Assembly: GCA_029932915.1 (NCBI GenBank)
Contig: JAOZPE010000009.1
Coordinates: 15,785-76,273, forward strand
Length of the DNA stretch: 60,489 nucleotides
Direction: 5' to 3'
DNA from: Candidatus Krumholzibacteriia bacterium
GTDB lineage: Bacteria; Krumholzibacteriota; Krumholzibacteriia; JAJRXK01
In this document: positions 1 through 60,489 of the stretch, in pieces
Layout of the letters: each line of letters begins with the position of its first letter
Position numbering within the stretch: position 1 is the first letter of the stretch
Program-made: the position numbers and the translations under genes
The notes under the pieces: generated by a model
Database searches by the model: none
What the model was told of the DNA's origin: nothing
What the model saw: the letters and a program-made list of their open reading frames with translations, nothing else

Positions 1-72
1 AACTCGCCGGGTCCACCCGATCGCCCCCGGGCACGGCGGGAGCAAGGCGGCCGCACATCCTTCGGTCTGCCC

Positions 73-1092
73 TCAGGCGTAGCGACGGCGGATGGCCGGC
101 ACCAGGTACTCGGCGAAGGCTGAATCCACGTCGTAGACCGGAGCGAAGCCCCAGTCCTCGCGCGCGGCGCTGTCGTCGGTGTCCACCGGCCAGCTGTCGA
201 CGATGGCCTGCCGCTTCAGATCGGGTTCGAAGCGGATCTGGGCAGAGGGGAAGTGCTCGCGCACCTTCGCCGCGAACTCGCCGGCGGTGAGGCTGAAGGC
301 GGTGATGTTGTAGACCGAATGCTTCAGGTCCTGCTGGGGCGCCGCGCTCAGGCGCAGGAGCCCATCGACCGCGTCGGGCATGGCCATGAAGGGAATGGCC
401 GTGTCCTCGCGCACGAAGCAGGCATAGCTCTCCCCCTTGGCCGCCGCGTGCAGCATCTCCGGGGCGAAGTCGCTGGTGCCCCCGCTGGGCACGGTCACCG
501 CCGAGATGAGGCCGGGGAAGCGGATGCTGCGGAAGTCGACGGTGCGCTGGTCCTTCTCCGCCGCCAACTGCCGGTAGTAGCGCGAGAAGTACCGCCCCAG
601 CGCTTCGCAGTACAGCTTGTTGCAGCCGTACATGGTGGTCGGCGCGATCCACTCGTACTCCTTCACCTTCCCCGCCCGGGCCTTCGTCTCCAGATCGGGC
701 AGCCCGTAGACGGCGATGGACGAGGGGAAGAGGAACTTCACCGGCTGGCCGCTCCAGCTCGACTGCTCCAGGGCGAGTTGCATGAGACCCATGGTGCCGT
801 CGACGTTCACCTGGTGCGCGGTCTCCGGGGCGAACTCGGCCCGGGTGGAGAGCAGGGCGGCCAGGTGGTAGATCTCGGTGATCTCGTAGCGGCTGACGAT
901 ACGCTCGGTCAACTGGGTGTCCAGGATGCTGCCGACGAAGACCTCCTGGCAGCGGCGGGCCAGCTCCTCGTCCAGGGGAACCAGATCGAGGGCGATGATG
1001 TCCTTGTCGCCCTCCTGGGAGATGCGCTCGATCAGACCGTGTCCGATCTCCCCATTGGCTCCAGTGACCAGTACCACCTGTTTGCGCACCAT
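73..1092 (-). CDS. NAD-dependent epimerase/dehydratase, probable L-threonine 3-dehydrogenase (SDR type)
   Basis: A 339-aa Rossmann-fold short-chain dehydrogenase. The N-terminus carries the NAD-binding glycine motif GANGEIG (residues 11-17). A serine pair in SSIAVYG and the YGCNK motif supply the catalytic Ser, Tyr and Lys. The segment GGTSDFAPEMLHAA is what I would expect in SDR-type L-threonine dehydrogenases, which oxidise threonine to 2-amino-3-ketobutyrate. The length fits that family. The ATG is preceded by AGGAGG at a short spacing, which supports the start. The permease gene lies upstream on the same strand, but the 179-base gap makes co-transcription uncertain. No 2-amino-3-ketobutyrate ligase lies next to it, so another sugar-nucleotide epimerase substrate remains possible. 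Confidence 0.8.
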   Translation of the reverse strand: MVRKQVVLVTGANGEIGHGLIERISQEGDKDIIALDLVPLDEELARRCQEVFVGSILDTQLTERIVSRYEITEIYHLAALLSTRAEFAPETAHQVNVDGTMGLMQLALEQSSWSGQPVKFLFPSSIAVYGLPDLETKARAGKVKEYEWIAPTTMYGCNKLYCEALGRYFSRYYRQLAAEKDQRTVDFRSIRFPGLISAVTVPSGGTSDFAPEMLHAAAKGESYACFVREDTAIPFMAMPDAVDGLLRLSAAPQQDLKHSVYNITAFSLTAGEFAAKVREHFPSAQIRFEPDLKRQAIVDSWPVDTDDSAAREDWGFAPVYDVDSAFAEYLVPAIRRRYA

Positions 1093-1124
1093 GACGCCTC
1101 CTCACCACGAAGCAGTTGGGCCTC

Positions 1125-1145
1125 CCCCACCCATCACCGGTGGGG
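1125..1145. terminator. GC-rich hairpin upstream of the dehydrogenase
   Basis: A 7-bp perfect stem (CCCCACC at 1125-1131 with GGTGGGG at 1139-1145) closes a 7-base loop. It sits between the stop of the NCS2 permease and the start of the dehydrogenase. It could end or attenuate the permease transcript, but no T-run follows on the minus strand. The rest of 1093-1271 holds nothing I recognise. Confidence 0.3.
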
Positions 1146-1271
1146 AGACCGTTCTCGAACGATCGTCCCCGAATATGTCGCCTGGGCCAAGCGGGAAAAA
1201 GGACGGGATCGGCTGTCTCACCCTCTTCGCACGGCTCCTGTCATCCTCCACTCCGATACCCTCGAAGCGCT

Positions 1272-2624
1272 TCAGCCCCCGAGCTGGGCCTTCATCACGA
1301 ACACCAGGGCCAGCAGCACCGACAGGACGGCCAGCAGGGGAGGGATCTCCCGCGCCCGCCCTGCCAGCAGCTTCAACAGGGGCCAGGCCAGGAAACCCAG
1401 GGCCAGACCGTCGGCGATGGACAGGGTCAGGGGCATCCCCACCATCACCAGGAACGCCGGGATCGACTCGCCCGGATCGTCCCAGGGGATGTCGCGCGCC
1501 CCGCGCATCATCATCGAACCCACCAGGATCAACACCGGCGCGGTCACCGGATACAGCAGATGGCCGCCGCCGAGATCGACGCCCCCGCCGACCATGCTCA
1601 CCAGCGGGTGGAAGAACAGCGCCAGCAGGAAGAACAGGCCGGTCACCATCGAGGCCAGTCCGGTACGGGCCCCGGCCGCCACTCCGGCCGCGCTCTCGAT
1701 GTAGGAGGACACCGTCGAGGTCCCCAGCAGCGCTCCGGCCGTCGTGCCCGCCGCGTCGGCCAGCAGCGCGCGGTCGGCCCGCTTGAGCTTGCCGTCGACC
1801 ATCAGGCCCGCCTGCTGTCCGACCCCCATCAGGGTACCGACGGTGTCGAAGAGCACCATGAACAGGAAGATCACCACCACCGGCAGCATCGCCACGTCGA
1901 GCAGGGCAGCCAGGTCCAGGTGTCCCAGCACCGGCCGCGGGTCGGGGGGCAGGGAGACCACCCCCTGCCAGTGCACCAGCCCCACGGCCAGGCCGGCCGC
2001 GGTGGTCAGCAACAGACCCCAGAGAAGGGCGCCGGCCTGCCGGCGGACCATCAGACCGCCCGTGACCACCAGCCCGAAGAGGGTGAGCAGCACCGCCGGG
2101 CTGCCCAGATCGCCCAGGGCCACCAAGGCGCCCGGGGCATCCACCACCAGGCCCCCGTGCTGCAGACCGACGAAGGCGATCAACAGGCCGATGCCGGCCG
2201 GAATGGCGTGGCGCAGGCCAACCGGCAGCGCGTCGAGCAAGCGCTCCCGCAGATGCACCAGGGACAGGGCGAGGAAGAGCAGTCCAGAGACGAAGACCGC
2301 GGCCAGGGCCGCCTGCCAGCTCACCGCCACACCAGTGACGCCCCCGAGCACGACCGAGACGAAGAAGAAGTTCTCCCCCATCACCGGAGCCAGGGCGACG
2401 GGATAGTTGGCCCACCAGGCCATCAGGAAGGTGGCCAGCGCGCTGGCCGCACAGGTGGCCACCATCACCGCCCCGAAGTCCATGCCTGCCGTCGACAGCA
2501 CCGCCGGCTGCACGAAGACGATGTAGGACATGGCCAGGAAGGTCACCACGCCTCCTCTGATTTCATCGCGCACGGTGGTGCCGTGCTGCTCGAGGGCGAA
2601 TCTGCGCTGCAACCAAGCGCCCAT
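1272..2624 (-). CDS. NCS2 family nucleobase permease
   Basis: A 450-aa polytopic inner-membrane protein of the xanthine/uracil/guanine-hypoxanthine (AzgA-like) branch of NCS2. The N-terminus has the typical segment in which an EIRGG motif precedes the first membrane helix, followed by MSYIVFVQPAVLS. The usual GMGLNA-type signature in the third helix appears here as APVMGENFFF, which suggests a substrate preference that differs from E. coli guanine permeases. About a dozen hydrophobic segments alternate with short loops. The ATG at 2624 is chosen because GGAGGAG lies six bases upstream; an extension to 2696 adds 24 non-hydrophobic residues and has no ribosome-binding site. The purine or pyrimidine transported cannot be told from sequence alone. 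Confidence 0.85.
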   Translation of the reverse strand: MGAWLQRRFALEQHGTTVRDEIRGGVVTFLAMSYIVFVQPAVLSTAGMDFGAVMVATCAASALATFLMAWWANYPVALAPVMGENFFFVSVVLGGVTGVAVSWQAALAAVFVSGLLFLALSLVHLRERLLDALPVGLRHAIPAGIGLLIAFVGLQHGGLVVDAPGALVALGDLGSPAVLLTLFGLVVTGGLMVRRQAGALLWGLLLTTAAGLAVGLVHWQGVVSLPPDPRPVLGHLDLAALLDVAMLPVVVIFLFMVLFDTVGTLMGVGQQAGLMVDGKLKRADRALLADAAGTTAGALLGTSTVSSYIESAAGVAAGARTGLASMVTGLFFLLALFFHPLVSMVGGGVDLGGGHLLYPVTAPVLILVGSMMMRGARDIPWDDPGESIPAFLVMVGMPLTLSIADGLALGFLAWPLLKLLAGRAREIPPLLAVLSVLLALVFVMKAQLGG

Positions 2625-2739
2625 GGTCGACTCCTCCGGGAAAAGAAGACATGTGCCGTCCGCGCCGATCATGGCCCAGCCACAGCAGGTGGGCAAGACG
2701 GGGATGCACAGCCACGAGCTGGGGAAGGATCAAGAGCCT

Positions 2740-3792
2740 CTACCGTTGAGACTCGGCGTCGATCAGATAGCGGGTGAGAGCGTAGAACAGGCAGACGACG
2801 ACCAGCTCGATCATGGCCGACCACTGGTCGCGGTAGAACATGAAGGGCTGGGTCACGAAGATCGACACCAGCAGTGAGCGCTGGAACATGCGGTAGGCGG
2901 CCAGGCGGTGGCGGAAGATCATCAGGGCGCCGAGAATGACGAAGATTCCCGAGACCACGAAGGACACACCGAGGATCCAGTCGATCATGCCCAGACTCGC
3001 CAATGCCCGGGCCTTCTGCCCTGGATGGAACATCACCGGGGCGGCCGCGTCACCACCCCGGGAGAAGAAGATCACCACCATGCCCCGCAGCGATCCGGCA
3101 GCCTGCAGGGCGAAGGCCACCAGGATGACGAACCACGAGAAGCGGCGGCCGTCCGCCACGCTCCGGTAGGCTTCGTCGAGGCGCCGCCGCAGACGGATGA
3201 TGGCCGGAGGCCGGTGGTCGGGAACCACCCGCGCCGACTCGAGCACCCCCCTTACCGCCCGGGTCAGGGGATCGTCCTGGGGACTGTGGTCGAGATAGTG
3301 GCGGATGCGATCGCGCTCCCTCGACTCCAGGTCATCGACCACCACCTCCTCCATCTCCACCAGCGCGTTGACCAGGTAGTCGCCGGGACGGGCCATCTGT
3401 TCGCGGTGGATCGAACGCACCACCAGATACAGAGCGATGAAGACCAGATAGATGAGGGCAATGGTGGGCTGGAAGAAGTAGTCGTTGTCCTTGGTGATGA
3501 ACTTCCCCAGCTCATCGATGAACAGGCCGAAACCGATTCCACCCACCAGCGAGGCGGGATACTTGATCTGGCGACCCAGGAAGAGCAGCAGCATCACCAG
3601 GGCGATGAGCATGCCCAGACCACCCCACAACATGTGGGCGATGTGCAGTCCACCCATCGCCACCTGCGGGTAACCGGTGAGCAGCAGGTAGAAACGGGTC
3701 AACAGGATGGTGATGATGGCGGCGATCAGGAAGAGATCGAAGTAGTTGCCACCTTCGAAATCAGGGACCGCCCGGCGACGCGATTGGAACAC
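2740..3792 (-). CDS. Conserved integral membrane protein, function unknown
   Basis: A 350-aa membrane protein that starts with GTG only three bases after the subtilase stop, so it is the last gene of the CHAT operon. Four hydrophobic segments lie in the first 130 residues. A charged cytoplasmic or periplasmic stretch (about 135-215) contains the acidic run MEEVVVDDLE. Three or four more membrane helices follow to the C-terminus. I recognise no catalytic motif. Its position directly behind two protease-type genes suggests a partner, anchor or target of that module, but this is inference only. There is no clear Shine-Dalgarno sequence, which fits translational coupling to the upstream gene. Confidence 0.75.
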   Translation of the reverse strand: MFQSRRRAVPDFEGGNYFDLFLIAAIITILLTRFYLLLTGYPQVAMGGLHIAHMLWGGLGMLIALVMLLLFLGRQIKYPASLVGGIGFGLFIDELGKFITKDNDYFFQPTIALIYLVFIALYLVVRSIHREQMARPGDYLVNALVEMEEVVVDDLESRERDRIRHYLDHSPQDDPLTRAVRGVLESARVVPDHRPPAIIRLRRRLDEAYRSVADGRRFSWFVILVAFALQAAGSLRGMVVIFFSRGGDAAAPVMFHPGQKARALASLGMIDWILGVSFVVSGIFVILGALMIFRHRLAAYRMFQRSLLVSIFVTQPFMFYRDQWSAMIELVVVCLFYALTRYLIDAESQR

Positions 3793-3795
3793 GGT

Positions 3796-4848
3796 TCAAG
3801 AGGCTCGATCGAAGAAATGATTCCCGCTGTCGAGGACAGCGACATCGCGCGCATCCAGAGGGTGCCAGGCCAAGCCCCAGTCCACCTGTCCCCCTTCGAT
3901 CTGCACACGACCGACGTGTGCCGGCAGATCGACGACCAGCCAGCGTGCTCCACGGTAGACGCAACATGCCCGGTCGTGCAACGGGGGAAACAGACGAGGC
4001 GGCTCGCCGCCGTTCCAGCTCAGGGCGAGACGGTGGGGACCGGGCGCCGGCCGGCGCCACCAGGAAACCCGATGACCGTGCCTGGTGACGAGGCTTCCCG
4101 TCTCGAGGATCCGCTGCAGACGCTCCGTCTCGGGCGTTCCCGGGCTGGGAATGTCCCCACCCGCGGGACGCGCACCGGCCAGCAGCACCGCGCGAACGAC
4201 TTCGGGCCGCCACTGCTCAGGTCGCAGCCGGCACAGGATCTCGGTGACCCGGGCCGCGAGCCGCGGCGCCGCGAAGGACGAGCCATGGCGTCCACCCAGG
4301 GGATCGCTCCCGTCGGCCAGGAGGATCTCGCTCTCGCTCGCGTCGATCGCACAATCCCCCCACCATCGCTTGCGGGCATCGGCCGCCAGCACCTCCGGAA
4401 GCGAGGCGGGAAGGTACAGACGACGCCCCTCGGTCAAGCCGTCACTGGGCTGACCGGCCGCGGCGACCACGATCACCCCGCTCCGGCGGCACAGGCGCTG
4501 CAAACCCTCTTCCAGCGCCCTCCAACCGTGATCGCGCTCGAGGGACCGACGTCCCCAACTGATGGTGACGATCTGCGCTCCGCGGTGGACCAGGCGCTCG
4601 ATCGCCGCCAGCCAGGCGTGGGCGTCGGCCCGGGGAGCAAGGCTCTCGAAGATGCAACGGGACGGCCCGGATCCTCCCAAGGCCTCCAGGTACGCCAGGA
4701 GCACCGAGGTGGGATGGTCGGCGACTCCGTCCTCCCCATACAGGGAGAAGGAGGGAATGAAGGGAAGACGCAGCAGCAGGGGCTCGAGCCGATGATGTCT
4801 CAGATCGGGACGCCCCATATCGACGAATGCTGCGACCGGCTTTTCCAT
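3796..4848 (-). CDS. Compact subtilisin-like (S8) serine protease homologue
   Basis: A 350-aa S8-type domain with no propeptide and no signal peptide. The catalytic triad can be traced: Asp10 in AAFVDMGRPD, His45 in DHPTSVLLAYL (equivalent to HGTHVA) and Ser191 in GSSFAAP. The oxyanion-hole Asn, normally found in VAAAGN, is replaced by Gln133 (VAAAGQ), so activity may be reduced or altered. Residues after about 270 form a short C-terminal beta-rich extension. The start at 4848 follows the stop of the upstream 216-aa gene by five bases; a longer reading from 4983 would overlap that gene. It lies in an operon with a CHAT-domain protein, which suggests a proteolytic signalling pathway rather than nutrient degradation. 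Confidence 0.75.
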   Translation of the reverse strand: MEKPVAAFVDMGRPDLRHHRLEPLLLRLPFIPSFSLYGEDGVADHPTSVLLAYLEALGGSGPSRCIFESLAPRADAHAWLAAIERLVHRGAQIVTISWGRRSLERDHGWRALEEGLQRLCRRSGVIVVAAAGQPSDGLTEGRRLYLPASLPEVLAADARKRWWGDCAIDASESEILLADGSDPLGGRHGSSFAAPRLAARVTEILCRLRPEQWRPEVVRAVLLAGARPAGGDIPSPGTPETERLQRILETGSLVTRHGHRVSWWRRPAPGPHRLALSWNGGEPPRLFPPLHDRACCVYRGARWLVVDLPAHVGRVQIEGGQVDWGLAWHPLDARDVAVLDSGNHFFDRAS

Positions 4849-4853
4849 GGTAC

Positions 4854-5504
4854 CTACTTGGGAGGATAGGGCAGAGCCCCATCGGTCTGCTGCGGCCCGC
4901 CTGCCCGGGCCTCGAAGGCCCTCTTCAGCCGGCTGCTCTCGTCCTCGAAGAGGGGATGAGGGGAATCCTCCCCCTTGCGCCACACCCAGGGCTTCAGATC
5001 GAGACCCTGCAGGGCGAAGAGATAGTGGTCGCCATCACCCTCCCCCCGGTACTCGTAGACGTAGTTGAGATGGGGATCCCTGAAGACCAGGGCCGTGTCC
5101 CAGTCCTCCTTGCGCCCGCCGGCGTCGAACGATTCGCGTGGCCACTTCTTCCGTCCCCGACCGTCCGGGAGATGCACGCTGTACTCGAAGATCTTCTCCG
5201 GCGACAGCGCGTCGGGGGGCGCACCCTCCTCACGCGGCCACAGGATCACGACCTGGTCGCGCGAGATCGCGGGCGGAACGGCGGAGATCTTCCTTCCCTC
5301 GTCGTCTTCGAACTCGTAGAGCACCGAGCTCGAGTTGTTCAGGACCAGGAGCACCACCCTGTCCGGGTCGAAGAAACTCTTCTTCCCCCGTCCGGGATCG
5401 TGCTCGAAGCCATACTGGACGAAGGACATCTTCCCCATCCCGATGGAAAGATGGTTGTCGCCGATCTGGATCGTGCTGGGATCTGTATTCGAGCCGTTTG
5501 CCAT
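4854..5504 (-). CDS. Hypothetical protein between CHAT and subtilase genes
   Basis: A 216-aa soluble, charged protein with no signal peptide, membrane helix or motif that I recognise. The middle is rich in alternating hydrophobic residues (VVLLVLNNSSSVLYEFEDD), which suggests a beta-sandwich. The C-terminal 40 residues are charged and proline/glycine-rich and probably flexible. It starts 30 bases after the CHAT stop and ends five bases before the subtilase start, so the three are surely co-transcribed. A partner or substrate of one of the two proteases is a reasonable guess, but nothing in the sequence proves it. Confidence 0.7.
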   Translation of the reverse strand: MANGSNTDPSTIQIGDNHLSIGMGKMSFVQYGFEHDPGRGKKSFFDPDRVVLLVLNNSSSVLYEFEDDEGRKISAVPPAISRDQVVILWPREEGAPPDALSPEKIFEYSVHLPDGRGRKKWPRESFDAGGRKEDWDTALVFRDPHLNYVYEYRGEGDGDHYLFALQGLDLKPWVWRKGEDSPHPLFEDESSRLKRAFEARAGGPQQTDGALPYPPK

Positions 5505-5534
5505 GACATGCTTCTCCCCGAGCGTGGGTTTCGA

Positions 5535-8500
5535 TCAAGGACCATAGGCTCGGAAAGCACCCCAATCGCGCTCGAGCCTGCCATCGCCCTGAGCCATCTC
5601 CAACTGGGCGCCTTGCAACGCGGCGGCCACCGAGTCGTTCGAACCCAGGAGCCTTCGGTAGAAGGTGCGCATCAGCTCCAGCGTGGCCTCGTCCTCTACT
5701 TTCCATAAGGACGCGATCAGATCGCGACTTCCCCCCGAAAAGATCGCCGCCCCCAGGGTCGACAGTCCGCCCTCGACGACGGACGAACCGAGTTGTGAAC
5801 TCTCACATCCGGCCAGGGTCACCAGGGAGACCTTCCGCAGGGGCCATCGCGTCAGTTCCCCGCCGTGCAGCAGTCCCGCCCGCGAATCTTCCGGGGCCAA
5901 CAGGAGGAAGGGTTCCCCGAACTCGTCGAGTCCACTGTGGGAAGCGATGTGCAGGATGCCCACCCCACCGGCCAGGGCCGCCGAGACCGCCGAAGCCGTC
6001 GCCCGCTCCCCGCACAGTGCCACCCCATCGGCCGAGAGAGCCGCAACCTGTCTCGCCTCCTCCTCGGCCAGGGGCAGAGGGCGGATTCCCAGATGGGACG
6101 GAGCGGCCGATCCACCGTAGCCGACGGCGAGCAAGCGGGCCCGCCGATCCAGCGGCGGGCGGGCGCTCAGCAACACCCGGATGCTTCCACTGAGTTCGTA
6201 GGAGACGACCTGCTCCCGGAGAAGGGGTTCCCCATGCGGACGCAGGAGAACGAAGGGAAGGCGGCTCAGCGGCGCATCGGCCACGATGATCACCCGTCGG
6301 GCCTGCCGTCGTTCGTCCTCGATGGGAGCGAGGAGCAGGTCAGCCAGCTCGTGGGCCAGCGGGCTGGGCACGCCACTGTGGATGGAACGTTCCCAATCGG
6401 CGATCCGCCGGCTCAACTCGGCCCGGCCGATCGCGACTGCGGCATACCGCAGCCGGGAGGAGCCGAGGGTCCAGACGTCGATGCGCTCCTGGTTCACGCG
6501 GTACTGCACGAGCAGCTCGCCCGGAGCAAGGGTCGCCTGTACCCGCTCGACCACCGACAGACTCGAGCTGTCCGGCGATCCCACCAATAGCGGGGAATCC
6601 TCGCCCACACGTTCGAGGAGGGCCCGGGCACGCGCCCTCTCGTCCACCGCGTAGGCCGCGGCCGGGTCGTGCAGGACACGGGCGAGCAGATCGATGTACT
6701 CGTCGAAGAGATCGGAGGCGGGAAGGAGCAGCTCGGCCCGCATCTGCGCCTCGTCCAGTTCGGCGCTGAGGGTCTCCAGGCGGTGCAGCGCGTTCTCGTA
6801 GCGCGCCGCCGCCTCGCGGGGTGAGCCCTCCCGGAGCAGGCGACGCGCCTGCAGGGCGTCGACCCGCCACAGATCGTAGGCGAGCTGTTCCCTGCGGGCG
6901 AGGGCCTCGCTCTCCTGGAGGGTCTGCCGGGCCGCCCCGATCCGGCCGGTCTGGAGCTGTTCCTCGGCCCGGGCCAACTGCACGTAGAGGGTCTGGCGGT
7001 ACTGGCCCGGTCCCCGGGTCGACTCGAGGGCCTTGTCGTACCACGACATCCGGCGGGGGTCCCCCGAGGGCAGGGCCCGGCCGCGGGCCAGCAGGGCCCA
7101 GGTCTGCTTCGACTGGATGCTCTGTCGGTAGGAGGCGGGCAGATCGTCGAGGAAGTCCTCGTCCACGCGCTGCAGTTCGGTGCGTGCACAGCGTTCGGCG
7201 GTCTCCATGTGGCCCCGGGCCAGGGCGATCCACGCCATTCCATTGAGGGAGACGATCTGCAGATAGCGATCGCCCCGGCGGCGGCTCTCGCGGTAGGCGT
7301 GCACGACCGCCTTCCAGGAGCGGTCCAGATCGCCCAGGTCTTCCAGGGCTCCGGCCCGCACCAGTTCGAACTGCAGGGTGGAGATCCCGTAGCGCTCGGC
7401 CAGATCGCCCAGGCGGGGCAGGATCCGCAGCCGCTGGGCGCGATCGCCCGATACGCCATAGATCATGAACAGGTTGTACCAGCACGAGAAGAGATAGGCC
7501 GGATCGCCCAGCTCCTCCGCGCAGCGAACCGCCTGGCGGTACTCCTCCCGCTGCTCGCGCACCTTCCCCAGTTCACCCAGCGCGAAGCCCCGCCCCCAGT
7601 GCCAACGTCCGGCCAGGTACCACAGCCCCAGCTCGCTGCAGGCCGCCCCCTTCCCCTCGGAGAGGGCCACCGCCCGGCGGCATCGCTCCTTCCAGCTCCA
7701 CTGGGACTGCGAGAAGAGCGCATCGAAGCGGTGCTGGTCGCGCACGAGCTGCAGGGCCTGCTTCGCCGAGCTGCCCTGGAGTGAGCGGATCGCCTGCATC
7801 CGCCGGCGTACACCCGCGTAGAAATCGGGTGGATCCCAGGGAATCGCCTCCATCAACGATTCGACCTCGTGGAAGTCCACCTCCCTTCCATTCCCGCTGC
7901 GCTCGAGCCCCTCCTCGATGGGCCCATCCATGCTCTTCTGCAGGGTGAGCAGGTACGAAGCCGGAGCCAGCCGGGCTGCCTCGCGCATCCTCCAGGTGTC
8001 CTGGGCCGCGCGGGCGGCCTCGAAGTGGGGGCTCCAGGTGTCCATCCCCGACGACGAAGCCCGTACCATGGCCTTCCACAGGCGGCGGCGGGCGGGAACG
8101 GGAAGGGAGGGCAACGAGTCGAGCAGGGCCTGGGCGGCCGCCGTCCGTCCCCACTCGCACTCGATCCAGGCCAAACCCCAGCGGCAGCTCGTCCCCATGC
8201 CCTCGACATCCTCGATCGAGTGCAGCAGTTCGCTGGCCCTCTGCAGATGCTTCTCGCCCTCGAGGGGATCGCTCTCGGAGGACTCCAGGGCCACCCTCGC
8301 CGCCGCCTCGAGGAAGGCGAGCTGGGCCGCCTCCGGCCTGGGCCACGCTCGCGCAGCCCGTGCGCGGGTGAGGGTCCGCAGCGCCCGGCGCGGCTGGCCC
8401 AGTCTCAGTTGCAGGATCGCGGTCTCCGTCCAGCTCGCCAGGCGCTCTGGTGCCACCACGGTGGCTTCCACCCCCCGATCGAGCCTTCCCTCCAGGGTCT

Positions 8501-8657
8501 CCTCGTCCTGCTCCCCGTCGATCCAGACGGACAGGGACGGCGGAAGGAGCAGGGGCGTCCCGTTCCAAGGGGCCTGGACCTGGGCATCCGTGGGCGGCGG
8601 CGCGGCCAGGGAGGCCGCGATGAAGAGCAGGGCGATCGCGATACCGAAGGGGCGCAT
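5535..8657 (-). CDS. Exported TPR-CHAT domain protein (caspase-like cysteine peptidase)
   Basis: A 1040-aa protein. Residues 1-25 form a signal peptide (hydrophobic core IAIALLFIAASLA, small residues before PPPTDA). The long middle region (about 60-700) is built of helical TPR-like repeats. The C-terminal 200 residues are a CHAT domain with the His/Cys dyad: His907 in ASHSGLD and Cys951 in LAGCESS, followed by the GGSRDLIASLWKV strand typical of the family. CHAT proteins are clan CD peptidases related to caspases and separase. The start at 8657 is chosen for the signal peptide; a longer reading to 8894 runs into the divergent gene. First gene of a four-gene operon with a subtilase. Export suggests action in the periplasm or at the surface. 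Confidence 0.85.
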   Translation of the reverse strand: MRPFGIAIALLFIAASLAAPPPTDAQVQAPWNGTPLLLPPSLSVWIDGEQDEETLEGRLDRGVEATVVAPERLASWTETAILQLRLGQPRRALRTLTRARAARAWPRPEAAQLAFLEAAARVALESSESDPLEGEKHLQRASELLHSIEDVEGMGTSCRWGLAWIECEWGRTAAAQALLDSLPSLPVPARRRLWKAMVRASSSGMDTWSPHFEAARAAQDTWRMREAARLAPASYLLTLQKSMDGPIEEGLERSGNGREVDFHEVESLMEAIPWDPPDFYAGVRRRMQAIRSLQGSSAKQALQLVRDQHRFDALFSQSQWSWKERCRRAVALSEGKGAACSELGLWYLAGRWHWGRGFALGELGKVREQREEYRQAVRCAEELGDPAYLFSCWYNLFMIYGVSGDRAQRLRILPRLGDLAERYGISTLQFELVRAGALEDLGDLDRSWKAVVHAYRESRRRGDRYLQIVSLNGMAWIALARGHMETAERCARTELQRVDEDFLDDLPASYRQSIQSKQTWALLARGRALPSGDPRRMSWYDKALESTRGPGQYRQTLYVQLARAEEQLQTGRIGAARQTLQESEALARREQLAYDLWRVDALQARRLLREGSPREAAARYENALHRLETLSAELDEAQMRAELLLPASDLFDEYIDLLARVLHDPAAAYAVDERARARALLERVGEDSPLLVGSPDSSSLSVVERVQATLAPGELLVQYRVNQERIDVWTLGSSRLRYAAVAIGRAELSRRIADWERSIHSGVPSPLAHELADLLLAPIEDERRQARRVIIVADAPLSRLPFVLLRPHGEPLLREQVVSYELSGSIRVLLSARPPLDRRARLLAVGYGGSAAPSHLGIRPLPLAEEEARQVAALSADGVALCGERATASAVSAALAGGVGILHIASHSGLDEFGEPFLLLAPEDSRAGLLHGGELTRWPLRKVSLVTLAGCESSQLGSSVVEGGLSTLGAAIFSGGSRDLIASLWKVEDEATLELMRTFYRRLLGSNDSVAAALQGAQLEMAQGDGRLERDWGAFRAYGP

Positions 8658-8839
8658 GGCCCTATTCGACCACGAATGCAGCGGCCTTGTCACCACCTGG
8701 ACGATTTCCGGTAGGAGCCGGACCGTCCTTGTCGTCCTGGAAGAAGAAGGGAGGTTCGAGCTCGGCTTGACGCTCCCCGCGTCGGAAAGCAGACTGGCCT
8801 CGTCAGTGGAAACGCCGATTCCTTCTGTCGGGAGCCCAA
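8658..8839. promoter_or_regulatory. Divergent control region between CHAT operon and sigma-factor gene
   Basis: The 182 bases separate two divergent starts (8657 minus, 8840 plus), so promoters for both transcription units should lie here. I see GGGAG six bases before the GTG of the sigma gene as its ribosome-binding site. I could not identify a convincing -35/-10 pair or a GGAAC-N16-CGTC-type ECF promoter by eye. Confidence 0.5.
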
Positions 8840-10516
8840 GTGAGAATCGACGCGGAGACCTCGTTCGCCGATCTGTACGCGCGCTGCGTGGCATCGGACG
8901 AAGAACGAGCGTGGGGTGAGCTGATCCGCCGTTTCGATTCCGTCGTCCTGAGGGCGGCGGCCGGCACCTACCGCGTTCTCGTTCCCGGCCGGTACAGACC
9001 GGAGGACATCGAGGATGCCCGACAGGAGACCTGGATGCGACTCATCCGCAACAACCGCCGTCATGTTCGAACCCAACCCGACCGCAGCGAGGGCGAATTC
9101 CACGTCTACCTGCGTACCACTGCCGCCAACGTGGTTCGCGATCACCTGAAGGCCGAACGAAGCCTGAAACGGCCGAAGATCGCTGCTCTGGACGCCGAGA
9201 CCCTCGAACTGGTCCTCTCCCAGGCCCGGCACGACGGTCCCAGCCCCGACGAGTGGACCCACACCCAGCAGATCGTCGAGCAGATCACTCCCATCCTGCG
9301 CAGACACTGGAGTGACCGTCCCACCTGCGAACGGGACATCGCCATCTGCAATCTGGCCCTCATGGACGGCGTGAGCGCCGCCCGTATCGCCTCCATCGAG
9401 AGCTTCGGGCTGAGCCGGGGCGGCGTGGAGAAGGTGATCGAACGGGGACGCAGAATCCTCCGGCGCCACTTCGGTGGTCCCGGCGCGCGCTCCCGTTTCA
9501 TCGACGGCGACCGGTCCGGAGAGGATGGTCCCCCTCCTCCGGACTGGCGCGATCCCGACGAGATCGTGGCCTTCGTGCTGGGCGAACTCGACGAATGGAC
9601 CACCGCCCAGCGGATGGCCCTGTTGAGTCGGGACGCCCGAGCCCGGCGGGCACTCACCACGGTGGCCTCCCTCCTGGAGGCCCCCCTCGATGACGCCCTG
9701 TCCAGAGAGCTGCAGATCCACGACGGGGTGTCGTACTTCCGGAAGCTGCGCCGGAAGGTCCAGAGGGAGGATCGGCCGTCGATCTTCGCCTTCCCACGCT
9801 GGCCCCGAACCCAACTCGCCCAGGCGATCGTGGCCACGGCCGCCCTGCTGACGGTCGTCTTCTCCCCGCTGATCGAGGAAGGACGGCGCGGGCCCACTCC
9901 TACGGTCGTCCCCGTTTCCAGCCGTCTCATTCCCTCGCTTCCCTCCTACCCGCAGGACGCGGTCGCCCCGCTCCGTCTGCCCCAACCCTTCGCCCCGGAG
10001 GGTTCCGGGCCGATGCGCGGGACGGTGGAGCCGGTGGACGAGGACCGTCTCCTGGAGGTCGAGGACGCGTTGATCCTCGAGCGCAGCGAAGGCAAGGATC
10101 CGGTGGCCATCAGCAACGCCCTGGGACACCTGAAGCTGGCGCGGGGACGCTTCGAACTGGCCGCCCGCAACTACTCCCTGGCGCTTCGTCACGATCCGCT
10201 CAACGCCGAGGCGCTCATCGGTCTCTCGGTGGTGCGCTATCACCAGGCGATGAGCGACAGCGATCCCACGCGGCGGCAGGAGCTGCTCGAGCAGGCGGAC
10301 GAGATGCTGGCCCGGGTCGAACCCTCCTCACCCCTCTACCTCCAGGCGCTCTACGACCGGGTCTACGTGGCCCTGGCCGGGGGCCGGCTCGATGAGGCCG
10401 TCCAGCTCGCCGAACGCTATCATCAGTGGTCCGGCGACGACGGATGGATGCGTGCACTGCGAGCCGCGGTCGAGCGCAGCCGCACTTCCACGGACACCCA
10501 CCTCGAACAGGACTAG
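8840..10516 (+). CDS. Sigma-70 family protein with fused membrane anchor and TPR domain
   Basis: A 558-aa multidomain protein. Residues 10-110 match sigma region 2 (DIEDARQETWMRLIRN resembles the 2.2/2.3 helix). About 140-212 looks like sigma region 4 (the SAARIASIESFGLSRGGVEKVI helices). Residues 236-290 resemble an anti-sigma N-terminal domain (DEIVAFVLGELDEWTTAQR) without zinc ligands. A single membrane helix spans 325-342 (LAQAIVATAALLTVVF). A proline-rich linker leads to TPR repeats at about 405-530. The topology would place the sigma part in the cytoplasm and the TPRs in the periplasm. The GTG start has GGGAG six bases upstream. Divergent from the CHAT operon, which probably belongs to its regulon or controls it. 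Release by proteolysis is the obvious hypothesis. Confidence 0.8.
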   Translation: MRIDAETSFADLYARCVASDEERAWGELIRRFDSVVLRAAAGTYRVLVPGRYRPEDIEDARQETWMRLIRNNRRHVRTQPDRSEGEFHVYLRTTAANVVRDHLKAERSLKRPKIAALDAETLELVLSQARHDGPSPDEWTHTQQIVEQITPILRRHWSDRPTCERDIAICNLALMDGVSAARIASIESFGLSRGGVEKVIERGRRILRRHFGGPGARSRFIDGDRSGEDGPPPPDWRDPDEIVAFVLGELDEWTTAQRMALLSRDARARRALTTVASLLEAPLDDALSRELQIHDGVSYFRKLRRKVQREDRPSIFAFPRWPRTQLAQAIVATAALLTVVFSPLIEEGRRGPTPTVVPVSSRLIPSLPSYPQDAVAPLRLPQPFAPEGSGPMRGTVEPVDEDRLLEVEDALILERSEGKDPVAISNALGHLKLARGRFELAARNYSLALRHDPLNAEALIGLSVVRYHQAMSDSDPTRRQELLEQADEMLARVEPSSPLYLQALYDRVYVALAGGRLDEAVQLAERYHQWSGDDGWMRALRAAVERSRTSTDTHLEQD

Positions 10517-10974
10517 CCGGGCGAAAGCCGGCAGCGGGCAGGCGATCCCCCTCCGGGGCGATCGCCCCGTACCACGGGTCCCCCCACGAGGGGATCGTCG
10601 CGTACCACGGCCCAGGCGATCCCGAGGACATTCCATCGACGACGACGGCGGCCCGGAAGGCCGCCGTCATCGTCTCGCTTCGCTCTGTGCTGGAAGGATG
10701 ATGGCTCTCGGTGGCGGGGAGGGGGTTCCTTTCGGAAAGGCTCCCATTTTCCGTCCGGTCCCCTCCCCAGGAGCCCACCAGAACCTGACGAATGGGACCA
10801 GGTCCGGTTCCGTGGGTCTCTTCATCTGAGGACGAGAACCGCAGGAGGATTCCCCCTCTCGATCGAGAAGAAAAACCATCGAATCCACCCGAGCGTCTCT
10901 TCGGCCAGCAGCTACCTGGCCCGTATCTACTTGACCAGGCTGGCCCACATCTATTTGACCAGCCCGACCGGCAT
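10517..10974. other. 458-base intergenic region rich in palindromes
   Basis: No credible gene lies here between the sigma-like gene and the convergent acyl-CoA dehydrogenase. It holds a perfect 16-base palindrome (CGGGGCGATCGCCCCG at 10554-10569) and two copies of CGTACCACGG (10568-10577 and 10601-10610). It also holds a 10-bp hairpin (10644-10668) and a 24-base tandem repeat at its right end. I saw no tRNA-like fold. Confidence 0.6.
10644..10668 (+). terminator. Hairpin downstream of the sigma-factor gene
   Basis: A perfect 10-bp stem (GACGGCGGCC with GGCCGCCGTC) closes a 5-base loop. Only a weak pyrimidine-rich stretch (TCATCGTCTCGCTT) follows, so it may be a poor intrinsic terminator or a processing/stability hairpin for the convergent transcripts. 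Confidence 0.45.
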
Positions 10975-10986
10975 CTACTTGACCAG
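10925..10986 (-). repeat. Three copies of a 24-base unit that reiterate the stop codon of the acyl-CoA dehydrogenase
   Basis: The 14-base core ATCTAYTTGACCAG occurs at 10925, 10949 and 10973, an exact 24-base period. On the minus strand the third copy is the end of the dehydrogenase gene (Leu-Val-Lys-stop). The next two copies, in the same frame, again read Leu-Val-Lys-stop, each preceded by an ATG directly after the previous TAG (TAGATG). Readthrough or reinitiation would meet the same C-terminal tripeptide and stop again. It probably arose by slippage duplication. Confidence 0.9.
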
Positions 10987-12114
10987 CGCGTTGGCGATGA
11001 CCACGCGCTGGATCTGGTTGGTACCCTCGTAGATCTGGGTGATCTTGGCGTCACGCATGTACTTCTCCATGGGGTAGTCCCGCATGTAGCCGTAGCCGCC
11101 GACGATCTGCACCGCATCGGTGGTGACCCTCATCGCCACGTCGCTGGCGAAGAGCTTGGCCATCGCCGATTCCTTCGAGATGTTCCTCTCGCCGCGATCG
11201 ATCATCCGGGCGACCGAATACACCAGCGAGCGGGCCGCCTCGATCTGCGTGGCCAGGTCGGCGATCATGAACTGGATGCCCTGGAAGGCGGTGATGGGCC
11301 TGCCGAACTGACGGCGTTCCTTGGCGTAGGCGATGGCCTCGTCCAGGGCCCCCTGGGCGATGCCCACGGCCTGCGCACCGACGCCCGGCCGGGTGTGGTC
11401 GAAGGTCCTCATCGCGGTGATGAAACCGCTGCCCTTGCGGCCCAACAGGTTCTCCTTGGGGATCTCGCAGTCCTGGAACACCAACTCGGTGGTCTTCGAG
11501 GCGCGGATGCCCATCTTGTTCTCCTCCTTGCCGAAGGAGAATCCCGGCGTTCCCTTCTCCACCACGAAGGCACTCAGGCCGCGCGCGCCACGGCTGGGAT
11601 CGGTCGCTGCCAGGACGGTGTAGATGTCGGCGATCTCACCATTGGTGATGAACTGCTTGGTGCCGTTGAGCACCCAGCCCGTGTCGGTCTCCCGGGCGGT
11701 GGTCTGGATACCGCCGGCGTCGCTGCCCGCGTTGGGCTCGGTCAGGGCGAAGGCGGCGAAGCTCTTGCCGCTGGCGATGCGGCTGAGGTACTTCTGCTTC
11801 TGCTCCTCGTTGCCCGCCAGGATGATCGGCTGAGCCGCCAGGGCATTCGCCGAGTAGGTCGTCGCCACTCCGGCGCACACCCGGCTCAGCTCCTCGGCGA
11901 CGATGCAGATCTCCATGACGCCGCCGCCGATTCCCTCGTACTCCTCGGGAATGAAGACCCGGAAGAGATCGGCCTGGGCCATGGCCGCCATGGCTTCGTG
12001 CGGAAACTCCCCCTTCTCGTCCAACTCCGCGCGAACCGGGAGCACCTTCTCCTGGGCGATCTTCCGGGTGAGATCGCGAATCATGATCTCGCGTTCGTTG
12101 AAATCGTAATCCAT
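10975..12114 (-). CDS. Acyl-CoA dehydrogenase (short/medium-chain type)
   Basis: A 379-aa flavoprotein of the acyl-CoA dehydrogenase family, which catalyses alpha,beta-dehydrogenation of acyl-CoA and passes electrons to ETF. It has the FAD/substrate signature FALTEPNAGSDAG, the KQFITNG segment and the GGYGYMRDYPMEKYMRDAK signature. The catalytic base is expected at the Glu of QIYEGTNQIQR, the position used by SCAD and MCAD enzymes. The length matches the family exactly. It stands alone, with no ETF or enoyl-CoA hydratase beside it. A run AGAGAGAG lies just before the ATG. The chain-length preference (butyryl, branched or glutaryl-like) cannot be fixed by eye. Confidence 0.9.
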   Translation of the reverse strand: MDYDFNEREIMIRDLTRKIAQEKVLPVRAELDEKGEFPHEAMAAMAQADLFRVFIPEEYEGIGGGVMEICIVAEELSRVCAGVATTYSANALAAQPIILAGNEEQKQKYLSRIASGKSFAAFALTEPNAGSDAGGIQTTARETDTGWVLNGTKQFITNGEIADIYTVLAATDPSRGARGLSAFVVEKGTPGFSFGKEENKMGIRASKTTELVFQDCEIPKENLLGRKGSGFITAMRTFDHTRPGVGAQAVGIAQGALDEAIAYAKERRQFGRPITAFQGIQFMIADLATQIEAARSLVYSVARMIDRGERNISKESAMAKLFASDVAMRVTTDAVQIVGGYGYMRDYPMEKYMRDAKITQIYEGTNQIQRVVIANALVK

Positions 12115-12232
12115 GACTCTCTCTTCGATCTGAGGGTGACATCTACAGGCGAAGCCGCCACGGCCCTCCAGGGGGAAGGCGCGCCGGATTCCGGGGGAAG
12201 AGATCCGGCCGAGAAGCGACGTCGAAGCAGGA

Positions 12233-12250
12233 CCCCGCGCAGGCGCGGGG
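12233..12250. other. Short GC hairpin in the 12115-12423 intergenic region
   Basis: CCCCGCG (12233-12239) pairs with CGCGGGG (12244-12250) around a 4-base loop. It lies upstream of the acyl-CoA dehydrogenase (minus) and of the glycosyltransferase (plus). No T-run follows on either strand. The remainder of the 309-base gap contains no gene that I can support and must hold the two divergent promoters. Confidence 0.35.
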
Positions 12251-12423
12251 AAGGGCGATGATACTCAGAACCGGCGTTTCCGCCAACCAGACGGATGCGC
12301 CCGGGCGAAAATCGTCTCCAGATCGAGAACCAGCCTCTCGGTACCCCACGAGAAGGAGCGGCACGAGTGGGAGCAGCTCCGATCTGGACGTAGGGCTTTC
12401 TCCTGTGTCATGGTCCCAGCGCC

Positions 12424-13554
12424 ATGTCACCGTCGCCCCCACCGTCCACCTGGTTCTACTCGGACGCCCCCTACGTGGGCGGGGCCGAACTCTATCTGCA
12501 GTGGCATCTGGAGGCGGCCGGTCCTCAGCACGCCGGACTGCTGGCGCTCGACTCGCCGGGCCTGCGGCCCTGGCTGAACGACCTGCAGTCACGGGGCTTC
12601 CACGTCGAGCGCCTGCCGGTGGGCGGTCCCTGGCGCCGCCTCGCCGATCTGCGCCGCAGGCTGATGGCACTCGGTCCCCGGGTCCTCCACCTCAACTTCC
12701 CCCACCCCTACGACGGGATCTACGGCCTGGCTCCCTGGGCGGCCCGCCTGGCCGGGGTCGAGCGGGTGGTTGCCACCGAGCACCTTCCCTCGGTACCGGC
12801 GGTGGGCAAGCGCTACCGGGCCAAGCGCAGCGCGACACCACTGGTCGACGCGGCCATCTGCGTGTGCCGGGCCCACCAGACGCTCATGAGCGAACGGTGG
12901 GGCTACCTTCCCGAACGGGTGGTGGCCGTTCCCAACGGAGTGGACGACCGCAACCCCGACGGAATCGTGTGGGCCGAACGGCGGCATCCCATGCCCGTCG
13001 AACTGGCGGCCCGCGAGCGGGGCGGCGGCCCCCGCATGGTCCAACTGGGCAGCCTCGATCTGCGCAAGGGCGGCGACCTCCTGATCGAAGCCGCGGCCGA
13101 ACTGCAGCGCCGCGACATCGCCTTCCAATTGTGGTTCGTCGGAGAGGGAATCGACCGCCCTCTGCTGGAGGAGCGCATCGCCCAGGCCGGTCTCCATGGC
13201 CGGGTCCATCTGGCCGGACATCGCCGCGACACGGTGGCGATCCTGCGGGCCAGTGACATCGCCGTTCTCGCGAGTCGAAGGGAGGGCATGCCCCTCTCCC
13301 TGCTGGAGGCGATCTGCCAGGGCCTTCCCCTGGTGGCGACTGCAGTGGATGGAGTCGGCGAGGTGCTCCTGCACCGGCGCAATGGATTGCTCGTCCCTCC
13401 GGAGGATCCCCGCCTGCTCGCCTGGGCCCTGCAGGAACTCGGGGGCGACCCTGCGCGCCGGATGCGTTACGGTCGTGCCAGTCGAGAGCATTTTCAGAAG
13501 CACCACACCCTTGGCGCCATGACCCGGGCGACCTTCACGGTCCACGGGAGGTGA
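12424..13554 (+). CDS. GT4-type glycosyltransferase
   Basis: A 376-aa GT-B fold glycosyltransferase. The N-terminal acceptor half starts with YSDAPYVGGAELY, where the GGAE motif is typical of GT4. The C-terminal donor half contains GSLDLRKGGDLLIEAAAEL and the E-x7-E motif in EGMPLSLLEAICQG. It probably acts at the cytoplasmic face of the inner membrane in lipopolysaccharide, O-antigen or exopolysaccharide assembly. Its stop is followed four bases later by the start of a second glycosyltransferase, and GGAGG at the end of this gene serves as that gene's ribosome-binding site, so the pair is one operon. Donor and acceptor are unknown. The start codon itself has only a weak Shine-Dalgarno sequence. 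Confidence 0.85.
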   Translation: MSPSPPPSTWFYSDAPYVGGAELYLQWHLEAAGPQHAGLLALDSPGLRPWLNDLQSRGFHVERLPVGGPWRRLADLRRRLMALGPRVLHLNFPHPYDGIYGLAPWAARLAGVERVVATEHLPSVPAVGKRYRAKRSATPLVDAAICVCRAHQTLMSERWGYLPERVVAVPNGVDDRNPDGIVWAERRHPMPVELAARERGGGPRMVQLGSLDLRKGGDLLIEAAAELQRRDIAFQLWFVGEGIDRPLLEERIAQAGLHGRVHLAGHRRDTVAILRASDIAVLASRREGMPLSLLEAICQGLPLVATAVDGVGEVLLHRRNGLLVPPEDPRLLAWALQELGGDPARRMRYGRASREHFQKHHTLGAMTRATFTVHGR

Positions 13555-13558
13555 ACGT

Positions 13559-14800
13559 ATGGATTCCCCCCATTTCATCTTCAGTTCGGCCGTCCTGCCC
13601 TGGCCACCCGACCAGGGAAGCAAGCGATTCATGCTGGAGGTCGGCCGCAGCCTTCTGTCGATCGGCAAGGTCACCTGGGTATCCCGTGCCACCGGAGGGG
13701 ACGACGAGGCGCGCCGGGAGCTCACCCAGGAGGGCTTCCAACTGCATCTGGATGAGAGCTACCGCGATACGCGCTGGCTGGCGAGGATGCGGCGAAGGCT
13801 GCGCAGCAGCTGGCAGGCCCGCCGTCAGCACGTCCCCCGCGTGCAGATCTACGCCTGCACGCAGCGCATGCAGGAGATCGTCCGCGAGGAGCTCCAGCGC
13901 GATCCCGATGCCATCGTCGTGGGTGCCTTCTGGTTCGAGGCGCCGGCGGTGCGGCTCGGCCGACCCGGCCGAAGGGTGCTCATCCTCTCCGACCTGGAGT
14001 ACCACCGCGAGGCCGAGAGACTCGGCAGTGACCCCGAAGGAAGACTGCCCAAGCGGGTCCAGCGCCTTCGGGAGGCGGAGAAGGCGGCCTTCCGTTCGTG
14101 TGACGCCCTGCTCTGTCTCACCGAGGACGACCGTCAACTCGCCCAGCAGACCCTGGCGGCGATGGACGACCCACCCCCGGTCAAGCTGGGCGTGTGGCCG
14201 GCGGTGGTTCCCGTCCCGGACACGATGCCGCCCCTTGCCCGGCGCGATCCGGACGAACCCCAGCGCTGGCTGAGCTTCGGCTACTGGGCCGCCGACTTCA
14301 ACCGGGACGGCCTGCGCCGCTTCCTCAGGGAGACCTGGCCGGCGCTGGTGCGGGCGGTCGAGCGTCCACCCCTGCTGCGCATCGCCGGCTCGGGCCTGAC
14401 GGTGGAGATGCGGCGGGAGATCCAGGCCGCCGGAGCCGAGGCCATCGGCTGGGTGGTGGACATCGAGGAGGAGATCGCGGGCAACGACGCGGTCATCGTG
14501 CCCCTGGACTACGGTGGCGGTCTGCGCTACCGGATGCTCAAGGCCCAGGCGGCCGGCCGGCCCATCGTGTGCACCCCGGTGGCTGCGCGCGGCGCCGGAG
14601 AGACCCCTGGCGAGCACTATCTGCAGGCGGAGACCCCGGCCGAATGGGTCCGGGCCTGGCGCACCCTGGAAGATCCGGTCGAGAGCGAGCGTCTGGCGCG
14701 GGCAGGATACGAATTCGTGCGCGAACACTTCGGGCCGGAAGGACGCGCCGAGCGTCTGCGACAGGTGCTGCGGGAGACCCTCGAGATGGAGATTCCCTAG
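13559..14800 (+). CDS. Glycosyltransferase (GT4/GT1-like)
   Basis: A 413-aa protein with GT-B architecture. The N-terminal region (SSAVLPWPPDQGSKRF) matches glycosyltransferases that begin with a substrate-binding GSK/RF loop. The C-terminal domain carries FGYWAADFNRDGLRRFL and VPLDYGGGLRYRMLKAQAAG, the latter corresponding to the nucleotide-sugar donor site. The start is clear: GGAGG seven bases upstream, overlapping the end of the previous glycosyltransferase gene. Its stop shares the palindrome CTAG with the stop of the convergent thermonuclease gene, so the two coding regions overlap by four bases. Probably a step in surface polysaccharide synthesis together with its neighbour. Confidence 0.8.
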   Translation: MDSPHFIFSSAVLPWPPDQGSKRFMLEVGRSLLSIGKVTWVSRATGGDDEARRELTQEGFQLHLDESYRDTRWLARMRRRLRSSWQARRQHVPRVQIYACTQRMQEIVREELQRDPDAIVVGAFWFEAPAVRLGRPGRRVLILSDLEYHREAERLGSDPEGRLPKRVQRLREAEKAAFRSCDALLCLTEDDRQLAQQTLAAMDDPPPVKLGVWPAVVPVPDTMPPLARRDPDEPQRWLSFGYWAADFNRDGLRRFLRETWPALVRAVERPPLLRIAGSGLTVEMRREIQAAGAEAIGWVVDIEEEIAGNDAVIVPLDYGGGLRYRMLKAQAAGRPIVCTPVAARGAGETPGEHYLQAETPAEWVRAWRTLEDPVESERLARAGYEFVREHFGPEGRAERLRQVLRETLEMEIP

Positions 14801-15504
14801 TCGCCGTCCTTGGCGCCGTCCTTGGCGTCGGCCTTGGCTGCGGCCTTCTCGCGCATCCTCCGCCGGAAGAGATAGGGCTTCTCGAAGGGAAGGGGCCCCT
14901 TCTCCAGGGCCTTGTGAGCCGCCTCGAGGCAGGCCCGTGCCTGCTCGGGAAGACCGTTGTCCCCGAAATGGCTCACCGTCTCGTAGGCCAGACGCGCTCG
15001 AAGCACCTCCACCGAATAGTTTCGGCCGTCGAGGAAGAAATAGCCCAGGGTGCGGCCATAGCCGTCGGTCCGGTCCGCCCGGAGCAGCTCGATACGTTCG
15101 GCCCGGGCGAAGGCTTCGTGGGCGAAGGCGCTCGCCTCGGGGCCATAGGGCTGATCCTCGCTGAGGAAATGGTTGTCGTGGGCGACCTCCGGCGTGTCGA
15201 TCCCCAGCACCCGCACGCGTTCGCGATCGTCCCCGCTCCACTGGATGACCATGGTATCGCCGTCGGTCACCCGGATGCTGTCGGGCGGCACCACGACACG
15301 GACACCCGCTGGCCGCGTCTGGCGTCGGCCCTTGGCTCCGGCGTCATGAAAGAGGCCGCCGAGGATCACCCCGGCCGTCAGCAGCAACAACAGGGCGAGC
15401 CGGAAGCGTCTCCCCGGCCGCCGTCTCGGCGGACGCCGTTCCGCCCGGCCGAATCCCTTCCCACTGCGGTCGATACCCTGTGGGGTTTCCAAACGGGTTC
15501 TCAT
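14797..15504 (-). CDS. Thermonuclease (SNase-like) with N-terminal membrane anchor
   Basis: A 235-aa protein with a staphylococcal-nuclease fold. The basic N-terminus precedes one hydrophobic segment (LALLLLLTAGVILGGLF), a signal anchor or signal peptide. The nuclease core has the calcium Asp in VTDGDT, Arg and Glu in VRVLGIDTPE, and the second catalytic Arg in DGYGRTLGY, so all key residues of the SNase active site are present. The C-terminal tail is a low-complexity Lys-Ala-Asp run encoded by near-repeats of GTCCTTGGC. ATG 15504 is preceded by AGGAG; the longer reading to 15699 has no such support. Likely function is degradation of extracellular or periplasmic nucleic acid. Confidence 0.85.
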   Translation of the reverse strand: MRTRLETPQGIDRSGKGFGRAERRPPRRRPGRRFRLALLLLLTAGVILGGLFHDAGAKGRRQTRPAGVRVVVPPDSIRVTDGDTMVIQWSGDDRERVRVLGIDTPEVAHDNHFLSEDQPYGPEASAFAHEAFARAERIELLRADRTDGYGRTLGYFFLDGRNYSVEVLRARLAYETVSHFGDNGLPEQARACLEAAHKALEKGPLPFEKPYLFRRRMREKAAAKADAKDGAKDGD

Positions 15505-15714
15505 GTGAACTCCTGTCCACGGACCAGCCCGAACCATTTCGTGGGCGTCAGGGTCCGGTGAAGATCGAGGATCCTTCTCGGAGAAATGCCCGGACCCATG
15601 GCCACGGCCGGAAACGATGTGCCGTACCGTGGAGACGAGCCCCTGTGTATACTGGATGGAACCGTCGAACCCATCCAGCCCTGAGCCGGGCACAGCCACC
15701 GCACCGGAGCCCTC

Positions 15715-16386
15715 ATGGATGAGACCCTCCTGGAAACGGTCGAAGTCGAACCTTCCTCACCCGCCCGCTCCACGGTGCTCTGGTTGCACGGTCTGGGAGC
15801 CGACGGTCACGACTTCGAATCGATCGTGCCCGTCCTTCCCCTTCCCCACGACCATGGCATCCGCTTCGTCTTCCCTCACGCTCCGGCCATTCCGGTGAGC
15901 GTGAATCAGGGAATGGTGATGCCCGCTTGGTACGATATCGCCGACGTCGGGCTTCGATCTCGTCACGACATCGAGGGTATCCGGCGTTCCTGCCGGCGGA
16001 TCGAGGATCTCATGGAACGCGAGGAGAGGAGAGGCATCCCATCCTCTCGCATTGTTCTTGCCGGTTTCTCCCAGGGAGGAGCGATCGCCCTGCACTTGGG
16101 GCTGCGTTTCCCTCGCCCCCTGGCCGGTATCATGGCCCTGAGCACCTATCTGGTGGAAGAAGAATTCGTCGAGGAACAGAGGACCGGCGGAGGCAGCTCC
16201 GTACCGGTCTTCCTCGCCCATGGCCGATTCGATCCCGTGGTTCCCTTCGATCGCGGCGAAGACGCCCGCAAACGCCTCGAGGAATGGGGATATCCGGTGG
16301 AATGGCATAGCTACCCGATGCAACACGAGGTGGCACCGCAAGAGATCCTCGACATCGGCCGATGGCTGTCGAAGGTGCTCAGCTGA
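15715..16386 (+). CDS. Carboxylesterase/phospholipase, alpha/beta hydrolase
   Basis: A 223-aa esterase of the carboxylesterase/acyl-protein thioesterase family. It has the oxyanion segment LHGLGADGHDF near the N-terminus and the nucleophile elbow GFSQGG (Ser at about residue 119). The acid is in HGRFDPVVPF and the catalytic histidine in MQHEV near the end. The length equals that of bacterial EstB-type enzymes. It has no signal peptide, so it is cytoplasmic. The divergent thermonuclease is 210 bases away and that gap holds a TATACT element (15648-15653) about 60 bases before the start, with no clear -35 partner. The physiological ester is unknown. Confidence 0.88.
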   Translation: MDETLLETVEVEPSSPARSTVLWLHGLGADGHDFESIVPVLPLPHDHGIRFVFPHAPAIPVSVNQGMVMPAWYDIADVGLRSRHDIEGIRRSCRRIEDLMEREERRGIPSSRIVLAGFSQGGAIALHLGLRFPRPLAGIMALSTYLVEEEFVEEQRTGGGSSVPVFLAHGRFDPVVPFDRGEDARKRLEEWGYPVEWHSYPMQHEVAPQEILDIGRWLSKVLS

Positions 16387-16401
16387 GTTCTCCCGCGAAC
16401 A

Positions 16402-17763
16402 CTAGCTCCCTCTCACCCGGCCGAAATAGCTGCGTGACTCGGCTGCGATCACCCCGCTCAACAGCAACAGACCCACGAGATTGGGCAAGGCCATGAGTCC
16501 GTTCATCAGGTCGGAGATGGTCCACACGAAGTCGATGCTGCGGATGGCGCCGAAGAACACCATGATCACGAACAGGATCCGGTAGTAGGGAATGACCCGT
16601 TCGCCGAGCAGGTACTCGATACTCTTCTCTCCGTAGTAACCCCAGCCGAGGATGGTCGAGAAGGCGAACATCGACAGACTCACCGCGACGATCCAGCCAC
16701 CCCACTGCCCGGGCAACCCGGTGTCGAAGGCCGCCTGGGTCAGACGCGCGCCATTGGCCCCGCTCTCCCAGGCTCCCGTGCTGAGGATGACCAATGCGGT
16801 CAGGCTGCACACGACGATGGTGTCGATGAAGGTCTGGGTCATCGACACCAGCGCCTGACGCACGGGTTCACGGGTCTGGGCCGCCGCCGCCGCGATGCCG
16901 GCCGAACCCAGACCCGATTCGTTCGAGAAGATCCCGCGCGCCACGCCGAAGCGGATGGCCGAGGCGACGGCCGCACCGGCGAAGCCCCCGGTCACGGATG
17001 TCCCGTTGAAGGCGTCATGGAGGATGAGCTTGAAGGCGTGAGGAATCGCATCGGCGAAGCGAAACAGCACGACGAGGGTTCCGAGCATGTACAACGCGAT
17101 CATCGCCGGCACGAAGGCGCCGGTGAAACGGCCGATGCTGCTGATCCCGCCGAGGATGACCGCGGCGGCGAAGAGCGCGAGCAAGGCCCCGGTGACGACC
17201 TGGGGAATCGCGAAGCTCTCGTGCAGGGCTTGAGCGACCGAGTTCGACTGGACCATGTTGCCGATGCCGAAGGCAGCGACCGCGGCGAACAGGGCGAAGA
17301 GGAAGGCCAGGGTGCGCGCGGTCTTCTTCCAGGGTATGCCGCGGGCCAGGTAGTACATGGGACCGCCCGCCTGCTCGCCCCGGTGGTCGACCACCCGGTA
17401 CTTCACCGAGAGCAGGGCTTCCGAATACTTGGTGGCCATGCCCACCAGTCCGGTCATCCACATCCAGAACACCGCGCCGGGTCCACCCAGGGCGATGGCC
17501 GTCGCCACCCCGACGATGTTGCCCGTGCCCACGGTGGCGGCCAGAGCGGTCATCAGCGCCTGGAAGTGGGAGATGTCGCCCTCACTGTCACGATCGCGAC
17601 GCACCACCAGGGCCAGGTACAGGGCTCCCCAGAGCCGGCGGAACTGGACGCCGCGCAAACGGATCGTCAGGTACAGTCCCGTCGCCAGCAGCAGGGGAAT
17701 GAGCAAGGCCGGGCCCCAGACGAAATCCGAAGCCTTCTGCATCAGGGTTTCGAGACCGGTCAC
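16402..17763 (-). CDS. AGCS family sodium:alanine/glycine symporter
   Basis: A 453-aa inner-membrane symporter with about eleven helices. Family motifs include the segment [22 protein letters not shown] in the amino-terminal third, [20 protein letters not shown] in the middle and the GWGYYGEKS motif towards the C-terminus. It imports alanine or glycine with sodium. I chose the GTG at 17763 because GAGGAG lies six bases upstream and protein similarity begins there; the alternative ATG at 17793 has no ribosome-binding site. The gene converges with the esterase, with only 15 bases between the stops. Confidence 0.88.
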
Positions 17764-17968
17764 GACCCTCTCCTCGGTTACGGTGGATCCCATCCAAAGG
17801 GAGTTCCGTCTGCCTCGACGGACCAACAGGAATCTCCTACCACTTCCCCATCGGATTGGAAACCCCGTCTTCAGAGAGCGAGCCGTCCTCCCCGCAACGG
17901 GCCATTCGATGGAGCGAGCGGTCCGATGATCGGGTGACTTCCACGCCCTCGGCCCGTACACTGGCGGC

Positions 17969-19180
17969 ATGCGAAGACCCATCGTGACGATCCTCTCCTC
18001 GGAGATGGATCAGACACCCCTGATCCGCGACTACGCCCTGGCCCGGATGCTCCAGTCGGAATTCGAGGTCCACCTCGTGGGTTTCAGCCACAGTGGACAG
18101 GTATGGGAACCGTTGGCCGGAGAGCAGGGCATGGACTACCGCCCCTTCCGCGCGTCCAGCGCGATGCAGTCGTGGCTGGAGTTTCCCCGCATCGCCCGCG
18201 CGATCGAGGGCCACGCGCTCTACGCCATGAAACCCCGCAACACCTCCTTGGGTCTGGGACTCTTCGCCCGAAGCCGTCTGGGGGTTCCCCTGGCCCTGGA
18301 CATGGACGACTGGGAACAGGGATTCTTCTGCCAATCCATCTACTGGGAAATGAGGCTGTTGCGCAGCCGCTGGCTCAGCGATCCCCTCAGTCCCCTCTAC
18401 ACCCGTATCCTCGACCACAAGATCAAGACGACCGATGCGATCACCGTGACCTCCTCCTTCCTGCAGAACCGCTACGGTGGCGAGTGGATTCCCCACACCC
18501 GCGATCCACGTGTCTTCGCCCCCATCGACCGCCCACCTCATGAGAAGGCCAGGGTGGTCTTCCTGGGAACGGTGCGTCCGCACAAGGGACTGGTGGAACT
18601 GCTCGTGGCCTGGAGCCGCCTGCGGCGGACCGACGCCGAACTCCATATCGTCGGCACCCCTCCGGATTCGCGGCACCTGGCCGAACTTCCCCTTCCCTTC
18701 GACGACAGCGTCCATTTCGATGGCCTGGTTCCCTTCGCGGAGGTGCCCGCCCGTCTGGCCGATGCCGACATCGTGGTCATCCCCCAAAGGGAGGAACCGT
18801 CCTCGCGAGGCCAGCTTCCCACCAAACTCATCGAGGCGATGGCCATGGGGCGCGCGACGATCTCGACCGCGATCAGCGACATCCCCCTGTGGCTGCGCGG
18901 CTGTGGAGTGGTGGTCCCCACCGACGACGCTCCCGCCCTCGCCGGAGCCCTCGACCGCCTGCTGGACGACCCGCCACTGCGAGGCCGGCTGGGCGAGGCC
19001 GCTCGCCGGCGCTTCCTGCGCTTCGGATCGTCCGACGCGGTGGCCCCGCGTCTGATCGAGATCTTCCGGCGGCTGATTGCGCGCGAACCCCTCTCTCCCC
19101 CCACCCTTGCCATGCAGGCACTGGGAGAGGAGAGCGCCGAGGAACACGTGGCGGAGGATCTGTCGTCCCTGTCGGGATGA
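17969..19180 (+). CDS. GT4-type glycosyltransferase
   Basis: A 403-aa GT-B glycosyltransferase. The N-terminal half shows a Rossmann-like start ([22 protein letters not shown]) with no signal peptide. The C-terminal half has [18 protein letters not shown] and the donor-binding motif [18 protein letters not shown], which fits the GT4 E-x7-E region. An aspartate-rich DMDDWEQG motif in the middle is typical of a subgroup of these enzymes. It is likely cytoplasmic or membrane-associated and active in glycan assembly, as are the other glycosyltransferases within 9 kb. The last 25 residues are acidic and probably disordered. Confidence 0.82.
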
Positions 19181-19326
19181 ACCCGCAAGACGAGCCCCGT
19201 CGTCACTTGCCACCGGTCGAAGCTCACCCGTCACCCACCCCCACCGCTCATCTGCCCTCCACCACCCGGCCACCCAGCAGTCAACTATCCCTGGCCGCGG
19301 CAAGGGCCGCTTGCTAGTCTCCCCGC

Positions 19327-20394
19327 ATGAGTGGTAACCGCGCAGCGCAGGTGAGTGTCGTGGGAACTGCGGTTGTGATCACCGCCTTCTTCGTGGCGAT
19401 GATCCGGCCCTACCTGGTGACGCTTCTGATGGCCGCCATCTTCGCCGGGCTCTTCCATCCCTTCTACCAGTTCCTGGTCCGTCGGCTGGGGGGCAGCAGG
19501 AACCTGGCCGCGGGGATCACCCTGCTGGCGGTCTTCCTCATCGTCATCGTGCCCCTCGTCTTCCTCTCGACGCTGGCCGTGCAACAGGCGGTGGAGGTCA
19601 CCAACTCCGCTCGGCCGTGGATCGAGAAGCAGCTCGCCCACCCCGATCCCATGGGCCGCCTGGCCGACGCCATGCCCATTCTCGACCGGCTGGGGCTGGA
19701 TCGTGAAGATCTGCTGAAGAAGGCGGCCGAGGTCGTCCAGAGTCTGGGCAGTTTCTTCGTCGATCGCATCACCGACCTGACCGGGCGTACGGTGCGCTTC
19801 CTCTTCCATCTCTTCCTCTTCGCCTATTCCCTCTTCTTCCTGTTGAAGGACGGTGGAGCCGCCCTGGAGAAGATCCTCTACTACCTGCCGATGCCCCATG
19901 AGGACGAGATGAGGATGGTCGGGCGATTCCTGTCGGTGAGCCGGGCCATGCTGAAGGGGACCCTGGCCATCGGCATCCTGCAGGGCATCCTGGGAGGCTT
20001 GGGGTTCTCCGTGGCGCACCTGCCCGCGCCGGTCTTCTGGGGCGCGGTGATGGTGGTGCTCTCGATCATTCCGGGAATCGGAACGGGCCTGTTGTGGGTG
20101 CCCGCGGCGATCTATCTCGTGGTCTCCGGGCACATGGTCCCGGCCATCATCCTGTCCCTGTGGTTCCTGCTCATCGTGGGCATGGTCGACAACTTCCTGC
20201 GGCCGCTGCTGGTGGGCAAGGACACCCGTATGCACGAACTCTTGATCCTCTTCAGCACCCTGGGAGGACTGGCCCTGTGGGGAATCTCCGGGCTCCTGCT
20301 CGGTCCCATCCTGGCCGCCCTGTTCGTGACGATCTGGGACATCTACGGCGAGGTCTTCGCCAAGGAGCTTCCCTCCGTGGACAAGCTGCGATGA
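19327..20394 (+). CDS. AI-2E family transporter (TqsA/PerM-like)
   Basis: A 355-aa membrane protein with the layout of the AI-2E (UPF0118) family: two N-terminal helices, a helix near residue 70, a soluble segment (about 85-160), then five C-terminal helices. The conserved motif is LSIIPGIGTGLLWVPAAIYL, followed by DNFLRPLLVGKDTRMHELLILFSTLGGL, both hallmark segments. Members have been linked to autoinducer-2 or proton-coupled export, but most have no known substrate, so the name should not be read as evidence for quorum sensing. The gene stands alone between two glycosyltransferases. No clear Shine-Dalgarno sequence precedes the ATG. Confidence 0.88.
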   Translation: MSGNRAAQVSVVGTAVVITAFFVAMIRPYLVTLLMAAIFAGLFHPFYQFLVRRLGGSRNLAAGITLLAVFLIVIVPLVFLSTLAVQQAVEVTNSARPWIEKQLAHPDPMGRLADAMPILDRLGLDREDLLKKAAEVVQSLGSFFVDRITDLTGRTVRFLFHLFLFAYSLFFLLKDGGAALEKILYYLPMPHEDEMRMVGRFLSVSRAMLKGTLAIGILQGILGGLGFSVAHLPAPVFWGAVMVVLSIIPGIGTGLLWVPAAIYLVVSGHMVPAIILSLWFLLIVGMVDNFLRPLLVGKDTRMHELLILFSTLGGLALWGISGLLLGPILAALFVTIWDIYGEVFAKELPSVDKLR

Positions 20395-20455
20395 ACCTGC
20401 GGTGGGCCGCATCCTCGATCCGGTCCGAAGCGACGGCGCTTTCGGCGTCCTTCGC

Positions 20456-21526
20456 TCACCGTGCGATGAGCTGCCGGTAGAATTCCTCGAACTCGTCGAG
20501 GAAGCGCCCCCAGTTCTCCCGCTCCATCCGTTCCCGCACCCGCTGTCGCCAGATCCCGTACGTGGCCGGGTCGAGCACCCGGTCGATGGCCCGTCCGATC
20601 TCCTCCGGATCGAGGGCATCCTCGACGGCGAGTCCCGCACCGCCGACCGCCTCGCCCACTCCACCGCTGAGCGCGCCGATCACCGGCAGGCCCACCGCAT
20701 ACGCCTCGTAGAAACACAGACCCAGGCCTTCGACGTCTCGACCGAGGTCCTTGCGCGGGGGCAGGATGAATGCGCGGCTGCTCGCAAGCAGTCTCCACTT
20801 GCGGTCTTCATCGACCTCGCCCATGAACTCGACCCCCGACAGCCCCAGCTCCCGGCTGACCCTTTCGAGCTCCGCCCGCTGGGGTCCATCGCCCACGATG
20901 GCGTAGCGCAGGTGCGGACGCGACTGCAGGGCCCTGAGCACGGTGACGAGGTTCTTGCGCTCCACCAGGCGCGACACGGTGATCAGGTCGTAGGAAACGG
21001 GCACGGGCTCCACCTGGCGTCGACGCACACCCCACCGGATCACCTTCTTCAACCGAAGTCCGGGCTGTACTGCCTCGACGAGCCCGCAGGTGAAGCTCGA
21101 ATTGCAGTGGACCCCCGTGGCCGACCTCAGTGAGTCACGAACCAGACGCGTCGGCCCCACCTCCATCCCATGGCAACTCACCACCGAGGGCGCCGCCGAG
21201 GCCCGCAGGGCCCCGAGCTGATGGAGATGGAAGACGTGGACGAGATCGGGCCGGAAGCGTTCGACCGCCTCCTTCACCCGGCGCTGGACCCATTGGTGGT
21301 AGCGGTAGTCCTGATAGTAGCTCTTGCGCCAGAAGTACTGCGGATGCAGGTACGGCCATCGGGGCAGCCTGTCGCGCGGCGAGGAGAGGATCTCCTCGGG
21401 AAGGAAGGCGACCGACTGCAGACGGTGTCCCCGCGATCGCATGCCTTCCATCAGCTCCCGCTGGTAGCTCTGGATGCCGCCGATGGAGGAAGGATCACCC
21501 GGGGCCAGAGCGTAGAGGATCTTCAC
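20456..21526 (-). CDS. GT4-type glycosyltransferase
   Basis: A 356-aa GT-B glycosyltransferase. It begins MKILYALAPGDPSSIGGIQSY, with the GG loop that contacts the donor phosphate. The C-terminal half has VSRLVERKNLVTVLRAL and the E-x7-E motif in EGLGLCFYEAYAVGLPVIG. The start is a GTG; the upstream winged-helix/TPR gene ends eight bases before it, so the two are probably co-transcribed. Likely works on surface polysaccharide. It converges with the AI-2E gene with 61 bases between the stops. Confidence 0.85.
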   Translation of the reverse strand: MKILYALAPGDPSSIGGIQSYQRELMEGMRSRGHRLQSVAFLPEEILSSPRDRLPRWPYLHPQYFWRKSYYQDYRYHQWVQRRVKEAVERFRPDLVHVFHLHQLGALRASAAPSVVSCHGMEVGPTRLVRDSLRSATGVHCNSSFTCGLVEAVQPGLRLKKVIRWGVRRRQVEPVPVSYDLITVSRLVERKNLVTVLRALQSRPHLRYAIVGDGPQRAELERVSRELGLSGVEFMGEVDEDRKWRLLASSRAFILPPRKDLGRDVEGLGLCFYEAYAVGLPVIGALSGGVGEAVGGAGLAVEDALDPEEIGRAIDRVLDPATYGIWRQRVRERMERENWGRFLDEFEEFYRQLIAR

Positions 21527-21534
21527 GCTGCGAC

Positions 21535-23256
21535 CTACTGATGTGCGTGATGCGGCTGGGGATGGATGCGTTCGGACAGCTCGATGAAGCGTGGGTTGTC
21601 CCTGACCTTGTCCCAGAGGGGTTCGTAGGGCAGGTAGCCCATGAAACCATGCCGCTCGCGGGCCGCCACCTCGAGTTCATCGACGCAGCGGTCGGCATCA
21701 CCCAGGCCGGCCAGCGCGATCGCCGAGTGCAGGGCACGGGTCGACGCCATCTTGTCGTCGCGGGCGATCCGCGCCAACGCCCTCTCCACTCCCGCTGTGT
21801 CCCCCAGTCCGCCATAGGCGTGGCCGATCAGGGCCTGCAGATAGGGATCGACGATCGCGTCGTCCTCATGGGTGAGAAGGGCATCGAGGGCCTCGGCATA
21901 GTTGCCTTCGAGGAAATCGTTGCAGGCCGCGTGGTAGTGCGCCAGCAGGAAACCGGGATCCATGCGCAGGGCGGTCTCCACGAAGCTGCGAGCCCGCTCG
22001 ACCCGCCGTTGCAGACGATAGCCCCACGACAGCGATCCGAGCAGGGTCAGGGAGGTGGGATCGAGTTCCAGGGCACGGTGCAGCTCGGCGATCGCTGCCT
22101 TGAAGCGTCCCTCGCTCAACAGGTGGTAGCCCATGTGTTCATGAACCAGGGAATCGTTGGGGCCGAACTCCAGGGACAAATCATGATCACGGCGGGCTGC
22201 ATCCCAATCCCAGTAGACGTGGCGATGGATGTTTCCCAGCAACACATATGACAGAGAGGAGCGGGGGTCGTACTCCAGCGCACGGTGGGCGGCCTCCTCC
22301 GACTTGACGAAACCTTCCCGTGGAGGGATCTGGCCGAAGTAGACCTGGTACTGGTAGACCAGGCCCAGGCTGGCCCAGGTGCAGGGGGCTTCCCTCTCCC
22401 GTTCGAGGGAACGCAGGAAACTCGAGCGCGCGCGTTCCAGTGAGGTCGGGTGGAAACGGCACAGATGGAAGCGCCCCTCCAGATAGTGGTTGTATGCGAT
22501 GGGATCACGGGGGTGCGGCATCCGCTTCTCACCGGCTTCATCCAGCTGCAGATACGTGCACATCTTGCCCGCGGCCGCGGCGATGGCGAAGGGCAGGCCG
22601 TGGACGATGTTGCGGAACGACTCGGACCACACCTTCTCGCCCCGTGAGGAATCGAACATCTCCAACTGGAGATCGAGGGCGCTGTCCCGACGCCGGACGA
22701 GCCAGCCTCTCACCAGCAGATCAACCTTCAGACGCCGTGCGGCTTCCTCCCAGGGCAGGGTCGACAGCTCCGCATGGGATCCGGCGCTGGCCGGACGCAG
22801 CTCGAGTTCCCGGCGGCGGGCCAGGCGGCTGGAGATCCCGTCGGCGATGCCGATCGGCAAGTGCGCTTCGGCGTCCCGCGCATCGCTGAGCACGGGCGGC
22901 AACACCGCGATCTTCAAGGGAGATGTCGCACCGGGCCGGGATCGCTCATCGGTGCCTTCGACCTCGGCCACGAAGGAGTAGCCGCGCGTGGGGATCGTGA
23001 CCACGTAACGGTGCTCACCCCGTTTCTCCCCGAGAGCCTTGCGCAGGGCGGCCATGTTGACCGTCAGGTTGGCCTCGGTGCCGACGGTGTCGGGCCACAA
23101 CAGATCGATCAGCTCGTTCTTGGAGACCACCTTGCCGTGGCGTTCCACCAGGATATGGAGCAGGGTGTAGACCTTCGCGGTCAGATGCACCCGCCGGCCA
23201 TTCCGCAGGAGAACCCTGCGCTGGGTATCCAGTTCGAAGGGACCAAAGCGATACAC
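21535..23256 (-). CDS. Winged-helix transcriptional regulator with TPR domain, CadC-like but soluble
   Basis: A 573-aa protein. Residues 1-100 are an OmpR/PhoB-type winged helix: [17 protein letters not shown], then [25 protein letters not shown] as the recognition region and [14 protein letters not shown] as the wing. Residues 110-225 resemble the TolB-N-like domain often found between the two parts ([22 protein letters not shown]). About 250-560 are TPR repeats. Unlike CadC and ToxR proteins, I see no membrane helix between the domains, so it should be cytoplasmic. It starts with GTG after GGCAGGG. Located directly upstream of a glycosyltransferase, it may regulate the polysaccharide genes nearby. 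Confidence 0.82.
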
Positions 23257-23423
23257 GATGGGCGCCCTGCCTGCAGGGATTTTGGGAAATCTTGGAAGAC
23301 CTTGGATCCTTTATTGTGACACCAGGCTCCCGTTCGTGGATATTTTATTCGAACACGGAGTTGTTTTCATCCTCCGAGGTTGAGCTTGCGTTGCTGGTCC
23401 CCCACATGGATCACACGCATGCG

Positions 23424-23467
23424 GCGGGCCGTTCGTCCCTGGGAGCCGGACGAGCGGCCCGCATTTT
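23424..23467 (+). terminator. Strong intrinsic terminator pointing to the plus strand
   Basis: A 15-bp stem (23424-23438 with 23448-23462; one G-U pair) closes a 9-base loop. TTTTCTT follows at 23464-23470. The flanking genes are both on the minus strand, so the T-run is on the wrong side for the cytochrome that ends at 23515. The AT-rich stretch 23281-23380 to its left may hold promoters. The remainder of 23257-23514 has no gene that I can support. Confidence 0.75.
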
Positions 23468-23514
23468 CTTGTCTGCGGGAGAGAACCCTTCACCGATCTG
23501 CCGCCCCGCCGGGA

Positions 23515-24774
23515 TCAGGACTTCCGCTCGCGTAGATCCCGGGCGAGTTCACGAATCTCCTGCAGGTCGCGCACCATAGCACTCCAGCCATACCATATGG
23601 TGTAGTCCGGATTCGCGTGGAAGGAGCCCTGGAAGGCCCGCATCCGATGCTTCAGGTGCATCTCGAACAGCTTGTGTTCGATCACCGTGGGAGCGTCGTG
23701 GAAGGTGAGCAGATCGGGATAGGCGTAGGCATAGCCCTCCGGCTTGGGGAGGATGCCGTCCTCGTACAGACCGGCGATGATGCGGATGGCCTCGGCCAGC
23801 AGGTGATCCGCCTCGCGGATCATGTCGTCCGACTTGGCCAGCTCGGCCTTGGCGAAGTTCTCCGAGTGACACTGGCCGCAGATTCCCAGCATCTTCTCCC
23901 GCTCCCGATCGAAGTCCTCCTGGGTGAGGCGGGCCACATCGGCCGCCTTCACCATGTCCAGACGGGCCGTCGGATTGCCCTGCGGATCGAGGACACCCAA
24001 GGCCTGCAGGATGGTCACCTGGTCGGCCTTCCACTGGGGATCCTCAGGCAGAGGCAGACGAACCGCGAGGAAGCCCCAGGCGGTACGCACCTCGTGGTTG
24101 CCGTCGGGCATGTGGCAGGTCTGGCAGGTGGGCGCTGGAGTGTCCTCAGGCAGGGTTCCATTCTGCCTCAACAGGGCACGGACCCCGTGCTTCGAAGAAC
24201 TCCACATCTCCCACTGCGGATGGTCGAAACCCATGTGACAGGTCTGGCACGCCTGGGGCTGCTGGGCCTCCTTCACCGAGAAGGTGTGACGGGTGTGGCA
24301 GGCGTCACAGGAGGCGTGTCCGAAGACCGATCCCTGGGCCTTCAACTGGGCGATGTCCTCGGCCGATTTCAGACCGAGTTTGTGACAGCCACCGCAACCC
24401 TTCATGCCCTCGTTGAGGGCCTTGGGCATGCCGTGCGTGGTGGGCATCGCCTGCAGGCTCGTCCAGGCGATGGCGTGTTTGCCTCTGGAGAACTGGGTGA
24501 CCTGATCGTCGTGACATTGTCCACAGGTCTCCGCAGTGGGCGTCAAGGCCTCGGCCACGTCATCGTAGTCGTCATGCGCGTCGCCATGACACACCGAACA
24601 ATCGATGTCGTTCTGGCTGTGCTTGGAGAGCTGCCAGTCCTTGACGATGTTCGGCGTCTCGTACTGATGGCATTCCACGCAGTCACCGGCCACCGCCGCC
24701 TTCGGAGATGGGACCAATGACACCGTTGAAAGCATTGCGATCGACACAAGGATAAGAAGGTGGATCTGCCGCAT
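23515..24774 (-). CDS. Octaheme cytochrome c of the hydroxylamine oxidoreductase family
   Basis: A 419-aa exported cytochrome. Residues 1-29 are a signal peptide. Eight CxxCH motifs follow, the count found in HAO. The family signatures EGMKGCGGCHKLG, CDACHTRHTFSVKEAQ and QTCHMGFDHPQWEMW are clear. HAO enzymes oxidise hydroxylamine or hydrazine, or in reductive members reduce nitrite; the direction depends on a Tyr cross-linked to the active-site heme. A candidate tyrosine-rich motif, NPDYTIWYGW, is present near the C-terminus, but I cannot decide by eye whether it is the cross-linking one. ATG 24774 has AAGGAGG nine bases upstream; the reading to 24858 lacks this support. No amo, ccm or cycB gene lies nearby. 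Confidence 0.85.
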   Translation of the reverse strand: MRQIHLLILVSIAMLSTVSLVPSPKAAVAGDCVECHQYETPNIVKDWQLSKHSQNDIDCSVCHGDAHDDYDDVAEALTPTAETCGQCHDDQVTQFSRGKHAIAWTSLQAMPTTHGMPKALNEGMKGCGGCHKLGLKSAEDIAQLKAQGSVFGHASCDACHTRHTFSVKEAQQPQACQTCHMGFDHPQWEMWSSSKHGVRALLRQNGTLPEDTPAPTCQTCHMPDGNHEVRTAWGFLAVRLPLPEDPQWKADQVTILQALGVLDPQGNPTARLDMVKAADVARLTQEDFDREREKMLGICGQCHSENFAKAELAKSDDMIREADHLLAEAIRIIAGLYEDGILPKPEGYAYAYPDLLTFHDAPTVIEHKLFEMHLKHRMRAFQGSFHANPDYTIWYGWSAMVRDLQEIRELARDLRERKS

Positions 24775-24873
24775 GAGCAAGACCCTCCTTTCCGTTCGGT
24801 AGGGGAAACCCATTGCCCCGTGCCGTCGGATGCAGCACGGAACACATCGATTGTGCACGGCATGGAGGGAAAA

Positions 24874-25251
24874 TCAAGCCTCGCGCCACGGACCCTGTTC
24901 GTTCAACCAGGCCACGGCTTGATCTTCGTCATCGAAGAGTGCCCATTGCAGGCCGCTGTTGCGGGCCACCGTCTCCCCGAATTGCATCGCTTCGCGGATG
25001 GACGTGTTCTCGCCCGGCAACAGGGCGATTCGCAGCTCGCGGGGCATGCTCGAGGCCAGTTGATAGATCTCGGTGGTCGTCGGAGCGGTGAGTTGTTCTC
25101 TCGCGTCGAAGAGGGCGCGGGCGGGACCGTCCTCCATGAGGATGGTCCTGAGCTTGTCCGCCGTCGCGGCCACGTCCTCGAAGGTGACCTCGCCGGTGGA
25201 GCGGATGAGGATGATGCCCCGCCCGTGGTCCACTTCGACGCTTTGAGGCAT
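24874..25251 (-). CDS. SpoIIAA/STAS-like protein
   Basis: A 125-aa small cytoplasmic protein with alternating strands and helices as in STAS/SpoIIAA-like domains. It opens with MPQSVEVDHGRGIILIRSTGEVTFED, a strand pair followed by a helix, and contains ARALFDAREQLT and the IALLPGENTS strand-loop. The ATG at 25251 follows GAGGAGGGAG, a strong ribosome-binding site; the longer reading to 25557 has no such site. STAS-like domains bind nucleotides or partner kinases, but the usual phosphorylatable Ser cannot be identified with confidence. Lies upstream of the octaheme cytochrome on the same strand, 99 bases apart, so co-transcription is possible. Confidence 0.6.
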   Translation of the reverse strand: MPQSVEVDHGRGIILIRSTGEVTFEDVAATADKLRTILMEDGPARALFDAREQLTAPTTTEIYQLASSMPRELRIALLPGENTSIREAMQFGETVARNSGLQWALFDDEDQAVAWLNEQGPWREA

Positions 25252-25453
25252 CACTCCCTCCTCATGACGAATCCGGTCCAGGTCGAGGATCCCCTTCCGC
25301 ACGGCGACACAGGCGGGGGAAAAGATCTCCGCCTCGAACCGGTGCTTCCGCAATGTGCATGTCGATCGGCGCAGACTGGGCGTTCGGCGTGGCCAGTCTC
25401 GATGTACTTCCACCATAAGACGATTCGGGCCGAACGTAAAGAGCGATTCCCGG

Positions 25454-26860
25454 TCAGTCCAGAGAGACCCTCTGCTGATAACGGGGTACCACGGCCGGTA
25501 CGTGCAGGCCTTCCTGCAGGTCGTTGGCCAGATTCTCCGCCGATTCCTCCTCGCCATGGGTCACGAAGAAGCGACGGGGAGGCTCGTGGAAACCACCCGC
25601 CCAGCGCAGCAGATCGTCGTGCCCGGCATGGGCGGAGAAACCGTGGATCCGCTCGATCCGGGCGTGGACATCGTGCATCTTCCCGAAGAGACGCACCTGC
25701 TTCGCGCCCGATTCGAGATTGCGTCCCAGTGTGCCCTCGGCCTGATAGCCCACGAACAGGACCGTGCTCTCGGGGCGATGCAGGTTCTGATCGAGATGGT
25801 GCTTGATCCGCCCTCCGGTACACATACCCGAACCTGCGATGACGATGGCCGGTCCCTTCCAATCGTTGATCGCCATGGAATCCTCACGCGTGTGGCACAG
25901 TTGCAGGTTCGGCAGATCACAGGGATGGCGCCCGTTCTCCAGGAGCTCGCGGGCTTCCTCGTCGAAGAGTTCGGGGTGACGGCGGAAGACCTCGGTCACC
26001 CGGATCGCCAGCGGACTGTCCAGGAAGACCGGAAGGCGCGGGATCTTCCCTGCCGCCTCGAGATTCCCCAGGTGATAGAGAAGATCCTGCGTGCGTTCGA
26101 TGGCGAAACTGGGGATGAGGAGCTTGCCTCCCCTCTCGATGGTGTCATGGATCACCTCGGCCAGTCGGGCGGGAACCTCCGACTGATCCTCGTGTTCGCG
26201 GTTCCCATAGGTCGATTCCATCACCACGTAGTCGGCGTGCTCGGGAAGCTCCGGATCGTTGACGATGGGCATGTCCCACGGGCCGATGTCCCCGGAGAAG
26301 AGGATGGTGACGGACTTCCCCGAGTCTTCCACCTTCACCAGGATCGAGGCCGCTCCGAGAATGTGACCGCTCTCGAAGAGCGTGGCCTCAATCCCCGGGG
26401 CCGGCGAGAAGGCCTCTCCGAAGGGGTGGCTGCGAAGGAGCTTGCTCGCGCTCTCCGCATCCTCGCGCGTGTACAGGGGCAATTCGGGGAAACGTCCCTT
26501 GCGTCCTTCCTTGCGGTGACGCTTGGCCTTGTACTGCGCGTCCTCTTCCTGGATATAGGCCGAGTCCGCCATCACCAGTTCCGCGATGTCGGCGGTCGCC
26601 GAGCTGCAATGGATCGCTCCGGTGAAACCCTGCTGCGCCAGGCGCGGCAGGAGACCACAGTGATCCAGATGCCCATGCGTCAGCAGCACGGCGTCGATAT
26701 CGGACGGATCCGGCGTGAACGGAGCCCAATTGCGGCCTTTCAGATCCCACTCCTGGAAGAGCCCGCAGTCGATGTAGACACGCGCCTGGGAAGTCGCGAG
26801 CAGATAGCGTGAGCCCGTGACATTGCGCGCCGCACCGAGAAAAGTCAGATGAATGGACAT
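25454..26860 (-). CDS. Metallo-beta-lactamase/beta-CASP ribonuclease (RNA-specificity type)
   Basis: A 468-aa MBL-fold nuclease. Motif 1 is FLGAARNVTGSRY, and the zinc-binding HxHxDH motif appears as THGHLDHCG. Motif 3 is the His of SGHILGAAS, motif 4 the Asp of FSGDIG, and the beta-CASP motifs include AGSGMCTGGRIKHHL and HGFSAHAGHDDLL, with a late His in FVTHGEEES. This is the bacterial counterpart of CPSF73-type RNA-processing enzymes, without a KH domain. Expected to act on RNA in the cytoplasm. TGGAGA four bases before the ATG supports the start. It lies 66 bases after the methyltransferase gene and is probably its operon partner. Confidence 0.9.
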   Translation of the reverse strand: MSIHLTFLGAARNVTGSRYLLATSQARVYIDCGLFQEWDLKGRNWAPFTPDPSDIDAVLLTHGHLDHCGLLPRLAQQGFTGAIHCSSATADIAELVMADSAYIQEEDAQYKAKRHRKEGRKGRFPELPLYTREDAESASKLLRSHPFGEAFSPAPGIEATLFESGHILGAASILVKVEDSGKSVTILFSGDIGPWDMPIVNDPELPEHADYVVMESTYGNREHEDQSEVPARLAEVIHDTIERGGKLLIPSFAIERTQDLLYHLGNLEAAGKIPRLPVFLDSPLAIRVTEVFRRHPELFDEEARELLENGRHPCDLPNLQLCHTREDSMAINDWKGPAIVIAGSGMCTGGRIKHHLDQNLHRPESTVLFVGYQAEGTLGRNLESGAKQVRLFGKMHDVHARIERIHGFSAHAGHDDLLRWAGGFHEPPRRFFVTHGEEESAENLANDLQEGLHVPAVVPRYQQRVSLD

Positions 26861-26926
26861 GGATTCTCCAGATCGGTATGGATGATCGCCGCCGCTCGGC
26901 CCCGAGAGAGAACGCAGAGCCTGGAT

Positions 26927-27550
26927 CTATCGGTTCTTCTCCGCCCTCAACACCACGAACGATCCGATCCCCGTTCCTTCGATCACCCGTTCCCCGCCTT
27001 CCTCCGGCAACAGGGTTTGTCGGGCGACGATACCGTCGAAACCGGCCCGCTGCAATGACTCGATCACCTCCGCCGTCGAGTAGAAGACGGCCGATCGATA
27101 GAAACGGCTGCGATCCTTCCGCCGCAGATACGCGTGCCCCAGTTCGCTCTCGCGGTCGACGAATCCCACGACGATCCTTCCGCCGTTCCTCAACACCCTC
27201 CACGCCTCCCGAAGACTCATCGACAGCGAATCGACGAAACAGATCGTGGTCACCATCAAGACCACATCGACGGCACCCGATCCGATGGGCAGTGCCTCGG
27301 CCACTCCCTGCACCACCTGCACTCCGCGCGCCATCGCCCGCCGCGCCATCGTCCAGGAAGGTTCGACGCCGAAGCCGACGTCCAGGGGTGCGGCGAATCG
27401 CCCCGATCCCACACCCACCTCCAGGGCCCTTCCCCCGGCGGGCATGAGCTGGCGCACCGCCTCCAACTCCCTCTCGTATTCGGGCCCGTGGACGACGAAC
27501 CATTCGTCATAGTGGTCGGGAAAACGCTCGAAGGGCTCGATTCGGGGCAT
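26927..27550 (-). CDS. Class I SAM-dependent methyltransferase
   Basis: A 207-aa Rossmann methyltransferase. Motif I is ALEVGVGSGRFAAPL, which binds SAM. The acidic end of strand 2 is GVEPSWTMA, motif II/III is ALPIGSGAVDVVLMVTTIC and a later strand is LRNGGRIVVGFVD. This is the typical layout of the UbiE/COQ5-like Methyltransf_11 group, whose substrates range from lipids to small metabolites. The start could be the ATG at 27550 or a GTG at 27562; neither has a clear ribosome-binding site, which fits translational coupling to the radical SAM gene that ends at 27573. Substrate unknown. Confidence 0.8.
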   Translation of the reverse strand: MPRIEPFERFPDHYDEWFVVHGPEYERELEAVRQLMPAGGRALEVGVGSGRFAAPLDVGFGVEPSWTMARRAMARGVQVVQGVAEALPIGSGAVDVVLMVTTICFVDSLSMSLREAWRVLRNGGRIVVGFVDRESELGHAYLRRKDRSRFYRSAVFYSTAEVIESLQRAGFDGIVARQTLLPEEGGERVIEGTGIGSFVVLRAEKNR

Positions 27551-27572
27551 GGCGGCCACCACTGGCAGAGCT

Positions 27573-28547
27573 TCAGTCCGAGGAATCCGAGGGCGAAGGC
27601 GGCCGGTGGCGCGTGAGTTTCCTCAGGTAGAAGGTCCGCCCATCGTATTCCAGGGTCACGAGCTTGCCCTCCTGGACCAGGCCCTCGATGAGCTCCATGC
27701 CGGATCCGGCCTTCTCCAGGTAGGCCCGCACCGCATCCTCCCGCATGGGATGGACCGAGGTGATGCCCAGGATGCCCTCCTCCACGTCACCGGTGTAGGC
27801 GAAGCGGTTCCCCTCATAGGCGTTCAGGTACTCCACGGAGAGACCGTGCGCATCGAAGATCTGCCAGGCACGGTTCAGGTGTTCCTCGTCGGGAGCGGTC
27901 ACCCATTTCTCGGCCGGCGGACGGGTGGGAACGCTCAGATAGGAGGTGTCCGGCCGAAGGGACCGCAGGAAGGCCGCGGTCCTCGAGAGTGGGTCGGCCC
28001 CATCGTTGATGCCGGCGACGAGCATCGTCTCGGTGATCAGACGACCGGAGAAGGCAGACGCGAAACTGCGCATGCCCTCGAGGATCGAAGGCAGATGGAG
28101 ACTGCGGTGCGGCCGGTCGATCCTCCTCCACACCTCCTCGTCCACCGTATCCACCTTCAGCGAGACCCAATCGGCCCGGGCGAGATCCTTCCTCACCCCG
28201 GCCTGGTCGATCAGCGTGGCGTTGGTGATGACGGCCAGGGGAATGTCCAGGGGGCGCAGAAGCTCCAGCAGCGTGCCCAGATTCGCATCGAGGGTGGGTT
28301 CACCGTCGGGGACCACGGTGAGATAGTCGATGCTCTCTCCGTGATCGCGGGCACTGCGAACGTGCTCTTCGATCTCTTCGAGCAGATCCTGCGGCGGATG
28401 GAAGTCACGGCGCTCGACGATCACGTCCAGGGAACGGCCCAGCTGGCAGTAGACGCACGAATAGGTACAGATCTTCGGAGGAATGTTGTTGATCCCGATA
28501 CTTCGGCCGAGCCGCCGGGATGGTACCGGGCCGAAAACCCTCATCAT
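27573..28547 (-). CDS. Radical SAM protein (COG0731-like)
   Basis: A 324-aa radical SAM enzyme. The 4Fe-4S cluster motif CxxxCxxC is in CTYSCVYCQLG, preceded by the family-specific PVPSRRLGRSIGINNIPPK. The GEP motif appears as TVVPDGEPTLD, and TNATLI follows. The length and C-terminal region (about 240-324) fit the COG0731-type group of Fe-S oxidoreductases, of which the substrate is unknown. The start at 28547 is one of two adjacent ATGs (MMRVFG) after AAGGAGG; the first lies ten bases downstream of it. First gene of a three-gene set with the methyltransferase and the beta-CASP nuclease, so a role in RNA or protein modification is conceivable. Confidence 0.85.
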   Translation of the reverse strand: MMRVFGPVPSRRLGRSIGINNIPPKICTYSCVYCQLGRSLDVIVERRDFHPPQDLLEEIEEHVRSARDHGESIDYLTVVPDGEPTLDANLGTLLELLRPLDIPLAVITNATLIDQAGVRKDLARADWVSLKVDTVDEEVWRRIDRPHRSLHLPSILEGMRSFASAFSGRLITETMLVAGINDGADPLSRTAAFLRSLRPDTSYLSVPTRPPAEKWVTAPDEEHLNRAWQIFDAHGLSVEYLNAYEGNRFAYTGDVEEGILGITSVHPMREDAVRAYLEKAGSGMELIEGLVQEGKLVTLEYDGRTFYLRKLTRHRPPSPSDSSD

Positions 28548-28829
28548 GACGATGCAACCTCCTTCACTTCTCCCCTTCCCTCCCCGGGATCGAGCGACCG
28601 TACCCACCGGTCATCATGGTAGGCCCGAAGGGGAAAAACAAGCCGAAGCCTCCTCAAATGGCCAAATCGGCCTTTGCCCGGGACCGGCGGCGGCAGCCAC
28701 CTTCTCGTTCTTGCGGCGGTCGGTGGATGGCCGTATCGTCTCAGGCAATCCCCGCATTCTCTTATGTCTGTCATTCTTCTCTGGGTGGCCTGGAGACGTT
28801 CGGGGCCACGACCTTGCAAGGAGGTCTCG

Positions 28830-29555
28830 ATGAGAACCTCGATTCCTTCGGGAGAACGAACCGGAATGAGGACGCTCCTGGGTGTCCTGCTTCTGGGCCT
28901 GGCTCTCTCTCTCGGAGCTTGTTATCCCGGATCGGTCGACAATGCCGCCGAACTCGACCTGGTCCTCACCAACCACGATCCCGACTTCGACTTCACCTCG
29001 ATCCAGACCTATGCCTCTCCGGACAGCCTGATCGACATCGCCGCATTGCTCGATCCCGACTCGGAGGGAAACATCGACCTGACCAAGGCGCAGCAGCAGC
29101 AGATCATCGCCTGGATCGACGCCGAACTGGCCTCCCGCGGTTACCAGAAGGTCGGCTACGAGCAGGGCGATCCGAATCCTCCCGACTTCTTCATGCTTCC
29201 CGGCGTCATCAAGTCGACCACGGTGGTGGTCGGAGGCGGCTGGGGCTGCTACCCCTACTGGGGCTGGTACGGTTGCGGCTACTATCCGTGGTGCTGCTCC
29301 TACGCATACAGCTACGATTCGGGAACCCTGCTGGTCAACCTGGTCCAGCCCTCCGCCGATTCGGATACCACCTACACGGTCCGCTGGAGCGGCGCGTTGA
29401 ACGGCGTGATCTCCACCAGCGTGGCCGACGTGATGGCCCGGATCGAGAGCGGCATCGGACAGATGTTCGCGCAATCCCCCTATCTGACCGCGAACCAACC
29501 GGAATCGAAACAGACGGACGCGGTCTTCCATACGGCGAAGCGAGGTGTCCGATGA
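28830..29555 (+). CDS. DUF4136-type lipoprotein
   Basis: A 241-aa lipoprotein. ATG 28830 has AAGGAGG five bases upstream. The hydrophobic stretch LLGVLLLGLALSLG ends in the lipobox SLGAC (Cys at about residue 28). The mature part has the DUF4136 layout: an FDFTSIQTY segment near the N-terminus, a helical LTKAQQQQIIAWIDAELASRGY region, a glycine/aromatic-rich middle (VVGGGWGCYPYWGWYG) and an ESGIGQMFAQSP end. Such proteins are common in the envelope of Gram-negative bacteria and have no known function. Its stop overlaps the next ATG (ATGA), so the two are translationally coupled. Confidence 0.85.
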   Translation: MRTSIPSGERTGMRTLLGVLLLGLALSLGACYPGSVDNAAELDLVLTNHDPDFDFTSIQTYASPDSLIDIAALLDPDSEGNIDLTKAQQQQIIAWIDAELASRGYQKVGYEQGDPNPPDFFMLPGVIKSTTVVVGGGWGCYPYWGWYGCGYYPWCCSYAYSYDSGTLLVNLVQPSADSDTTYTVRWSGALNGVISTSVADVMARIESGIGQMFAQSPYLTANQPESKQTDAVFHTAKRGVR

Positions 29556-30169
29556 AGCGCACGATCCTTGTGACCGCTCTGGTGGGTCTTCTGCTTCTGC
29601 CGGTGTTGAACGGGCCGGCACATGCACAACGGCATGTGTCCTACGTGGGCGACAACCTGTGGCTGGGAAGCTACAGCGTCGGCTTCCCCATGGGTGACAC
29701 CAAGGACTACATCGGCCAGACCTCATGGCTGGGCTTCGCCATCGAGGGACGCCATTTCACCACTCCAAACCTGACCCTGGGCTTCCTGTCCGGATGGACC
29801 ACCTTCAACGACAAGTCGTACCGCCTCACCGAAGAGGGGACGATGACCCTGTCGGGGGTGCAGGCCCGCTACCTCAACATCTTCCCGCTGCTCGCGAACG
29901 TCTTCTACTATCTGGGCGATCGTGATTCGGCCAACTTCTACTTCGGCCTCGGTGCGGGAACCTACTGGATCGAGCAGCGCACCGAAGTGGGGCTGTGGGC
30001 GGCCACCGAGAACAACTGGCATCTCGGGCTGGCTCCGGAGATCGGAGTGGCCTTCCCCCGCGGGCGCACTTCCATCGTGGTGTCGGCCCGCTACAACTAC
30101 GCTTTCTCCGCCGGCAACGTGGGCAAGGAATCGTGGTTGAGCCTGGGGATCGGCTTCCAGCTCAACTGA
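29552..30169 (+). CDS. Small outer-membrane beta-barrel protein
   Basis: A 205-aa exported protein. Signal peptide MKRTILVTALVGLLLLPVLNG ends in PAHA, an SPase I site. The mature part alternates polar and aromatic residues in short strands (LWLGSYSVGF, LTLGFLSGWTTF, ANFYFGLGAGTYWIEQ, SIVVSARYNYAF) and ends LGIGFQLN, which fits an 8-stranded OmpA/OmpW-like barrel. It is coupled by ATGA to the DUF4136 lipoprotein, so they may form an envelope pair. GAGGTG five bases before the ATG serves as ribosome-binding site. Confidence 0.8.
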   Translation: MKRTILVTALVGLLLLPVLNGPAHAQRHVSYVGDNLWLGSYSVGFPMGDTKDYIGQTSWLGFAIEGRHFTTPNLTLGFLSGWTTFNDKSYRLTEEGTMTLSGVQARYLNIFPLLANVFYYLGDRDSANFYFGLGAGTYWIEQRTEVGLWAATENNWHLGLAPEIGVAFPRGRTSIVVSARYNYAFSAGNVGKESWLSLGIGFQLN

Positions 30170-30246
30170 GCAGGAAGAGGACGGGCCACGGGCGAACGGG
30201 CATCGACCGATACCGGATTCGCCAAGGCAACAAGACCGGACGCATC

Positions 30247-30274
30247 AAGGGCCGCCCCCGGGGGGGCGGCCCTT
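30247..30274 (+). terminator. Terminator after the beta-barrel gene
   Basis: A perfect 12-bp stem (AAGGGCCGCCCC at 30247-30258 with GGGGCGGCCCTT at 30263-30274) around a CGGG loop. The T-stretch that follows is weak (TCCGTT). Its near-symmetry lets it serve the convergent fusion gene that ends at 30298 as well. Confidence 0.7.
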
Positions 30275-30297
30275 TCCGTTGCGCCCCGCATTGCCGT

Positions 30298-32517
30298 TCA
30301 GGCTACCACGTGGATGCGCCCATCCCCCTTCGTGGTGATCCGCCCGATGCACGCCGCCGCGGTGACCCCCCGTTTCTCGAGTTCCTCGAGCAATCGGTCG
30401 GCCTGCTCCTGGCCGACGCTGATCAACAGTCCACCGGAGGTCTGGGCATCGGCCAGCAGGAGATGGTCGATGCGGGTCAGCTCGGCGGCGAAGCCCACCT
30501 GATCGCCGACGTGGGCCAGATTGTTCAAGGTGCCACCGGGCACCGCACCCGCCGCCGCCAGATCACGGGCCGCACGGATCACCGGAACCGCAGACATCGA
30601 GAGTTCCGCCTCCACCCCACTGCCGGCGGTCATCTCCACCAGATGACCCAGCAGACCGAAGCCGGTGATGTCGGTACAGGCATGGACCTCGACCTCCATC
30701 ATCGCCTCGGCTCCGGCGCGGTTCAGGGCCACCATCACCGAGATGGCCTCCTGTGCAGTGGCTTCATCGGCCAGCCCGCTCTTCACCGCGGTCGCGATGA
30801 TTCCCAGACCGAGCGGTTTGGTGAGGATGAGGACGTCACCGACCTGCGCCGTCCGGTTCTCCACGATCCGGTCCGGATGCACGATTCCGGTCACCGCCAG
30901 ACCGAACTTGGGCTCGGTGTCCTCGACGGTGTGGCCGCCGATGATGCTGATCCCCGCTTCGGCCGCCTTGTCCATGGCGCCGGTGAGGATCCGTTCGAGC
31001 ACGCTCATCGGCAGACGTTTGTCGGGAAAGCCCACGATGTTCAGCCCGAACAGGGGCTGGGCGCCCATGGCGTAGATGTCCGAGAGTGAGTTGGCGGCGG
31101 AGATCGCCCCGAACTGGTAGGGGTCGTCGACGATCGGAGTGAAGAAGTCGACGGTCTGGACGATCGCAGTGTTCTCATCGATGCGATACACCGCGGCATC
31201 GTCGGCCGTGTCCCTTCCGACCAGGATCGCCGGATCGACCGCAGGGGGAAGGGAGGCGAGGACTTCCTCCAGGGCCTGCGGGCGCAACTTGCATGCGCAC
31301 CCGAGACCGTGGGTGTAATGGGTCAGCTTGTATTCGCCGGCCTCTCCTTCCACTCCCACCTGCACGGTCTCCGTGGACGGCAGAAGACGCTCTACCGCCT
31401 CGCTCACCACTTCGACCGCCTCGTCCACCTCAGCGGCCGTCGTCCCCCGGCCCACCGAGAAACGCACCGTCCCCATCGCCCACTCGACGGGAAGCTCCAT
31501 GGCCTCCAGGACCGCCGACACATCGATGTCGTCGGCGTGGCACGCGGCACCGGCCGATGCAGCCACCTTCTCGCCGATCTCCGACAGGAGGGTATTCGCC
31601 TCGACCCCGCGGAAGGACACGCTCAGGGTGTTCGGAAGTCTTCGCTCGGGATGACCGTTCAGGCGCAGGATCGACGCATCCAGCCGGTTCTGCAGACCCT
31701 CCCAGAGACGGTCCCGCATTTCCTGGAAGTGCGCTCCGTTCTTCTGGAGATCGCGGGCCGCGACTTCGCAGGCCCGGCCCAGGCCGACGATCTCCAGCAC
31801 GTTCTCCGTCCCCGGCCGCAGGTTGCGTTCGTGATCGGCCCCCTGCATCTGTTTGTCCACAGAAACGCCCCGCCGGATGTAGAGGGCGCCGATGCCCTTC
31901 GGAGCGTAGAGCTTGTGTCCGGCCACCGAGAGCAGATCGACGCCCAGTTTCCGGACATCGACCTCGATCTTTCCCGTCGACTGTGCCGCATCGGTGTGCA
32001 TCAACGCGCCGTGGCGATGGGCGATCTCGGCCAGCTCGGCAATGGGCTGGATCGTGCCCACCTCGTTGTTCGCGTGCATCACCGTCACCAGGGTGGTGTC
32101 GGAGGTGATGGCCTTCTCCAGATCGGCGGGATCGACGAGCCCGTCGCCGTCCACCGGAAGGACGGTCACCCGGAACCCCTCTCGCTCGAGCCAGTGGCAC
32201 ACCTCGATCACCGCCGGATGTTCCACCGCCGAGGTGATGATGTGACGACCGCGCGAGCGCAATGCCAGAGCCGCACCCTTGATCGCGTGGTTGTTGCTCT
32301 CGGTTCCCCCGCTGGTGAAGATCAGCTCGTCCGGCTCACATCCCAACAGCGCGGCCACCTGGCGCCGGGCCTCTTCCACGGCGCGTTTGGCCTCCACTCC
32401 ATAGGGATGCGTGCTCGAGGGATTCCCGAAATGGTCCCGGAGATACGGCGCCATCGCCTCGGCGACTTCCGGGGCGATGGGCGTCGTGGCGTTGTAGTCG
32501 AGATAGATCGGTCTCAT
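30298..32517 (-). CDS. Fusion of NifS/IscS-type cysteine desulfurase and SelD selenophosphate synthase
   Basis: A 739-aa protein joining two selenium-pathway enzymes. Residues 1-385 are a class V aminotransferase-fold desulfurase: NEVGTIQPI, Lys202 in SVAGHKLYAPKG (the PLP lysine) and Cys326 in SAGAACHADD (the nucleophile). Residues about 393-739 are a full-length SelD: the N-terminal LTHYTHGLGCACK has Cys407 and Lys410, equivalent to E. coli SelD Cys17 and Lys20. Cys rather than Sec is used at this site. Further SelD motifs are GRDTADDAAVYRI, DFFTPIVDDPY and LADAQTSGGLL. A desulfurase that also cleaves selenocysteine could pass Se directly to SelD, which makes monoselenophosphate with ATP. 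No selA, selB or tRNA-Sec is in the window. Confidence 0.92.
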   Translation of the reverse strand: MRPIYLDYNATTPIAPEVAEAMAPYLRDHFGNPSSTHPYGVEAKRAVEEARRQVAALLGCEPDELIFTSGGTESNNHAIKGAALALRSRGRHIITSAVEHPAVIEVCHWLEREGFRVTVLPVDGDGLVDPADLEKAITSDTTLVTVMHANNEVGTIQPIAELAEIAHRHGALMHTDAAQSTGKIEVDVRKLGVDLLSVAGHKLYAPKGIGALYIRRGVSVDKQMQGADHERNLRPGTENVLEIVGLGRACEVAARDLQKNGAHFQEMRDRLWEGLQNRLDASILRLNGHPERRLPNTLSVSFRGVEANTLLSEIGEKVAASAGAACHADDIDVSAVLEAMELPVEWAMGTVRFSVGRGTTAAEVDEAVEVVSEAVERLLPSTETVQVGVEGEAGEYKLTHYTHGLGCACKLRPQALEEVLASLPPAVDPAILVGRDTADDAAVYRIDENTAIVQTVDFFTPIVDDPYQFGAISAANSLSDIYAMGAQPLFGLNIVGFPDKRLPMSVLERILTGAMDKAAEAGISIIGGHTVEDTEPKFGLAVTGIVHPDRIVENRTAQVGDVLILTKPLGLGIIATAVKSGLADEATAQEAISVMVALNRAGAEAMMEVEVHACTDITGFGLLGHLVEMTAGSGVEAELSMSAVPVIRAARDLAAAGAVPGGTLNNLAHVGDQVGFAAELTRIDHLLLADAQTSGGLLISVGQEQADRLLEELEKRGVTAAACIGRITTKGDGRIHVVA

Positions 32518-32582
32518 GGTGCAGGGATCGTCGTCATTGCCGGCGTCGAAGTCAACCGCCCGCGCCGGGGGACGAATGCCGA

Positions 32583-32654
32583 GTCCCAGGTATTGCCATC
32601 CGGCGGGTCCCAGGTGTCGCCAGCCGGCGGGTCCCAGGTGTCGCCATCCGATAT
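32583..32654. repeat. Three tandem copies of a 24-base unit
   Basis: The sequence GTCCCAGGTRTYGCCA starts at 32583, 32607 and 32631, an exact 24-base period; the first copy differs at a few bases. It fills most of the gap between the stop of the membrane protein at 32689 and the start of the desulfurase-SelD gene at 32517. Period and copy number equal those of the repeat at 10925, but the unit sequence is different. Confidence 0.85.
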
Positions 32655-32688
32655 ATGTCCGCCGGAAGGCCGCCCACGGAAAGGGAAC

Positions 32689-33411
32689 TCAGCCCCGCTC
32701 CTCTCTCTCCTCCGGCTGCATCCGGCTCAACAGGGCTACCCCGCTGGCGAGGAGAGGGCCCAGGAACAGGATCAGCACCTGGATGCGGCCCTTCCCGGTC
32801 GGATCCCCGCGAAAGGCGTCGGCCAGACCGAAGAACCAGAAGAAGAAGACCGAGACCGCCAGGAGGAACACACCGGTCGCCTTCGGCCATCGCCGGGCGG
32901 CAAGGGCCGCGGCCACGAAGGGCAGGGCCAGCAGGCTCTGCATGAGCGTGCCCGTCCAATCTCCCCCACCGGCCAGGAGATTGAAGACCAGCCAGAGGAT
33001 TCCGAAGATCCAGAGGATGCGGGCCGCCGTCCTGTGGGCTCCCCAGTACGAGAAGAGGCTGCTCAACAGCCAGGTGAACCACATCACGATCAACACGTCC
33101 TCGACCAGGGCGCCGGGATGCGCCAGGCTCGGGTGGGCGGAACGGAACCAGGCCACCAGCAGGAAGGTGAACAGGCCGCCGGCCAGGTAGGCGTGGTAGC
33201 CGGCCCTTCGGGCTGCCTCCATCTCGAACTCGTCCTTGTCGTGCAACACCCCCACCTCACGGAGGATGCCGGGCAGGAACATGCCCACCGCGGCGATGGC
33301 GACGAATCCCCAGTCGAGCGCGGTCAAGGCGAAACCGGCCACGACCAGAACCGAGGCGATCAGGGTGGCCGGTGACGGACGCCAGCCGCCGATGCGAAAC
33401 TCACCGGACAT
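32689..33411 (-). CDS. Membrane protein with XRE repressor partner (hypothetical)
   Basis: A 240-aa protein with about seven hydrophobic helices. The loop LHDKDEFEMEAARRAGYHAYL, between helices 2 and 3, resembles the KDEREREI-type loop of the DUF2178 membrane proteins that are usually encoded next to small XRE regulators. The ATG of this gene overlaps the TGA of the repressor (ATGA at 33410), so the two are translationally coupled. Function unknown; these pairs are thought to be small sensory or stress modules. I judge the family by layout and context rather than by a diagnostic motif. Confidence 0.75.
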   Translation of the reverse strand: MSGEFRIGGWRPSPATLIASVLVVAGFALTALDWGFVAIAAVGMFLPGILREVGVLHDKDEFEMEAARRAGYHAYLAGGLFTFLLVAWFRSAHPSLAHPGALVEDVLIVMWFTWLLSSLFSYWGAHRTAARILWIFGILWLVFNLLAGGGDWTGTLMQSLLALPFVAAALAARRWPKATGVFLLAVSVFFFWFFGLADAFRGDPTGKGRIQVLILFLGPLLASGVALLSRMQPEEREERG

Positions 33412-33683
33412 CAGCTTTCTCCTTTGCTCTTGGAAGGCTCGTCGTCTTCGGGATGGGAGATCCCGGACGTCTCTTCCAGCGAGAACAGATCCTCGACCGC
33501 CACCTCGAAGACGGCGGCCAGGCGCAGGGCCAACCCGATGGTGGGGTTGTACCGGCCCTTCTCGATGGAGAGAATGGTCTGCCGGCTCACCCCCACCCGT
33601 TCGGCGAGCTCCTGCTGGGTCATCCCGCCGGCAAGCAAGCGATGTTTCTTCAAGTGGTTGTGGATCTGGACCTTGGGTTTCAT
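33411..33683 (-). CDS. XRE-family (Cro/C1-type) helix-turn-helix regulator
   Basis: A 90-aa regulator of the YozG-like type. The HTH occupies about residues 10-65: MTQQELAERVGVSRQTILSIEKGRYNPTIGLALRLA, with the recognition helix SRQTILSIEKG. The C-terminal 20 residues are acidic and probably disordered. A near-consensus promoter lies directly upstream (TTGACA-17-TACATT) and leaves only six bases between the -10 box and the ATG. Transcription would then start at or next to the A of the ATG. I see no Shine-Dalgarno sequence, so the mRNA may be leaderless. An inverted repeat in the promoter spacer suggests self-repression. Confidence 0.9.
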   Translation of the reverse strand: MKPKVQIHNHLKKHRLLAGGMTQQELAERVGVSRQTILSIEKGRYNPTIGLALRLAAVFEVAVEDLFSLEETSGISHPEDDEPSKSKGES

Positions 33684-33689
33684 GCCCTG

Positions 33690-33718
33690 AATGTACAGTA
33701 ACCTTTACCTTATGTCAA
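33690..33718 (-). promoter_or_regulatory. Sigma-70-like promoter and putative operator of the XRE gene
   Basis: On the minus strand TTGACA (33713-33718), a 17-base spacer and TACATT (33690-33695) match the housekeeping promoter consensus in 10 of 12 positions. The spacer contains an inverted repeat GTAA-N3-TTAC (33698-33708), a good place for a dimeric repressor to block RNA polymerase. Predicted transcription start coincides with the ATG at 33683. The rest of 33684-33979, to the lipoprotein start on the plus strand, is AT-richer than its surroundings near 33720 and holds no further gene. Confidence 0.7.
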
Positions 33719-33979
33719 GCTTACTTTCCATCTTTTTCTTCCAGGAAAGCGGCTCCGCCACCCTGTCCCTGCTAGCCATCCGCTGCTCTCGTCCGCGGTG
33801 GGAGCAGCGGGAAACAAGGAAATGACAAGACCCTCCCCAAGGGGGTATAGGGTATGCACAGGAGGCCTCGGGTCTTCTCAATTCGCTCCCAACCGGTACC
33901 GATTGACCGCTTATTCCCCAGGAGCGACCAATTCCGACCGGCCGTCGGCGGCCGGTTTCTCCTTGGAGGTGCTGCAACC

Positions 33980-35986
33980 ATGCGTGTGTCCGCCACCCGA
34001 ATTGCCTTGGGGATCTCCCTCTTGGCGACCCTGTCGATCGCCACTTCCTGTGGAAGCGACGATCCCACCACTCCCGGGGGCGACACGACCGCTCCCACCG
34101 TCGTCAGCACCGTTCCGGCCAACGGCGCAACGGACGTCGCCACCAACAGCGTGGTGACGGTCGTCTTCAGTGAGGCCATGGAGAAGAACTCGGCCGACAG
34201 CACGAGCGTCACCATGGCCCCGGCGGTCATCACCTCCCTGCAGTGGAGCGGCGACCACACCCTGACCATCCTCCATGACGAGTGGCCGGGAGACTCCAAC
34301 GTGACCGTGACCCTGGGCACCGGCCTGAGCGATCTGGCCGGCAACCACCTTGCGGCCGCCTATACCTTCTCGTTCACCGTATCGATCCCCGACACGACTG
34401 CACCGACTGTCATCAGTCGCACGCCGGCCGACGGCGCGACCGGTGTGCCGCAGGACGAGGACATCGTCCTCGTCTTCGACGAGGCCATGCAGGCCACCCT
34501 CGACAGCCAGGCCGTGAGCCTCTCGACGGGCACGATCACCGCCATGAACTGGACCGATGATCACACCTTCGTGGCCTCGCACAGCGTCTGGCCCGAGGAG
34601 ACCACGGTCCAGGTGACCATGCATCCGAGCTTCCTCGACCTGGCGGGCAACGCCGTCGAGGCCAGCACCTGGTCGTTCACCACGGCCACCGACACCATCC
34701 CGCCCGAAGTCATCTCCCTCAGCCCCGGAATCGCCGAGACCAACGTCGGCGTCGATCAGGACGTCACCATTGGGTTCTCCGAGCCGATGGATCAGAGCTC
34801 GATGACCGGCAACATCCTTCTCAGCCACGGTACGATCACGGGTATGGACTGGCCGGACGATGTCACCGTCGTCGTCCACCACGACACCTGGCCCTATGAC
34901 ACCGACATCACCGTGACGGTCCTGCCGGGGGTCAAGGATCTGGCCGGCAACGAGATGGGGCATCCCAACAGCTGGATGTTCACCACCGGCCCGCCCGACA
35001 CGACGCCTCCGACCATTCTCTCCATCGCCCCTGCCGACGGCTCGGTCATCGACCCCGGCACCTCGCAGGTCGTGATCACCTTCAGCGAACCCATCGATCC
35101 CGACAGCTTCCAGGCCAGTGAGATCAACGCCCAGATGATGGCCTACCTCGTGGACGAAGAGGACAACTGGTCACCGGATGGAACGGTCCTCACCGTCCAC
35201 CTGAATGCGCCGCTGCCGGCGGGCCTGCCCCTGCACGCGATCATCGCATCGTTCGTCGATCTGGCGGGCAATCCCAACACTTCACCGACCACCTGGGACG
35301 TGACCGTCGCCGGTGTGGCCGACGACTTCCCGGTGAACGACACCCTGGTCTATGGCTTCGTCCGCCAGGAAACCGATCAGGACAACCCGGTCTGGGACGG
35401 GAAGTGGCGGTACGAGTTCAACCGCTTCCAGTGGGAAGACAACCAGGAGGACTTCCGGCGTCTCTACATGGACGATCCGGATGCGACGGCCACCGACTGG
35501 GACTACATGAGCAAGTTGAGCGATCGCCTCATGTTCCGTGGCTTCCGTGAACACGACGAGGAAAGCTCGACGGACAACGATTACATGTTCACCCCAGCGG
35601 TCCAGTACATGGCTCTGCCGATCTCGATCGGGATGTTCTGGAGCGGCGTGTCGTATATCACCACCGACGACGGAACGGTGACCCTGAACTACAATGTGCA
35701 GGTCCCCGCCGGCTTCACCGATGTGGACATCCCGGGCGTGGTCATGGAGAAGAGGGCGCTGGCCGAGGAAGGCGATATGCGCATCTTCTGGAGCCATTGC
35801 TACTCCCTGTACCTCTACCACGACATGATCATGGATGGTGACACCCTAGAGGTGGGGATCGATACCCTGCGGGTGGCTCCGGCAATCGGCATCGTCCAGA
35901 CCCGCAGCCACGGGGACGATTACACCGATGACACGTGGTCGTGGGAAAATTCCATCCTGTTCTCCATCGAAACGATCGGAGACTAG
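33980..35986 (+). CDS. Lipoprotein with bacterial Ig-like (SbsA/Big_5) repeats
   Basis: A 668-aa protein with lipobox IATSC (Cys at about residue 24) followed by an acidic, proline/threonine-rich linker. Four Ig-like domains follow, each beginning with DTTAPTVVS-type strands and carrying the pattern PADGATGV...VFDEAM...LDLAGN (about 32-130, 135-230, 235-335, 340-440). These are the SbsA Ig-like domains found in surface and adhesin proteins. The C-terminal 220 residues form an acidic beta-rich domain (FVRQETDQDNPVWDGKWRYEF) that I do not recognise. ATG 33980 has TGGAGG ten bases upstream. Likely a surface-exposed, outer-membrane-anchored protein; the many Asp residues suggest calcium binding. 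Confidence 0.85.
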   Translation: MRVSATRIALGISLLATLSIATSCGSDDPTTPGGDTTAPTVVSTVPANGATDVATNSVVTVVFSEAMEKNSADSTSVTMAPAVITSLQWSGDHTLTILHDEWPGDSNVTVTLGTGLSDLAGNHLAAAYTFSFTVSIPDTTAPTVISRTPADGATGVPQDEDIVLVFDEAMQATLDSQAVSLSTGTITAMNWTDDHTFVASHSVWPEETTVQVTMHPSFLDLAGNAVEASTWSFTTATDTIPPEVISLSPGIAETNVGVDQDVTIGFSEPMDQSSMTGNILLSHGTITGMDWPDDVTVVVHHDTWPYDTDITVTVLPGVKDLAGNEMGHPNSWMFTTGPPDTTPPTILSIAPADGSVIDPGTSQVVITFSEPIDPDSFQASEINAQMMAYLVDEEDNWSPDGTVLTVHLNAPLPAGLPLHAIIASFVDLAGNPNTSPTTWDVTVAGVADDFPVNDTLVYGFVRQETDQDNPVWDGKWRYEFNRFQWEDNQEDFRRLYMDDPDATATDWDYMSKLSDRLMFRGFREHDEESSTDNDYMFTPAVQYMALPISIGMFWSGVSYITTDDGTVTLNYNVQVPAGFTDVDIPGVVMEKRALAEEGDMRIFWSHCYSLYLYHDMIMDGDTLEVGIDTLRVAPAIGIVQTRSHGDDYTDDTWSWENSILFSIETIGD

Positions 35987-36001
35987 TTCGCCTCCTTCCC
36001 C

Positions 36002-36033
36002 GGCTCCGGAATCCCTCGCTGGATTCCGGAGCC
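36002..36033 (+). terminator. Perfect 13-bp hairpin after the Ig-like lipoprotein
   Basis: GGCTCCGGAATCC (36002-36014) and GGATTCCGGAGCC (36021-36033) form an uninterrupted stem around a 6-base loop, starting 16 bases after the lipoprotein stop. The following bases (CACCTTCGCT) have no T-run, so termination may be partial and leave some readthrough into the small barrel gene. Confidence 0.65.
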
Positions 36034-36082
36034 CACCTTCGCTCGCTTCACAGAATCCCCCTGGATCCTTCCGGAGGTCTCG

Positions 36083-36574
36083 ATGAAACGCACGACGATA
36101 GCAGCCCTGGCCGTACTCATGATGTTCTCCATCTTGCCCCAACCGGCCCATGCCGGCCTGGGCGTGTTCGCCACCTGGTGGGACGGTGATGAAGTCGACT
36201 CCGGCTTCGGCGGAGGTCTGAAGTATCAGGTTCCGTTGATTCCCATCATCTCCCTCGACTTCCGCGCCTCCTACATCAACTTCGGTGACGCCGATCTCTA
36301 CACCATTCCCCTGGAACTCACCGGAGTGGTCGATTTCAACCTCTTCTACGCCGGTCTCGCCGCTGGCTACTACATCTGGTCGTCCAGTTCGGATCTGCTG
36401 GATCTGTCGGCCAAGGACGAGGTGGGAGGAAGCATCCTTGCTGGGGTCAAGATCGGGCTCGGACCGGTCGGCGCCTTCGGAGAGCTGCGCTACAACTTCG
36501 TCAACACCGAAGTCGTCGAGGGCGTTCCCCTGAGCGCCGACGGTTTCAGCGTGAACCTCGGAGTGACGTTCTGA
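36083..36574 (+). CDS. Small outer-membrane beta-barrel protein
   Basis: A 163-aa exported protein with signal peptide MKRTTIAALAVLMMFSILPQ ending PAHA. Strand pattern in the mature part (GVFATWWDGD, SLDFRASYINF, FNLFYAGLAAGYYIW, GAFGELRYNF) and the C-terminal VNLGVTF with terminal Phe are what the BAM complex recognises in outer-membrane barrels. Eight strands fit the length. It lies 96 bases after the Ig-like lipoprotein on the same strand and may be co-transcribed through the intervening hairpin. Function unknown. Confidence 0.8.
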   Translation: MKRTTIAALAVLMMFSILPQPAHAGLGVFATWWDGDEVDSGFGGGLKYQVPLIPIISLDFRASYINFGDADLYTIPLELTGVVDFNLFYAGLAAGYYIWSSSSDLLDLSAKDEVGGSILAGVKIGLGPVGAFGELRYNFVNTEVVEGVPLSADGFSVNLGVTF

Positions 36575-36588
36575 GTCGTCGACCACTT

Positions 36589-36619
36589 CGGTGGGCGGGG
36601 AACGAATCCCCACCCACCG
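36589..36619. terminator. Bidirectional terminator between barrel gene and cytochrome cluster
   Basis: CGGTGGGCGGGGA (36589-36601) pairs with TCCCCACCCACCG (36607-36619) apart from one C-A mismatch, around a 5-base loop. It lies exactly between the convergent stops at 36574 and 36629, so it can end both transcripts. ATTTT follows 11 bases later on the plus strand. Confidence 0.65.
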
Positions 36620-36628
36620 GGACAGCAC

Positions 36629-37861
36629 TCATTTTCGATGGCACTGGATGCACAGATCCATTTCGGGATTGAGCGGCAGATACTTCTTGAACGGGGCTCC
36701 GTGGAGCTCGTGGCATGAGAGACAGGTCACCGGCTCCTCGGTGCGCGGATCGATGACCTTCGGGCCCACAGGGTGTCCTGCCTTGTGGGCCGCTTCGTGA
36801 CAGCCCGAACACAGGGCGACCTTGTCCCCTTTCAGCAATCGCTCATCGTTCGCCCCGTGCGGAAGGTGGCAGTTGCTGCAGTCCATTCCGTCGTGGGTGA
36901 TGTACTTCTCCTTGGAGAGTTTCCTCTCCGCTTCGTTGAAGTGGCATCTCATGCACAGCACCGTCTGCGGAGCGGTCAGCATCGCCTCCCCATTGGAGGT
37001 ATGGGCGTTGTGGCACTCCAGACAGGAGCGCTGACCGTCCATGATATGGTGGTAACGATAGGCCCCGGCCTTGCGAATCGACGGATGGCATCCCAGACAC
37101 AGCTCGCGTGGCTGCTCCTTCAGGGCGAATGCCTCGGGTCCACCCTGGGCGGGGTGACAACTGCCGCACTTGCCCTGTGCGAAGGGCTGGTGTTGGTTCG
37201 CCCGCAGCAGATGGTCCTGGTCGCTTCCGTGTGGATCGTGGCAGGTTCCGCAGTCTGCGCCCTCCATCCGGCTGCCGCGGTGCTTGGCCACGAAGGCGTC
37301 ATCCTGTTCGTGGCAGGTGAAGCACAGGCCGGGCACGTCCTCCCGCAAGAGCCGTCCCGCTGCGCTTCCGTGGGGTTCATGGCAGGTCGTGCACTCACCC
37401 TCGGCCACTGGAGGGTGTACCACACGCCGGGCCAGCCAAGCCTTCGTCTCCGAGTGACATCCCTCGCACAGATCCGGTGCCGGCTGCTCGAGGATGCTCG
37501 CGTAGGGGCTGGCGTGTGGATCGTGGCACTCTACGCACTCCCCGCGCGCCACCGGAGGATGGACGGTGGCGCGCCGGCTTTCCTCGCGCAGCTCGTCGTG
37601 GCAGCTCTCGCAGGTCTCCCCCACTGCGCCTTGCAGCAGGGCCGCGTGGTCGGACGCATGGGGATTGTGGCAACTGCTGCACTGCCCGCCGGAGAAGGCC
37701 TCATGGACGTAGCGCTGCGACAGGAGTTCCTCGATGTCGTCGTGGCATTGATAGCAGACCCCCGGCTCGTCGACTCTCGGCATCTCCGCGCCCGAGCCAG
37801 GAACCGCGGACATGGCGACCAGAAGGAGTGCCGAGGAAAAGAGGATCGAAGGAACTCTCAT
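36629..37861 (-). CDS. 16-heme c-type cytochrome (doubled-CXXCH type)
   Basis: A 410-aa exported multiheme protein. Signal peptide MRVPSILFSSALLLVAMSAV ends PGSGA. I count sixteen CxxCH motifs, about one per 25 residues, in the doubled pattern CxxCHDPHGS...LLR...LCxxCH typical of doubled-CXXCH (PF09699-like) repeats. Expected location is the periplasm or outer surface, with a continuous chain of stacked hemes. Start ATG overlaps the stop of the 26-heme gene (ATGA), so the two are translated together. It is the last gene of the electron-transfer cluster. I see no substrate-binding domain, so it is likely an electron conduit rather than an enzyme. Confidence 0.9.
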   Translation of the reverse strand: MRVPSILFSSALLLVAMSAVPGSGAEMPRVDEPGVCYQCHDDIEELLSQRYVHEAFSGGQCSSCHNPHASDHAALLQGAVGETCESCHDELREESRRATVHPPVARGECVECHDPHASPYASILEQPAPDLCEGCHSETKAWLARRVVHPPVAEGECTTCHEPHGSAAGRLLREDVPGLCFTCHEQDDAFVAKHRGSRMEGADCGTCHDPHGSDQDHLLRANQHQPFAQGKCGSCHPAQGGPEAFALKEQPRELCLGCHPSIRKAGAYRYHHIMDGQRSCLECHNAHTSNGEAMLTAPQTVLCMRCHFNEAERKLSKEKYITHDGMDCSNCHLPHGANDERLLKGDKVALCSGCHEAAHKAGHPVGPKVIDPRTEEPVTCLSCHELHGAPFKKYLPLNPEMDLCIQCHRK

Positions 37862-39846
37862 TGCCCTTCCCCTTTCGTCGCCGCTGAAGGATGGCAGGCA
37901 TCGCATCCCTGGCTGGCGAACGGATCGTGCTCCACCCGCTTCATCATCCCCGCTCCGGTGGAGACATGCGGATCGTGGCAACCGGTACAGTGCAGGTCGT
38001 CGCCGGCCTGACCCAGGTGCTTCTCCAGGAATCCACTGTCCGATCCATCGTGGCAGTCCAGGCACAGGCCCGGCTCGCTCTGGGTGAGCAGGTGCGGAAC
38101 CTCGCTCTGATGCGCCACATGGCAGGTCAGACAGTCATCGGCTGCCGGCTCATGCACTTCGCCCTTGGTGAAGCGATCGAGGAGATCACCGTGGCATTCG
38201 CCGCACAGGTGCTTCGAGTCGCTTACGAGAAGATGCTCGATCTTCCCCTTGTGCGGGAGATGACACGTCGTGCACTCGCCGGAAGCGAATGGCGCATGCA
38301 CACTCTGGCCGGGAACCGGCGTCGATGGGGCTCCGTCGTGACAGCTCGTACAGAGTTCGCTCACCGGATCGGTCAACAGCATCTCCTGCGCTGAAGCGTG
38401 AGGATCGTGACAGGTATCACATTCCCGCTCGGCGAAGGGAGGATGCAGGACGTCGTCCGCTGCATCCTGAAGGAGATTCCCGTGGCATCCGTTGCACAGC
38501 TCATCGGCGGTCGCCTTCAACAGGGGAGCCACCGGCGCACTGTGGGCTCCGTGGCAGTCGTTGCAACGGCCCTCCTTGAGCGGAGTGTGGCTGCTCCGAC
38601 TGGCCAACCAGTCCCTGGCCTCGTCGTGGCAATCGGCGCACAGATCGAAACGGTCCTGACGGGTCAGGGCGGGGAAATCCGATCCATGGGGTACGTGGCA
38701 ATCGGTGCACTCGCCGTCTTCGAAGGGAGGATGGACCTCGGCGGCATCGTGCTCTTCCTGGAGATCGCCGTGGCACGAAAGACAGACCTCGTTCTTCCCC
38801 ATCGTCAGCAAGATCTTCGACTGTTGTCCATGCGCCACGTGACAGTTGGTGCAGTCCTCTCGCGCCGGAGCGTGACGCGAGCTGCGGACGAGATCCTCCT
38901 CGATGTCGCCATGACATTGCAGACACAGCTTTTCCGGTTCCTCCATCAGCAGGACGGGCTGCCGTGAGCCATGGGGCTGATGGCATTCCAGGCATTCACC
39001 ATCGGCCACCGGCATATGCACGCCCTCGGGAGCCACCTCATCGGCGTCATGACAGCTGAGACACAGCTCCGAGGGGTCGGTTTCGTTCAAGGCGAACGGA
39101 TTCTCGTCGGTCGGCGCCGTGTGACACGATCCACAGTCGTCGGCGACGGCGACGTGGAAGGAACGGGTGAGCAGGCCCTTCTCCTGCGAAGTATGGGGTG
39201 AATGGCACTTCATGCAGGAGTCCCCGCCGATCGGGTACCCCTGATGCGCCTTCTGCATCGGCTCCTGTGACAGATCGTGGCACGAGACACAGAGTTCGGC
39301 GGCCGGCATCTTCAACAGATGCTCGTTGTCGCTCCCGTGCACGTCATGGCAACTGAAACAACCTGCCTCGAGGGGTTGGTGCCGTACCTCTCCAGTGAAC
39401 TCCGCTCCTCCGTGGCAACTCCGGCAGACCTTCTCCACCGTGTCGGCCAGCAGATTCTTCTTCGGGGCCGCATGGGGATCGTGGCAACTCAGACACTTTC
39501 CCGTCCGGGCCGGTTCGTGGACCCGGCTCTTCTCCAGGCCCAGGGATTCGCGGTCATGGCAGATCATACACAGCGCCGCGCCCGTGTCCTTCAATCGCAA
39601 CATCCCCACCAGTCCGTGGGGCTTGTGGCACGAGCGGCATTCCTTCTTCGCAAAGGGCTCGTGGCGCACCGAATCGTCGAGGGTCTTCCAATCATGACAA
39701 TCCAGACATCCGCCCTTCGACGAGAAGCGGCTGCCGCGCTTGATCTGCGCGTGGCAGTCCAGAGGCATTGCCGACAACAGCAGCACCAGGCCGACGCCGG
39801 CACTCAACCATGCCATCCAGGGATGATGATTTCGTGTGCTGCGCAT
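37858..39846 (-). CDS. 26-heme c-type cytochrome (doubled-CXXCH type)
   Basis: A 662-aa exported protein with a signal peptide (core LSAGVGLVLLLSAMP, cleavage after CHA) and twenty-six CxxCH motifs by direct count, one per 24 residues. The regular repeat (HxPxxxxxCxxCHDPHAS...LLxxxxxxLCxxCH) shows tandem growth of a doubled-CXXCH unit. No transmembrane helix or lipobox follows the signal peptide, so a periplasmic, soluble or barrel-inserted wire is expected. Of two ATGs, 39846 is preferred because GAGAGG lies nine bases upstream; 39855 has almost no spacing. Coupled by ATGA overlap to the 16-heme gene; together they would hold 42 hemes. Confidence 0.9.
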   Translation of the reverse strand: MRSTRNHHPWMAWLSAGVGLVLLLSAMPLDCHAQIKRGSRFSSKGGCLDCHDWKTLDDSVRHEPFAKKECRSCHKPHGLVGMLRLKDTGAALCMICHDRESLGLEKSRVHEPARTGKCLSCHDPHAAPKKNLLADTVEKVCRSCHGGAEFTGEVRHQPLEAGCFSCHDVHGSDNEHLLKMPAAELCVSCHDLSQEPMQKAHQGYPIGGDSCMKCHSPHTSQEKGLLTRSFHVAVADDCGSCHTAPTDENPFALNETDPSELCLSCHDADEVAPEGVHMPVADGECLECHQPHGSRQPVLLMEEPEKLCLQCHGDIEEDLVRSSRHAPAREDCTNCHVAHGQQSKILLTMGKNEVCLSCHGDLQEEHDAAEVHPPFEDGECTDCHVPHGSDFPALTRQDRFDLCADCHDEARDWLASRSSHTPLKEGRCNDCHGAHSAPVAPLLKATADELCNGCHGNLLQDAADDVLHPPFAERECDTCHDPHASAQEMLLTDPVSELCTSCHDGAPSTPVPGQSVHAPFASGECTTCHLPHKGKIEHLLVSDSKHLCGECHGDLLDRFTKGEVHEPAADDCLTCHVAHQSEVPHLLTQSEPGLCLDCHDGSDSGFLEKHLGQAGDDLHCTGCHDPHVSTGAGMMKRVEHDPFASQGCDACHPSAATKGEGQ

Positions 39847-39873
39847 GATCCTCATCCTCTCGGCTCACTGAGC

Positions 39874-41589
39874 TCACGATCCACGGGAGAAATACGACTC
39901 GATCGAGGATTCATTCCTCACGATCGTCGATCGACTCTTGAGAAGCCGGAGATGCTCGTCGAGAAGTTCATTGAACTTCTTCTGGAACATCACGCCGCGA
40001 ATCGTCGCATCCACTTCCTCCAGGCTCGGTATCCTTCCAGGGCGCCGACCGTCCAACTGGAAGAAGAGCCATCCCTGGGAGATCTCGTCCGGACCCGACA
40101 CATCTCCCACCTTCATGCCCGCGACCGCCTTCTGGATCCGATCGCTGAAGGTGTCCAGACTTGCCCACGATCTCTCGTTGGCCTCGGTCTCCGAGACGAT
40201 GGTGTACTCGCCCTTGATCCGGTCGAAATCGCTGCCCGCTCTCAGGCGTTCCGCGAGTTCCTCGGCCTGCTCCTCGTTCGAGATGACGACGATGTCCAGG
40301 AGAACCTGCTCCGGCCCGCGCCATTCTTCCTTGTGCTGATCGTAGTACTGCTGGAATTCCCGGTGGGAGAAGCGGATCTTCGGAACGATCGCTTCCGCCA
40401 GGTAGGCCTCGATGAGTTTCTTGCGACGGGCATTCTCCAAGGCGCGGCGGACTTCGGGCCTCTGCGCATACCCGTCCCTCTGGGCCAGGTGATCCAGCAC
40501 CAATGCCTCGGTCGTGGCCTCGACCGCCCGCTCGAAGACAGTCGAGAAGGAAGCGGTCCCGTCATTCATCGTCTGGTGCGAGATCTCCTGCCGCAATTCG
40601 TAGTCGGAGATGGACGGCCCCGACGCGATCGAGAATGCGGGGTCGTTCGTCCCCTTCAGGAATCCGGCTTTCAGGCGCTGGGTCGAATCGGCCCGGATGG
40701 CCGAGATGACCGCCTCGTGTTCCCGGACGGGCACCACCGTCTTCAGGCTGTCCATGAAGGCCCGCCAGGAACGCTTCCGGTCATGATCCAGGAGGATCTT
40801 CTCCACCGTCCCCCGCTCACGCTCGAAGCCGTCGTCCGGCGCCGGGCTTCGCTTCTCCATCCGCACGAAGGACCAGGCATCGCGGTAGGGGAAGATTTCG
40901 GAGACCTCACCTGGCTGCAGGTTCCGGGCGACCGTGGACAGCGGCGACGGAATCTCCAGCAAGGGCAACTCGTGATGGAGTCCACCAGCGAGCTTCTTCG
41001 TATCCAGCGACGAGGCCCTCGCCATGCTGTCCATGTCGGCTCCGGCCAGGACGGCCTCCCGGGCCCTCTCGGCCTCGTCCCTGGTACGCAATGACATCTG
41101 GCGCAACTGCATCCGTTCGTAGTTGACCCGGTACGAGCTCTTCAGCCGTGCCTCGCCGACCTCCGAGGGAGCGCGGTAGTGGTCGCGCAACCAGAACGAA
41201 GCCGCCTTCTCCCGTTCGATCTTCTCCAGTTCGGCTCGTATTCCCGGTTCTTCCTCCAGACCGAGCGCCTCGGCCTGCTGTACCAGCAGTTCGTCGTTGA
41301 TGGCCTTGTCCAGGAGCTTCCGCGGATCGAAGCGTCTCATGCCCTCCTGGCTCATCGAGTGATGCGTCTCCTCCAGCAGGCGGTCCAGATCGGCGGTGGT
41401 GATCGGTGCACCGTTGACCCACACCAGGGTGTCGACGGCGGCGGCAGGCGTCCCATCGCCTCCAGTGGCCGCGACGACCTCGCTCGTCTTCCCGCCATCC
41501 GCGGCGACCGCCATCGCTCCTCCACTGATCACGAGAAGGGCGGCGGCCGTCAGCGCAACCATGAGTTTCTCAGGAGTGTTTCTCGCCAT
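39874..41589 (-). CDS. Periplasmic parvulin-type peptidyl-prolyl isomerase with two PpiC-like domains
   Basis: A 571-aa SurA/PpiD-like protein. Signal peptide core VALTAAALLVISGGAMAVA. A helical SurA-N-like part follows (about 55-140: VNGAPITTADLDRLL, FDPRKLLDKAINDELL). First parvulin-like region at about 150-265 (RQMSLRTRDEAERA, PGEVSEIFPYRDAWSFVRM). A second helical part lies around 310-400 and a second parvulin region at 415-540 (LDIVVISNEEQAEELAERL, VGDVSGPDEISQGWLFFQLDGR). These proteins chaperone outer-membrane barrels and cytochromes. It overlaps the 3' end of the upstream gene by 20 bases. Its place between barrel and multiheme genes suggests it assists their folding. Confidence 0.82.
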   Translation of the reverse strand: MARNTPEKLMVALTAAALLVISGGAMAVAADGGKTSEVVAATGGDGTPAAAVDTLVWVNGAPITTADLDRLLEETHHSMSQEGMRRFDPRKLLDKAINDELLVQQAEALGLEEEPGIRAELEKIEREKAASFWLRDHYRAPSEVGEARLKSSYRVNYERMQLRQMSLRTRDEAERAREAVLAGADMDSMARASSLDTKKLAGGLHHELPLLEIPSPLSTVARNLQPGEVSEIFPYRDAWSFVRMEKRSPAPDDGFERERGTVEKILLDHDRKRSWRAFMDSLKTVVPVREHEAVISAIRADSTQRLKAGFLKGTNDPAFSIASGPSISDYELRQEISHQTMNDGTASFSTVFERAVEATTEALVLDHLAQRDGYAQRPEVRRALENARRKKLIEAYLAEAIVPKIRFSHREFQQYYDQHKEEWRGPEQVLLDIVVISNEEQAEELAERLRAGSDFDRIKGEYTIVSETEANERSWASLDTFSDRIQKAVAGMKVGDVSGPDEISQGWLFFQLDGRRPGRIPSLEEVDATIRGVMFQKKFNELLDEHLRLLKSRSTIVRNESSIESYFSRGS

Positions 41590-42643
41590 CGGCACTCGCT
41601 TTCTCGATTCGTTCCACGAAGCGTTGCAGGCTATCCATCATGAGATCGACGAGCGAGTAGGTGCGACCCCGCTGGAACAGGGTCTGCCCCTTCCTTCCGG
41701 TTCTCTCGTCGTACCAGGAGTCGAGGATCCGGCCCGTCGGCGCGTCCAACAGGCGCGCGTAGACCGACACATGGGGAATCGAAGCCGGGGAATCACCCCG
41801 CGCCCCGTCGTAGACCTCGACGGTACCGGTGATGACATAGGCGATGGAATCCTCCCGGGTCAGGATCTCCAACGACGGCAGATCGATCTCGCCCTTGAAC
41901 ACCTTCGAGCGCCTCAACAGGGTTTCCCTCACCACCCCGGGTTCGAGACACGGATACCCGGCCTTCAGCAAGGCCGACAACATCATGCCGCTGACGGCAT
42001 CTCCATCGCGCCAGCTCCGCGAACTCCCATCGAAGGGAATGATGCAGCAGCGGGCACGCGGTGGAGCAGCGACCGCCGGCGAGGTCTTCCATCTCCCCCC
42101 TTCCCAGAGTTCCGTCAGCACCTCGTCGACCGCCCTTCGCGCGACCATCGCGATGTCCCGCCGCCGTCCAGTGCCGAACAGGCCCTCCAGGTCATGTCCG
42201 CTGCTCCCTCCACTCGCCGCCGCATCCACCAGGAGATCCCTCGCATCGACCAGGCGCACGGAGAAGCCGAACTCGAGAGGCTGGGCCTCCCGGAAGGCGT
42301 CGACCGATCCGATCAGGAACCACCTCGCTCCGGTCGTCTGCCGAAGGATGGACGCTCCCCGCCGGTCGATCCTCCCCACCGCGCGGATCCGGTGTTCACG
42401 AAGAACCGGCCGGATGGCCTGGGGATCGATGCAATCCACCCCCACTGAATCCAGGAACGCGCAGATCAGCCGCTCGGCCATCTCCACGGCCTTGATCCTC
42501 CCGGTGTGGTTGGCCAACGGCAACATCACCACCGAGATCGAATCCGCGGACGAAGAGGTCTCCACGACGGCAGCGCTCTGCGCCCTGCCCCATGACGGGC
42601 CCAGCACAAACAGAACGACCAGGAAGAAGAGGCTTCTCTTCAT
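41570..42643 (-). CDS. Exported protein with two CsgG/TolB-N-like domains
   Basis: A 357-aa periplasmic or outer-membrane-associated protein. Signal peptide MKRSLFFLVVLFVLGPSWG ending GRA. The first domain (about 33-150) contains VVMLPLANHTGRIKAVEMAERL, VDCIDPQAIRPVLREH and a GARWFLIGSVD strand; the second (about 195-345) repeats the layout (CCIIPFDGSS..., CLEPGVVRETLL, IAYVITGTVEVYD). This is the alpha/beta pattern of the CsgG, LpoB and GNA1162 group. ATG 42643 is preceded by AGGAGGGG. It precedes the isomerase and overlaps it. A structural role in the envelope complex is likely; no catalytic residue is visible. Confidence 0.7.
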   Translation of the reverse strand: MKRSLFFLVVLFVLGPSWGRAQSAAVVETSSSADSISVVMLPLANHTGRIKAVEMAERLICAFLDSVGVDCIDPQAIRPVLREHRIRAVGRIDRRGASILRQTTGARWFLIGSVDAFREAQPLEFGFSVRLVDARDLLVDAAASGGSSGHDLEGLFGTGRRRDIAMVARRAVDEVLTELWEGGRWKTSPAVAAPPRARCCIIPFDGSSRSWRDGDAVSGMMLSALLKAGYPCLEPGVVRETLLRRSKVFKGEIDLPSLEILTREDSIAYVITGTVEVYDGARGDSPASIPHVSVYARLLDAPTGRILDSWYDERTGRKGQTLFQRGRTYSLVDLMMDSLQRFVERIEKASADGEKHS

Positions 42644-42730
42644 CACCCCTCCTGCGTCCACTCGTTGCCGATCTGCGTCCATATCATCTTCATCCCATGT
42701 CGGAGCCGAACTCCCCTTCGACCCCTCTGC

Positions 42731-43312
42731 CTACTTCACCAGCGTCGAGACACTCTTCTTCACACACTTCTGCGCCACTTCCGCGGGCGAGGCCTGGGGC
42801 GTTCCGAACAGACTCGACCAGAAGCCGCGGTTGTCCGCGCTCGTGGTCGCCGACCAGATGGTCGTTCCGGCCTGCGTCTCCACCAGGCGTGTGACCAGCG
42901 TCACCGTGGTCACCGTGGTTCCCCCATTCCGCGACGAGGCCGACGCGGCGACCGATCCGAGGAACAGCCCCTGCGCCTTCAGCTCCTCGCCCATCTGGAC
43001 GATCTGCTCCTTGGTCAACTCCATTCCTCTCACGAGCTTCATCTCCTGCATGACCCGATGGACCTCTCCGGGTTCGACCACCTCGAAGGCCTTCGTCGCC
43101 AACAGCTCGGACAGGAAGTAACGGCTGATCTGAGCCCCGGCCCCCCGGTCGGAAGTCAGATTCTCGAAGGGAATGACAGCCACCCGCTCCACGTATCCGA
43201 AGTCGTAATCCGGATGTATGAACACCGTCGATCCCACCCCTCCACACCCCACCAGCAGGAGAACCGGCATCCAGGCCAGCAATGACCACTTCACGCCCGT
43301 GTTCCTTCTCAT
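42731..43312 (-). CDS. CsgG/LpoB-like lipoprotein
   Basis: A 193-aa lipoprotein with lipobox LLVGC (Cys at about residue 23). The mature domain has VERVAVIPFENLTSDRGAGAQISRYFLSEL and FEVVEPGEVHRVMQEMKL followed by GLFLGSVAASASSRNG, the core pattern of the CsgG/LpoB fold. CsgG itself forms the curli secretion pore, and LpoB activates a peptidoglycan synthase, so the sequence allows either a secretion or a scaffolding role. ATG 43312 has AAGGA eight bases upstream; GTG 43318 is too close to it. It lies 25 bases after the stop of the large barrel gene. Confidence 0.75.
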   Translation of the reverse strand: MRRNTGVKWSLLAWMPVLLLVGCGGVGSTVFIHPDYDFGYVERVAVIPFENLTSDRGAGAQISRYFLSELLATKAFEVVEPGEVHRVMQEMKLVRGMELTKEQIVQMGEELKAQGLFLGSVAASASSRNGGTTVTTVTLVTRLVETQAGTTIWSATTSADNRGFWSSLFGTPQASPAEVAQKCVKKSVSTLVK

Positions 43313-43337
43313 ACCCACGTTCCTTCCGATCGTCGCT

Positions 43338-45434
43338 TCACAAACTGAAACGGATTCCTTCCTCCAGAGCCCAACTGTTCCTTCCCCCCGCTTGCAGGAA
43401 GTTCAGCCGGGAATAACGGACATAGAGACTTCCTCGGCGCCCCAGCTTGTAGCTGAGGTTGGCACTGTACCGCTCGCTGCGGTAGGCGGCCGAACCGCGA
43501 TTCAAGTACGCTTGCACGATGGCCGAGAGTTTCGGCAGCAGGTTCCACCCGAGAAGATAGTCCTGCCGCAGACTCTCGTTGATGTCACGAATCGAACTGA
43601 TATTCCCACGAGCGAAGATCGTGGCGGTCGGACGAAGATCGAAGCCGACGGTATAGACGATCCGGTATCGCCTCCAATGCGCCGGTTTCTCCAGGATGTC
43701 CTGCCACATCCAGGTGAAGTTGAGCCTGAAGAACTCGGTGACCGTCCCGTTGAACGACGCTCCCATCCGCCAGATGTCCGACTGCAGATGGCTGAGATCG
43801 TTGTAGGTGGAATTGAATCCGCCTTCGATCCCGAGATCCAACGACGGGAATGGAGAGCCGTTGGCGTCGGCGAGAAAGCCATGGAAGCGCTGGGTGCGCA
43901 CGCCGGCTTCGTAGGTCCATCGCCCATTGGCCGAGAGCGAGGACCGGAGCTTGGGCAAGGGCTGGTAGATGAGTGCGTAACCCAGGAAATCGTCCCGCAG
44001 ATCCTCCCGGCCGGCGGAGAAGTCCTGGAACGACTGCGACCATCTGAGGCTGTGTCGCAACCGGTCCGAATTCTTGTAATTCCCCCTCAACGTGTAGTTG
44101 AACAGACCTCGATCGCCCAGATTCCCATCTCCGATCTCCCTGCGGAAACTCATGTCTCCCCCGAGGGCGATACGCGTGTTCATCGTGCGATCGATCCGCA
44201 GATCGAAGAGATGGGTCCGGTGGATCCGCCTGAGCTCTCCGATGTCCTGCAGTTCCTCGAGGACCTCGATCTCGGTGACCAGCAAAGGGACCACCGGCGC
44301 CAGACCGTCCTTGACCACCTTGACGAAGCGCGCATGGGCCTCGCCGAACTCCAGCTCGTAGCGCTGCAGGCCCAGGTTGAAGCGGGTGACGACATTGGTG
44401 CTGACCTGACTCCAGTTGAAATTGTCATCGGAGACATAGACGGTCCATATGGGACCCAGGGCCGAGGCCCGGTCGACGTACACGTACGCGGCGACCACCG
44501 AGCGTGGGGTACCCAGATCGACGCCGACGTTCTGGGCCAGCGCGGCTCCACCAATGTCGATTTCCGGATTGGTCGGAGTCTGCCGATCGCCGTCGATCAG
44601 CGACGGGTTCTCCGACAACACGCCTTGGGCCGGGTTCGGATCCTCCGCATAGAGTCCGGCCTGGAGCGGCACCGCCTGAAGAACACGCCCCCCGGTCCTC
44701 ACCTCATTGTGGATGGTCGAGTAGGTGAAGTTGTAGTTGGAGGCAAGCTGTGTACGGCCGTCCTCCAGTTCGAGGAAGGACAGCCAGCGAAAGAGATGGT
44801 CGTCGGCGACCGAGTTCAGATCGGTGATGACGTTCTCGGTCTCGCGGTGGCTGTACGTATAGTGGAAATCGTTCTTCTCCAGATCCCAGTCTCCGCCCAG
44901 CAGAAGCCGGCGGTCCTTGATGTCGCGGAAGTCGAGATCGACGTCGTCGTGGATGTGCTGCCAGTCGTAACGTGCTCGCAACAGCGGGTATCTCTGGTCT
45001 CGGGTGTTCAATGAGAAGGTGATGTTGTCGTTGGTCAGATTGGAAACGATGGCGCCGCCGCGGGAGATGCGACGGCGTCCGGTGGCCGCGAAACGGAAGA
45101 GAGGATGGTTCCAGCTCAGATCGATACTGGGTTGTCTTTCCTCATTGAAGACGTTCAGCGCCTGCTCCTGTGCCAGGTCGAACTTGAAGAAACGGTACGC
45201 CAGACGGAGCTTCGTGTATCGGGCGAGCGACAGTTCGGTATAGAGATTGTAGTTCTGACGCAGTGAGTTCTGCCGGCCCAGGAGCTCCGAATGGTTCTGC
45301 ACGAAGGTGAGATCGGCGTAGCCGTGCAACCAGGGAAGAAAACGGGCCTGGGCGCGTCCGGCGGACGACACGATCAGGCATACCACGACCGCGGTGAGCA
45401 GACACAGGGGGAGTTGCAGCTTCTTCCAGCCCAT
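43338..45434 (-). CDS. Large outer-membrane beta-barrel of the electron-transfer cluster
   Basis: A 698-aa exported protein. Signal peptide core LCLLTAVVVCLIVSSAG ending RAQA. From about residue 35 on there are some 20 or more amphipathic strands separated by charged turns (YNLYTELSLARYTKLRLAYRF, RARYDWQHIHDDVDLDF, SLSANGRWTYEAG, FRLNFTWMWQDI, SLYVRYSRLNFL), ending GIRFSL. An insert at about 300-390 (SVVAAYVYVDRASALG, WTVYVSDDNFNWSQV, RFVKVV) looks like an F5/8-type C (discoidin) domain. Size and context suggest the porin partner of periplasmic multiheme cytochromes, comparable in role to MtrB or ExtG-type proteins, though not clearly homologous. Its ATG overlaps the propeller gene's stop (TGATG). 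Confidence 0.82.
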   Translation of the reverse strand: MGWKKLQLPLCLLTAVVVCLIVSSAGRAQARFLPWLHGYADLTFVQNHSELLGRQNSLRQNYNLYTELSLARYTKLRLAYRFFKFDLAQEQALNVFNEERQPSIDLSWNHPLFRFAATGRRRISRGGAIVSNLTNDNITFSLNTRDQRYPLLRARYDWQHIHDDVDLDFRDIKDRRLLLGGDWDLEKNDFHYTYSHRETENVITDLNSVADDHLFRWLSFLELEDGRTQLASNYNFTYSTIHNEVRTGGRVLQAVPLQAGLYAEDPNPAQGVLSENPSLIDGDRQTPTNPEIDIGGAALAQNVGVDLGTPRSVVAAYVYVDRASALGPIWTVYVSDDNFNWSQVSTNVVTRFNLGLQRYELEFGEAHARFVKVVKDGLAPVVPLLVTEIEVLEELQDIGELRRIHRTHLFDLRIDRTMNTRIALGGDMSFRREIGDGNLGDRGLFNYTLRGNYKNSDRLRHSLRWSQSFQDFSAGREDLRDDFLGYALIYQPLPKLRSSLSANGRWTYEAGVRTQRFHGFLADANGSPFPSLDLGIEGGFNSTYNDLSHLQSDIWRMGASFNGTVTEFFRLNFTWMWQDILEKPAHWRRYRIVYTVGFDLRPTATIFARGNISSIRDINESLRQDYLLGWNLLPKLSAIVQAYLNRGSAAYRSERYSANLSYKLGRRGSLYVRYSRLNFLQAGGRNSWALEEGIRFSL

Positions 45435-46810
45435 CACGGCACCAGCACCGCATAGGGTCTTCTTCCCACCGGAATCCATCCCGTCAACTCGCGCGACTGC
45501 GCCCCCACCACCGCCAAGCCGTCGCCGTCGGGCATGACGGCGTAGATCTGCGATGACGCAGAATCGGTGATCAGCAGACCGGGGGCGAAGGGCAGCCGGA
45601 CCTGGGTGGTCTCCATGCCCTGGGTCACGGCGGCGAACGAGATCTTCCGGCATCGCGAGGCCGCCGCCACGACCTCCCTCCCCAGCGGAGCGAAGGCGAG
45701 TCCACGGGCTGCCGAGCACAGTTCCATCAGCGCCACGACCGCTCCCGACTGTGCATCGAGCATGACGATCTTGCGCTGCCGGGCACTGGCGACGAGAAGC
45801 AATGACCGCGTCTCGTCGAGGATGAGTTCACCCGCTCCTCCGTCGACATTCCACCGCAGTGGCTCGCGCTGATCATCCATGTCGTAGACGATGACGGCGT
45901 CTCGTACGCGACTGCTCACATAGAGTCGTTTGCGGAGCGGATCGTAGGCGAACGCCACCGGCTCGGGTTCCACGACCAGACGCTCGAGTTCCTGGAGGAA
46001 ACCGGCGTCGAGGATGGAAACCGTGCTCGACGCGGAATTGAGGACGAAGAGACGGGAGTTGGCTTCATCCATCCACAGCCGGGAGGGCGTATCACCGGCG
46101 TGCAGCCCAACCTCCTGTTCCTTGCGATGATCCACGAGATCGATGACCGCCACCGCATCGTCGCCGGCCAGGGCGACATACAGACGCTGATGCAGACGTG
46201 ACCACGCCATTCCCCGGGGGCCACGGCCGACACTGATCTCGCCGCGGGGAGTCAGGCGCCATCGATCCAGGAGGGTCAGGCTGTTCGATTCCTCGTTGGT
46301 GACGAGGATCGCTCCCCCAGGAGGCGGAAGGGTGGGCTCGACGAGCGAGAGGCCCGTCTCATAGGGACGGTTCGGATCCCCCAGTGCCTGAGGCAACCAG
46401 TCTACGATCCAAAGGGAGGTCCGGCCGGGCAGGATCTCGATGTCCGCGGCCAGCACCACACTGTCCGGCGGTGAGGGATGGACCATCGCCACCCCGGCGG
46501 GAGCCGTCACCGAGAGCAGGTGCAGACGAAGAGCTCGATAGGATCCGGAGGGAATTGCGCACTCGGCGACGCGAACGAGCGATGGGGTCGATGCCTCATT
46601 GGACCAGGTGGCTTCTCTCAGGGGGACACCGACCGGCTCCCGGACCCCGAGCAGTTCCACCCCACCCACATCCAGGATCACCCCCGGAGCGCCTCCTTCC
46701 GCGCGTTGAAGGTAGAGAACCAGCTTGCCATCGGGTTCAGCCGCAGACACGCCGGCCGCGCCGAACAGGCAGAGCAGAGCTCCCCACTTCAAGAGCGAAG
46801 GAATTCGCAC
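45434..46810 (-). CDS. Exported YVTN/YncE-like beta-propeller protein
   Basis: A 458-aa protein with an SPase I signal peptide (LLKWGALLCLFGAAGVSA). Residues 27-165 form a beta domain (LVLYLQRAEGGAPGVILDVGGVEL) that resembles DUF4382-type carbohydrate or surface domains. About 167-455 is a seven-bladed propeller of the YVTN type: blades such as GAILVTNEESNSLTLLDRW, QRLYVALAGDDAVAVIDLVD, SRLFVLNSASSTVSILDAG and KRLYVSSRVRDAVIVYDMD. GTG start with GGAGG five bases upstream. It overlaps the large barrel gene by one base, so the two are coupled. Probably an extracellular or periplasmic scaffold for the cytochrome complex. Confidence 0.82.
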   Translation of the reverse strand: MRIPSLLKWGALLCLFGAAGVSAAEPDGKLVLYLQRAEGGAPGVILDVGGVELLGVREPVGVPLREATWSNEASTPSLVRVAECAIPSGSYRALRLHLLSVTAPAGVAMVHPSPPDSVVLAADIEILPGRTSLWIVDWLPQALGDPNRPYETGLSLVEPTLPPPGGAILVTNEESNSLTLLDRWRLTPRGEISVGRGPRGMAWSRLHQRLYVALAGDDAVAVIDLVDHRKEQEVGLHAGDTPSRLWMDEANSRLFVLNSASSTVSILDAGFLQELERLVVEPEPVAFAYDPLRKRLYVSSRVRDAVIVYDMDDQREPLRWNVDGGAGELILDETRSLLLVASARQRKIVMLDAQSGAVVALMELCSAARGLAFAPLGREVVAAASRCRKISFAAVTQGMETTQVRLPFAPGLLITDSASSQIYAVMPDGDGLAVVGAQSRELTGWIPVGRRPYAVLVP

Positions 46811-46832
46811 CTCGTCCTCCCCTGATCGGAAC

Positions 46833-46859
46833 GCGCCCGAGCCCAGAGGGCCCGGGCGC
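46833..46859 (-). terminator. Hairpin directly after the OmcS-like gene
   Basis: GCGCCCG-A-GCCC (46833-46844) and GGGC-C-CGGGCGC (46848-46859) form an 11-bp stem with one A-C mismatch and a 3-base loop. It lies in the 96-base gap between the hexaheme cytochrome and the propeller gene of the same strand. No T-run follows on the minus strand, so it may protect the 3' end of the upstream message or cause partial termination, lowering expression of the downstream genes. Confidence 0.5.
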
Positions 46860-46906
46860 TTCCACTGTGCAGGAATCTCCCTGGATTCGCCAGTATCGAG
46901 TTCCCG

Positions 46907-47980
46907 CTAGTTGGGATTGGCGTCGTGGGCATCCTTGTTGTGGCACTTGTTGCACAGCGAACGCTGATTGACATTGCCATAGGGATCGGGAATCGCATAC
47001 GACCCCGAATTGACCCCGTCGTCGGACAAGAATGTCACGTTGAAATCCCAACGTCCCGAATCCGGACCGCTACTGGCATGTGCGCGGTGGCAGGTGATGC
47101 ACGAGACCTGGCTCGTCGCACTCGGACCGGTCGTGGTGCTCACACCGTTCGCTGCGTCCTCGAACGGAACCTCGGGCAGATAGGCAGTGGCGTGGGTACC
47201 GCCCTGCTGATCGGCTGTGCCGTTGTAGAGGTCGTAGGTGTTCGCGATGGTGGCACCCATGGCCACTCCACTGGGATGGATCAGCTTGGTGCCATTGGCA
47301 TGGAAGTCACCATGGCAGTTTCCGCACCAGGCACTCATGCCGCCCTGATAGGCGGTATGGTAGGTGGGACTCTCCTCGCCCGCGTAGATGCTGATCCCTT
47401 CAGCCGTGGGCGCCGCATTGGCAAAGGTGGCGATGCCACCCTGCACGACACGGCCGGCGCCGTAGAGCATCCGGAAATCCTGCGTGCCATGAGGATCATG
47501 GCAGCTCGTGCAGCCCATCTGTGAAGCGGGGAAGCTTCCCCCCGGTGAGGTCGTCAAGGTGGCGTCAGGAGCCAGGCCATGCCCTGGGGCATTCAGGTTG
47601 TGCCCCGCAGCGTCTCCGGGGATGGCGTGCGTCCAGGCTCCCGTGCTGTCGACGGCACCACCGTTGTGACCGTCATTGAGGTTGTCTTCCAGCAGGAAGA
47701 TGAAGTTTCCGGCCCCCTTCATGGGCGACGGATCGAGAACGTCATTGGCGAAGACTGCACCGAGATGAATCGCGTGGCAGTCCAGGCAGACGTCGCTCGG
47801 CGTGCCGTCCTTCAGGAGCCAGGGGTTGCCATTGGGAGAATCCGGATCGACCAGAACCCCATCCTGGCTGTTGTGCATGGTGTGGCAACCGTTGCAGTGG
47901 GCCACCCCATGATCGTGGAATGCCAACGCCGGAGCCGCGATGAAACACAGCCCCAGAGCCAGCAGAAACGCCTTCTTCAT
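46907..47980 (-). CDS. Hexaheme c-type cytochrome, OmcS-like (nanowire type)
   Basis: A 357-aa exported cytochrome with six CxxCH motifs, the number found in OmcS. It follows Geobacter OmcS from end to end as I recall that sequence. The mature N-terminus AFHDHGVAHCNGCHTMHNS is matched, as are GHNLNAPGHGLAPD with LTTSPGGSFPASQ, CTSCHDPHG, GGMSAWCGNCHGDFH, GATIANTYDLYNG with ATAYLPEVPFE, CITCHRAHAS and the final RSLCNKCHNKDAH. OmcS polymerises into extracellular filaments with a continuous heme chain. The protein is about 70 residues shorter than OmcS, mainly in the loops. ATG 47980 has GGAGG eight bases upstream and gives a signal peptide ending in APALA. Second gene of the cluster, after an NHL protein. 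Confidence 0.9.
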   Translation of the reverse strand: MKKAFLLALGLCFIAAPALAFHDHGVAHCNGCHTMHNSQDGVLVDPDSPNGNPWLLKDGTPSDVCLDCHAIHLGAVFANDVLDPSPMKGAGNFIFLLEDNLNDGHNGGAVDSTGAWTHAIPGDAAGHNLNAPGHGLAPDATLTTSPGGSFPASQMGCTSCHDPHGTQDFRMLYGAGRVVQGGIATFANAAPTAEGISIYAGEESPTYHTAYQGGMSAWCGNCHGDFHANGTKLIHPSGVAMGATIANTYDLYNGTADQQGGTHATAYLPEVPFEDAANGVSTTTGPSATSQVSCITCHRAHASSGPDSGRWDFNVTFLSDDGVNSGSYAIPDPYGNVNQRSLCNKCHNKDAHDANPN

Positions 47981-48089
47981 TGCTTCCACCTCCGTAGCTA
48001 TGAGCGAAGGCTGGCTTTCGACCGATCGTGATCCTGAAATCGATCTCGATCCGTCATGCGGTGAAGTTCACCGCTGTCTCCGCACCCGT

Positions 48090-49229
48090 TCATCTCGCGT
48101 CGGCTCCGGTGTCGACACCGCCGAGGCCCATGGCCTCGCTGGATGAGCCGGAGGTGGACGCCCCCGGCGAAGCGTTGCGGGAGGTTCGGGGTCGGATGAC
48201 ATCTGGAATCGCGCAGACCTGAACCCGGTTCAGGAAGATCTGCCCGATATAGACCTGATCGGAGGCGTCGACGCCCAGCAGACTGGGGAAGTAGAACCAC
48301 CCCGGGCTCTGCCCGCGGCCGCCGAATTCTCCGAGGAATTTCCCCCACTCGTTGAAGCAGAGGACGTTGAAACGATGCTTGTCCAAAACGAGGATGGTTC
48401 CGTCCTCGGCGACATCCACCGCGACGGGGAAGGCGAATTTCCCCGGGGTGGCACCGCCTGAGCCCAGGGTCCTCAACAGGCGGCCCTGCCGGTCGTAGAC
48501 CTCGACCATCGCCTCGCTGGAGACCGGCAGATAGATGCGGTCGCCGCGGATGCGGAGATCCCCGAAGACCACTTCATCGACGAGCTCCTCATCGGTGGCG
48601 ACGGGGAAGGACCGTAGCAGGCGCCCGTCGTCCTCGTGGATGGAGATCACCCAGCGCCGATCGCGTTGATACAACAGGGCGACCTGACCGTCCGCGGCCA
48701 CGTCGAAGTGACGGATCTCGCCGAGGCCGTCGCCCTCGATCTCCACTTCGCCCAGGTACAGACCGTCGAAGTCGAAGCGTTGCAATCTCGCCCCGCCGCG
48801 GGTGGAAGCCAGGATGAGGATGGTACCCGATGGCTCGACGGCCAGATCGATGGGAAAGCCGAAGTGTTCGTCGCCGGAGAACTCGAAACGATAGACGCCG
48901 TCGGTATCGAAGATGACGATGCGGTGATGACCGGAATCACCGATCAGGATCTCCCCATGCTCGCGATCGACGGCGAGGCAGCTCGGCCGCAACAGCCCAT
49001 TGCCCTCACCCGGTGGATCGAGGAAACGGAGGAACTCGGCCGGAATGGAGATCTGTGCCCCGGCGGATGCGCCCGTCCCGAGCAGAAGGGCGGCGGCGAG
49101 GACGACGGCCATCGGCGGACGGAACACGGGCCGAAGGGGGTGACCCCATATCGATGGCCGGATCCTCGACGATCTCCGCATGGTGGAACCGCTCACAGAA
49201 GGGAGAGAAGCGAGTCGGGTACGCTTCAA
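48090..49229 (-). CDS. Exported NHL-repeat beta-propeller protein
   Basis: A protein of up to 379 aa. After a basic N-terminus, the hydrophobic stretch AVVLAAALLLGTGASAGA is a signal peptide (about residues 41-58). Six NHL-like blades follow (LRPSCLAVDREHGEILIGDSG with HHRIVIFDTDG, FPIDLAVEPSGTILILAS, FAFPVAVDVAEDGTILVLDK, FYFPSLLGVDASDQVYIG). The end is a Ser/Gly-rich tail. The start is uncertain: a TTG at 49229 has GATGAGG seven bases upstream; ATGs at 49181 and 49112 have no ribosome-binding site but give a more normal signal peptide. First gene of the electron-transfer cluster. NHL proteins commonly accompany extracellular cytochrome genes. Confidence 0.8.
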   Translation of the reverse strand: MKRTRLASLPSVSGSTMRRSSRIRPSIWGHPLRPVFRPPMAVVLAAALLLGTGASAGAQISIPAEFLRFLDPPGEGNGLLRPSCLAVDREHGEILIGDSGHHRIVIFDTDGVYRFEFSGDEHFGFPIDLAVEPSGTILILASTRGGARLQRFDFDGLYLGEVEIEGDGLGEIRHFDVAADGQVALLYQRDRRWVISIHEDDGRLLRSFPVATDEELVDEVVFGDLRIRGDRIYLPVSSEAMVEVYDRQGRLLRTLGSGGATPGKFAFPVAVDVAEDGTILVLDKHRFNVLCFNEWGKFLGEFGGRGQSPGWFYFPSLLGVDASDQVYIGQIFLNRVQVCAIPDVIRPRTSRNASPGASTSGSSSEAMGLGGVDTGADAR

Positions 49230-49541
49230 GTAAACGCCTCATCAACACCGAAGTCAAACAATGATTTGCGGGAAGGTGAACATTTTCCACTCCATAGCTC
49301 AGCCGAGTGATCGTTTATTTACTTGTTAACATTAGAGTTACAGCATCGCCGAATATACGAACGTTGACTCGAAGTTTTTCCTGGGGAAAGTACGAAGGCG
49401 ATTTTCCACAACTTGACCATCGCTTGTTTACATGTTGTTAACATCGTCGGCCCCACCGTTGGGTCGAAGGCGCGGTAGAGGCCACCGATGCCCTCGGGAA
49501 GAAGGGTTTCTCCCTGCACGTGGATCGGACGGGAAAAGGAG
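49230..49541 (-). promoter_or_regulatory. AT-rich control region of the electron-transfer cluster
   Basis: This 312-base gap is strikingly AT-rich at 49240-49450 against a very GC-rich background. It contains two identical 10-base sites TTGTTAACAT (49323-49332 and 49435-49444), each with the palindrome GTTAAC, 112 bases apart. Between them, on the minus strand, lies a TATATT element (49352-49357); a GGAAA-N17-CGTATA arrangement (49354-49381) also resembles an ECF promoter. It holds no gene that I can support. It should carry the main promoter of the nine-gene cluster and binding sites for a regulator. Confidence 0.55.
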
Positions 49542-51989
49542 CTAGCGCCCGGACAGTTCGAGGCGATGCGTGGAGAGGCCCGGCAACAGAGGGGTCGCGG
49601 CCCCCTCCTCCCAGGCGCGATGTCCGGCGAGGAAGAAGGGCGAGAGAGGATGCCCGCTCTGGCCTCCGGGCATGTGGAAGAGGCCGTCCTCTTCCCGTCC
49701 CGGAGAGACCACCAGCCGCTCGCTGGCCCCACTGTGGGGGTGCTGGACCCGGGGCATGAAGGAATCGCCGGGCAGAGGACGCACCGGCGCGGCCAGCCAC
49801 CTCCTCAGGGAGGGCATCAGGTGGACGAAGGGATGGAAGATGTCCACCCGATTGGCCCCACCCCAGGTGTATTCCTCCACCGGGCTCCCACCGGCCGTCG
49901 CCTCGGCCATCACCCGATCGACGGCCTCGAGCATGAACGCGTCCCAGTCGCGATAGCCCGGCGGCAGCAGCCACTCCGGGCGCTCGGTGAGGAGCTTCCA
50001 GGCCACCGCATGCCGGTAGGGCAGCCACCACGAGCGGAAGGAGGGATCGGCCCTGCGGCACGGGGCGGTCAGCCAGCGGTAGATCCCGTCGACACAGGAC
50101 GAGCTGAACTCGCGGACCAGCCGATAGGCCACCGATTCGACCTCGGCCCGTCCGGTCCATGCGTCCCGGACCACCTGGAGGAAGCGCTGCCGTGGCCCGT
50201 CCCCGGCCGGTGGCCGGCGGCGCAGGACCTCGAGCACGAGATCCCGCCACTGCGCCATGAACACGGCCCGGTCGTCGAGCTGCACCGCCAGGAGATCCTC
50301 TTCCCCGGGCTGGTCCAGCGCGCGCAGGTCGTCGCGGATCTGCCGGGCCCGCACGCCCAGGGCGTAGCCCCCGTCACCGATCGCCCGGAGGTCCTCGCCG
50401 GCGACGACGCGGTTGTTGGCCGTCCACAGGCGCCCCTCCTCGGGATCGATCACCTTCGACTGCCGGGAGGGATCGCGGTAGCCGTCCCAGCGATGCCGGC
50501 CGTCGGCCCAGGAAACCGGCAGACGGCCGTCCCATCCCACCCGCCGGGGAATCGCTCCGGCGATGGTCCATCCGATGTGTCCACCGCGGTCGGCGCAGAC
50601 GAGGTTCTGCTGAGGAATGCCGACGGTCGGGGCGAGCTCGACCACCTCGTCCACCGTAGCGGCCGTCTCCAGTTTCAGGAGATTCAGGTTCACCGCCTGC
50701 GGGTCGTGGCCGGTCCAGCGCAGGGCCATCGGCCGGCCGGCGAGATCGCGGGTCCACACCGGACCCCAGATCGTCCCACGCACCCACAGGGTGTCCGCTG
50801 CGGCACCGGCGACCTCGATGATCTCCGTAATCCTCTCCATGCGCTTCCAGCCGTCGGGCGTGCGGTAACGCGCGGAATCGGCGGGATCGGTCTCCAGGAT
50901 GACCAGGTCGGCCCAGTCGCCGTTGCTGTTGGTGAAGCCCCAGGCCACCTGGCCGTTGCTGCCCACCACCACCAGCGGCGCTCCAGGCAGGGACACCCCG
51001 ACGATGCGACGCGGCCGATCGCCGTCGCGCCAGCTCATCTGCACCCGGTACCAGATGTTGGGAAGGCCCAGGTGCAGGTGCATGTCGTTGGCCAGGATGG
51101 CTCCGCCGTGGGCGCTGAGCCGGCCGGCGATCGCCCAGTTGTTGCTTCCGGCGGTGTCGTGGCGGGAGAGAGAGGAAGAGCGGCCCACGCCGAAGGGCGG
51201 ACGCACGGTCGCTCCGGCCGGGGAGGAATCATGGGGACCACCAAGATCCCCCGTCGAAGAGGCATTCCCCGAACGGTCGAGCTCCTCGGCGGTGGGCAGC
51301 ACGACGCCTTCGACCCCACCCGCTTGCAGGGGAGCCTCCCAACGGTTGCCCCGGGGCAGGAGCAGACGGGCGAGCCCCGGCGAGAGCAGATCGCGCACCT
51401 CGCCCCAGGCCTTCTCCGCCTCGGCGGTGGAGAGACTCAGATCGAGGGACATCACGTCGAGGGTGAGGATGACATCGGCGGGCCGCCACGGCTCGGGCTT
51501 GCGCCGCAACAGAAGGTATTCGAAGGGCCGCACCCGCAGATCGGCCAGGCCCGCATTCACCCCTTCACAGTAGGCCTGCACGATCGCGCGCTGGGTGGAG
51601 TCGGCGGCCGCCAGGACGGCCTCGGCCCGGTGGCGGAAACGATGCCGGCGGGTATCGCGGTCGCTGTCGAGCAGGGCCGGCCCCAGCAGGGCAGCCAGCT
51701 CCCCGGCCGCCTTGCGCCGCTGCAGGTCCATCTGGAAGAAGCGGTCCTGGGCGTGCACGTAGCCGAGGGCCCGCGCGGCATCCAGGCGACCGCGGGCTTC
51801 GATGGCGACCACCCCGAGCCGGTCGCGGCTCACCGTGACCGTCTCCTGAAGACCGTCCAGATGGACCTGCCCGTCCAGCCGGGGCAGACTCCCCCGCAGG
51901 GCCAACAAGCCGAGCAGGAGGACGAGCACGGCCAGACCCACCACCGAACCGGCCACGATGAGGAGGATGCGAAGGAGGCGGCGGATCAT
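49542..51989 (-). CDS. Penicillin acylase family (Ntn-hydrolase) protein
   Basis: An 815-aa precursor. Residues 5-32 form a membrane anchor or signal sequence (LLRILLIVAGSVVGLAVLVLLLG). The alpha-chain region contains DRLGVVAIEA, ALGYVHAQDRFFQMDLQRR and the AAGELAALLG helix. Autocleavage is expected before the Ser of GSNNWAIAG (about residue 281), which becomes the N-terminal nucleophile of the beta chain. Family motifs follow: ILANDMHLHLGLPNIWYRV, WGFTNSNGDWADL, LWTANNRVV. Members hydrolyse amides such as penicillin G, acyl-homoserine lactones or peptide derivatives; the natural substrate here is unknown. The ATG overlaps the stop of the upstream YeeE/YedE gene by four bases. Confidence 0.9.
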   Translation of the reverse strand: MIRRLLRILLIVAGSVVGLAVLVLLLGLLALRGSLPRLDGQVHLDGLQETVTVSRDRLGVVAIEARGRLDAARALGYVHAQDRFFQMDLQRRKAAGELAALLGPALLDSDRDTRRHRFRHRAEAVLAAADSTQRAIVQAYCEGVNAGLADLRVRPFEYLLLRRKPEPWRPADVILTLDVMSLDLSLSTAEAEKAWGEVRDLLSPGLARLLLPRGNRWEAPLQAGGVEGVVLPTAEELDRSGNASSTGDLGGPHDSSPAGATVRPPFGVGRSSSLSRHDTAGSNNWAIAGRLSAHGGAILANDMHLHLGLPNIWYRVQMSWRDGDRPRRIVGVSLPGAPLVVVGSNGQVAWGFTNSNGDWADLVILETDPADSARYRTPDGWKRMERITEIIEVAGAAADTLWVRGTIWGPVWTRDLAGRPMALRWTGHDPQAVNLNLLKLETAATVDEVVELAPTVGIPQQNLVCADRGGHIGWTIAGAIPRRVGWDGRLPVSWADGRHRWDGYRDPSRQSKVIDPEEGRLWTANNRVVAGEDLRAIGDGGYALGVRARQIRDDLRALDQPGEEDLLAVQLDDRAVFMAQWRDLVLEVLRRRPPAGDGPRQRFLQVVRDAWTGRAEVESVAYRLVREFSSSCVDGIYRWLTAPCRRADPSFRSWWLPYRHAVAWKLLTERPEWLLPPGYRDWDAFMLEAVDRVMAEATAGGSPVEEYTWGGANRVDIFHPFVHLMPSLRRWLAAPVRPLPGDSFMPRVQHPHSGASERLVVSPGREEDGLFHMPGGQSGHPLSPFFLAGHRAWEEGAATPLLPGLSTHRLELSGR

Positions 51990-52549
51990 CGGCCCTGGCG
52001 GCGCTCTTCCTGACGAGCTTGGCGGCCAAGCTCATCCCGCCGGTCACGGCGGTCCAGGAACACCGCGCCGGCCACCAGGAGCGCCGCGTAGGCCACCAGC
52101 AGCAGGATCTCCCCGCCGACAGGGTCCAGATGGATCTGCAGCTTCCCCAGATCCGGTCCCAGACCGTTGCGGATGAGCGGGAACAGGACCACGTAGAACC
52201 CGCCGGCGACGACGCTCGCCGCCAGACCCAGCCAGGCGTCGAGCGCGCCTTCACCAGCGGAGACGAAGAGGGTGCCCGGACAGTATCCGAGCAGGGCCAT
52301 GCCCGCGCCGAAGAGAATGCCTCCGGCGATGATTCCCACGGTCACGAAGGGCTTGATGTGATACTCGGCCCCACCCGCCTGGACCTGCACGAAGAGCAGC
52401 ACACCGCTCACCGCGATGGCGACCATCATGAGCTTGGGCACGGTGAAGTCCTCGAGCATGGCGAAGCCGCCGATCCGGTCGAAGGTGTTCACCCTCGACC
52501 GCTGCATGATGATCCCGAAGGCGACTCCGGCCAACACGACGGTCCACAT
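51986..52549 (-). CDS. YeeE/YedE family transporter, half 2
   Basis: A 187-aa membrane protein with five or six helices. It has the family motif GAGMALLGYCPGTLFVSAGEG, where the Cys of GYCPGT corresponds to a conserved cysteine in the transport path. The N-terminal GIIMQRSRVNTFDRIGG is also typical. The family includes the thiosulfate importer TsuA and proteins proposed to import selenium compounds. ATG 52549 follows GGAGG at seven bases; a longer reading to 52726 would run into the upstream gene. It directly follows a second half-protein (52555), so they likely pair. Near a selenoprotein, selenium uptake is a reasonable but unproven idea. Confidence 0.82.
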   Translation of the reverse strand: MWTVVLAGVAFGIIMQRSRVNTFDRIGGFAMLEDFTVPKLMMVAIAVSGVLLFVQVQAGGAEYHIKPFVTVGIIAGGILFGAGMALLGYCPGTLFVSAGEGALDAWLGLAASVVAGGFYVVLFPLIRNGLGPDLGKLQIHLDPVGGEILLLVAYAALLVAGAVFLDRRDRRDELGRQARQEERRQGR

Positions 52550-52554
52550 GACAG

Positions 52555-53055
52555 CTACCTCCGGTAGAACAGACGACCGGTGATCAGAAGGGATGCGGTG
52601 GCGAAGGCGGCGAAGACCAGGCTGCTGACCGCCAACTGCATGCCGCCGGACAGCATGTGGCCGCTGGTGCATCCGCCGGCCAGGCGGGCGCCGAGGATCA
52701 GCAGGAACGAGCCGACCACCACCCACAGCACCCTCTTGCCCCTTCCATCACCCTTGGTCTGTTTCCACCGCGCCGGAAGCAGACGGAGACGGAAATCTCC
52801 GGCCAGCAAGGACGAGACGAAGGAACCGAGAACGGCACCGGCCAGGAACCATGTCTCCCAGCGACCAGGGACAGCAATCATCTTCAGGTACGCGGTGTCC
52901 ATCCACCCCAACAGCCGGCCCGCCAACCAGGGAAGGGAGGTCGAAGCGCCGATGGGACGATTGAAGACCGATACGTTCATCATCACCGCGTTCAGTACAC
53001 CCAGGAGAATTCCGGCCACCGCCCAGTGCAGGGGACGCCATGGTCTGCGTTCCAC
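52555..53055 (-). CDS. YeeE/YedE family transporter, half 1
   Basis: A 166-aa membrane protein with four helices. Its C-terminal region GARLAGGCTSGHMLSGGMQLAVSSLVF is the second conserved motif of the YeeE/YedE family, with the cysteine of GGCTSGH. In full-length members both motifs are on one chain; here the repeat is split between this gene and the next (gap of five bases), as in the two-gene form seen in many bacteria. Starts 12 bases after the hemolysin III stop. It may import a sulfur or selenium anion with its partner. Confidence 0.82.
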   Translation of the reverse strand: MERRPWRPLHWAVAGILLGVLNAVMMNVSVFNRPIGASTSLPWLAGRLLGWMDTAYLKMIAVPGRWETWFLAGAVLGSFVSSLLAGDFRLRLLPARWKQTKGDGRGKRVLWVVVGSFLLILGARLAGGCTSGHMLSGGMQLAVSSLVFAAFATASLLITGRLFYRR

Positions 53056-53067
53056 GTGGATCCCTCC

Positions 53068-53706
53068 TCAGATCGCGTACCAGAGTACCGCGAAGAAATG
53101 GCAGGTCGTTCCGGCCAGGACGAACAGATGCCAGATGGGGTGACCGTAGGGAATCCCCCGGTTCAGGTAGAAGACGGTACCCAGCATGTAGGCCACCCCT
53201 CCTGCGGCCAGCCACATCAGGCCCTGCGGAGCCATGTTCTGCATCAGCGGGCGGATGGCGATGAAGATGAGCCAGCCCATCAGGATGTACATGAAGGTCG
53301 ACAGCCGGCGATAGCGCACTCCGTACCCCAGCTTCACCGCCACCCCCACCGCAGCGGCGGCCCACACGATACCGAACAGCGTCCAGCCCCAGGCACCACG
53401 CAGCACCCCCAGGGTGAAGGGCGTGTAGGTTCCGGCGATGAGCAGATAGATGGCTGCGTGATCGAAGCGTTCGAGCAGATCCTTCCGCGGCCCGGGAGGA
53501 GAGCCGTGATAGACCGCCGAGGAAAGGTAGAGCAGCATCATCGTGACACCGAAGACACTGCTGGCCACGACGTTCGCCGCACCGCCCTCATGGACGGCGC
53601 GGACGATGAGAATGGGCGTTCCCGCGAGCGCAGCGAGAAAGCCCACACCATGGCTGATCGTGTTGGCGAGTTCTTCTCCCCGGCTCAGGGCTTCCATACC
53701 TTCCAC
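53068..53706 (-). CDS. Hemolysin III/PAQR-type membrane protein
   Basis: A 212-aa protein with seven hydrophobic helices. It carries the PAQR signatures: ANTISHGVGF at the N-terminus, LYLSSAVYHGS, FDHAAIYLLIAGTYTPF and the late histidines in HPIWHLFVLAGTTCHFF, which bind a metal in related receptors. Although named hemolysin III, most bacterial members (YqfA-like) are not toxins and may act in membrane-lipid homeostasis. The 5' end overlaps the 3' end of the peroxiredoxin by 22 bases (or 13 if the start is 53697), which shows co-transcription. Confidence 0.88.
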   Translation of the reverse strand: MEGMEALSRGEELANTISHGVGFLAALAGTPILIVRAVHEGGAANVVASSVFGVTMMLLYLSSAVYHGSPPGPRKDLLERFDHAAIYLLIAGTYTPFTLGVLRGAWGWTLFGIVWAAAAVGVAVKLGYGVRYRRLSTFMYILMGWLIFIAIRPLMQNMAPQGLMWLAAGGVAYMLGTVFYLNRGIPYGHPIWHLFVLAGTTCHFFAVLWYAI

Positions 53707-54386
53707 ACCTTGCCCACCAGATCGGGTCCGGGGGTCAAGGTGGTCTCACCCGGCTCCCATCCGGAAGGCGTGACCTCACCGGTGGCCACGACGTGCCGGA
53801 AGGCCTGCACCTGACGGATCAACTCGTCGGGATTGCGCCCGACCTCCGGGGTGAGGACCTCCATGGCCCGGATGACGAAATCGGGGTCGATGATGAAGCG
53901 GCCGCGGATGTCCACGCCCGCGCCTTCGTCGTACACCCCGTACAGGGTCCCCACCTTCCCTCCGGCATCGGAGAGCATGGGGAAGGGAACCCCACCGTCG
54001 AGCATCTTGGTGAGCTCTTCCTCCTGCCAGATCTTGTGCACGAAATGACTGTCGGTGCTCATGGACAGCACCACGACGTCGAGTTCCTTCAGTTGATCGT
54101 AACGGGCAGCGACCGCTGCCAATTCGGTCGGTCAGACGAAGGTGAAATCACCGGGGTAGAAACACAGTACGATCCACTTGCCCTTGTAGTCGGACAGCTT
54201 GACCGGCTGGAAGCCCTTGCCGGCAACGAAGGCATTCGCCTCGAAGTCGGGCGCTTCTGTGCCAACACGTGCTTGCATGGTCACGACCTCCATGGATTCC
54301 TGGACATCATCGGAGCCTGTGGGCTCCACCGGGTCGACGATCGGTCCCCGGGCGGGGGAAACACAACCGCCCTTCTTCTCGGCCAT
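53685..54386 (-). CDS. Selenocysteine-containing peroxiredoxin (UGA recoded)
   Basis: A 233-aa AhpC/Prx-type peroxidase read through an in-frame UGA at 54132-54134. The context is [27 protein letters not shown], where the canonical family sequence has Cys (FTFVCPTE). The UGA is thus Sec85, the peroxidatic residue that attacks peroxide. Prx strands continue without a frame change on both sides ([35 protein letters not shown]). The resolving Cys of 2-Cys Prxs (VCP) is replaced by Thr (GEVTPSGW), so this is a 1-Sec enzyme needing another thiol partner. The start at 54386 gives [11 protein letters not shown] 54278, with GGAGG eight bases upstream, is an alternative. Confidence 0.92.
54105..54134 (-). 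promoter_or_regulatory. UGA selenocysteine codon and SECIS-like hairpin
   Basis: On the minus strand the UGA (54134-54132) is followed by 11 bases, then a perfect 6-bp stem GGCAGC/GCTGCC (54120-54115 with 54110-54105) around a 4-base loop GGTC. The loop begins 17 bases after the UGA and has G at its first position. Both features agree with the described bacterial SECIS consensus: apical loop 16-37 bases downstream, G among the first two loop bases. The hairpin should bind SelB and direct Sec insertion. Confidence 0.85.
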
Positions 54387-54553
54387 CGTATCTTCTTCTC
54401 CCTGTGAAAGCGCGCCGCCGGGATCCTTCGTTCATCTGGACCGGGTGGCCCGCTCCTGGAGTCGGAAAACCGCGTCCATCATCATGCTCCCGGTCCGACC
54501 TTGGGGACAAGGGCTTTCTCGCCGAGGTCGAGACGACGGTCTCCGAAGAGGAC

Positions 54554-55000
54554 TCAGTCGTAGGCGAGACGGGTCTTCTCGTCACACATCGTCGGCTCGA
54601 GCTTGTCCTGCCAGGAGGGATCGTCCCAGCTTCCCAATGTACGGTGCATCTTCAGGTACTTCTGGGGGATCGGATGCGTCCCCACCACCACCTTGATTCC
54701 GTATCGGGCCTCCAGAAAGGACTTGAAGGTGTCGATGTAGGGACAGGGCGGATACCCGACCACGAGCCCGGTGGCCAGGTGCACCACCTCCGCCCCGTTC
54801 TTGACCATCTCCTCTCCGGCATACTCGACGTTGCCGCCCGGGCAGCCGTCGCAGGTGGTGTACCCCACCAGCTCCACCTCCCCGTCCTGGTAGATGCTGA
54901 ACGCGCCCTCGCGGTTCTTCAGTGCGCGAAAACACTTCCCTCCCGCGCACCGGCGATAGCGATCACAGATGATGATGCCCACTTTCGTCACAGCCGACAT
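54554..55000 (-). CDS. CGGC domain-containing protein
   Basis: A 148-aa small cytoplasmic protein rich in paired cysteines: ICDRYRRCAGGKCFRAL near the N-terminus, TTCDGCPGGNVEY in the middle, then PPCPYIDTF and TMCDEK. This arrangement matches the CGGC domain, a putative metal- or redox-binding module of unknown function. It lies upstream of the selenoprotein peroxiredoxin, with 167 bases between, and downstream of a UPF0016 protein, so it may share a redox or metal theme. No catalytic role can be given. Confidence 0.82.
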   Translation of the reverse strand: MSAVTKVGIIICDRYRRCAGGKCFRALKNREGAFSIYQDGEVELVGYTTCDGCPGGNVEYAGEEMVKNGAEVVHLATGLVVGYPPCPYIDTFKSFLEARYGIKVVVGTHPIPQKYLKMHRTLGSWDDPSWQDKLEPTMCDEKTRLAYD

Positions 55001-55027
55001 GGTCGACCCCTTTCGTCGTTTCCAGAA

Positions 55028-55303
55028 CTACTCGCCGGCCAGGAGGAACCACACCCCCACCGCGATGAATCCGATGCCCGAGGCCCAGCGCACCAGCTTG
55101 GGATCGACCACCTCGGAGATCGCCGCGCCAACGAGGACCCCCAGAGCCGAAGTGAGAACGAGGGCGCCGGCCGCAGCCGCGAAAACGGTCAGGCGCGAAT
55201 GCGCGGCGTCCGAGGCGTAGAGCAGGGTGGCCAGTTGGGTCTTGTCACCGAGCTCGGCGATGAAGATGGTCACGAAAACGGTGATGAAGAGTCTGAGATC
55301 CAA
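55028..55303 (-). CDS. UPF0016 (Gdt1/TMEM165-like) single-domain membrane protein
   Basis: A 91-aa protein with three helices, half the size of full-length Gdt1 proteins. The family motif ELGDKTQLATLL (the ExGDKT signature) is in the first helix. Gdt1/MneA/TMEM165 proteins exchange Mn2+ or Ca2+ for protons; single-domain bacterial members are thought to act as dimers. The start is a TTG at 55303 with GGAGG six bases upstream; a reading to 55984 runs into the ABC transporter in another frame and is not real. Stops 27 bases before the CGGC gene, likely one operon. Confidence 0.8.
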   Translation of the reverse strand: MDLRLFITVFVTIFIAELGDKTQLATLLYASDAAHSRLTVFAAAAGALVLTSALGVLVGAAISEVVDPKLVRWASGIGFIAVGVWFLLAGE

Positions 55304-55425
55304 GAGATTCCTCCCCGCTTGGGTTGCCGGCCGATTCGATTTCCCCGACCCTCCCCGCTGCGGAACCAAACCGGGTCCCGACGAAGCCCAGGCCCATGGC
55401 GCCACCGCTGGTGGTGCACCGCTCC

Positions 55426-56100
55426 TCAGCGCGGCCCTCCCTCGTACTCGATTCGTCCGTGGCTCATCTCCACCACCCGGGTCGCCATGTCCCTGGCTTC
55501 TTCGCGATCGTGTGTGACATGGATCAGGGTGAAGCCAAGTTCCCGGTGCAGGCGGAGGATCTCCCCGCGCAGGCGCAGGTTCAAGTCGTGATCGAGGCTC
55601 GACAGGGGCTCGTCCATCAACAGGACCTTCGGCTCGAGCACCAGCGAGCGGGCCAGGGCCACCCGCTGTTGTTGACCGCCGGACAGCTCCGCCGGTTTCC
55701 GCCGAGCGAGATCGGCCAATCCGACCAGCTCGAGGATCTCCGCGATCTTCCGCTTCCTCACCGCCTGGTCCACCCGGTGCGCCTTCAACCCGAACTCGAT
55801 GTTCCCCTCGACGGTGAGGTGGGGCCACAGGGCCAGGTCCTGGAAGACCATGCCCAGATGGCGATGCTCGGGAGGCACCAGGATCCTCCCCTCGGCGGAG
55901 ACCGGCGTGCCGGAGATCGTGATCACTCCGGTATCGGGTGCGATGAAACCGGCGATCAGGCGCAGGATGGTGGTCTTTCCACAACCGGACGGCCCAAGGA
56001 CGACCAGACGTTCGCCCTCTTCGATCGAGAGCGAGAGCTCGTGCAGGGCCGGTGTGCCCTCGTAGGACTTCGCGACGGACTGGAGCGTGACGATCTTCAT
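55426..56100 (-). CDS. ABC transporter ATP-binding protein, Fe(III)/2-aminoethylphosphonate type
   Basis: A 224-aa ATPase with Walker A GPSGCGKTT (about 35-43), Q-loop in MVFQDLALWPHL, signature LSGGQQQRVALARSLV, Walker B VLLMDEPLSSLD and the H-loop VTHDREEA. It is shorter than FbpC or PotA and lacks the C-terminal TOBE/regulatory domain, so it ends shortly after the H-loop region. Its ATG overlaps the permease stop (ATGA). It powers the permease encoded just upstream. Confidence 0.92.
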   Translation of the reverse strand: MKIVTLQSVAKSYEGTPALHELSLSIEEGERLVVLGPSGCGKTTILRLIAGFIAPDTGVITISGTPVSAEGRILVPPEHRHLGMVFQDLALWPHLTVEGNIEFGLKAHRVDQAVRKRKIAEILELVGLADLARRKPAELSGGQQQRVALARSLVLEPKVLLMDEPLSSLDHDLNLRLRGEILRLHRELGFTLIHVTHDREEARDMATRVVEMSHGRIEYEGGPR

Positions 56101-57692
56101 CGCAGCACCTTCGAGGCCCTCACCGAGGGCAGCATGGAGGCCGCGGCCAGCGGAAGCAGGGTCGCGGCGATCATCAGGACACAGAGAGCGGCGATGAGCC
56201 GGGGCGTTCCATTGGCCATGAGGGTGAAGATCCGCACCGGCAGGGTCTCGTGCCCCGCCGGATAGACGAGCATGGTGATGCCGGTATCGCGCACCGAGAA
56301 GATGTATCCGACCAGCCAGGCGGCCAACAGGCTTCGTCTGGCCAGAGGCACGGTGATGAACACCATCCGCCGACCCCATCCGGCTCCGGCCACCTGGGCC
56401 GCCTCCTCCATCGACGGAGGGATCTGGGCGAGCTGGGTCACCGAGATCCGGCTGGTCAGCGCGGTGTACTTCGCCACGTATCCCAGGAGGATGATCCAAG
56501 GTGTAGCGTAGACGAAGTTGGTCCACGGGTTGTTCCACAGGCTGATGAGCCCGATCCCGATCACCGTACTGGGCAGGGCGAAGGTGAAGACGGTGAGTGA
56601 ATCGACCATCCGCCAGCCCCGCACGGCCCGCGTCTCGATGAGATGGCCGGTGAGGAAACCGAGGACGGCCAGGAGGCTCGCCCCCGCCGCTCCGTACAGC
56701 AGACTGCGAATGAGACTGCCGCCGGCCCGCTGCAGGGCCTCGAGGTACGCGTCGGCTCCCCCCGCCTGCACCAGCAGCACCACCAAAGGCACCACCACGA
56801 CCACCAGGGCCAGCGCGCCGACCGCGGCCGTGGCGACTGCGCGCCAACGACCGAGCCGGATCGTCGAATGCCTTTCCGCCTCCGGCGACGGATGCAGCTG
56901 GTAGGTCCTCTCCCTCAGGAACACCGCCTCCACCAGGAGCACCAGGAAGGTCACCGCGGCCAGCGGAACGGCCGCCGCCGTCGCCGCCTCGAAGTCGTAG
57001 AAGGCGGAGAACCGGGTGAAGGTCTCCACGGGAAACACGCCGTAGCGAAGGAAGTTCGGCACGCTGAACTCGCCGAAGCTCAACAGGAACACCACCACCG
57101 CGGCCAACAGGATACCCGGGGCGATCAGGGGCAGGGTGACGCCCTTCAGGACCCGGCCCCATCCGGCCGCGAGTCTTCCCGCCTCCTCCAAGCGGGGATG
57201 GACCGTTCTCAGGAACACCAGGGTGAGCAAGAGGGGAACGGGCAGGAAGACCGAGAAAAGGACCCACGCGCAGCCGGGCAGTCCGAAGAGAAGGGCCATC
57301 GCGGACCGGGAGGAAGCCTCTCCGAAGATGTGCGCGATCGGGCCGGCGGTGCCCACGAGATCCAGCCAGGATACCGCGATGATGTAGGGGGGAATGAGCA
57401 GGGGGATGACGAACAAGGCGGTGAACGAGCGGCGAAGCGGCAGATCACTGCGTCCGAGGATGATGCCCAGCGGTACGCCCACCGAGGTCGTCGCAAGGGT
57501 GACGATCGAGGCCAGCAGGAGACTGTGCCCCATCAAGCTCCACTGGCGAGACGAGCGCATCAGTCCCTGGTAGGACGCAAGGGTGAAGCGCCCGTCGATC
57601 CGCAGGCTGCGATAGAGCATGGAGAGAACGGGCAACAGGAAGATCACCACGAGCAGGACGACGATGAGGGCGAAGAAGGCACGCCGGCTCAT
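56097..57692 (-). CDS. ABC transporter permease, FbpB/ThiP-like fused dimer
   Basis: A 531-aa permease with twelve helices in two homologous halves, each with the ABC permease EAA loop: LEEAGRLAAGWGRVLKGVTLPL in the first and MEEAAQVAGAGWGRRMVFITVPL in the second. This duplicated layout is typical of ferric iron (FbpB) and thiamine (ThiP) transporters. It follows the substrate-binding protein gene, 79 bases downstream. Ferric iron is the best guess from the binding protein. Confidence 0.9.
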   Translation of the reverse strand: MSRRAFFALIVVLLVVIFLLPVLSMLYRSLRIDGRFTLASYQGLMRSSRQWSLMGHSLLLASIVTLATTSVGVPLGIILGRSDLPLRRSFTALFVIPLLIPPYIIAVSWLDLVGTAGPIAHIFGEASSRSAMALLFGLPGCAWVLFSVFLPVPLLLTLVFLRTVHPRLEEAGRLAAGWGRVLKGVTLPLIAPGILLAAVVVFLLSFGEFSVPNFLRYGVFPVETFTRFSAFYDFEAATAAAVPLAAVTFLVLLVEAVFLRERTYQLHPSPEAERHSTIRLGRWRAVATAAVGALALVVVVVPLVVLLVQAGGADAYLEALQRAGGSLIRSLLYGAAGASLLAVLGFLTGHLIETRAVRGWRMVDSLTVFTFALPSTVIGIGLISLWNNPWTNFVYATPWIILLGYVAKYTALTSRISVTQLAQIPPSMEEAAQVAGAGWGRRMVFITVPLARRSLLAAWLVGYIFSVRDTGITMLVYPAGHETLPVRIFTLMANGTPRLIAALCVLMIAATLLPLAAASMLPSVRASKVLR

Positions 57693-57771
57693 CTACGACC
57701 CCATCCATTCCATGATCCGTACGCGCTCATTCGCCGTCCCCGTCCCTTCCTCGAACTGCGTCCGCGCCCGT

Positions 57772-58797
57772 CTACAAGCCCACCCATTCCTTCAGGTAGG
57801 CCTGGATCTCCACCATCTTGCGGGCCACCTCGGCATAGTCCACCCGAAGCACCTTCAGATCGGCGATGGCCTTCAGCTCCGGCGGAGCGGGAACTCCCGG
57901 ATGCAGGGGGATCTGGGCGCAGTCGGCCAAGGCCAGCTTCCTCTCCGTCTCCTCACTCAACAGATGGTCGATGAGCTGGCGGGCGGTCTCCGGATGGGGG
58001 GCGCCGTGGATGAGCACCACGGCATTGGGCACGATGAAACATCCCGATCCGCCTTCTTGCTGATCGGGATGGATCATGTCCACCGCCTCGCCCTGGCGCA
58101 TCCGATTCACCGCGTCGTCGCTGTCCACCAGGGAGAAGGCATAGCGACCGGAGGCCACGAAGTCGGCGCTCTCCCCGTTGCTGGTGGAGATGCCGACTTC
58201 GTTTTCTTTCATGTCCTCCATGAAGCGCCGGGCCCTCTCATCCCCCCACGCCACGAACAACGCCGCCACATGTGAGGTCGTGGTCCCGAACAGCGGATTG
58301 GAGATGACCGCCTTGCCCTTCCAGCGTGGATCGTTGAAGGCCAGGATGCTCGTCGGTGGATCGGCGATGCCGCGCCGCACGATCAGGACCCGCGCGCGCG
58401 CGGAGAAACCCGTCCAGTAGCCCTCGGGATCCTTGAACACCGGTGGAATCCCCTGGGCGTTGCCGGAACGGTACGCCTCGGCGATCCCCTTCTGCTTGAG
58501 CACCTCGGCCCGGATCGGTTCATTGGCCCAGTAGACGTCGGCCTGGGGGTTGTCCTTCTCGGCGATGAGACGATTCATCGAGCCGGTGCTCTTGGCCTCC
58601 TCGGTGTCGTACACCGCCTTGACCTTGATCCCGCTCTCCCGTTCGAAGTCCCGGAGGATGGGTTCGGAGAACACCTGGTCCTCGGAGACGTAGACCACGA
58701 CGGTCCGCTGCTCGGGGGTCTCGCTCGCGCGCCGGGACAAGAGGATCACCACCAGGCCCAGGACGATGACCAGGAACACGATGATGGATCGTCTCAC
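57772..58797 (-). CDS. Extracellular solute-binding protein, Fe(III) type
   Basis: A 341-aa protein with an uncleaved-type hydrophobic N-terminus (SIIVFLVIVLGLVVILLSR) that may anchor it in the inner membrane. The binding-protein pattern TVVVYVSEDQVFSEPILRDF, GIKVKAVYDTEEAKS, MNRLIAEKDNPQADVYWANEP is that of FbpA/AfuA-like iron(III)-binding proteins. The start is a GTG at 58797 with AAGGAG five bases upstream; ATG 58815 is an alternative with a poorer site. Feeds the permease and ATPase encoded downstream. Confidence 0.88.
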   Translation of the reverse strand: MRRSIIVFLVIVLGLVVILLSRRASETPEQRTVVVYVSEDQVFSEPILRDFERESGIKVKAVYDTEEAKSTGSMNRLIAEKDNPQADVYWANEPIRAEVLKQKGIAEAYRSGNAQGIPPVFKDPEGYWTGFSARARVLIVRRGIADPPTSILAFNDPRWKGKAVISNPLFGTTTSHVAALFVAWGDERARRFMEDMKENEVGISTSNGESADFVASGRYAFSLVDSDDAVNRMRQGEAVDMIHPDQQEGGSGCFIVPNAVVLIHGAPHPETARQLIDHLLSEETERKLALADCAQIPLHPGVPAPPELKAIADLKVLRVDYAEVARKMVEIQAYLKEWVGL

Positions 58798-58967
58798 GAT
58801 GACTCCTTCGTCCATTGGAGATTCCTGCCGCGGGTCCAGACATGTCCCACCGGAGGTTCCGTGGCCCTTTCCCCTGCCCATCGGTTCCCACCCATCGGCG
58901 CGCCACCGTCCAGACCGCTTCCCTCCGATGCAAGCGAAGCCGCCCCACCCGTTCCTTCCCGAGCCTC

Positions 58968-59690
58968 CTACTGCTGTCCGAGCTCGGCTTCGGAGCTGGC
59001 CTTTGATTCCGGTCGGGGAACGCACCTCACCCGGAAGTCGTCGAAGGAGGTCACCGCGTCGGCCTTGGTCCACAGCCCGACTCCGCCGGCATCCTGGAAG
59101 CGTTTGCAGCTGCCCTCGAGCAACTTCTCACCGTCCAAGTAGCCCTCGAAGTCGTTGCCCTTCTGGTGGATCTTCAAGGTGTGCCATTGATCCACCTTCA
59201 AGCTGACTCGCGCCGATTCGAGGGTCTTGCGCGCCCCGTCGTGTACGTAGTAGATGCGGAAGTTGTCCTCCAGGGGATTGAAGCGCGCGATGTAGTAGTT
59301 GTCCTGGTCCTGGACCCGCCACATCACACCTCCACCCTGGTCCTCCTCACCCCTGACCGCCTTGAACGCTACTTCGATCTCCCCGTCGAGGAACGAGACC
59401 GAGTCGGTCCAACACAGGTTGAAGGTCCCGCCGAAGCTGTGGTTGGGACGGACCATCGCCAGGACATGTTCACCCGAAGGAGCGGTCGTGTCCTCGATGA
59501 CCTCCCAGGTGGGAAGATCACCCCGCAGGTTCGTCGCTTCCACCTTCCAGCCCGGTGGCACCAGGCCCACCCGGACATCGTCGAAATTCCACAGTTCGTC
59601 CTGCACCGCCGTCGCCGTGGATGCCATCACCATCCATACCAGACCGACCAGGACGGCGGTCTTTCGAGCCCGTCTCGCTGCTTCGAACAT
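58968..59690 (-). CDS. Exported DUF1080/LamG-like domain protein
   Basis: A 240-aa exported protein. Signal peptide MFEAARRARKTAVLVGLVW ends STATA. The mature part is a concanavalin-like beta-sandwich: LWNFDDVRVGLVPPGWKVEA, FKAVRGEEDQGGGVMWRVQDQDNYYI, KGNDFEGYLDGEKLLEG, GGVGLWTKADAVTSFDDFRV. This is the layout of DUF1080 (3-keto-disaccharide hydrolase-like) and LamG domains that bind carbohydrates. ATG 59690 has AAGGAG nine bases upstream. Upstream of the iron ABC operon, but with a 170-base gap. Function unknown. Confidence 0.8.
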   Translation of the reverse strand: MFEAARRARKTAVLVGLVWMVMASTATAVQDELWNFDDVRVGLVPPGWKVEATNLRGDLPTWEVIEDTTAPSGEHVLAMVRPNHSFGGTFNLCWTDSVSFLDGEIEVAFKAVRGEEDQGGGVMWRVQDQDNYYIARFNPLEDNFRIYYVHDGARKTLESARVSLKVDQWHTLKIHQKGNDFEGYLDGEKLLEGSCKRFQDAGGVGLWTKADAVTSFDDFRVRCVPRPESKASSEAELGQQ

Positions 59691-59806
59691 GACCCTCTTC
59701 TCCTTTCCGCAAGCCCGATTCGCCATCGGCCATACTCCACGCCAGCCGATCCGAATGCAACCCATTCGTATGCGCCGAAGTCACGGAGAAGAAGCAAACC
59801 CGACCC

Positions 59807-60489
59807 TCATCTGACGATGGTCAGCTTCCGGCTCACTCTCCGATCGCCTTGTCTCAACACGGCCAGGTAGATTCCAGCCGAGACTGCCTTGCCCTGCGCA
59901 TCGTCCCCCCACCAGTGCGCACGGTGATCGCCGGGCCCAAGGTCTTCCTCCAGGACCGTACGAATCAGACGGCCGCGCAGGTCATAGATCTCCAGTGCGG
60001 TCCCTCCCGCCCGCGACAGATGAAAGGAAATGGTCGCGCCGGGGTTCGTTGGATTCGGCGCGAGCCCGGTGATCTCCATCGTCCACCCCACACCATCCCG
60101 TTCCCGGGTCGTGGGCTCGTCGGGATCCTCTACGGCCTCCAGGGTTTCCGATTGCAGGGTGAAGCCGTAGAGGTGACCCCGGCAGACCACCAGAGCGGTG
60201 CGCCGCCCCACCTCGCAAGAGGTGTACTCACCCTCGGCCGCCAACGGCACCCAGGTGTCGGCCAAGCCATTGAACGCGGCGAAGTCGGACAGAGGTGAAG
60301 ATCCGGCGGCGGCCAGCGCGACGAGTCCTTCGCCCGGCAGGATGAAGGGCTCAGCGAGACCGTCGGTCCCGCTCCAGGAGCCGCTCACGGCGCTGTAACC
60401 GTGGGTGACACCTCCCCCGTCCACATAGGCGAAGACATGGGAACTCCGGTCGCTGCCGCAGTACTCACCCTCGACGACGGTCAGCGCAC
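59807..60489 (-). CDS. Secreted protein with FlgD/T9SS-like C-terminal domain (partial)
   Basis: The reading frame stays open to the window edge, so the 5' end is missing. The visible 227 residues contain two related segments that begin GEYCGSDRSS and GEYTSCEVGRR, about 85 residues apart, as in beta-propeller or VCBS-like repeats. The C-terminal 85 residues (APNPTNPGATISFHLSRAG, LEIYDLRGRLIRTVL, GDHRAHWWGDDAQGKAVSAG, KLTIVR) form the FlgD/T9SS type A-like sorting domain, which anchors or exports surface proteins in FCB-group bacteria. Confidence 0.85.
   Translation of the reverse strand, partial: ALTVVEGEYCGSDRSSHVFAYVDGGGVTHGYSAVSGSWSGTDGLAEPFILPGEGLVALAAAGSSPLSDFAAFNGLADTWVPLAAEGEYTSCEVGRRTALVVCRGHLYGFTLQSETLEAVEDPDEPTTRERDGVGWTMEITGLAPNPTNPGATISFHLSRAGGTALEIYDLRGRLIRTVLEEDLGPGDHRAHWWGDDAQGKAVSAGIYLAVLRQGDRRVSRKLTIVR

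What the first reader, a model, noticed from the sequence alone, without database searches (positions are those of the whole stretch)
2740..8657. CHAT peptidase-subtilase-membrane protein operon facing a sigma factor
Two different protease folds, an unknown protein and a membrane protein are tightly co-transcribed, divergent from a membrane-tethered sigma factor. In type III-E CRISPR systems a TPR-CHAT protease cleaves a regulator that controls a sigma factor, so a comparable protease-sigma logic, without CRISPR, may exist here. The exported CHAT protein and periplasmic TPRs of the sigma protein could meet.
Basis: inference. Interest (0 to 1): 0.76.

Follow-up and report, generated by a model that had tools for sequence, protein, structure and literature searches.

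The report
Sigma factor paired with exported protease
A little-known bacterium carries a membrane-anchored gene switch next to an exported caspase-like protease, and similar pairings recur across its phylum, so the protease may cut the switch free in answer to a signal outside the cell.

Summary
The five genes are real, but only four form the unit. In the one other genus found to carry it, sigma / CHAT / small unknown / S8 keep order and orientation; the membrane-protein gene lies elsewhere. The sigma gene encodes an ECF sigma fused to an anti-sigma-like region, one transmembrane helix and a TPR domain predicted to be periplasmic. In two other Krumholzibacteriota loci the same parts are two neighbouring genes (ECF sigma; zf-HC2-TM-TPR protein) beside CHAT. 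CHAT-sigma linkage is phylum-wide: 36 of 82 CHAT ORFs, then 38 of 60 in a second batch, lie within 3 kb of an ECF sigma (about 2.6 sigma hits expected by chance in the first). Most of these CHATs have a signal peptide. Zinc-finger anti-sigmas beside them share a hydrophobic-Arg-small motif just outside the membrane: 19 of 20 where I first saw it, 13 of 19 in a hold-out, 0 of 13 controls. Best reading: the exported CHAT is a site-1 protease releasing the sigma. No cleavage was tested, and the Asp with which separase holds a P1 Arg is absent. ECF54 with CHAT and subtilase neighbours, fused sigma/anti-sigmas and Craspase are in print: a new variant of a known kind.

The parts
8840..10516 (+). ECF sigma fused to an anti-sigma-like region, TM helix and TPR domain (558 aa)
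   Evidence: Pfam Sigma70_r2 5.4e-05 and TPR_16 8.1e-06, both below their cut-offs; NCBIfam sigma70-ECF 1.1e-05, below its cut-off; model; full-length relative only in G001 among 387 genomes
9554..9769 (+). anti-sigma-like helical segment (residues 239-310) between sigma region 4 and the TM helix
   Evidence: The sister protein carries H...C..C at 278 and matches a profile of 20 zinc-finger anti-sigmas of the phylum at 19.9 bits (best domain 16.2); the window copy has lost the ligands and scores 2.1 bits; helices 239-247, 252-262, 266-279 at pLDDT 51-59
10013..10021 (+). M392-R393-G394 in the low-confidence linker between TM helix and TPR: candidate cleavage motif
   Evidence: Translation checked; R393 and G394 identical in the G001 copy; motif recurs in CHAT-linked anti-sigmas; here 46 aa after the TM helix instead of 8-28; 340-398 has pLDDT under 50
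10040..10486 (+). TPR domain (residues 401-549), predicted periplasmic
   Evidence: pLDDT 82-94 over 421-530, 66-72 at the ends; homologous to the TPR part of separate anti-sigmas L148 and L156 (hhalign probability 96.9, two-row alignments)
5535..8657 (-). exported TPR-CHAT caspase-like protease (1040 aa)
   Evidence: PF12770 E 1.1e-45; signal peptide; full-length relative in G001, 29% identity
5541..6362 (-). CHAT catalytic domain (residues 766-1039) with His907 and Cys951
4854..5504 (-). unknown protein, 216 aa, no signal peptide
   Evidence: No match in Pfam (E up to 1), NCBIfam or PADLOC (E up to 0.1); a 27% identical protein sits in the same slot in G001; profile found in G000 and G001, plus one stop-containing hit at E 0.005, of 377 genomes
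3796..4848 (-). divergent S8 (subtilase-like) protein without signal peptide
   Evidence: PF00082 E 6.2e-08; relative in the same slot in G001 at 33% identity; catalytic Asp and oxyanion Asn not conserved between the two, by eye
2740..3792 (-). multi-TM protein, adjacent but judged not part of the unit
   Evidence: Homologues in 11 of 118 genomes including this one; none of the other copies lies beside CHAT, sigma or S8 in the fetched stretches

Best explanation
This is a one-piece version of a signalling module that recurs in Krumholzibacteriota: an ECF sigma, its membrane anti-sigma, and an exported CHAT protease. Here sigma and anti-sigma are fused, so the sigma is tethered to the membrane and held off. 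On a signal outside the cytoplasm, sensed by the TPR part of CHAT and/or the TPR domain of the sigma protein, the exported CHAT cuts the linker just outside the membrane, probably at the hydrophobic-Arg-small motif (M392-R393-G394). Further proteolysis in the membrane and cytosol then frees the sigma; the co-encoded S8-like protein and its small partner, which have no signal peptide, may help in that last step. Shown by sequence: gene block, fusion architecture, phylum-wide linkage, signal peptides, CHAT dyad, recurrent motif. Inferred: that CHAT cuts the tether, where it cuts, and every role given to S8 and the small protein.
For: Four-gene block conserved in order and orientation in a second genus at 27-34% identity. 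In L148 and L156 the sigma and a zf-HC2-TM-TPR protein are separate genes next to CHAT, and that TPR part is homologous to the window sigma's. 36 of 82 CHAT ORFs within 3 kb of a sigma (about 2.6 sigma hits expected; 0.19 per kb in the first kilobase, none at 2-4 kb, 0.012-0.016 at 4-7 kb), and 38 of 60 in the second batch. 28 of 35 sigma-linked CHATs not cut by a contig end have a signal peptide by a rule that finds 0 of 39 in sigma ORFs. Motif [LMIV]R[GSAT] within 35 aa of the TM helix: 19 of 20 zinc-finger partners (shuffle 4.75), 13 of 18 usable in the hold-out (shuffle 3.4), 0 of 13 unlinked controls. In Craspase a CHAT protease cuts a sigma inhibitor (PMC10028731, passages).
Against: No cleavage data exist here for any of these proteins. 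The separase Asp that binds a P1 Arg (D2151; K670 in Craspase, PMC9729208) falls at a position that is acidic in only 4 of 142 CHATs here, so Arg at P1 has no support from that residue. The motif was read off the first set; on all 19 hold-out rows it reached 68%, just under the 70% I had set beforehand. Among seven TM partners without zinc finger in the first set only 3 carry it, among kinase-type partners 2 of 6; 18 of 37 hold-out loci with a sigma gave no zinc-finger partner and were not counted. Within 70 aa, 2 of 13 controls have it. In the window it lies 46 aa, not 8-28 aa, after the membrane. CHATs without a nearby sigma are exported as often (36 of 43). Controls differ in outer domain. 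The Zn ligands of the anti-sigma segment are lost in the window.
Confidence: 0.43

Rival explanations
1. CHAT (with the small protein and S8) is an output, not a regulator: the membrane-tethered sigma, released by ordinary house proteases, switches on the neighbouring protease genes as its effectors.
For: ECF sigmas often control adjacent genes (established knowledge, recalled). The divergent layout in window and G001 fits shared control. CHAT lies before, after or divergent from sigma in different loci.
Against: It does not explain the shared juxtamembrane motif on the CHAT side of the membrane, nor why a TM anti-sigma-like protein is so often the third partner.
Confidence: 0.27
2. ECF54-like logic: the associated proteases keep the sigma low by degrading it, and the signal stops the degradation.
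For: Proposed in print for ECF54, with carboxypeptidase, subtilase and CHAT in its context (PMC8999054). The S8 here has no signal peptide and could meet the sigma domain in the cytosol.
Against: The CHAT has a signal peptide, so it should not meet the sigma domain; the sigma here has its own anti-sigma-like tether; S8 catalytic residues are not conserved between the two copies.
Confidence: 0.13
3. Non-proteolytic docking: CHAT TPRs and the sigma TPR domain form a sensor complex, and the recurrent Arg motif is a structural or inherited feature of the linker.
For: The sigma has a TPR domain and the CHAT a TPR-like N-terminal part (weak Pfam TPR_12 match; the profile of 18 CHATs matches TPR proteins). 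Foldseek's weak hits for the sigma model, mostly generic TPR, include TPR adaptors of periplasmic proteases: LbcA at E 1.6e-03, NlpI at about 0.03.
Against: The His/Cys dyad is kept almost without exception (His in 140 of 142, Cys in 142 of 142), which argues for catalysis.
Confidence: 0.1

Closest known systems
ECF54 sigma factors (context with carboxypeptidase, subtilase and CHAT; PMC8999054 section 3.3, passage seen)
   Same: ECF sigma with CHAT and subtilase genes nearby and a proposed role of proteolysis
   Different: ECF54 is described there as controlled without an anti-sigma; here the sigma is fused to an anti-sigma-like region with a TM helix and TPRs, and the CHAT is exported
Fused sigma/anti-sigma ECFs: ECF48, ECF52 (SCO4117), ECF53 and IutY/ECF243 (PMC8999054 section 3.5.3, read)
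   Same: C-terminal fusion with an anti-sigma segment (zinc finger in ECF48/52/53), TM helix and extracytoplasmic part, expected (IutY: shown) to be released by proteolysis
   Different: Extracytoplasmic part is TPR; a CHAT protease is encoded next door; IutY is cut by Prc and RseP
Craspase: Cas7-11, Csx29 (TPR-CHAT), Csx30, CASP-sigma (PMC10028731, PMC9729208; passages seen)
   Same: TPR-CHAT protease linked to an ECF sigma and its inhibitor
   Different: RNA-guided and CRISPR-borne with a separate inhibitor; here no CRISPR-like repeat array in the first 20 kb, a signal peptide on CHAT and a membrane tether
E. coli RpoE/RseA/DegS (mentioned in PMC10028731; otherwise recalled)
   Same: Envelope-side cut of a membrane anti-sigma starts release of an ECF sigma
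   Different: DegS is a serine protease (recalled); here the candidate is a caspase-like cysteine protease

Membership tests
ECF sigma factor | Sigma-70 regions 2 and 4 only | tested here: met
   sigma70-ECF E 1.1e-05 over residues 24-209, below that model's curated cut-off; Sigma70_r2 just below its cut-off; helices in both regions modelled
Fused sigma/anti-sigma ECF (ECF48/52/53, IutY type) | Anti-sigma segment, TM helix and outer domain on the same chain | tested here: met
   Zinc-finger profile match in the G001 copy, 19.9 bits; TM and TPR; in the window copy the segment is recognisable only through G001
Fused sigma/anti-sigma ECF (ECF48/52/53, IutY type) | Release by proteolysis | not testable with these tools
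   Needs experiment
ECF54 | Sequence membership of the ECF54 group | not tested
   No ECF group models at hand; the reclassification paper is not held
ECF54 | CHAT and subtilase genes in context | tested here: met
ECF54 | No anti-sigma factor | tested here: not met
   Anti-sigma-like segment fused to the sigma, seen through the G001 copy
Craspase (type III-E) | Cas7-11 and CRISPR array beside TPR-CHAT | tested here: not met
   No array-like repeats in window 1-20000; none of the five genes is a cas gene by the family matches seen; the rest of the genome was not searched for Cas7-11
CHAT protease | CHAT domain with His/Cys dyad | tested here: met
   PF12770 E 1.1e-45; H907 and C951
CHAT protease cutting after Arg in the separase manner | Separase-type Asp for P1 Arg | tested here: not met
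   Position D989+4 is Leu in the window and acidic in 4 of 142
Active S8 subtilase | Asp-His-Ser triad and oxyanion Asn | tested here: inconclusive
   By eye: window has D, H, S but Gln for Asn; G001 has Glu for Asp with H, S, N

The most novel reading that the evidence does not exclude
Exported, separase-like CHAT proteases are the dedicated site-1 proteases of a large class of ECF sigma/anti-sigma pairs: they cut a conserved hydrophobic-Arg-small site just outside the membrane, a caspase-type counterpart of DegS, with the window protein as a fused form. This would give a natural substrate class to an expanded group of bacterial CHAT proteases without CRISPR.
Probability: 0.33. Interest if true: 0.85.

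Novelty: new variant of a known kind. Interest (0 to 1): 0.62.

Why it matters
CHAT proteins are common here (66 of 80 genomes of this class, 25 matches in one), yet in the passages I saw the worked-out natural substrate of a bacterial CHAT is Csx30 in Craspase; bacterial gasdermin is named as another. If exported CHATs cut anti-sigma factors, then a caspase/separase-type enzyme does in the bacterial envelope what DegS does in E. coli, and there is a concrete site to test: a short motif next to the membrane in over thirty proteins. The fused form in the window shows sigma, anti-sigma and outer domain as one chain.

Tried and rejected
Rejected: a five-gene unit (the membrane protein is unlinked elsewhere). 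Rejected: membership of Craspase and of the defence systems in PADLOC (no match at E up to 0.1). Led nowhere: structure of the unknown protein (mean pLDDT 32); plasmid searches with the unknown protein (no match) and with CHAT (40 records, C-terminal part only; neighbourhoods not examined); named-genome scan with the sigma pair (one locus, the G001 block); phmmer of the whole CHAT against PDB (two hits at E 0.7-1.4, snRNP proteins) and a profile of whole CHATs (the 60 shown of 429 are nearly all TPR hits); fold search with the sigma model (no match at E <= 0.001).

A wrong idea of mine, dropped: I first took D989 of the LWxVxD motif (Asp in 129 of 142) for the separase residue that binds a P1 Arg; the profile alignment to Craspase places that residue four positions later, where these CHATs have mostly Ala or Arg.

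Rows dropped or doubtful: L119 counts as sigma-linked although its sigma ORF overlaps the CHAT ORF by 369 nt. L267 (tail cut off) is left out of 13 of 18 but kept in 13 of 19. Two controls with tails under 20 aa are left out of 0 of 13. Nine extra control rows from other loci, not checked for a sigma or CHAT beside them, gave 2; one (L072) is the same protein as L156, so 1 of 8 remains. L046 and L050 have a sigma beside a CHAT hit that my two-sequence profile missed, and are not in the 82. One signal-peptide row in the linked set and three in the other set were left out as cut by a contig end. The hold-out is of new loci, not new genomes: several genomes occur in both sets, and seven of the 60 CHATs had come in with short flanks, without being examined for partners.
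Full report
What is there. The window is part of contig C5 of a 2.92 Mb, 98-contig genome. A genome of the same family, G001, holds the same block on a contig of 548,800 bases; a named record of that length with that locus is Candidatus Krumholzibacteriota OFTM315, so I place the window in that phylum. On the minus strand run CHAT (5535-8657), an unknown protein (4854-5504), an S8-like protein (3796-4848) and a membrane protein (2740-3792), with gaps of 30, 5 and 3 nt; divergent from them is the sigma gene (8840-10516). CHAT has a signal peptide and a CHAT domain with His907 and Cys951.

Conservation of the block. Among 118 genomes (relatives), G001 has a full-length CHAT relative (29% identity), a sigma relative (33%) and an S8 relative (33%) in one stretch, divergent sigma first, with a 213-aa protein between CHAT and S8 that is 27% identical to the window's unknown protein on a global alignment; BLAST alone did not find it. 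Profiles of the pair found the full-length sigma in those two genomes only, of 387, and the unknown protein in those two plus one weak stop-containing hit, of 377. The other two genomes of the family that were searched (G002, G003) gave no relative of sigma, unknown or S8. The membrane protein occurs in 11 of 118 genomes including this one; in none of the other fetched stretches is it beside CHAT, sigma or S8.

The sigma is a fusion. In G001 the sigma protein has H...C..C at residue 278 and matches a profile built from 20 zinc-finger anti-sigmas of the phylum at 19.9 bits; the window copy has lost these residues and scores 2.1 bits. The model of the window protein gives sigma helices to about residue 210, short helices 239-279, a helix at the TM position 324-341, a stretch 340-398 of very low confidence, and a TPR domain 401-549 that is confident over 421-530; overall mean pLDDT is 64.9 and pTM 0.33, so relative placement means nothing. 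In L156 (G039) and L148 (G028) a separate ECF sigma is followed by a separate zf-HC2-TM-TPR protein and then by CHAT. The TPR part of those proteins is homologous to the window sigma's (hhalign probability 96.9, E 1.3e-10 for the single comparison of two-row alignments). This is a Rosetta-stone argument that the window protein is sigma plus membrane anti-sigma in one chain.

Phylum-wide linkage. CHAT domains occur in 66 of 80 genomes of the class. In 82 CHAT ORFs, taken by CHAT similarity and not by neighbours, 36 have an ECF sigma within 3 kb; from sigma counts per genome about 2.6 sigma hits would be expected, and sigma density is 0.19 per kb in the first kilobase, 0.06 in the second, zero at 2-4 kb and 0.012-0.016 at 4-7 kb. 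In a second batch of 60 loci, 38 of 60 CHAT genes have one. On a tree of 142 CHAT domains, 73 linked and 69 not, the fewest changes of linkage are 29 (FastTree, 50 of 139 inner branches open). Linked CHATs were found in 38 of 51 genomes examined. Partners beside sigma in the first batch are 20 separate zinc-finger proteins (each with a TM helix after the finger, weakest in L105), two fused sigmas, seven proteins without the finger (six with a clear TM helix, L108 not), and in six loci 540-614 aa proteins, the three tested by Pfam being kinases with DUF4384. The same genome as the window has two more sigma/zinc-finger/CHAT modules (L035, L036). S8 genes are rarer: 6 of 82 CHATs have one within 3 kb, in G001 4 of 21 against 0.58 expected, and 2 of the 60 second-batch loci hold one at any distance.

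The juxtamembrane motif. Reading the anti-sigmas, I saw a hydrophobic-Arg-small motif soon after the TM helix. In the first set 24 of 29 membrane partners have [LMIV]R[GSAT] within 70 aa (19 of 20 with zinc finger, 3 of 7 without, 2 of 2 fused), against 2 of 15 controls, which are zinc-finger anti-sigmas of the same phylum next to sigmas without CHAT, from 40 fetched loci. As this was post hoc, I wrote down a test and fetched 60 more CHAT loci: 37 loci with a sigma, 19 with a zinc-finger TM partner, 13 of 19 with the motif; shuffled tails give 5.1 for 70 aa and 3.5 for 35 aa. My stated bar was 70%; 13 of 19 is 68%, and 72% without one truncated row. The partners without zinc finger in this batch were not counted. 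Within 35 aa the counts are 19 of 20, 13 of 18 and, in controls, 0 of 13 (0 of 10 with tails of 60 aa or more); within 70 aa controls have 2 of 13. With any residue after the Arg they are, within 35 aa, 20 of 20, 17 of 18 and 1 of 13; Lys or acidic variants are not clearly enriched. Outer domains differ: TPR in L038, L148, L156 and weakly L049 and L151; no Pfam outer domain in the other seven of the ten tested. This argues against a mere domain signature, although common descent of the linker remains possible. In the window protein the motif is M392-R393-G394, 46 aa after the helix and in the low-confidence stretch; R393 and G394 are identical in G001. Kinase-type partners carry it in 2 of 6.

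How it may work. In Craspase a CHAT protease cuts an inhibitor of a sigma factor (PMC10028731, passages). Clan CD relatives such as separase, gingipain R and MALT1 have Arg at P1 (PMC4626109, passages). But PMC9729208 (passages) states that the separase residue D2151, which reads the P1 Arg, is Lys670 in Craspase; that position is acidic in only 4 of 142 CHATs here, so Arg at P1 is not supported by it. The same paper cites cleavage of Csx30 after Leu407, and PMC10028731 places it between residues 427 and 429, with deletion of M427 preventing it; the motif could thus also be read as a cut between the hydrophobic residue and Arg. I therefore propose a cut at this motif, without fixing the register. 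S8 and the unknown protein have no signal peptide and would act in the cytosol; with the catalytic Asp changed to Glu in G001 and the oxyanion Asn to Gln in the window (by eye), S8 may be weak or a pseudo-protease.

What is known. A review names carboxypeptidase, subtilase and CHAT domains in the context of ECF54 and proteolytic control without an anti-sigma (PMC8999054, passages); it also describes fused sigma/anti-sigma ECFs (section 3.5.3 read). So each ingredient is in print. I found no paper on sigma/anti-sigma/exported-CHAT modules, and none naming both Krumholzibacteriota and sigma factors (search listings), but the library lacks most subscription papers, and the ECF reclassification paper was not held.

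Verdict. An ordinary look would file this as an ECF sigma beside proteases. The linkage and motif make it better than that: a recurrent, testable CHAT-anti-sigma partnership, of which the window holds a fused variant. The mechanism is inference.

Noticed in passing
L100, L103, L106, L112 (G001); L124, L125 (G004): Second type of CHAT operon: ECF sigma, a 540-614 aa protein, then CHAT. The three tested by Pfam (L100, L103, L112) are Ser/Thr kinases with DUF4384; the other three were typed by size and place alone.
   Followed up: partly
L103:3737-12442 and L108:5715-10763 (G001): S8 protease genes beside CHAT in further sigma-linked loci; in L108 the S8 begins with a lipoprotein-like signal and the CHAT has none by my rule, the reverse of the window arrangement.
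   Followed up: partly
G001 (Candidatus Krumholzibacteriota OFTM315): 25 CHAT matches and 50 sigma region 2 matches in one 5.8 Mb genome, the highest numbers of both among the 80 genomes of the class.
   Followed up: no
window 10915-10986: Three 24-nt tandem copies (the second and third 83% like the first), just beyond and overlapping the 3' end of the minus-strand ORF 10975-12114.
   Followed up: no

Follow-up and report, generated by a model that had tools for sequence, protein, structure and literature searches.

In the ECF52 group of sigma factors, for example SCO4117 of Streptomyces coelicolor, one protein carries a sigma factor, a zinc-finger anti-sigma domain, a membrane helix, a Pro-rich region and an extracytoplasmic sensor, and release by proteolysis has been proposed (PMC5826349). 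IutY (ECF243) of Pseudomonas putida is a sigma/anti-sigma fusion for which release by Prc and RseP has been shown experimentally (PMC8999054). ECF54 sigma factors have subtilase and CHAT genes as neighbours, and for them a control by proteolysis that needs no anti-sigma factor has been proposed (PMC8999054). In the CRISPR type III-E system CASP (Csx29, Csx30 and CASP-sigma), the TPR-CHAT protein Csx29 cuts the inhibitor of an ECF sigma factor and thereby relieves the sigma factor (PMC10028731). A literature search found no papers on sigma factors of Krumholzibacteriota.

The locus described here comes from this phylum. The stretch of DNA that was analysed, referred to as the window, is 60,489 nucleotides long (contig JAOZPE010000009.1) and contains a gene for a fused, membrane-bound ECF sigma factor, next to which a CHAT operon is divergently transcribed. 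The features are listed in Table 1.

Table 1. Fused sigma gene and divergent CHAT operon: features and their positions in the window.
Feature	Position	Strand	Basis or remark
Fused ECF sigma / anti-sigma / membrane helix / periplasmic TPR protein, 558 aa	8840..10516	+	One ORF, domains, profiles
Sigma regions 2 and 4, residues about 24-213	8909..9478	+	Sigma70_r2; SigE structures by profile; alignment with the sigma factor of genome G350
Anti-sigma-like domain, residues about 235-275, zinc ligands lost	9542..9664	+	Ortholog alignment; zf-HC2 profile match
Predicted single membrane helix, residues about 323-349	9806..9886	+	Hydropathy, AlphaFold helix
Pro-rich periplasmic linker, 24% Pro	9887..10039	+	Composition
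TPR domain, residues 401-547	10040..10480	+	Pfam, Foldseek, pLDDT 57-91
Divergent intergenic region, sigma gene / CHAT operon	8658..8839	.	182 bp
TPR-CHAT protein, 1040 aa, N-terminal signal peptide, His/Cys dyad (HIASH...GCES)	5535..8657	-	PF12770, 156.8 bits
216-aa protein, no assigned family, conserved in module	4854..5504	-	Counterpart in genome G001
Subtilase (S8) homolog	3796..4848	-	PF00082, 32.3 bits

A preliminary description of this DNA had placed sigma regions, an anti-sigma-like segment, one membrane helix and a TPR domain on a single chain, and had pointed out that a frameshift might have joined two genes. The reading frame (8840-10516, plus strand) runs from a GTG at 8840 to a TAG at 10516, with 558 codons, no internal stops, and GGGAG 6 nt upstream of the GTG. 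Third-codon-position G+C is 0.74-0.88 in every 50-codon block of the gene, and stays high where the sigma and anti-sigma parts meet and through the membrane helix. A whole-genome search identified a full-length ortholog with 34% identity in a different genus of the same family (genome G001, contig JAJDAC010000027.1, Candidatus Krumholzibacteriota). Since this independent full-length protein has the same domain order, the fused chain is not a frameshift artefact; the ortholog and the high third-position G+C together rule out a frameshift or a false join of two genes. The single-chain architecture is thus borne out, and at the level of sequence the 558-residue protein is confirmed as one intact multi-domain chain.

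The N-terminal half had been assigned sigma regions 2 and 4. HMM searches support the first of these: Sigma70_r2 (PF04542) scores 27.0 bits in a six-frame scan, above the 24-bit cut-off, and 23.3 bits when the fused protein is analysed by Pfam hmmscan (cut-off 24). Region 4 has no match in Pfam, and is on its own too diverged for it. With a profile built from two sequences (residues 1-227), ECF SigE structures are matched over both regions (profile positions 32-228, E 2e-4), so that the proposed sigma identity does have a sequence profile match behind it. The best Foldseek matches of the sigma chain are dominated by TPR structures, and this search is therefore no test of the sigma fold. We infer that the N-terminal half lies in the cytoplasm and functions as a sigma factor. 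Because region 2 is borderline in Pfam and region 4 is not detected there, it might be argued that the sigma half has degenerated, leaving an adaptor or receptor with no sigma activity. This is very unlikely, given that 34% identity is kept across two genera, that the profile finds SigE across both regions, and that a homologous sigma factor exists outside the phylum, as discussed below.

The anti-sigma-like segment of the fused protein has no Pfam match. It was recognised by means of the HX25HX3CX2C motif of the ortholog and the separate zf-HC2 genes of relatives. The exact motif, the textbook zinc motif of anti-sigma factors, is kept in the ortholog at the aligned place, and all four of its zinc ligands are absent from the window protein in this alignment. 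In relation to class I anti-sigma domains, which include a zinc-less kind, the anti-sigma and membrane part alone gives a profile match to the zf-HC2 domains of relatives (77%, E 2e-5). The AlphaFold model is unreliable in this segment, with pLDDT < 50.

The membrane segment (residues 323-349) has a hydropathy of 1.97 and is a helix in the AlphaFold model; this helix, and the signal peptides discussed below, were called from hydropathy and inspection rather than by a dedicated predictor. It is preceded by an Arg/Lys-rich stretch, and by the positive-inside rule the N-terminus would therefore be inside and the TPR domain outside. The TPR assignment (residues 401-547) comes from Pfam (E 8e-6) and from Foldseek, where the matches are TPR structures, and the model reaches a pLDDT of 91 in this domain. 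A protein of this kind might be switched by conformation: when its periplasmic TPR domain binds a ligand or a partner, the anti-sigma segment on the other side of the membrane would be loosened without cleavage, and the sigma factor would work while still bound to the membrane. Consistent with this, the TPR extensions of ECF42 sigma factors act by protein contact (PMC8999054), and the missing zinc ligands are a sign of divergence in the inhibitory segment. However, the ECF42 extensions are TPR-rich with no membrane helix described, and the only sigma/anti-sigma fusion to be tested experimentally, IutY, is activated by proteolysis (PMC8999054). A purely conformational switch is therefore considered improbable.

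The genes of the CHAT operon are closely spaced, with about 30 bp between the CHAT and 216-aa genes and 5 bp from the stop of the latter to the subtilase ATG. The locus of the ortholog contains the same four genes in the same divergent arrangement (sigma; signal-peptide CHAT-TPR, 216-aa protein, subtilase). The HIASH and GCES motifs of the CHAT protein and its signal peptide are kept in both copies of the module; the catalytic Cys of the window copy is residue 951. The 216-aa protein has a counterpart in the corresponding position of the G001 module (27% identity), and no matches in Pfam, NCBIfam, PADLOC or the PDB; its AlphaFold model (pLDDT 34) was unusable. His and Ser of the subtilase triad are present in both copies, the remaining residue being Asp in the window and Glu in G001. 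Neither the subtilase nor the 216-aa protein has an obvious signal peptide, and they would therefore be on the opposite side of the membrane from the CHAT protein. PADLOC models gave no match to any of the four module proteins (fused sigma, CHAT, 216-aa and subtilase). Downstream of the subtilase gene, 2740-3792 on the minus strand encodes a predicted 350-aa membrane protein; its NCBIfam match to an anti-sigma model is weak (E 0.012) and falls well short of the cut-off of that model. At the other end of the locus, CGTACCACGG occurs twice (10568-10577 and 10601-10610) in a G+C-rich stretch just 3' of the stop of the sigma gene.

The preliminary description had suggested a search for a shared promoter motif upstream of the CHAT operon. 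The 182-bp intergenic region contains no GAAC-N15-18-CGT/GTC/TCT-like pattern and no sigma-70-like promoter site, so that control of the CHAT operon by the fused sigma factor is hypothetical. This bears on the question of whether the operon is an output of the system. The TPR domain would then sense an envelope signal, general site-1 and site-2 proteases would release the sigma factor, and this would switch on the CHAT, 216-aa and subtilase genes, whose products act on other targets (of a defence or cell-death type). ECF genes often control the adjoining operon, and the divergent arrangement is kept in both genomes, which counts in favour of such a role. The lack of an ECF-like promoter pattern counts against it, although a novel specificity could be missed. 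Promoter evidence does not discriminate between an output and an activator role, and on that count the operon could equally well be the output; overall, we regard this as possible but doubtful.

The fused form was found in 2 of the 387 genomes searched. A single-sequence search of GTDB contigs gave no close relatives of the fused protein, a search of the same contigs with a two-row alignment recovered the known ortholog only, and no relatives were found on plasmids. None of the other sigma frames inspected near CHAT genes has a membrane helix.

The same parts are found as separate genes in other genomes. In another family of the phylum, a zf-HC2/TM/TPR gene comes immediately after a sigma gene at eight loci, and one more contig, the ninth, starts inside the anti-sigma gene. 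A CHAT protein follows in five of these split loci, as judged by profile; two further loci have a downstream frame that shares the N-terminal part of the CHAT protein, one (L117) has a different gene downstream, and at one other the contig ends. The 216-aa and subtilase genes have no match in the Krumholzibacteriota split loci scanned. At L080 (G039:C99) and L070 (G028:C39), the gene immediately upstream of the split sigma/anti-sigma/CHAT set is a radical SAM gene. Outside the phylum, the genome whose sigma factor best matches the window profile (G350) carries a sigma gene, a zf-HC2/TM/TPR gene and a signal-peptide CHAT gene one after another. Its sigma factor aligns with the fused sigma over its full length (203 columns, hhalign 96.9%, E 2e-10).

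Profile comparisons were used to relate the fused protein to these separate genes. The C-terminal half matches the separate anti-sigma factors of the other family (98.6%, E 9e-16 overall), and has no profile match to the anti-sigma factor of G350 (1.3%). As a control, a profile of the split anti-sigma factors alone was run against the same genomes, and it ranks the fused protein below many ordinary TPR proteins. The homology of the TPR part is therefore only moderate, and the idea that this half is specifically orthologous to the separate anti-sigma factors is weakened. Homology with the separate anti-sigma factors is supported by profile comparison and gene order, and not by simple similarity. 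The fused sigma and the sigma factors of the other family share a weak region-4 alignment alone (0.8%), so any relationship between the two sigma subfamilies must be distant. Since the split relatives have the same parts in a row, the fused gene is best read, as far as sequence comparison goes, as a fusion of a sigma gene with the gene of its membrane anti-sigma factor. The suggestion that sigma factor, anti-sigma factor and sensor are combined in one chain is well supported by these relatives, where domains in the same order are split over two genes.

The association of sigma and CHAT genes extends beyond these loci. In six genomes of the phylum, a Sigma70_r2 match is present within 4 kb of 28 of the 63 CHAT domains, against 3.4 expected, and in the genome of the window this is true of all four CHAT domains. 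So many pairs suggest a common signalling habit in the phylum rather than a curiosity of one genome. The CHAT-adjoining sigma factors occur with a membrane zinc anti-sigma factor, with a membrane Ser/Thr kinase, or beside a CHAT protein that has no signal peptide. In many relatives the CHAT gene is downstream of the sigma and anti-sigma genes, which fits either an activator or an output role. The occurrence of CHAT beside sigma factors with quite different partners, including the order sigma > Ser/Thr kinase > CHAT, looks as if CHAT were the constant output, and is a further point in favour of the output role.

Several individual loci illustrate this variety. Three further CHAT genes in the genome of the window, L072 (G000:C66), L122 (G000:C30) and L123 (G000:C74), are each < 4 kb from a sigma gene, and the order at L072 is sigma > zf-HC2/TM > signal-peptide CHAT. 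At L066 (G001:C22) and L065 (G004:C36) the order is sigma > membrane Ser/Thr kinase > TPR-CHAT, with the kinase in place of the anti-sigma gene. L083 (G001:C17), where sigma genes flank a subtilase lipoprotein and an adjoining CHAT protein that has no signal peptide, resembles the ECF54 neighbourhood (PMC8999054). The CHAT N-termini at L124 (G002:C65) and L126 (G002:C6) are like lipoprotein signals, and the sigma genes beside them resemble those of the split operons.

On the basis of these observations, our preferred reading, on which we are evenly balanced, is that the protein is a single-chain, membrane-tethered ECF sigma factor that inhibits itself and is released by periplasmic and site-2 proteolysis, with the CHAT protein plausibly the site-1 protease. 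In this model, the anti-sigma segment of the chain would keep the sigma half at the membrane and inactive. On the periplasmic side, the TPR domain would sense or dock a partner, probably the secreted TPR-CHAT protein, and a periplasmic or juxtamembrane cut would follow, plausibly made by the CHAT protein. A site-2 (RseP-type) protease would then cut the membrane helix, and the freed sigma factor would transcribe its regulon. Of these steps, the one we are least sure of is activation by the CHAT protease, which is made plausible by the cleavage of a sigma inhibitor by Csx29 (PMC10028731) and by the proteolysis proposed for ECF54 (PMC8999054). Because the neighbourhood is conserved, a cut, possibly by the CHAT protein, is a better bet than release by a TPR ligand. 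A site-2 protease is present in 5 of 5 genomes tested; M50 proteases are nearly universal, being found in all 14 of 14 control genomes, and this presence is therefore weak support. More tentatively, secreted TPR-CHAT proteins may be dedicated site-1 proteases for ECF sigma release, which recognise the periplasmic TPR domain of the tethered sigma (or anti-sigma) factor. They would form a caspase-type counterpart of DegS/RseP, widespread in Krumholzibacteriota in split and fused forms.

Should this mechanism hold, the part of CHAT proteins in sigma control, so far known from a CRISPR system in which a sigma inhibitor is cut, would extend to envelope proteases that start transcription. The presence of split and fused forms in one phylum provides a natural series for studying how a sigma factor and its inhibitor become joined, and what happens to the zinc finger when inhibition is intramolecular.

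It remains to compare the locus with the described systems. The fused protein has the domain order of ECF52 on one chain, with the zinc finger found here in the ortholog only, and the ECF52 sensor is a carbohydrate-binding module where the C-terminal domain of the fused protein is TPR by Pfam and Foldseek. ECF52 is described as exclusive to Actinobacteria and keeps its zinc finger, and its description mentions no CHAT operon (PMC5826349). IutY is similar in having a sigma factor and a membrane-bound anti-sigma factor on one chain; it belongs to iron/siderophore cell-surface signalling, with no TPR domain or CHAT partner described. The locus shares with ECF54 its subtilase (PF00082) and CHAT (PF12770) neighbours, but a fused anti-sigma/TM/TPR half is not described for ECF54, unlike the window protein. 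CASP is guided by Cas7-11 and crRNA and has a separate inhibitor, whereas the module described here has a signal-peptide CHAT protein and an inhibitor that is part of the sigma chain itself. The split triplets of Krumholzibacteriota and G350 have the same parts, order and CHAT partner as the fused module; they differ in being separate genes with the zinc motif intact, while the window protein is one chain that has lost the zinc ligands. We therefore regard the fused protein as an ECF52-like fused sigma factor in an ECF54-like neighbourhood, with a sound architecture and a mechanism that is a proposal. The architecture (from ECF52) and the CHAT and subtilase neighbours (from ECF54) are already known; the TPR sensor, the zinc loss, the secreted CHAT partner and the phylum are new.

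Follow-up and report, generated by a model that had tools for sequence, protein, structure and literature searches.

The window analyzed here, a 60,489-nucleotide stretch of DNA, encodes a secreted hexaheme c-type cytochrome, P0001, that is a homolog of OmcS, the wire subunit of Geobacter sulfurreducens. The genes around it point to an osc ("OmcS companion") operon that apparently has every gene needed to assemble and export an OmcS-type wire. We consider it probable that this is a Krumholzibacteriota osc operon whose single hexaheme protein is a wire subunit, aided in its export by a peptidyl-prolyl isomerase (PPIase), an outer-membrane barrel and lipoproteins, and joined to its neighbors through His16. 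The locus is unusual in its non-Geobacter host, yet it is part of a known, widespread operon, and its wire-subunit homolog is shorter than that of Geobacter. The gene and its parts are:

46907..47980, minus strand: OmcS-family hexaheme c-type cytochrome P0001, oscC position; 357 aa, mature 337 aa
47989..47993, minus strand: Shine-Dalgarno sequence GGAGG, 8 nt 5' of the P0001 ATG, read from the sequence
47921..47980, minus strand: predicted signal peptide, residues 1-20, read from the sequence; ends ALA, cleavage before FHDHG
47882..47896, minus strand: heme motif 1, CNGCH, protein position 29
47873..47875, minus strand: His16 (mature numbering), equivalent of OmcS His16 by alignment
47774..47788, minus strand: heme motif 2, CLDCH, protein position 65
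47498..47512, minus strand: heme motif 3, CTSCH, within a Paired_CXXCH_1 match
47312..47326, minus strand: heme motif 4, CGNCH, from mature position 199
47087..47101, minus strand: heme motif 5, CITCH, from mature position 274
46940..46954, minus strand: heme motif 6, CNKCH, from mature position 323

The open reading frame runs from an ATG at 47980 to a stop at 46907 on the minus strand, and the plus-strand frames across 46907-47980 are shadow frames. An earlier, sequence-only reading of this DNA had claimed six heme motifs, all of which were recovered as CxxCH in this frame, but on the minus strand; the termini that it quoted, AFHDHGVAHCNGCHTMHNS for the mature N-terminus and LCNKCHNKD for the C-terminus, both occur exactly in P0001. 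One secreted chain thus combines six CxxCH motifs with the FH..GV..C..CH start that the OmcS-like hexaheme family requires. The predicted cleavage site is the position at which mature OmcS begins, the 6EF8 chain starting with FHSGG.

The relationship to OmcS extends well beyond the heme motifs, as that reading had proposed. A phmmer search of the PDB with P0001 had OmcS (6EF8/6NEF) as its only significant match (E=1.1e-41); the OmcZ and OmcE structures were not found by it. Identity to OmcS is 40% over 318 columns of the family alignment and 44% over 316 columns of a global pairwise alignment. With all CxxCH motifs masked, the pair still scored 278 in a Smith-Waterman alignment, where shuffled sequences averaged 43 (z about 33). 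Furthermore, an AlphaFold2 model of P0001, built from an alignment of 57 homologs (mean pLDDT 79.6), had 6EF8 chain A as its sole PDB fold match (E=2.5e-19). The TM score of this match is 0.76 when normalized to the query and 0.64 when normalized to the target, and its rmsd, 5.4 A, indicates that model and structure differ in details. Membership in decaheme DmsE/MtrA-type or octaheme families was rejected on weak scores. Membership in OmcZ or OmcE was likewise rejected, P0001 having six hemes rather than eight or four and the PDB sequence search having found neither. Loss of the bridging histidine and absence of similarity outside the heme motifs, the two outcomes named beforehand as speaking against an OmcS-like protein, were both looked for, and neither was observed.

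In OmcS all 12 axial heme ligands are histidines, 11 from the own subunit and one, on heme 5, from the neighboring subunit (PMC6584659; also PMC7096707). The OmcS filament has an axial repeat of 47.5 A (PMC6584659). P0001 has the six CxxCH histidines and six conserved distal histidines, matching this 12-histidine ligation; H2, H16, H107, H144, H215 and H281 align with OmcS H2, H16, H110, H147, H257 and H335, and are assigned by conservation as candidate axial ligands. The bridging residue of OmcS, lent to heme 5 of the neighboring subunit, is reported to be His16 in the paper on the 6EF8 structure. Conservation was assessed over 94 rows, namely P0001, OmcS and 92 homologs picked by BLAST alone, without a motif filter. 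H107, H215 and H281 are kept in 94/94 rows, H144 in 91/94, H2 in 88/94 and H16 in 87/94. The seven rows without an H16 equivalent (L045, L075, L079, L086, L087, L091 and L096) are otherwise complete, with six or seven heme motifs, and their CHTMHNS segment is rebuilt (e.g., CHLSDSQ or CHGAPAG). Loss of H16 while most other ligands stay fits a residue that serves the neighbor and not the monomer. These relatives are possibly non-polymerizing members of the family and could serve as natural controls for what the bridging histidine does. The lowest-confidence part of the P0001 monomer model comprises residues 1-23, which hold H2 and H16; a stretch that packs against a neighboring subunit should behave in this way, but the observation is suggestive only.

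The spacing of the hemes, which had been described as following OmcS, does so for hemes 1-3. The CxxCH intervals are 36/92/62/75/49 in P0001 versus 38/93/99/89/72 in OmcS, so that intervals 1-2 agree and the last three are 14-37 residues shorter. The predicted shorter loops are therefore real: the mature protein has 337 residues versus 407 in OmcS, and the approximately 70 missing residues fall mostly between hemes 3-4, 4-5 and 5-6. The suggestion that P0001 is a special, minimal subunit did not hold, since a mature length of 318-352 residues is the rule in its clade, with almost no exceptions (copies from Krumholzibacteriota, Zixibacteria, Delongbacteria, Fibrobacteria and Acidobacteria), and some Desulfuromonas copies have about 354. 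P0001 is thus short but not exceptional, and naturally short subunits of this kind offer material for testing how much protein a heme wire needs.

The genes flanking P0001, from the NHL propeller through the 16-heme gene, lie on one strand with short gaps:

48090..49229, minus strand: NHL-repeat beta-propeller directly upstream of P0001, start codon uncertain (Pfam NHL, 1.5e-13)
45434..46810, minus strand: YncE-like beta-propeller, oscD position (Pfam YNCE, 1.3e-6)
43338..45434, minus strand: predicted large outer-membrane beta-barrel with signal peptide and inserted F5/8-type-C-like domain, oscE position (AF2 pLDDT 87.7, all-beta)
42731..43318, minus strand: LpoB/CsgG-like lipoprotein with lipobox VLLLVGCGG, oscF position (Pfam LpoB, 4.7e-6; orthologs)
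41570..42682, minus strand: CsgG-like protein, oscG position (CsgG, 5e-4, just under the cut-off; orthologs)
39874..41595, minus strand: parvulin-type PPIase, oscH position (Rotamase_2, 6.2e-28)
37858..39855, minus strand: 26-heme c-type cytochrome, oscI position (26 CxxCH)
36629..37861, minus strand: 16-heme c-type cytochrome, oscJ position (16 CxxCH), start taken at MRVPSILF, the mechanical ORF being longer

The eight-gene osc block (PMC12977616), oscC-oscJ, has the folding and export of OmcS wires as its recently proposed function, and its authors' title calls it "widespread and ancient" (Shen et al. 2025, as relayed in PMC13194489 and PMC12977616). The roles of OscD-H and the letters oscC, oscI and oscJ follow PMC13194489, as given there after Shen et al. 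2025; letters D-H were assigned to the window genes by order and role. In the window the oscC-oscJ order is complete on one strand, position H being taken by the PPIase. For genes too dissimilar for BLAST, positional matches were checked by hhalign for the barrels and by Rotamase_2 for the PPIase. The barrel aligned with Geobacter-type barrels at a probability of 100 (E=9e-56), and in Citrifermentans bremense (L078) the gene at the PPIase place matched Rotamase_2 at 4.3e-21, while the YNCE family again occupies the oscD position. MtrB is the sheath of the Mtr heme conduit, and it gave the best PDB match to the barrel model (6r2q_B, E=2e-10); a TM score of 0.37-0.39 means that this match says little beyond "large barrel".

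The order of the P0001 block recurs in Desulfuromonadaceae (L064), Desulfuromonas (L062), Geomonas (L070, L074, L093) and C. bremense (L078). Four or more of the seven companions are present in 32 loci, many of them sharing the order, from Desulfuromonadota, Myxococcota, Nitrospirota, Acidobacteriota, Zixibacteria, Fibrobacterota, Rokubacteria and Planctomycetota. The NHL propeller occupies the same place in L034, L037, L041, L044, L062, L064 and L070. The YncE-like gene is missing in some osc-like loci (L034, L044, L052), and the hexaheme gene sits behind the 16-heme gene in L048, L080 and L103. The 26-heme protein has exactly 26 CxxCH in 33/45 homolog ORFs, the rest including fragments and fusions; exactly 16 were counted in 16/33 homolog ORFs of the 16-heme protein, many of the others being cut by locus ends. 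In addition, single ORFs with 42 CxxCH occur at L053:3891-7184 (plus strand) and L055:5305-8535 (plus strand), in which an initial portion aligning with the 26-heme protein is followed by one aligning with the 16-heme protein. From such a clean OscI-OscJ fusion it seems that both large cytochromes may act as one electron relay.

The named relatives nearest the window are Krumholzibacteriota MAGs, a match was found in 29/80 genomes searched in the phylum, and the host is most likely a member of the class Krumholzibacteriia. The earlier reading was right that the host is not a member of Desulfuromonadota; its assertion that the locus lies outside a Geobacter-type context fails for the genes, the next seven of which follow the Geobacter osc order. 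The host genome encodes cytochrome c assembly proteins. A scan of viral contigs revealed no relatives. Elsewhere in the window, an eight-CxxCH cytochrome at 23518-24858 (minus strand) matches Multi-haem_cyto (PF13447, 8.7e-27) with weak hydrazine dehydrogenase-type similarity, and a single 739-aa ORF at 30298-32517 (minus strand) fuses a NifS/IscS-like cysteine desulfurase to the selenophosphate synthetase SelD. An 1119-aa ORF at 5535-8894 (minus strand), by eye TPR plus CHAT-type and with no NCBIfam match, adjoins a sigma-factor-like ORF with weak TPR similarity at 8840-10516 (plus strand).

In a tree of 88 rows, P0001 falls in a 35-row clade with Krumholzibacteriota and other phyla (SH-aLRT 98), and OmcS and the OscC-type Geobacteraceae copies lie together in a separate 38-row clade (SH-aLRT 98). 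Identity of P0001 is 44% to OmcS versus 42-45% to the OscC-type copies, for which Geomonas, Citrifermentans and Geobacteraceae sequences stand in for G. sulfurreducens OscC. Neither the tree nor these identities group P0001 with OmcS apart from the OscC-type paralogs, and together they make it seem that OmcS and OscC split later than their common line split from P0001. On this phylogenetic ground, P0001 is best classed as an OmcS-family member in the oscC position, not as an OmcS ortholog. The host genome holds a second OmcS-like gene, a heptaheme paralog on contig C67:13270-14442 (L152, minus strand), with no osc genes beside it. Its seventh CxxCH, 14-17 residues past heme 6, is shared by 8/15 rows of the second paralog clade, itself included; L013-L017, L026 and L028 carry a second OmcS-like paralog with this motif, and L034 has a member of the clade with six hemes, located after the 16-heme gene.

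From the homology, ligand conservation, fold and gene order described above, we infer export, polymerization and electron flow, including its direction, along the following lines. P0001 would be exported by Sec and receive its hemes in the periplasm, where the PPIase in the oscH position would aid folding. The large beta-barrel (oscE position) and the LpoB- and CsgG-like proteins (oscF and oscG positions) may together provide outer-membrane passage or anchoring, and the propeller proteins may shape or dock the product. Subunits would then polymerize head to tail, His16 filling the open sixth site on heme 5 of the next subunit to give a continuous heme chain, to which the 26- and 16-heme proteins would carry electrons from the periplasm.

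Several observations count against P0001 as the wire subunit. It resembles the OscC-type copies as closely as it does OmcS, and it lies outside the clade that holds both; among OmcS, OmcT, OmcJ and GSU2501/OscC, wires are known from OmcS only (PMC12977616), and OscC is listed as periplasmic, function unknown (PMC13194489). The C67 heptaheme protein could itself be the wire, and whether even Geobacter needs OmcS wires physiologically is disputed (PMC11077965; PMC13194489). The main alternative, though unlikely, builds on several of these points: P0001 would be an OscC-type adapter, located in the periplasm or the outer membrane, by which a wire is started or connected, with another cytochrome, such as the C67 heptaheme protein, as the filament. 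Its place in the oscC position, as the first gene ahead of the propeller and barrel, agrees with such a role, as do the periplasmic listing of OscC and the presence of a second OmcS-like gene. However, a lone hexaheme gene also heads the block in L037, L041, L044 and L064, the C67 paralog adjoins no osc genes, and P0001 has a QRSLCNKCHNKD-like end, as in OmcS (QRALCNKCHAKD), whereas Geomonas OscC-type copies end QQGLCYKCHAT.

It appears very unlikely that P0001 stays monomeric and never polymerizes, acting as a secreted or periplasmic electron carrier that the osc-like genes only export. Full-length homologs without H16 mean that non-polymerizing relatives may exist, but P0001 retains H16 and the entire CHTMHNS segment, and a monomer would have one heme without a sixth ligand unless a neighbor supplied a histidine. 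The chance that P0001 is an unrelated multiheme protein, made to look like OmcS by convergent CxxCH motifs, is close to negligible: such motifs are common to multiheme proteins, and decaheme and octaheme models also score weakly, but the masked-motif score, the full-length alignment, the sole fold match to 6EF8 and the shared gene order all speak against it. The wire-subunit reading thus remains the preferred one. A more speculative extension, possible but doubtful as a whole, is a leaner OmcS-type wire in Krumholzibacteriota, with approximately 330 residues per six hemes and a less thickly wrapped heme chain, fed by the 26- and 16-heme periplasmic relay (which some relatives have as a 42-heme fusion), with the heptaheme paralog, whose extra heme lies just after heme 6, as its starter or cap.

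Judged from its genes, a complete OmcS wire locus is now placed in an uncultured, little-studied phylum, and its parts can be compared with known systems. OmcZ and OmcE also form cytochrome filaments, but with eight and four hemes (PMC9473688). The Oet, OmcS-like and OmcX clusters of syntrophic sulfate reducers likewise place a barrel and large multiheme cytochromes next to a cytochrome of OmcS-like type; they were described in Desulfobacterota, and their likeness to the P0001 locus is drawn from that description (PMC10553843). With OmcS itself (GSU2504, PDB 6EF8/6NEF) P0001 shares the C-terminal QR.LCNKCH.KD, the 12 candidate axial histidines and the predicted fold, and differs in a 7-residue tail after KD and in its place outside the OmcS clade. 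The Geobacter osc locus, with OscC (GSU2501), matches in its order of hexaheme, propeller, barrel, LpoB-like, CsgG-like, PPIase, 26-heme and 16-heme proteins, but has omcS, omcT and oscC where the window operon has one hexaheme gene.
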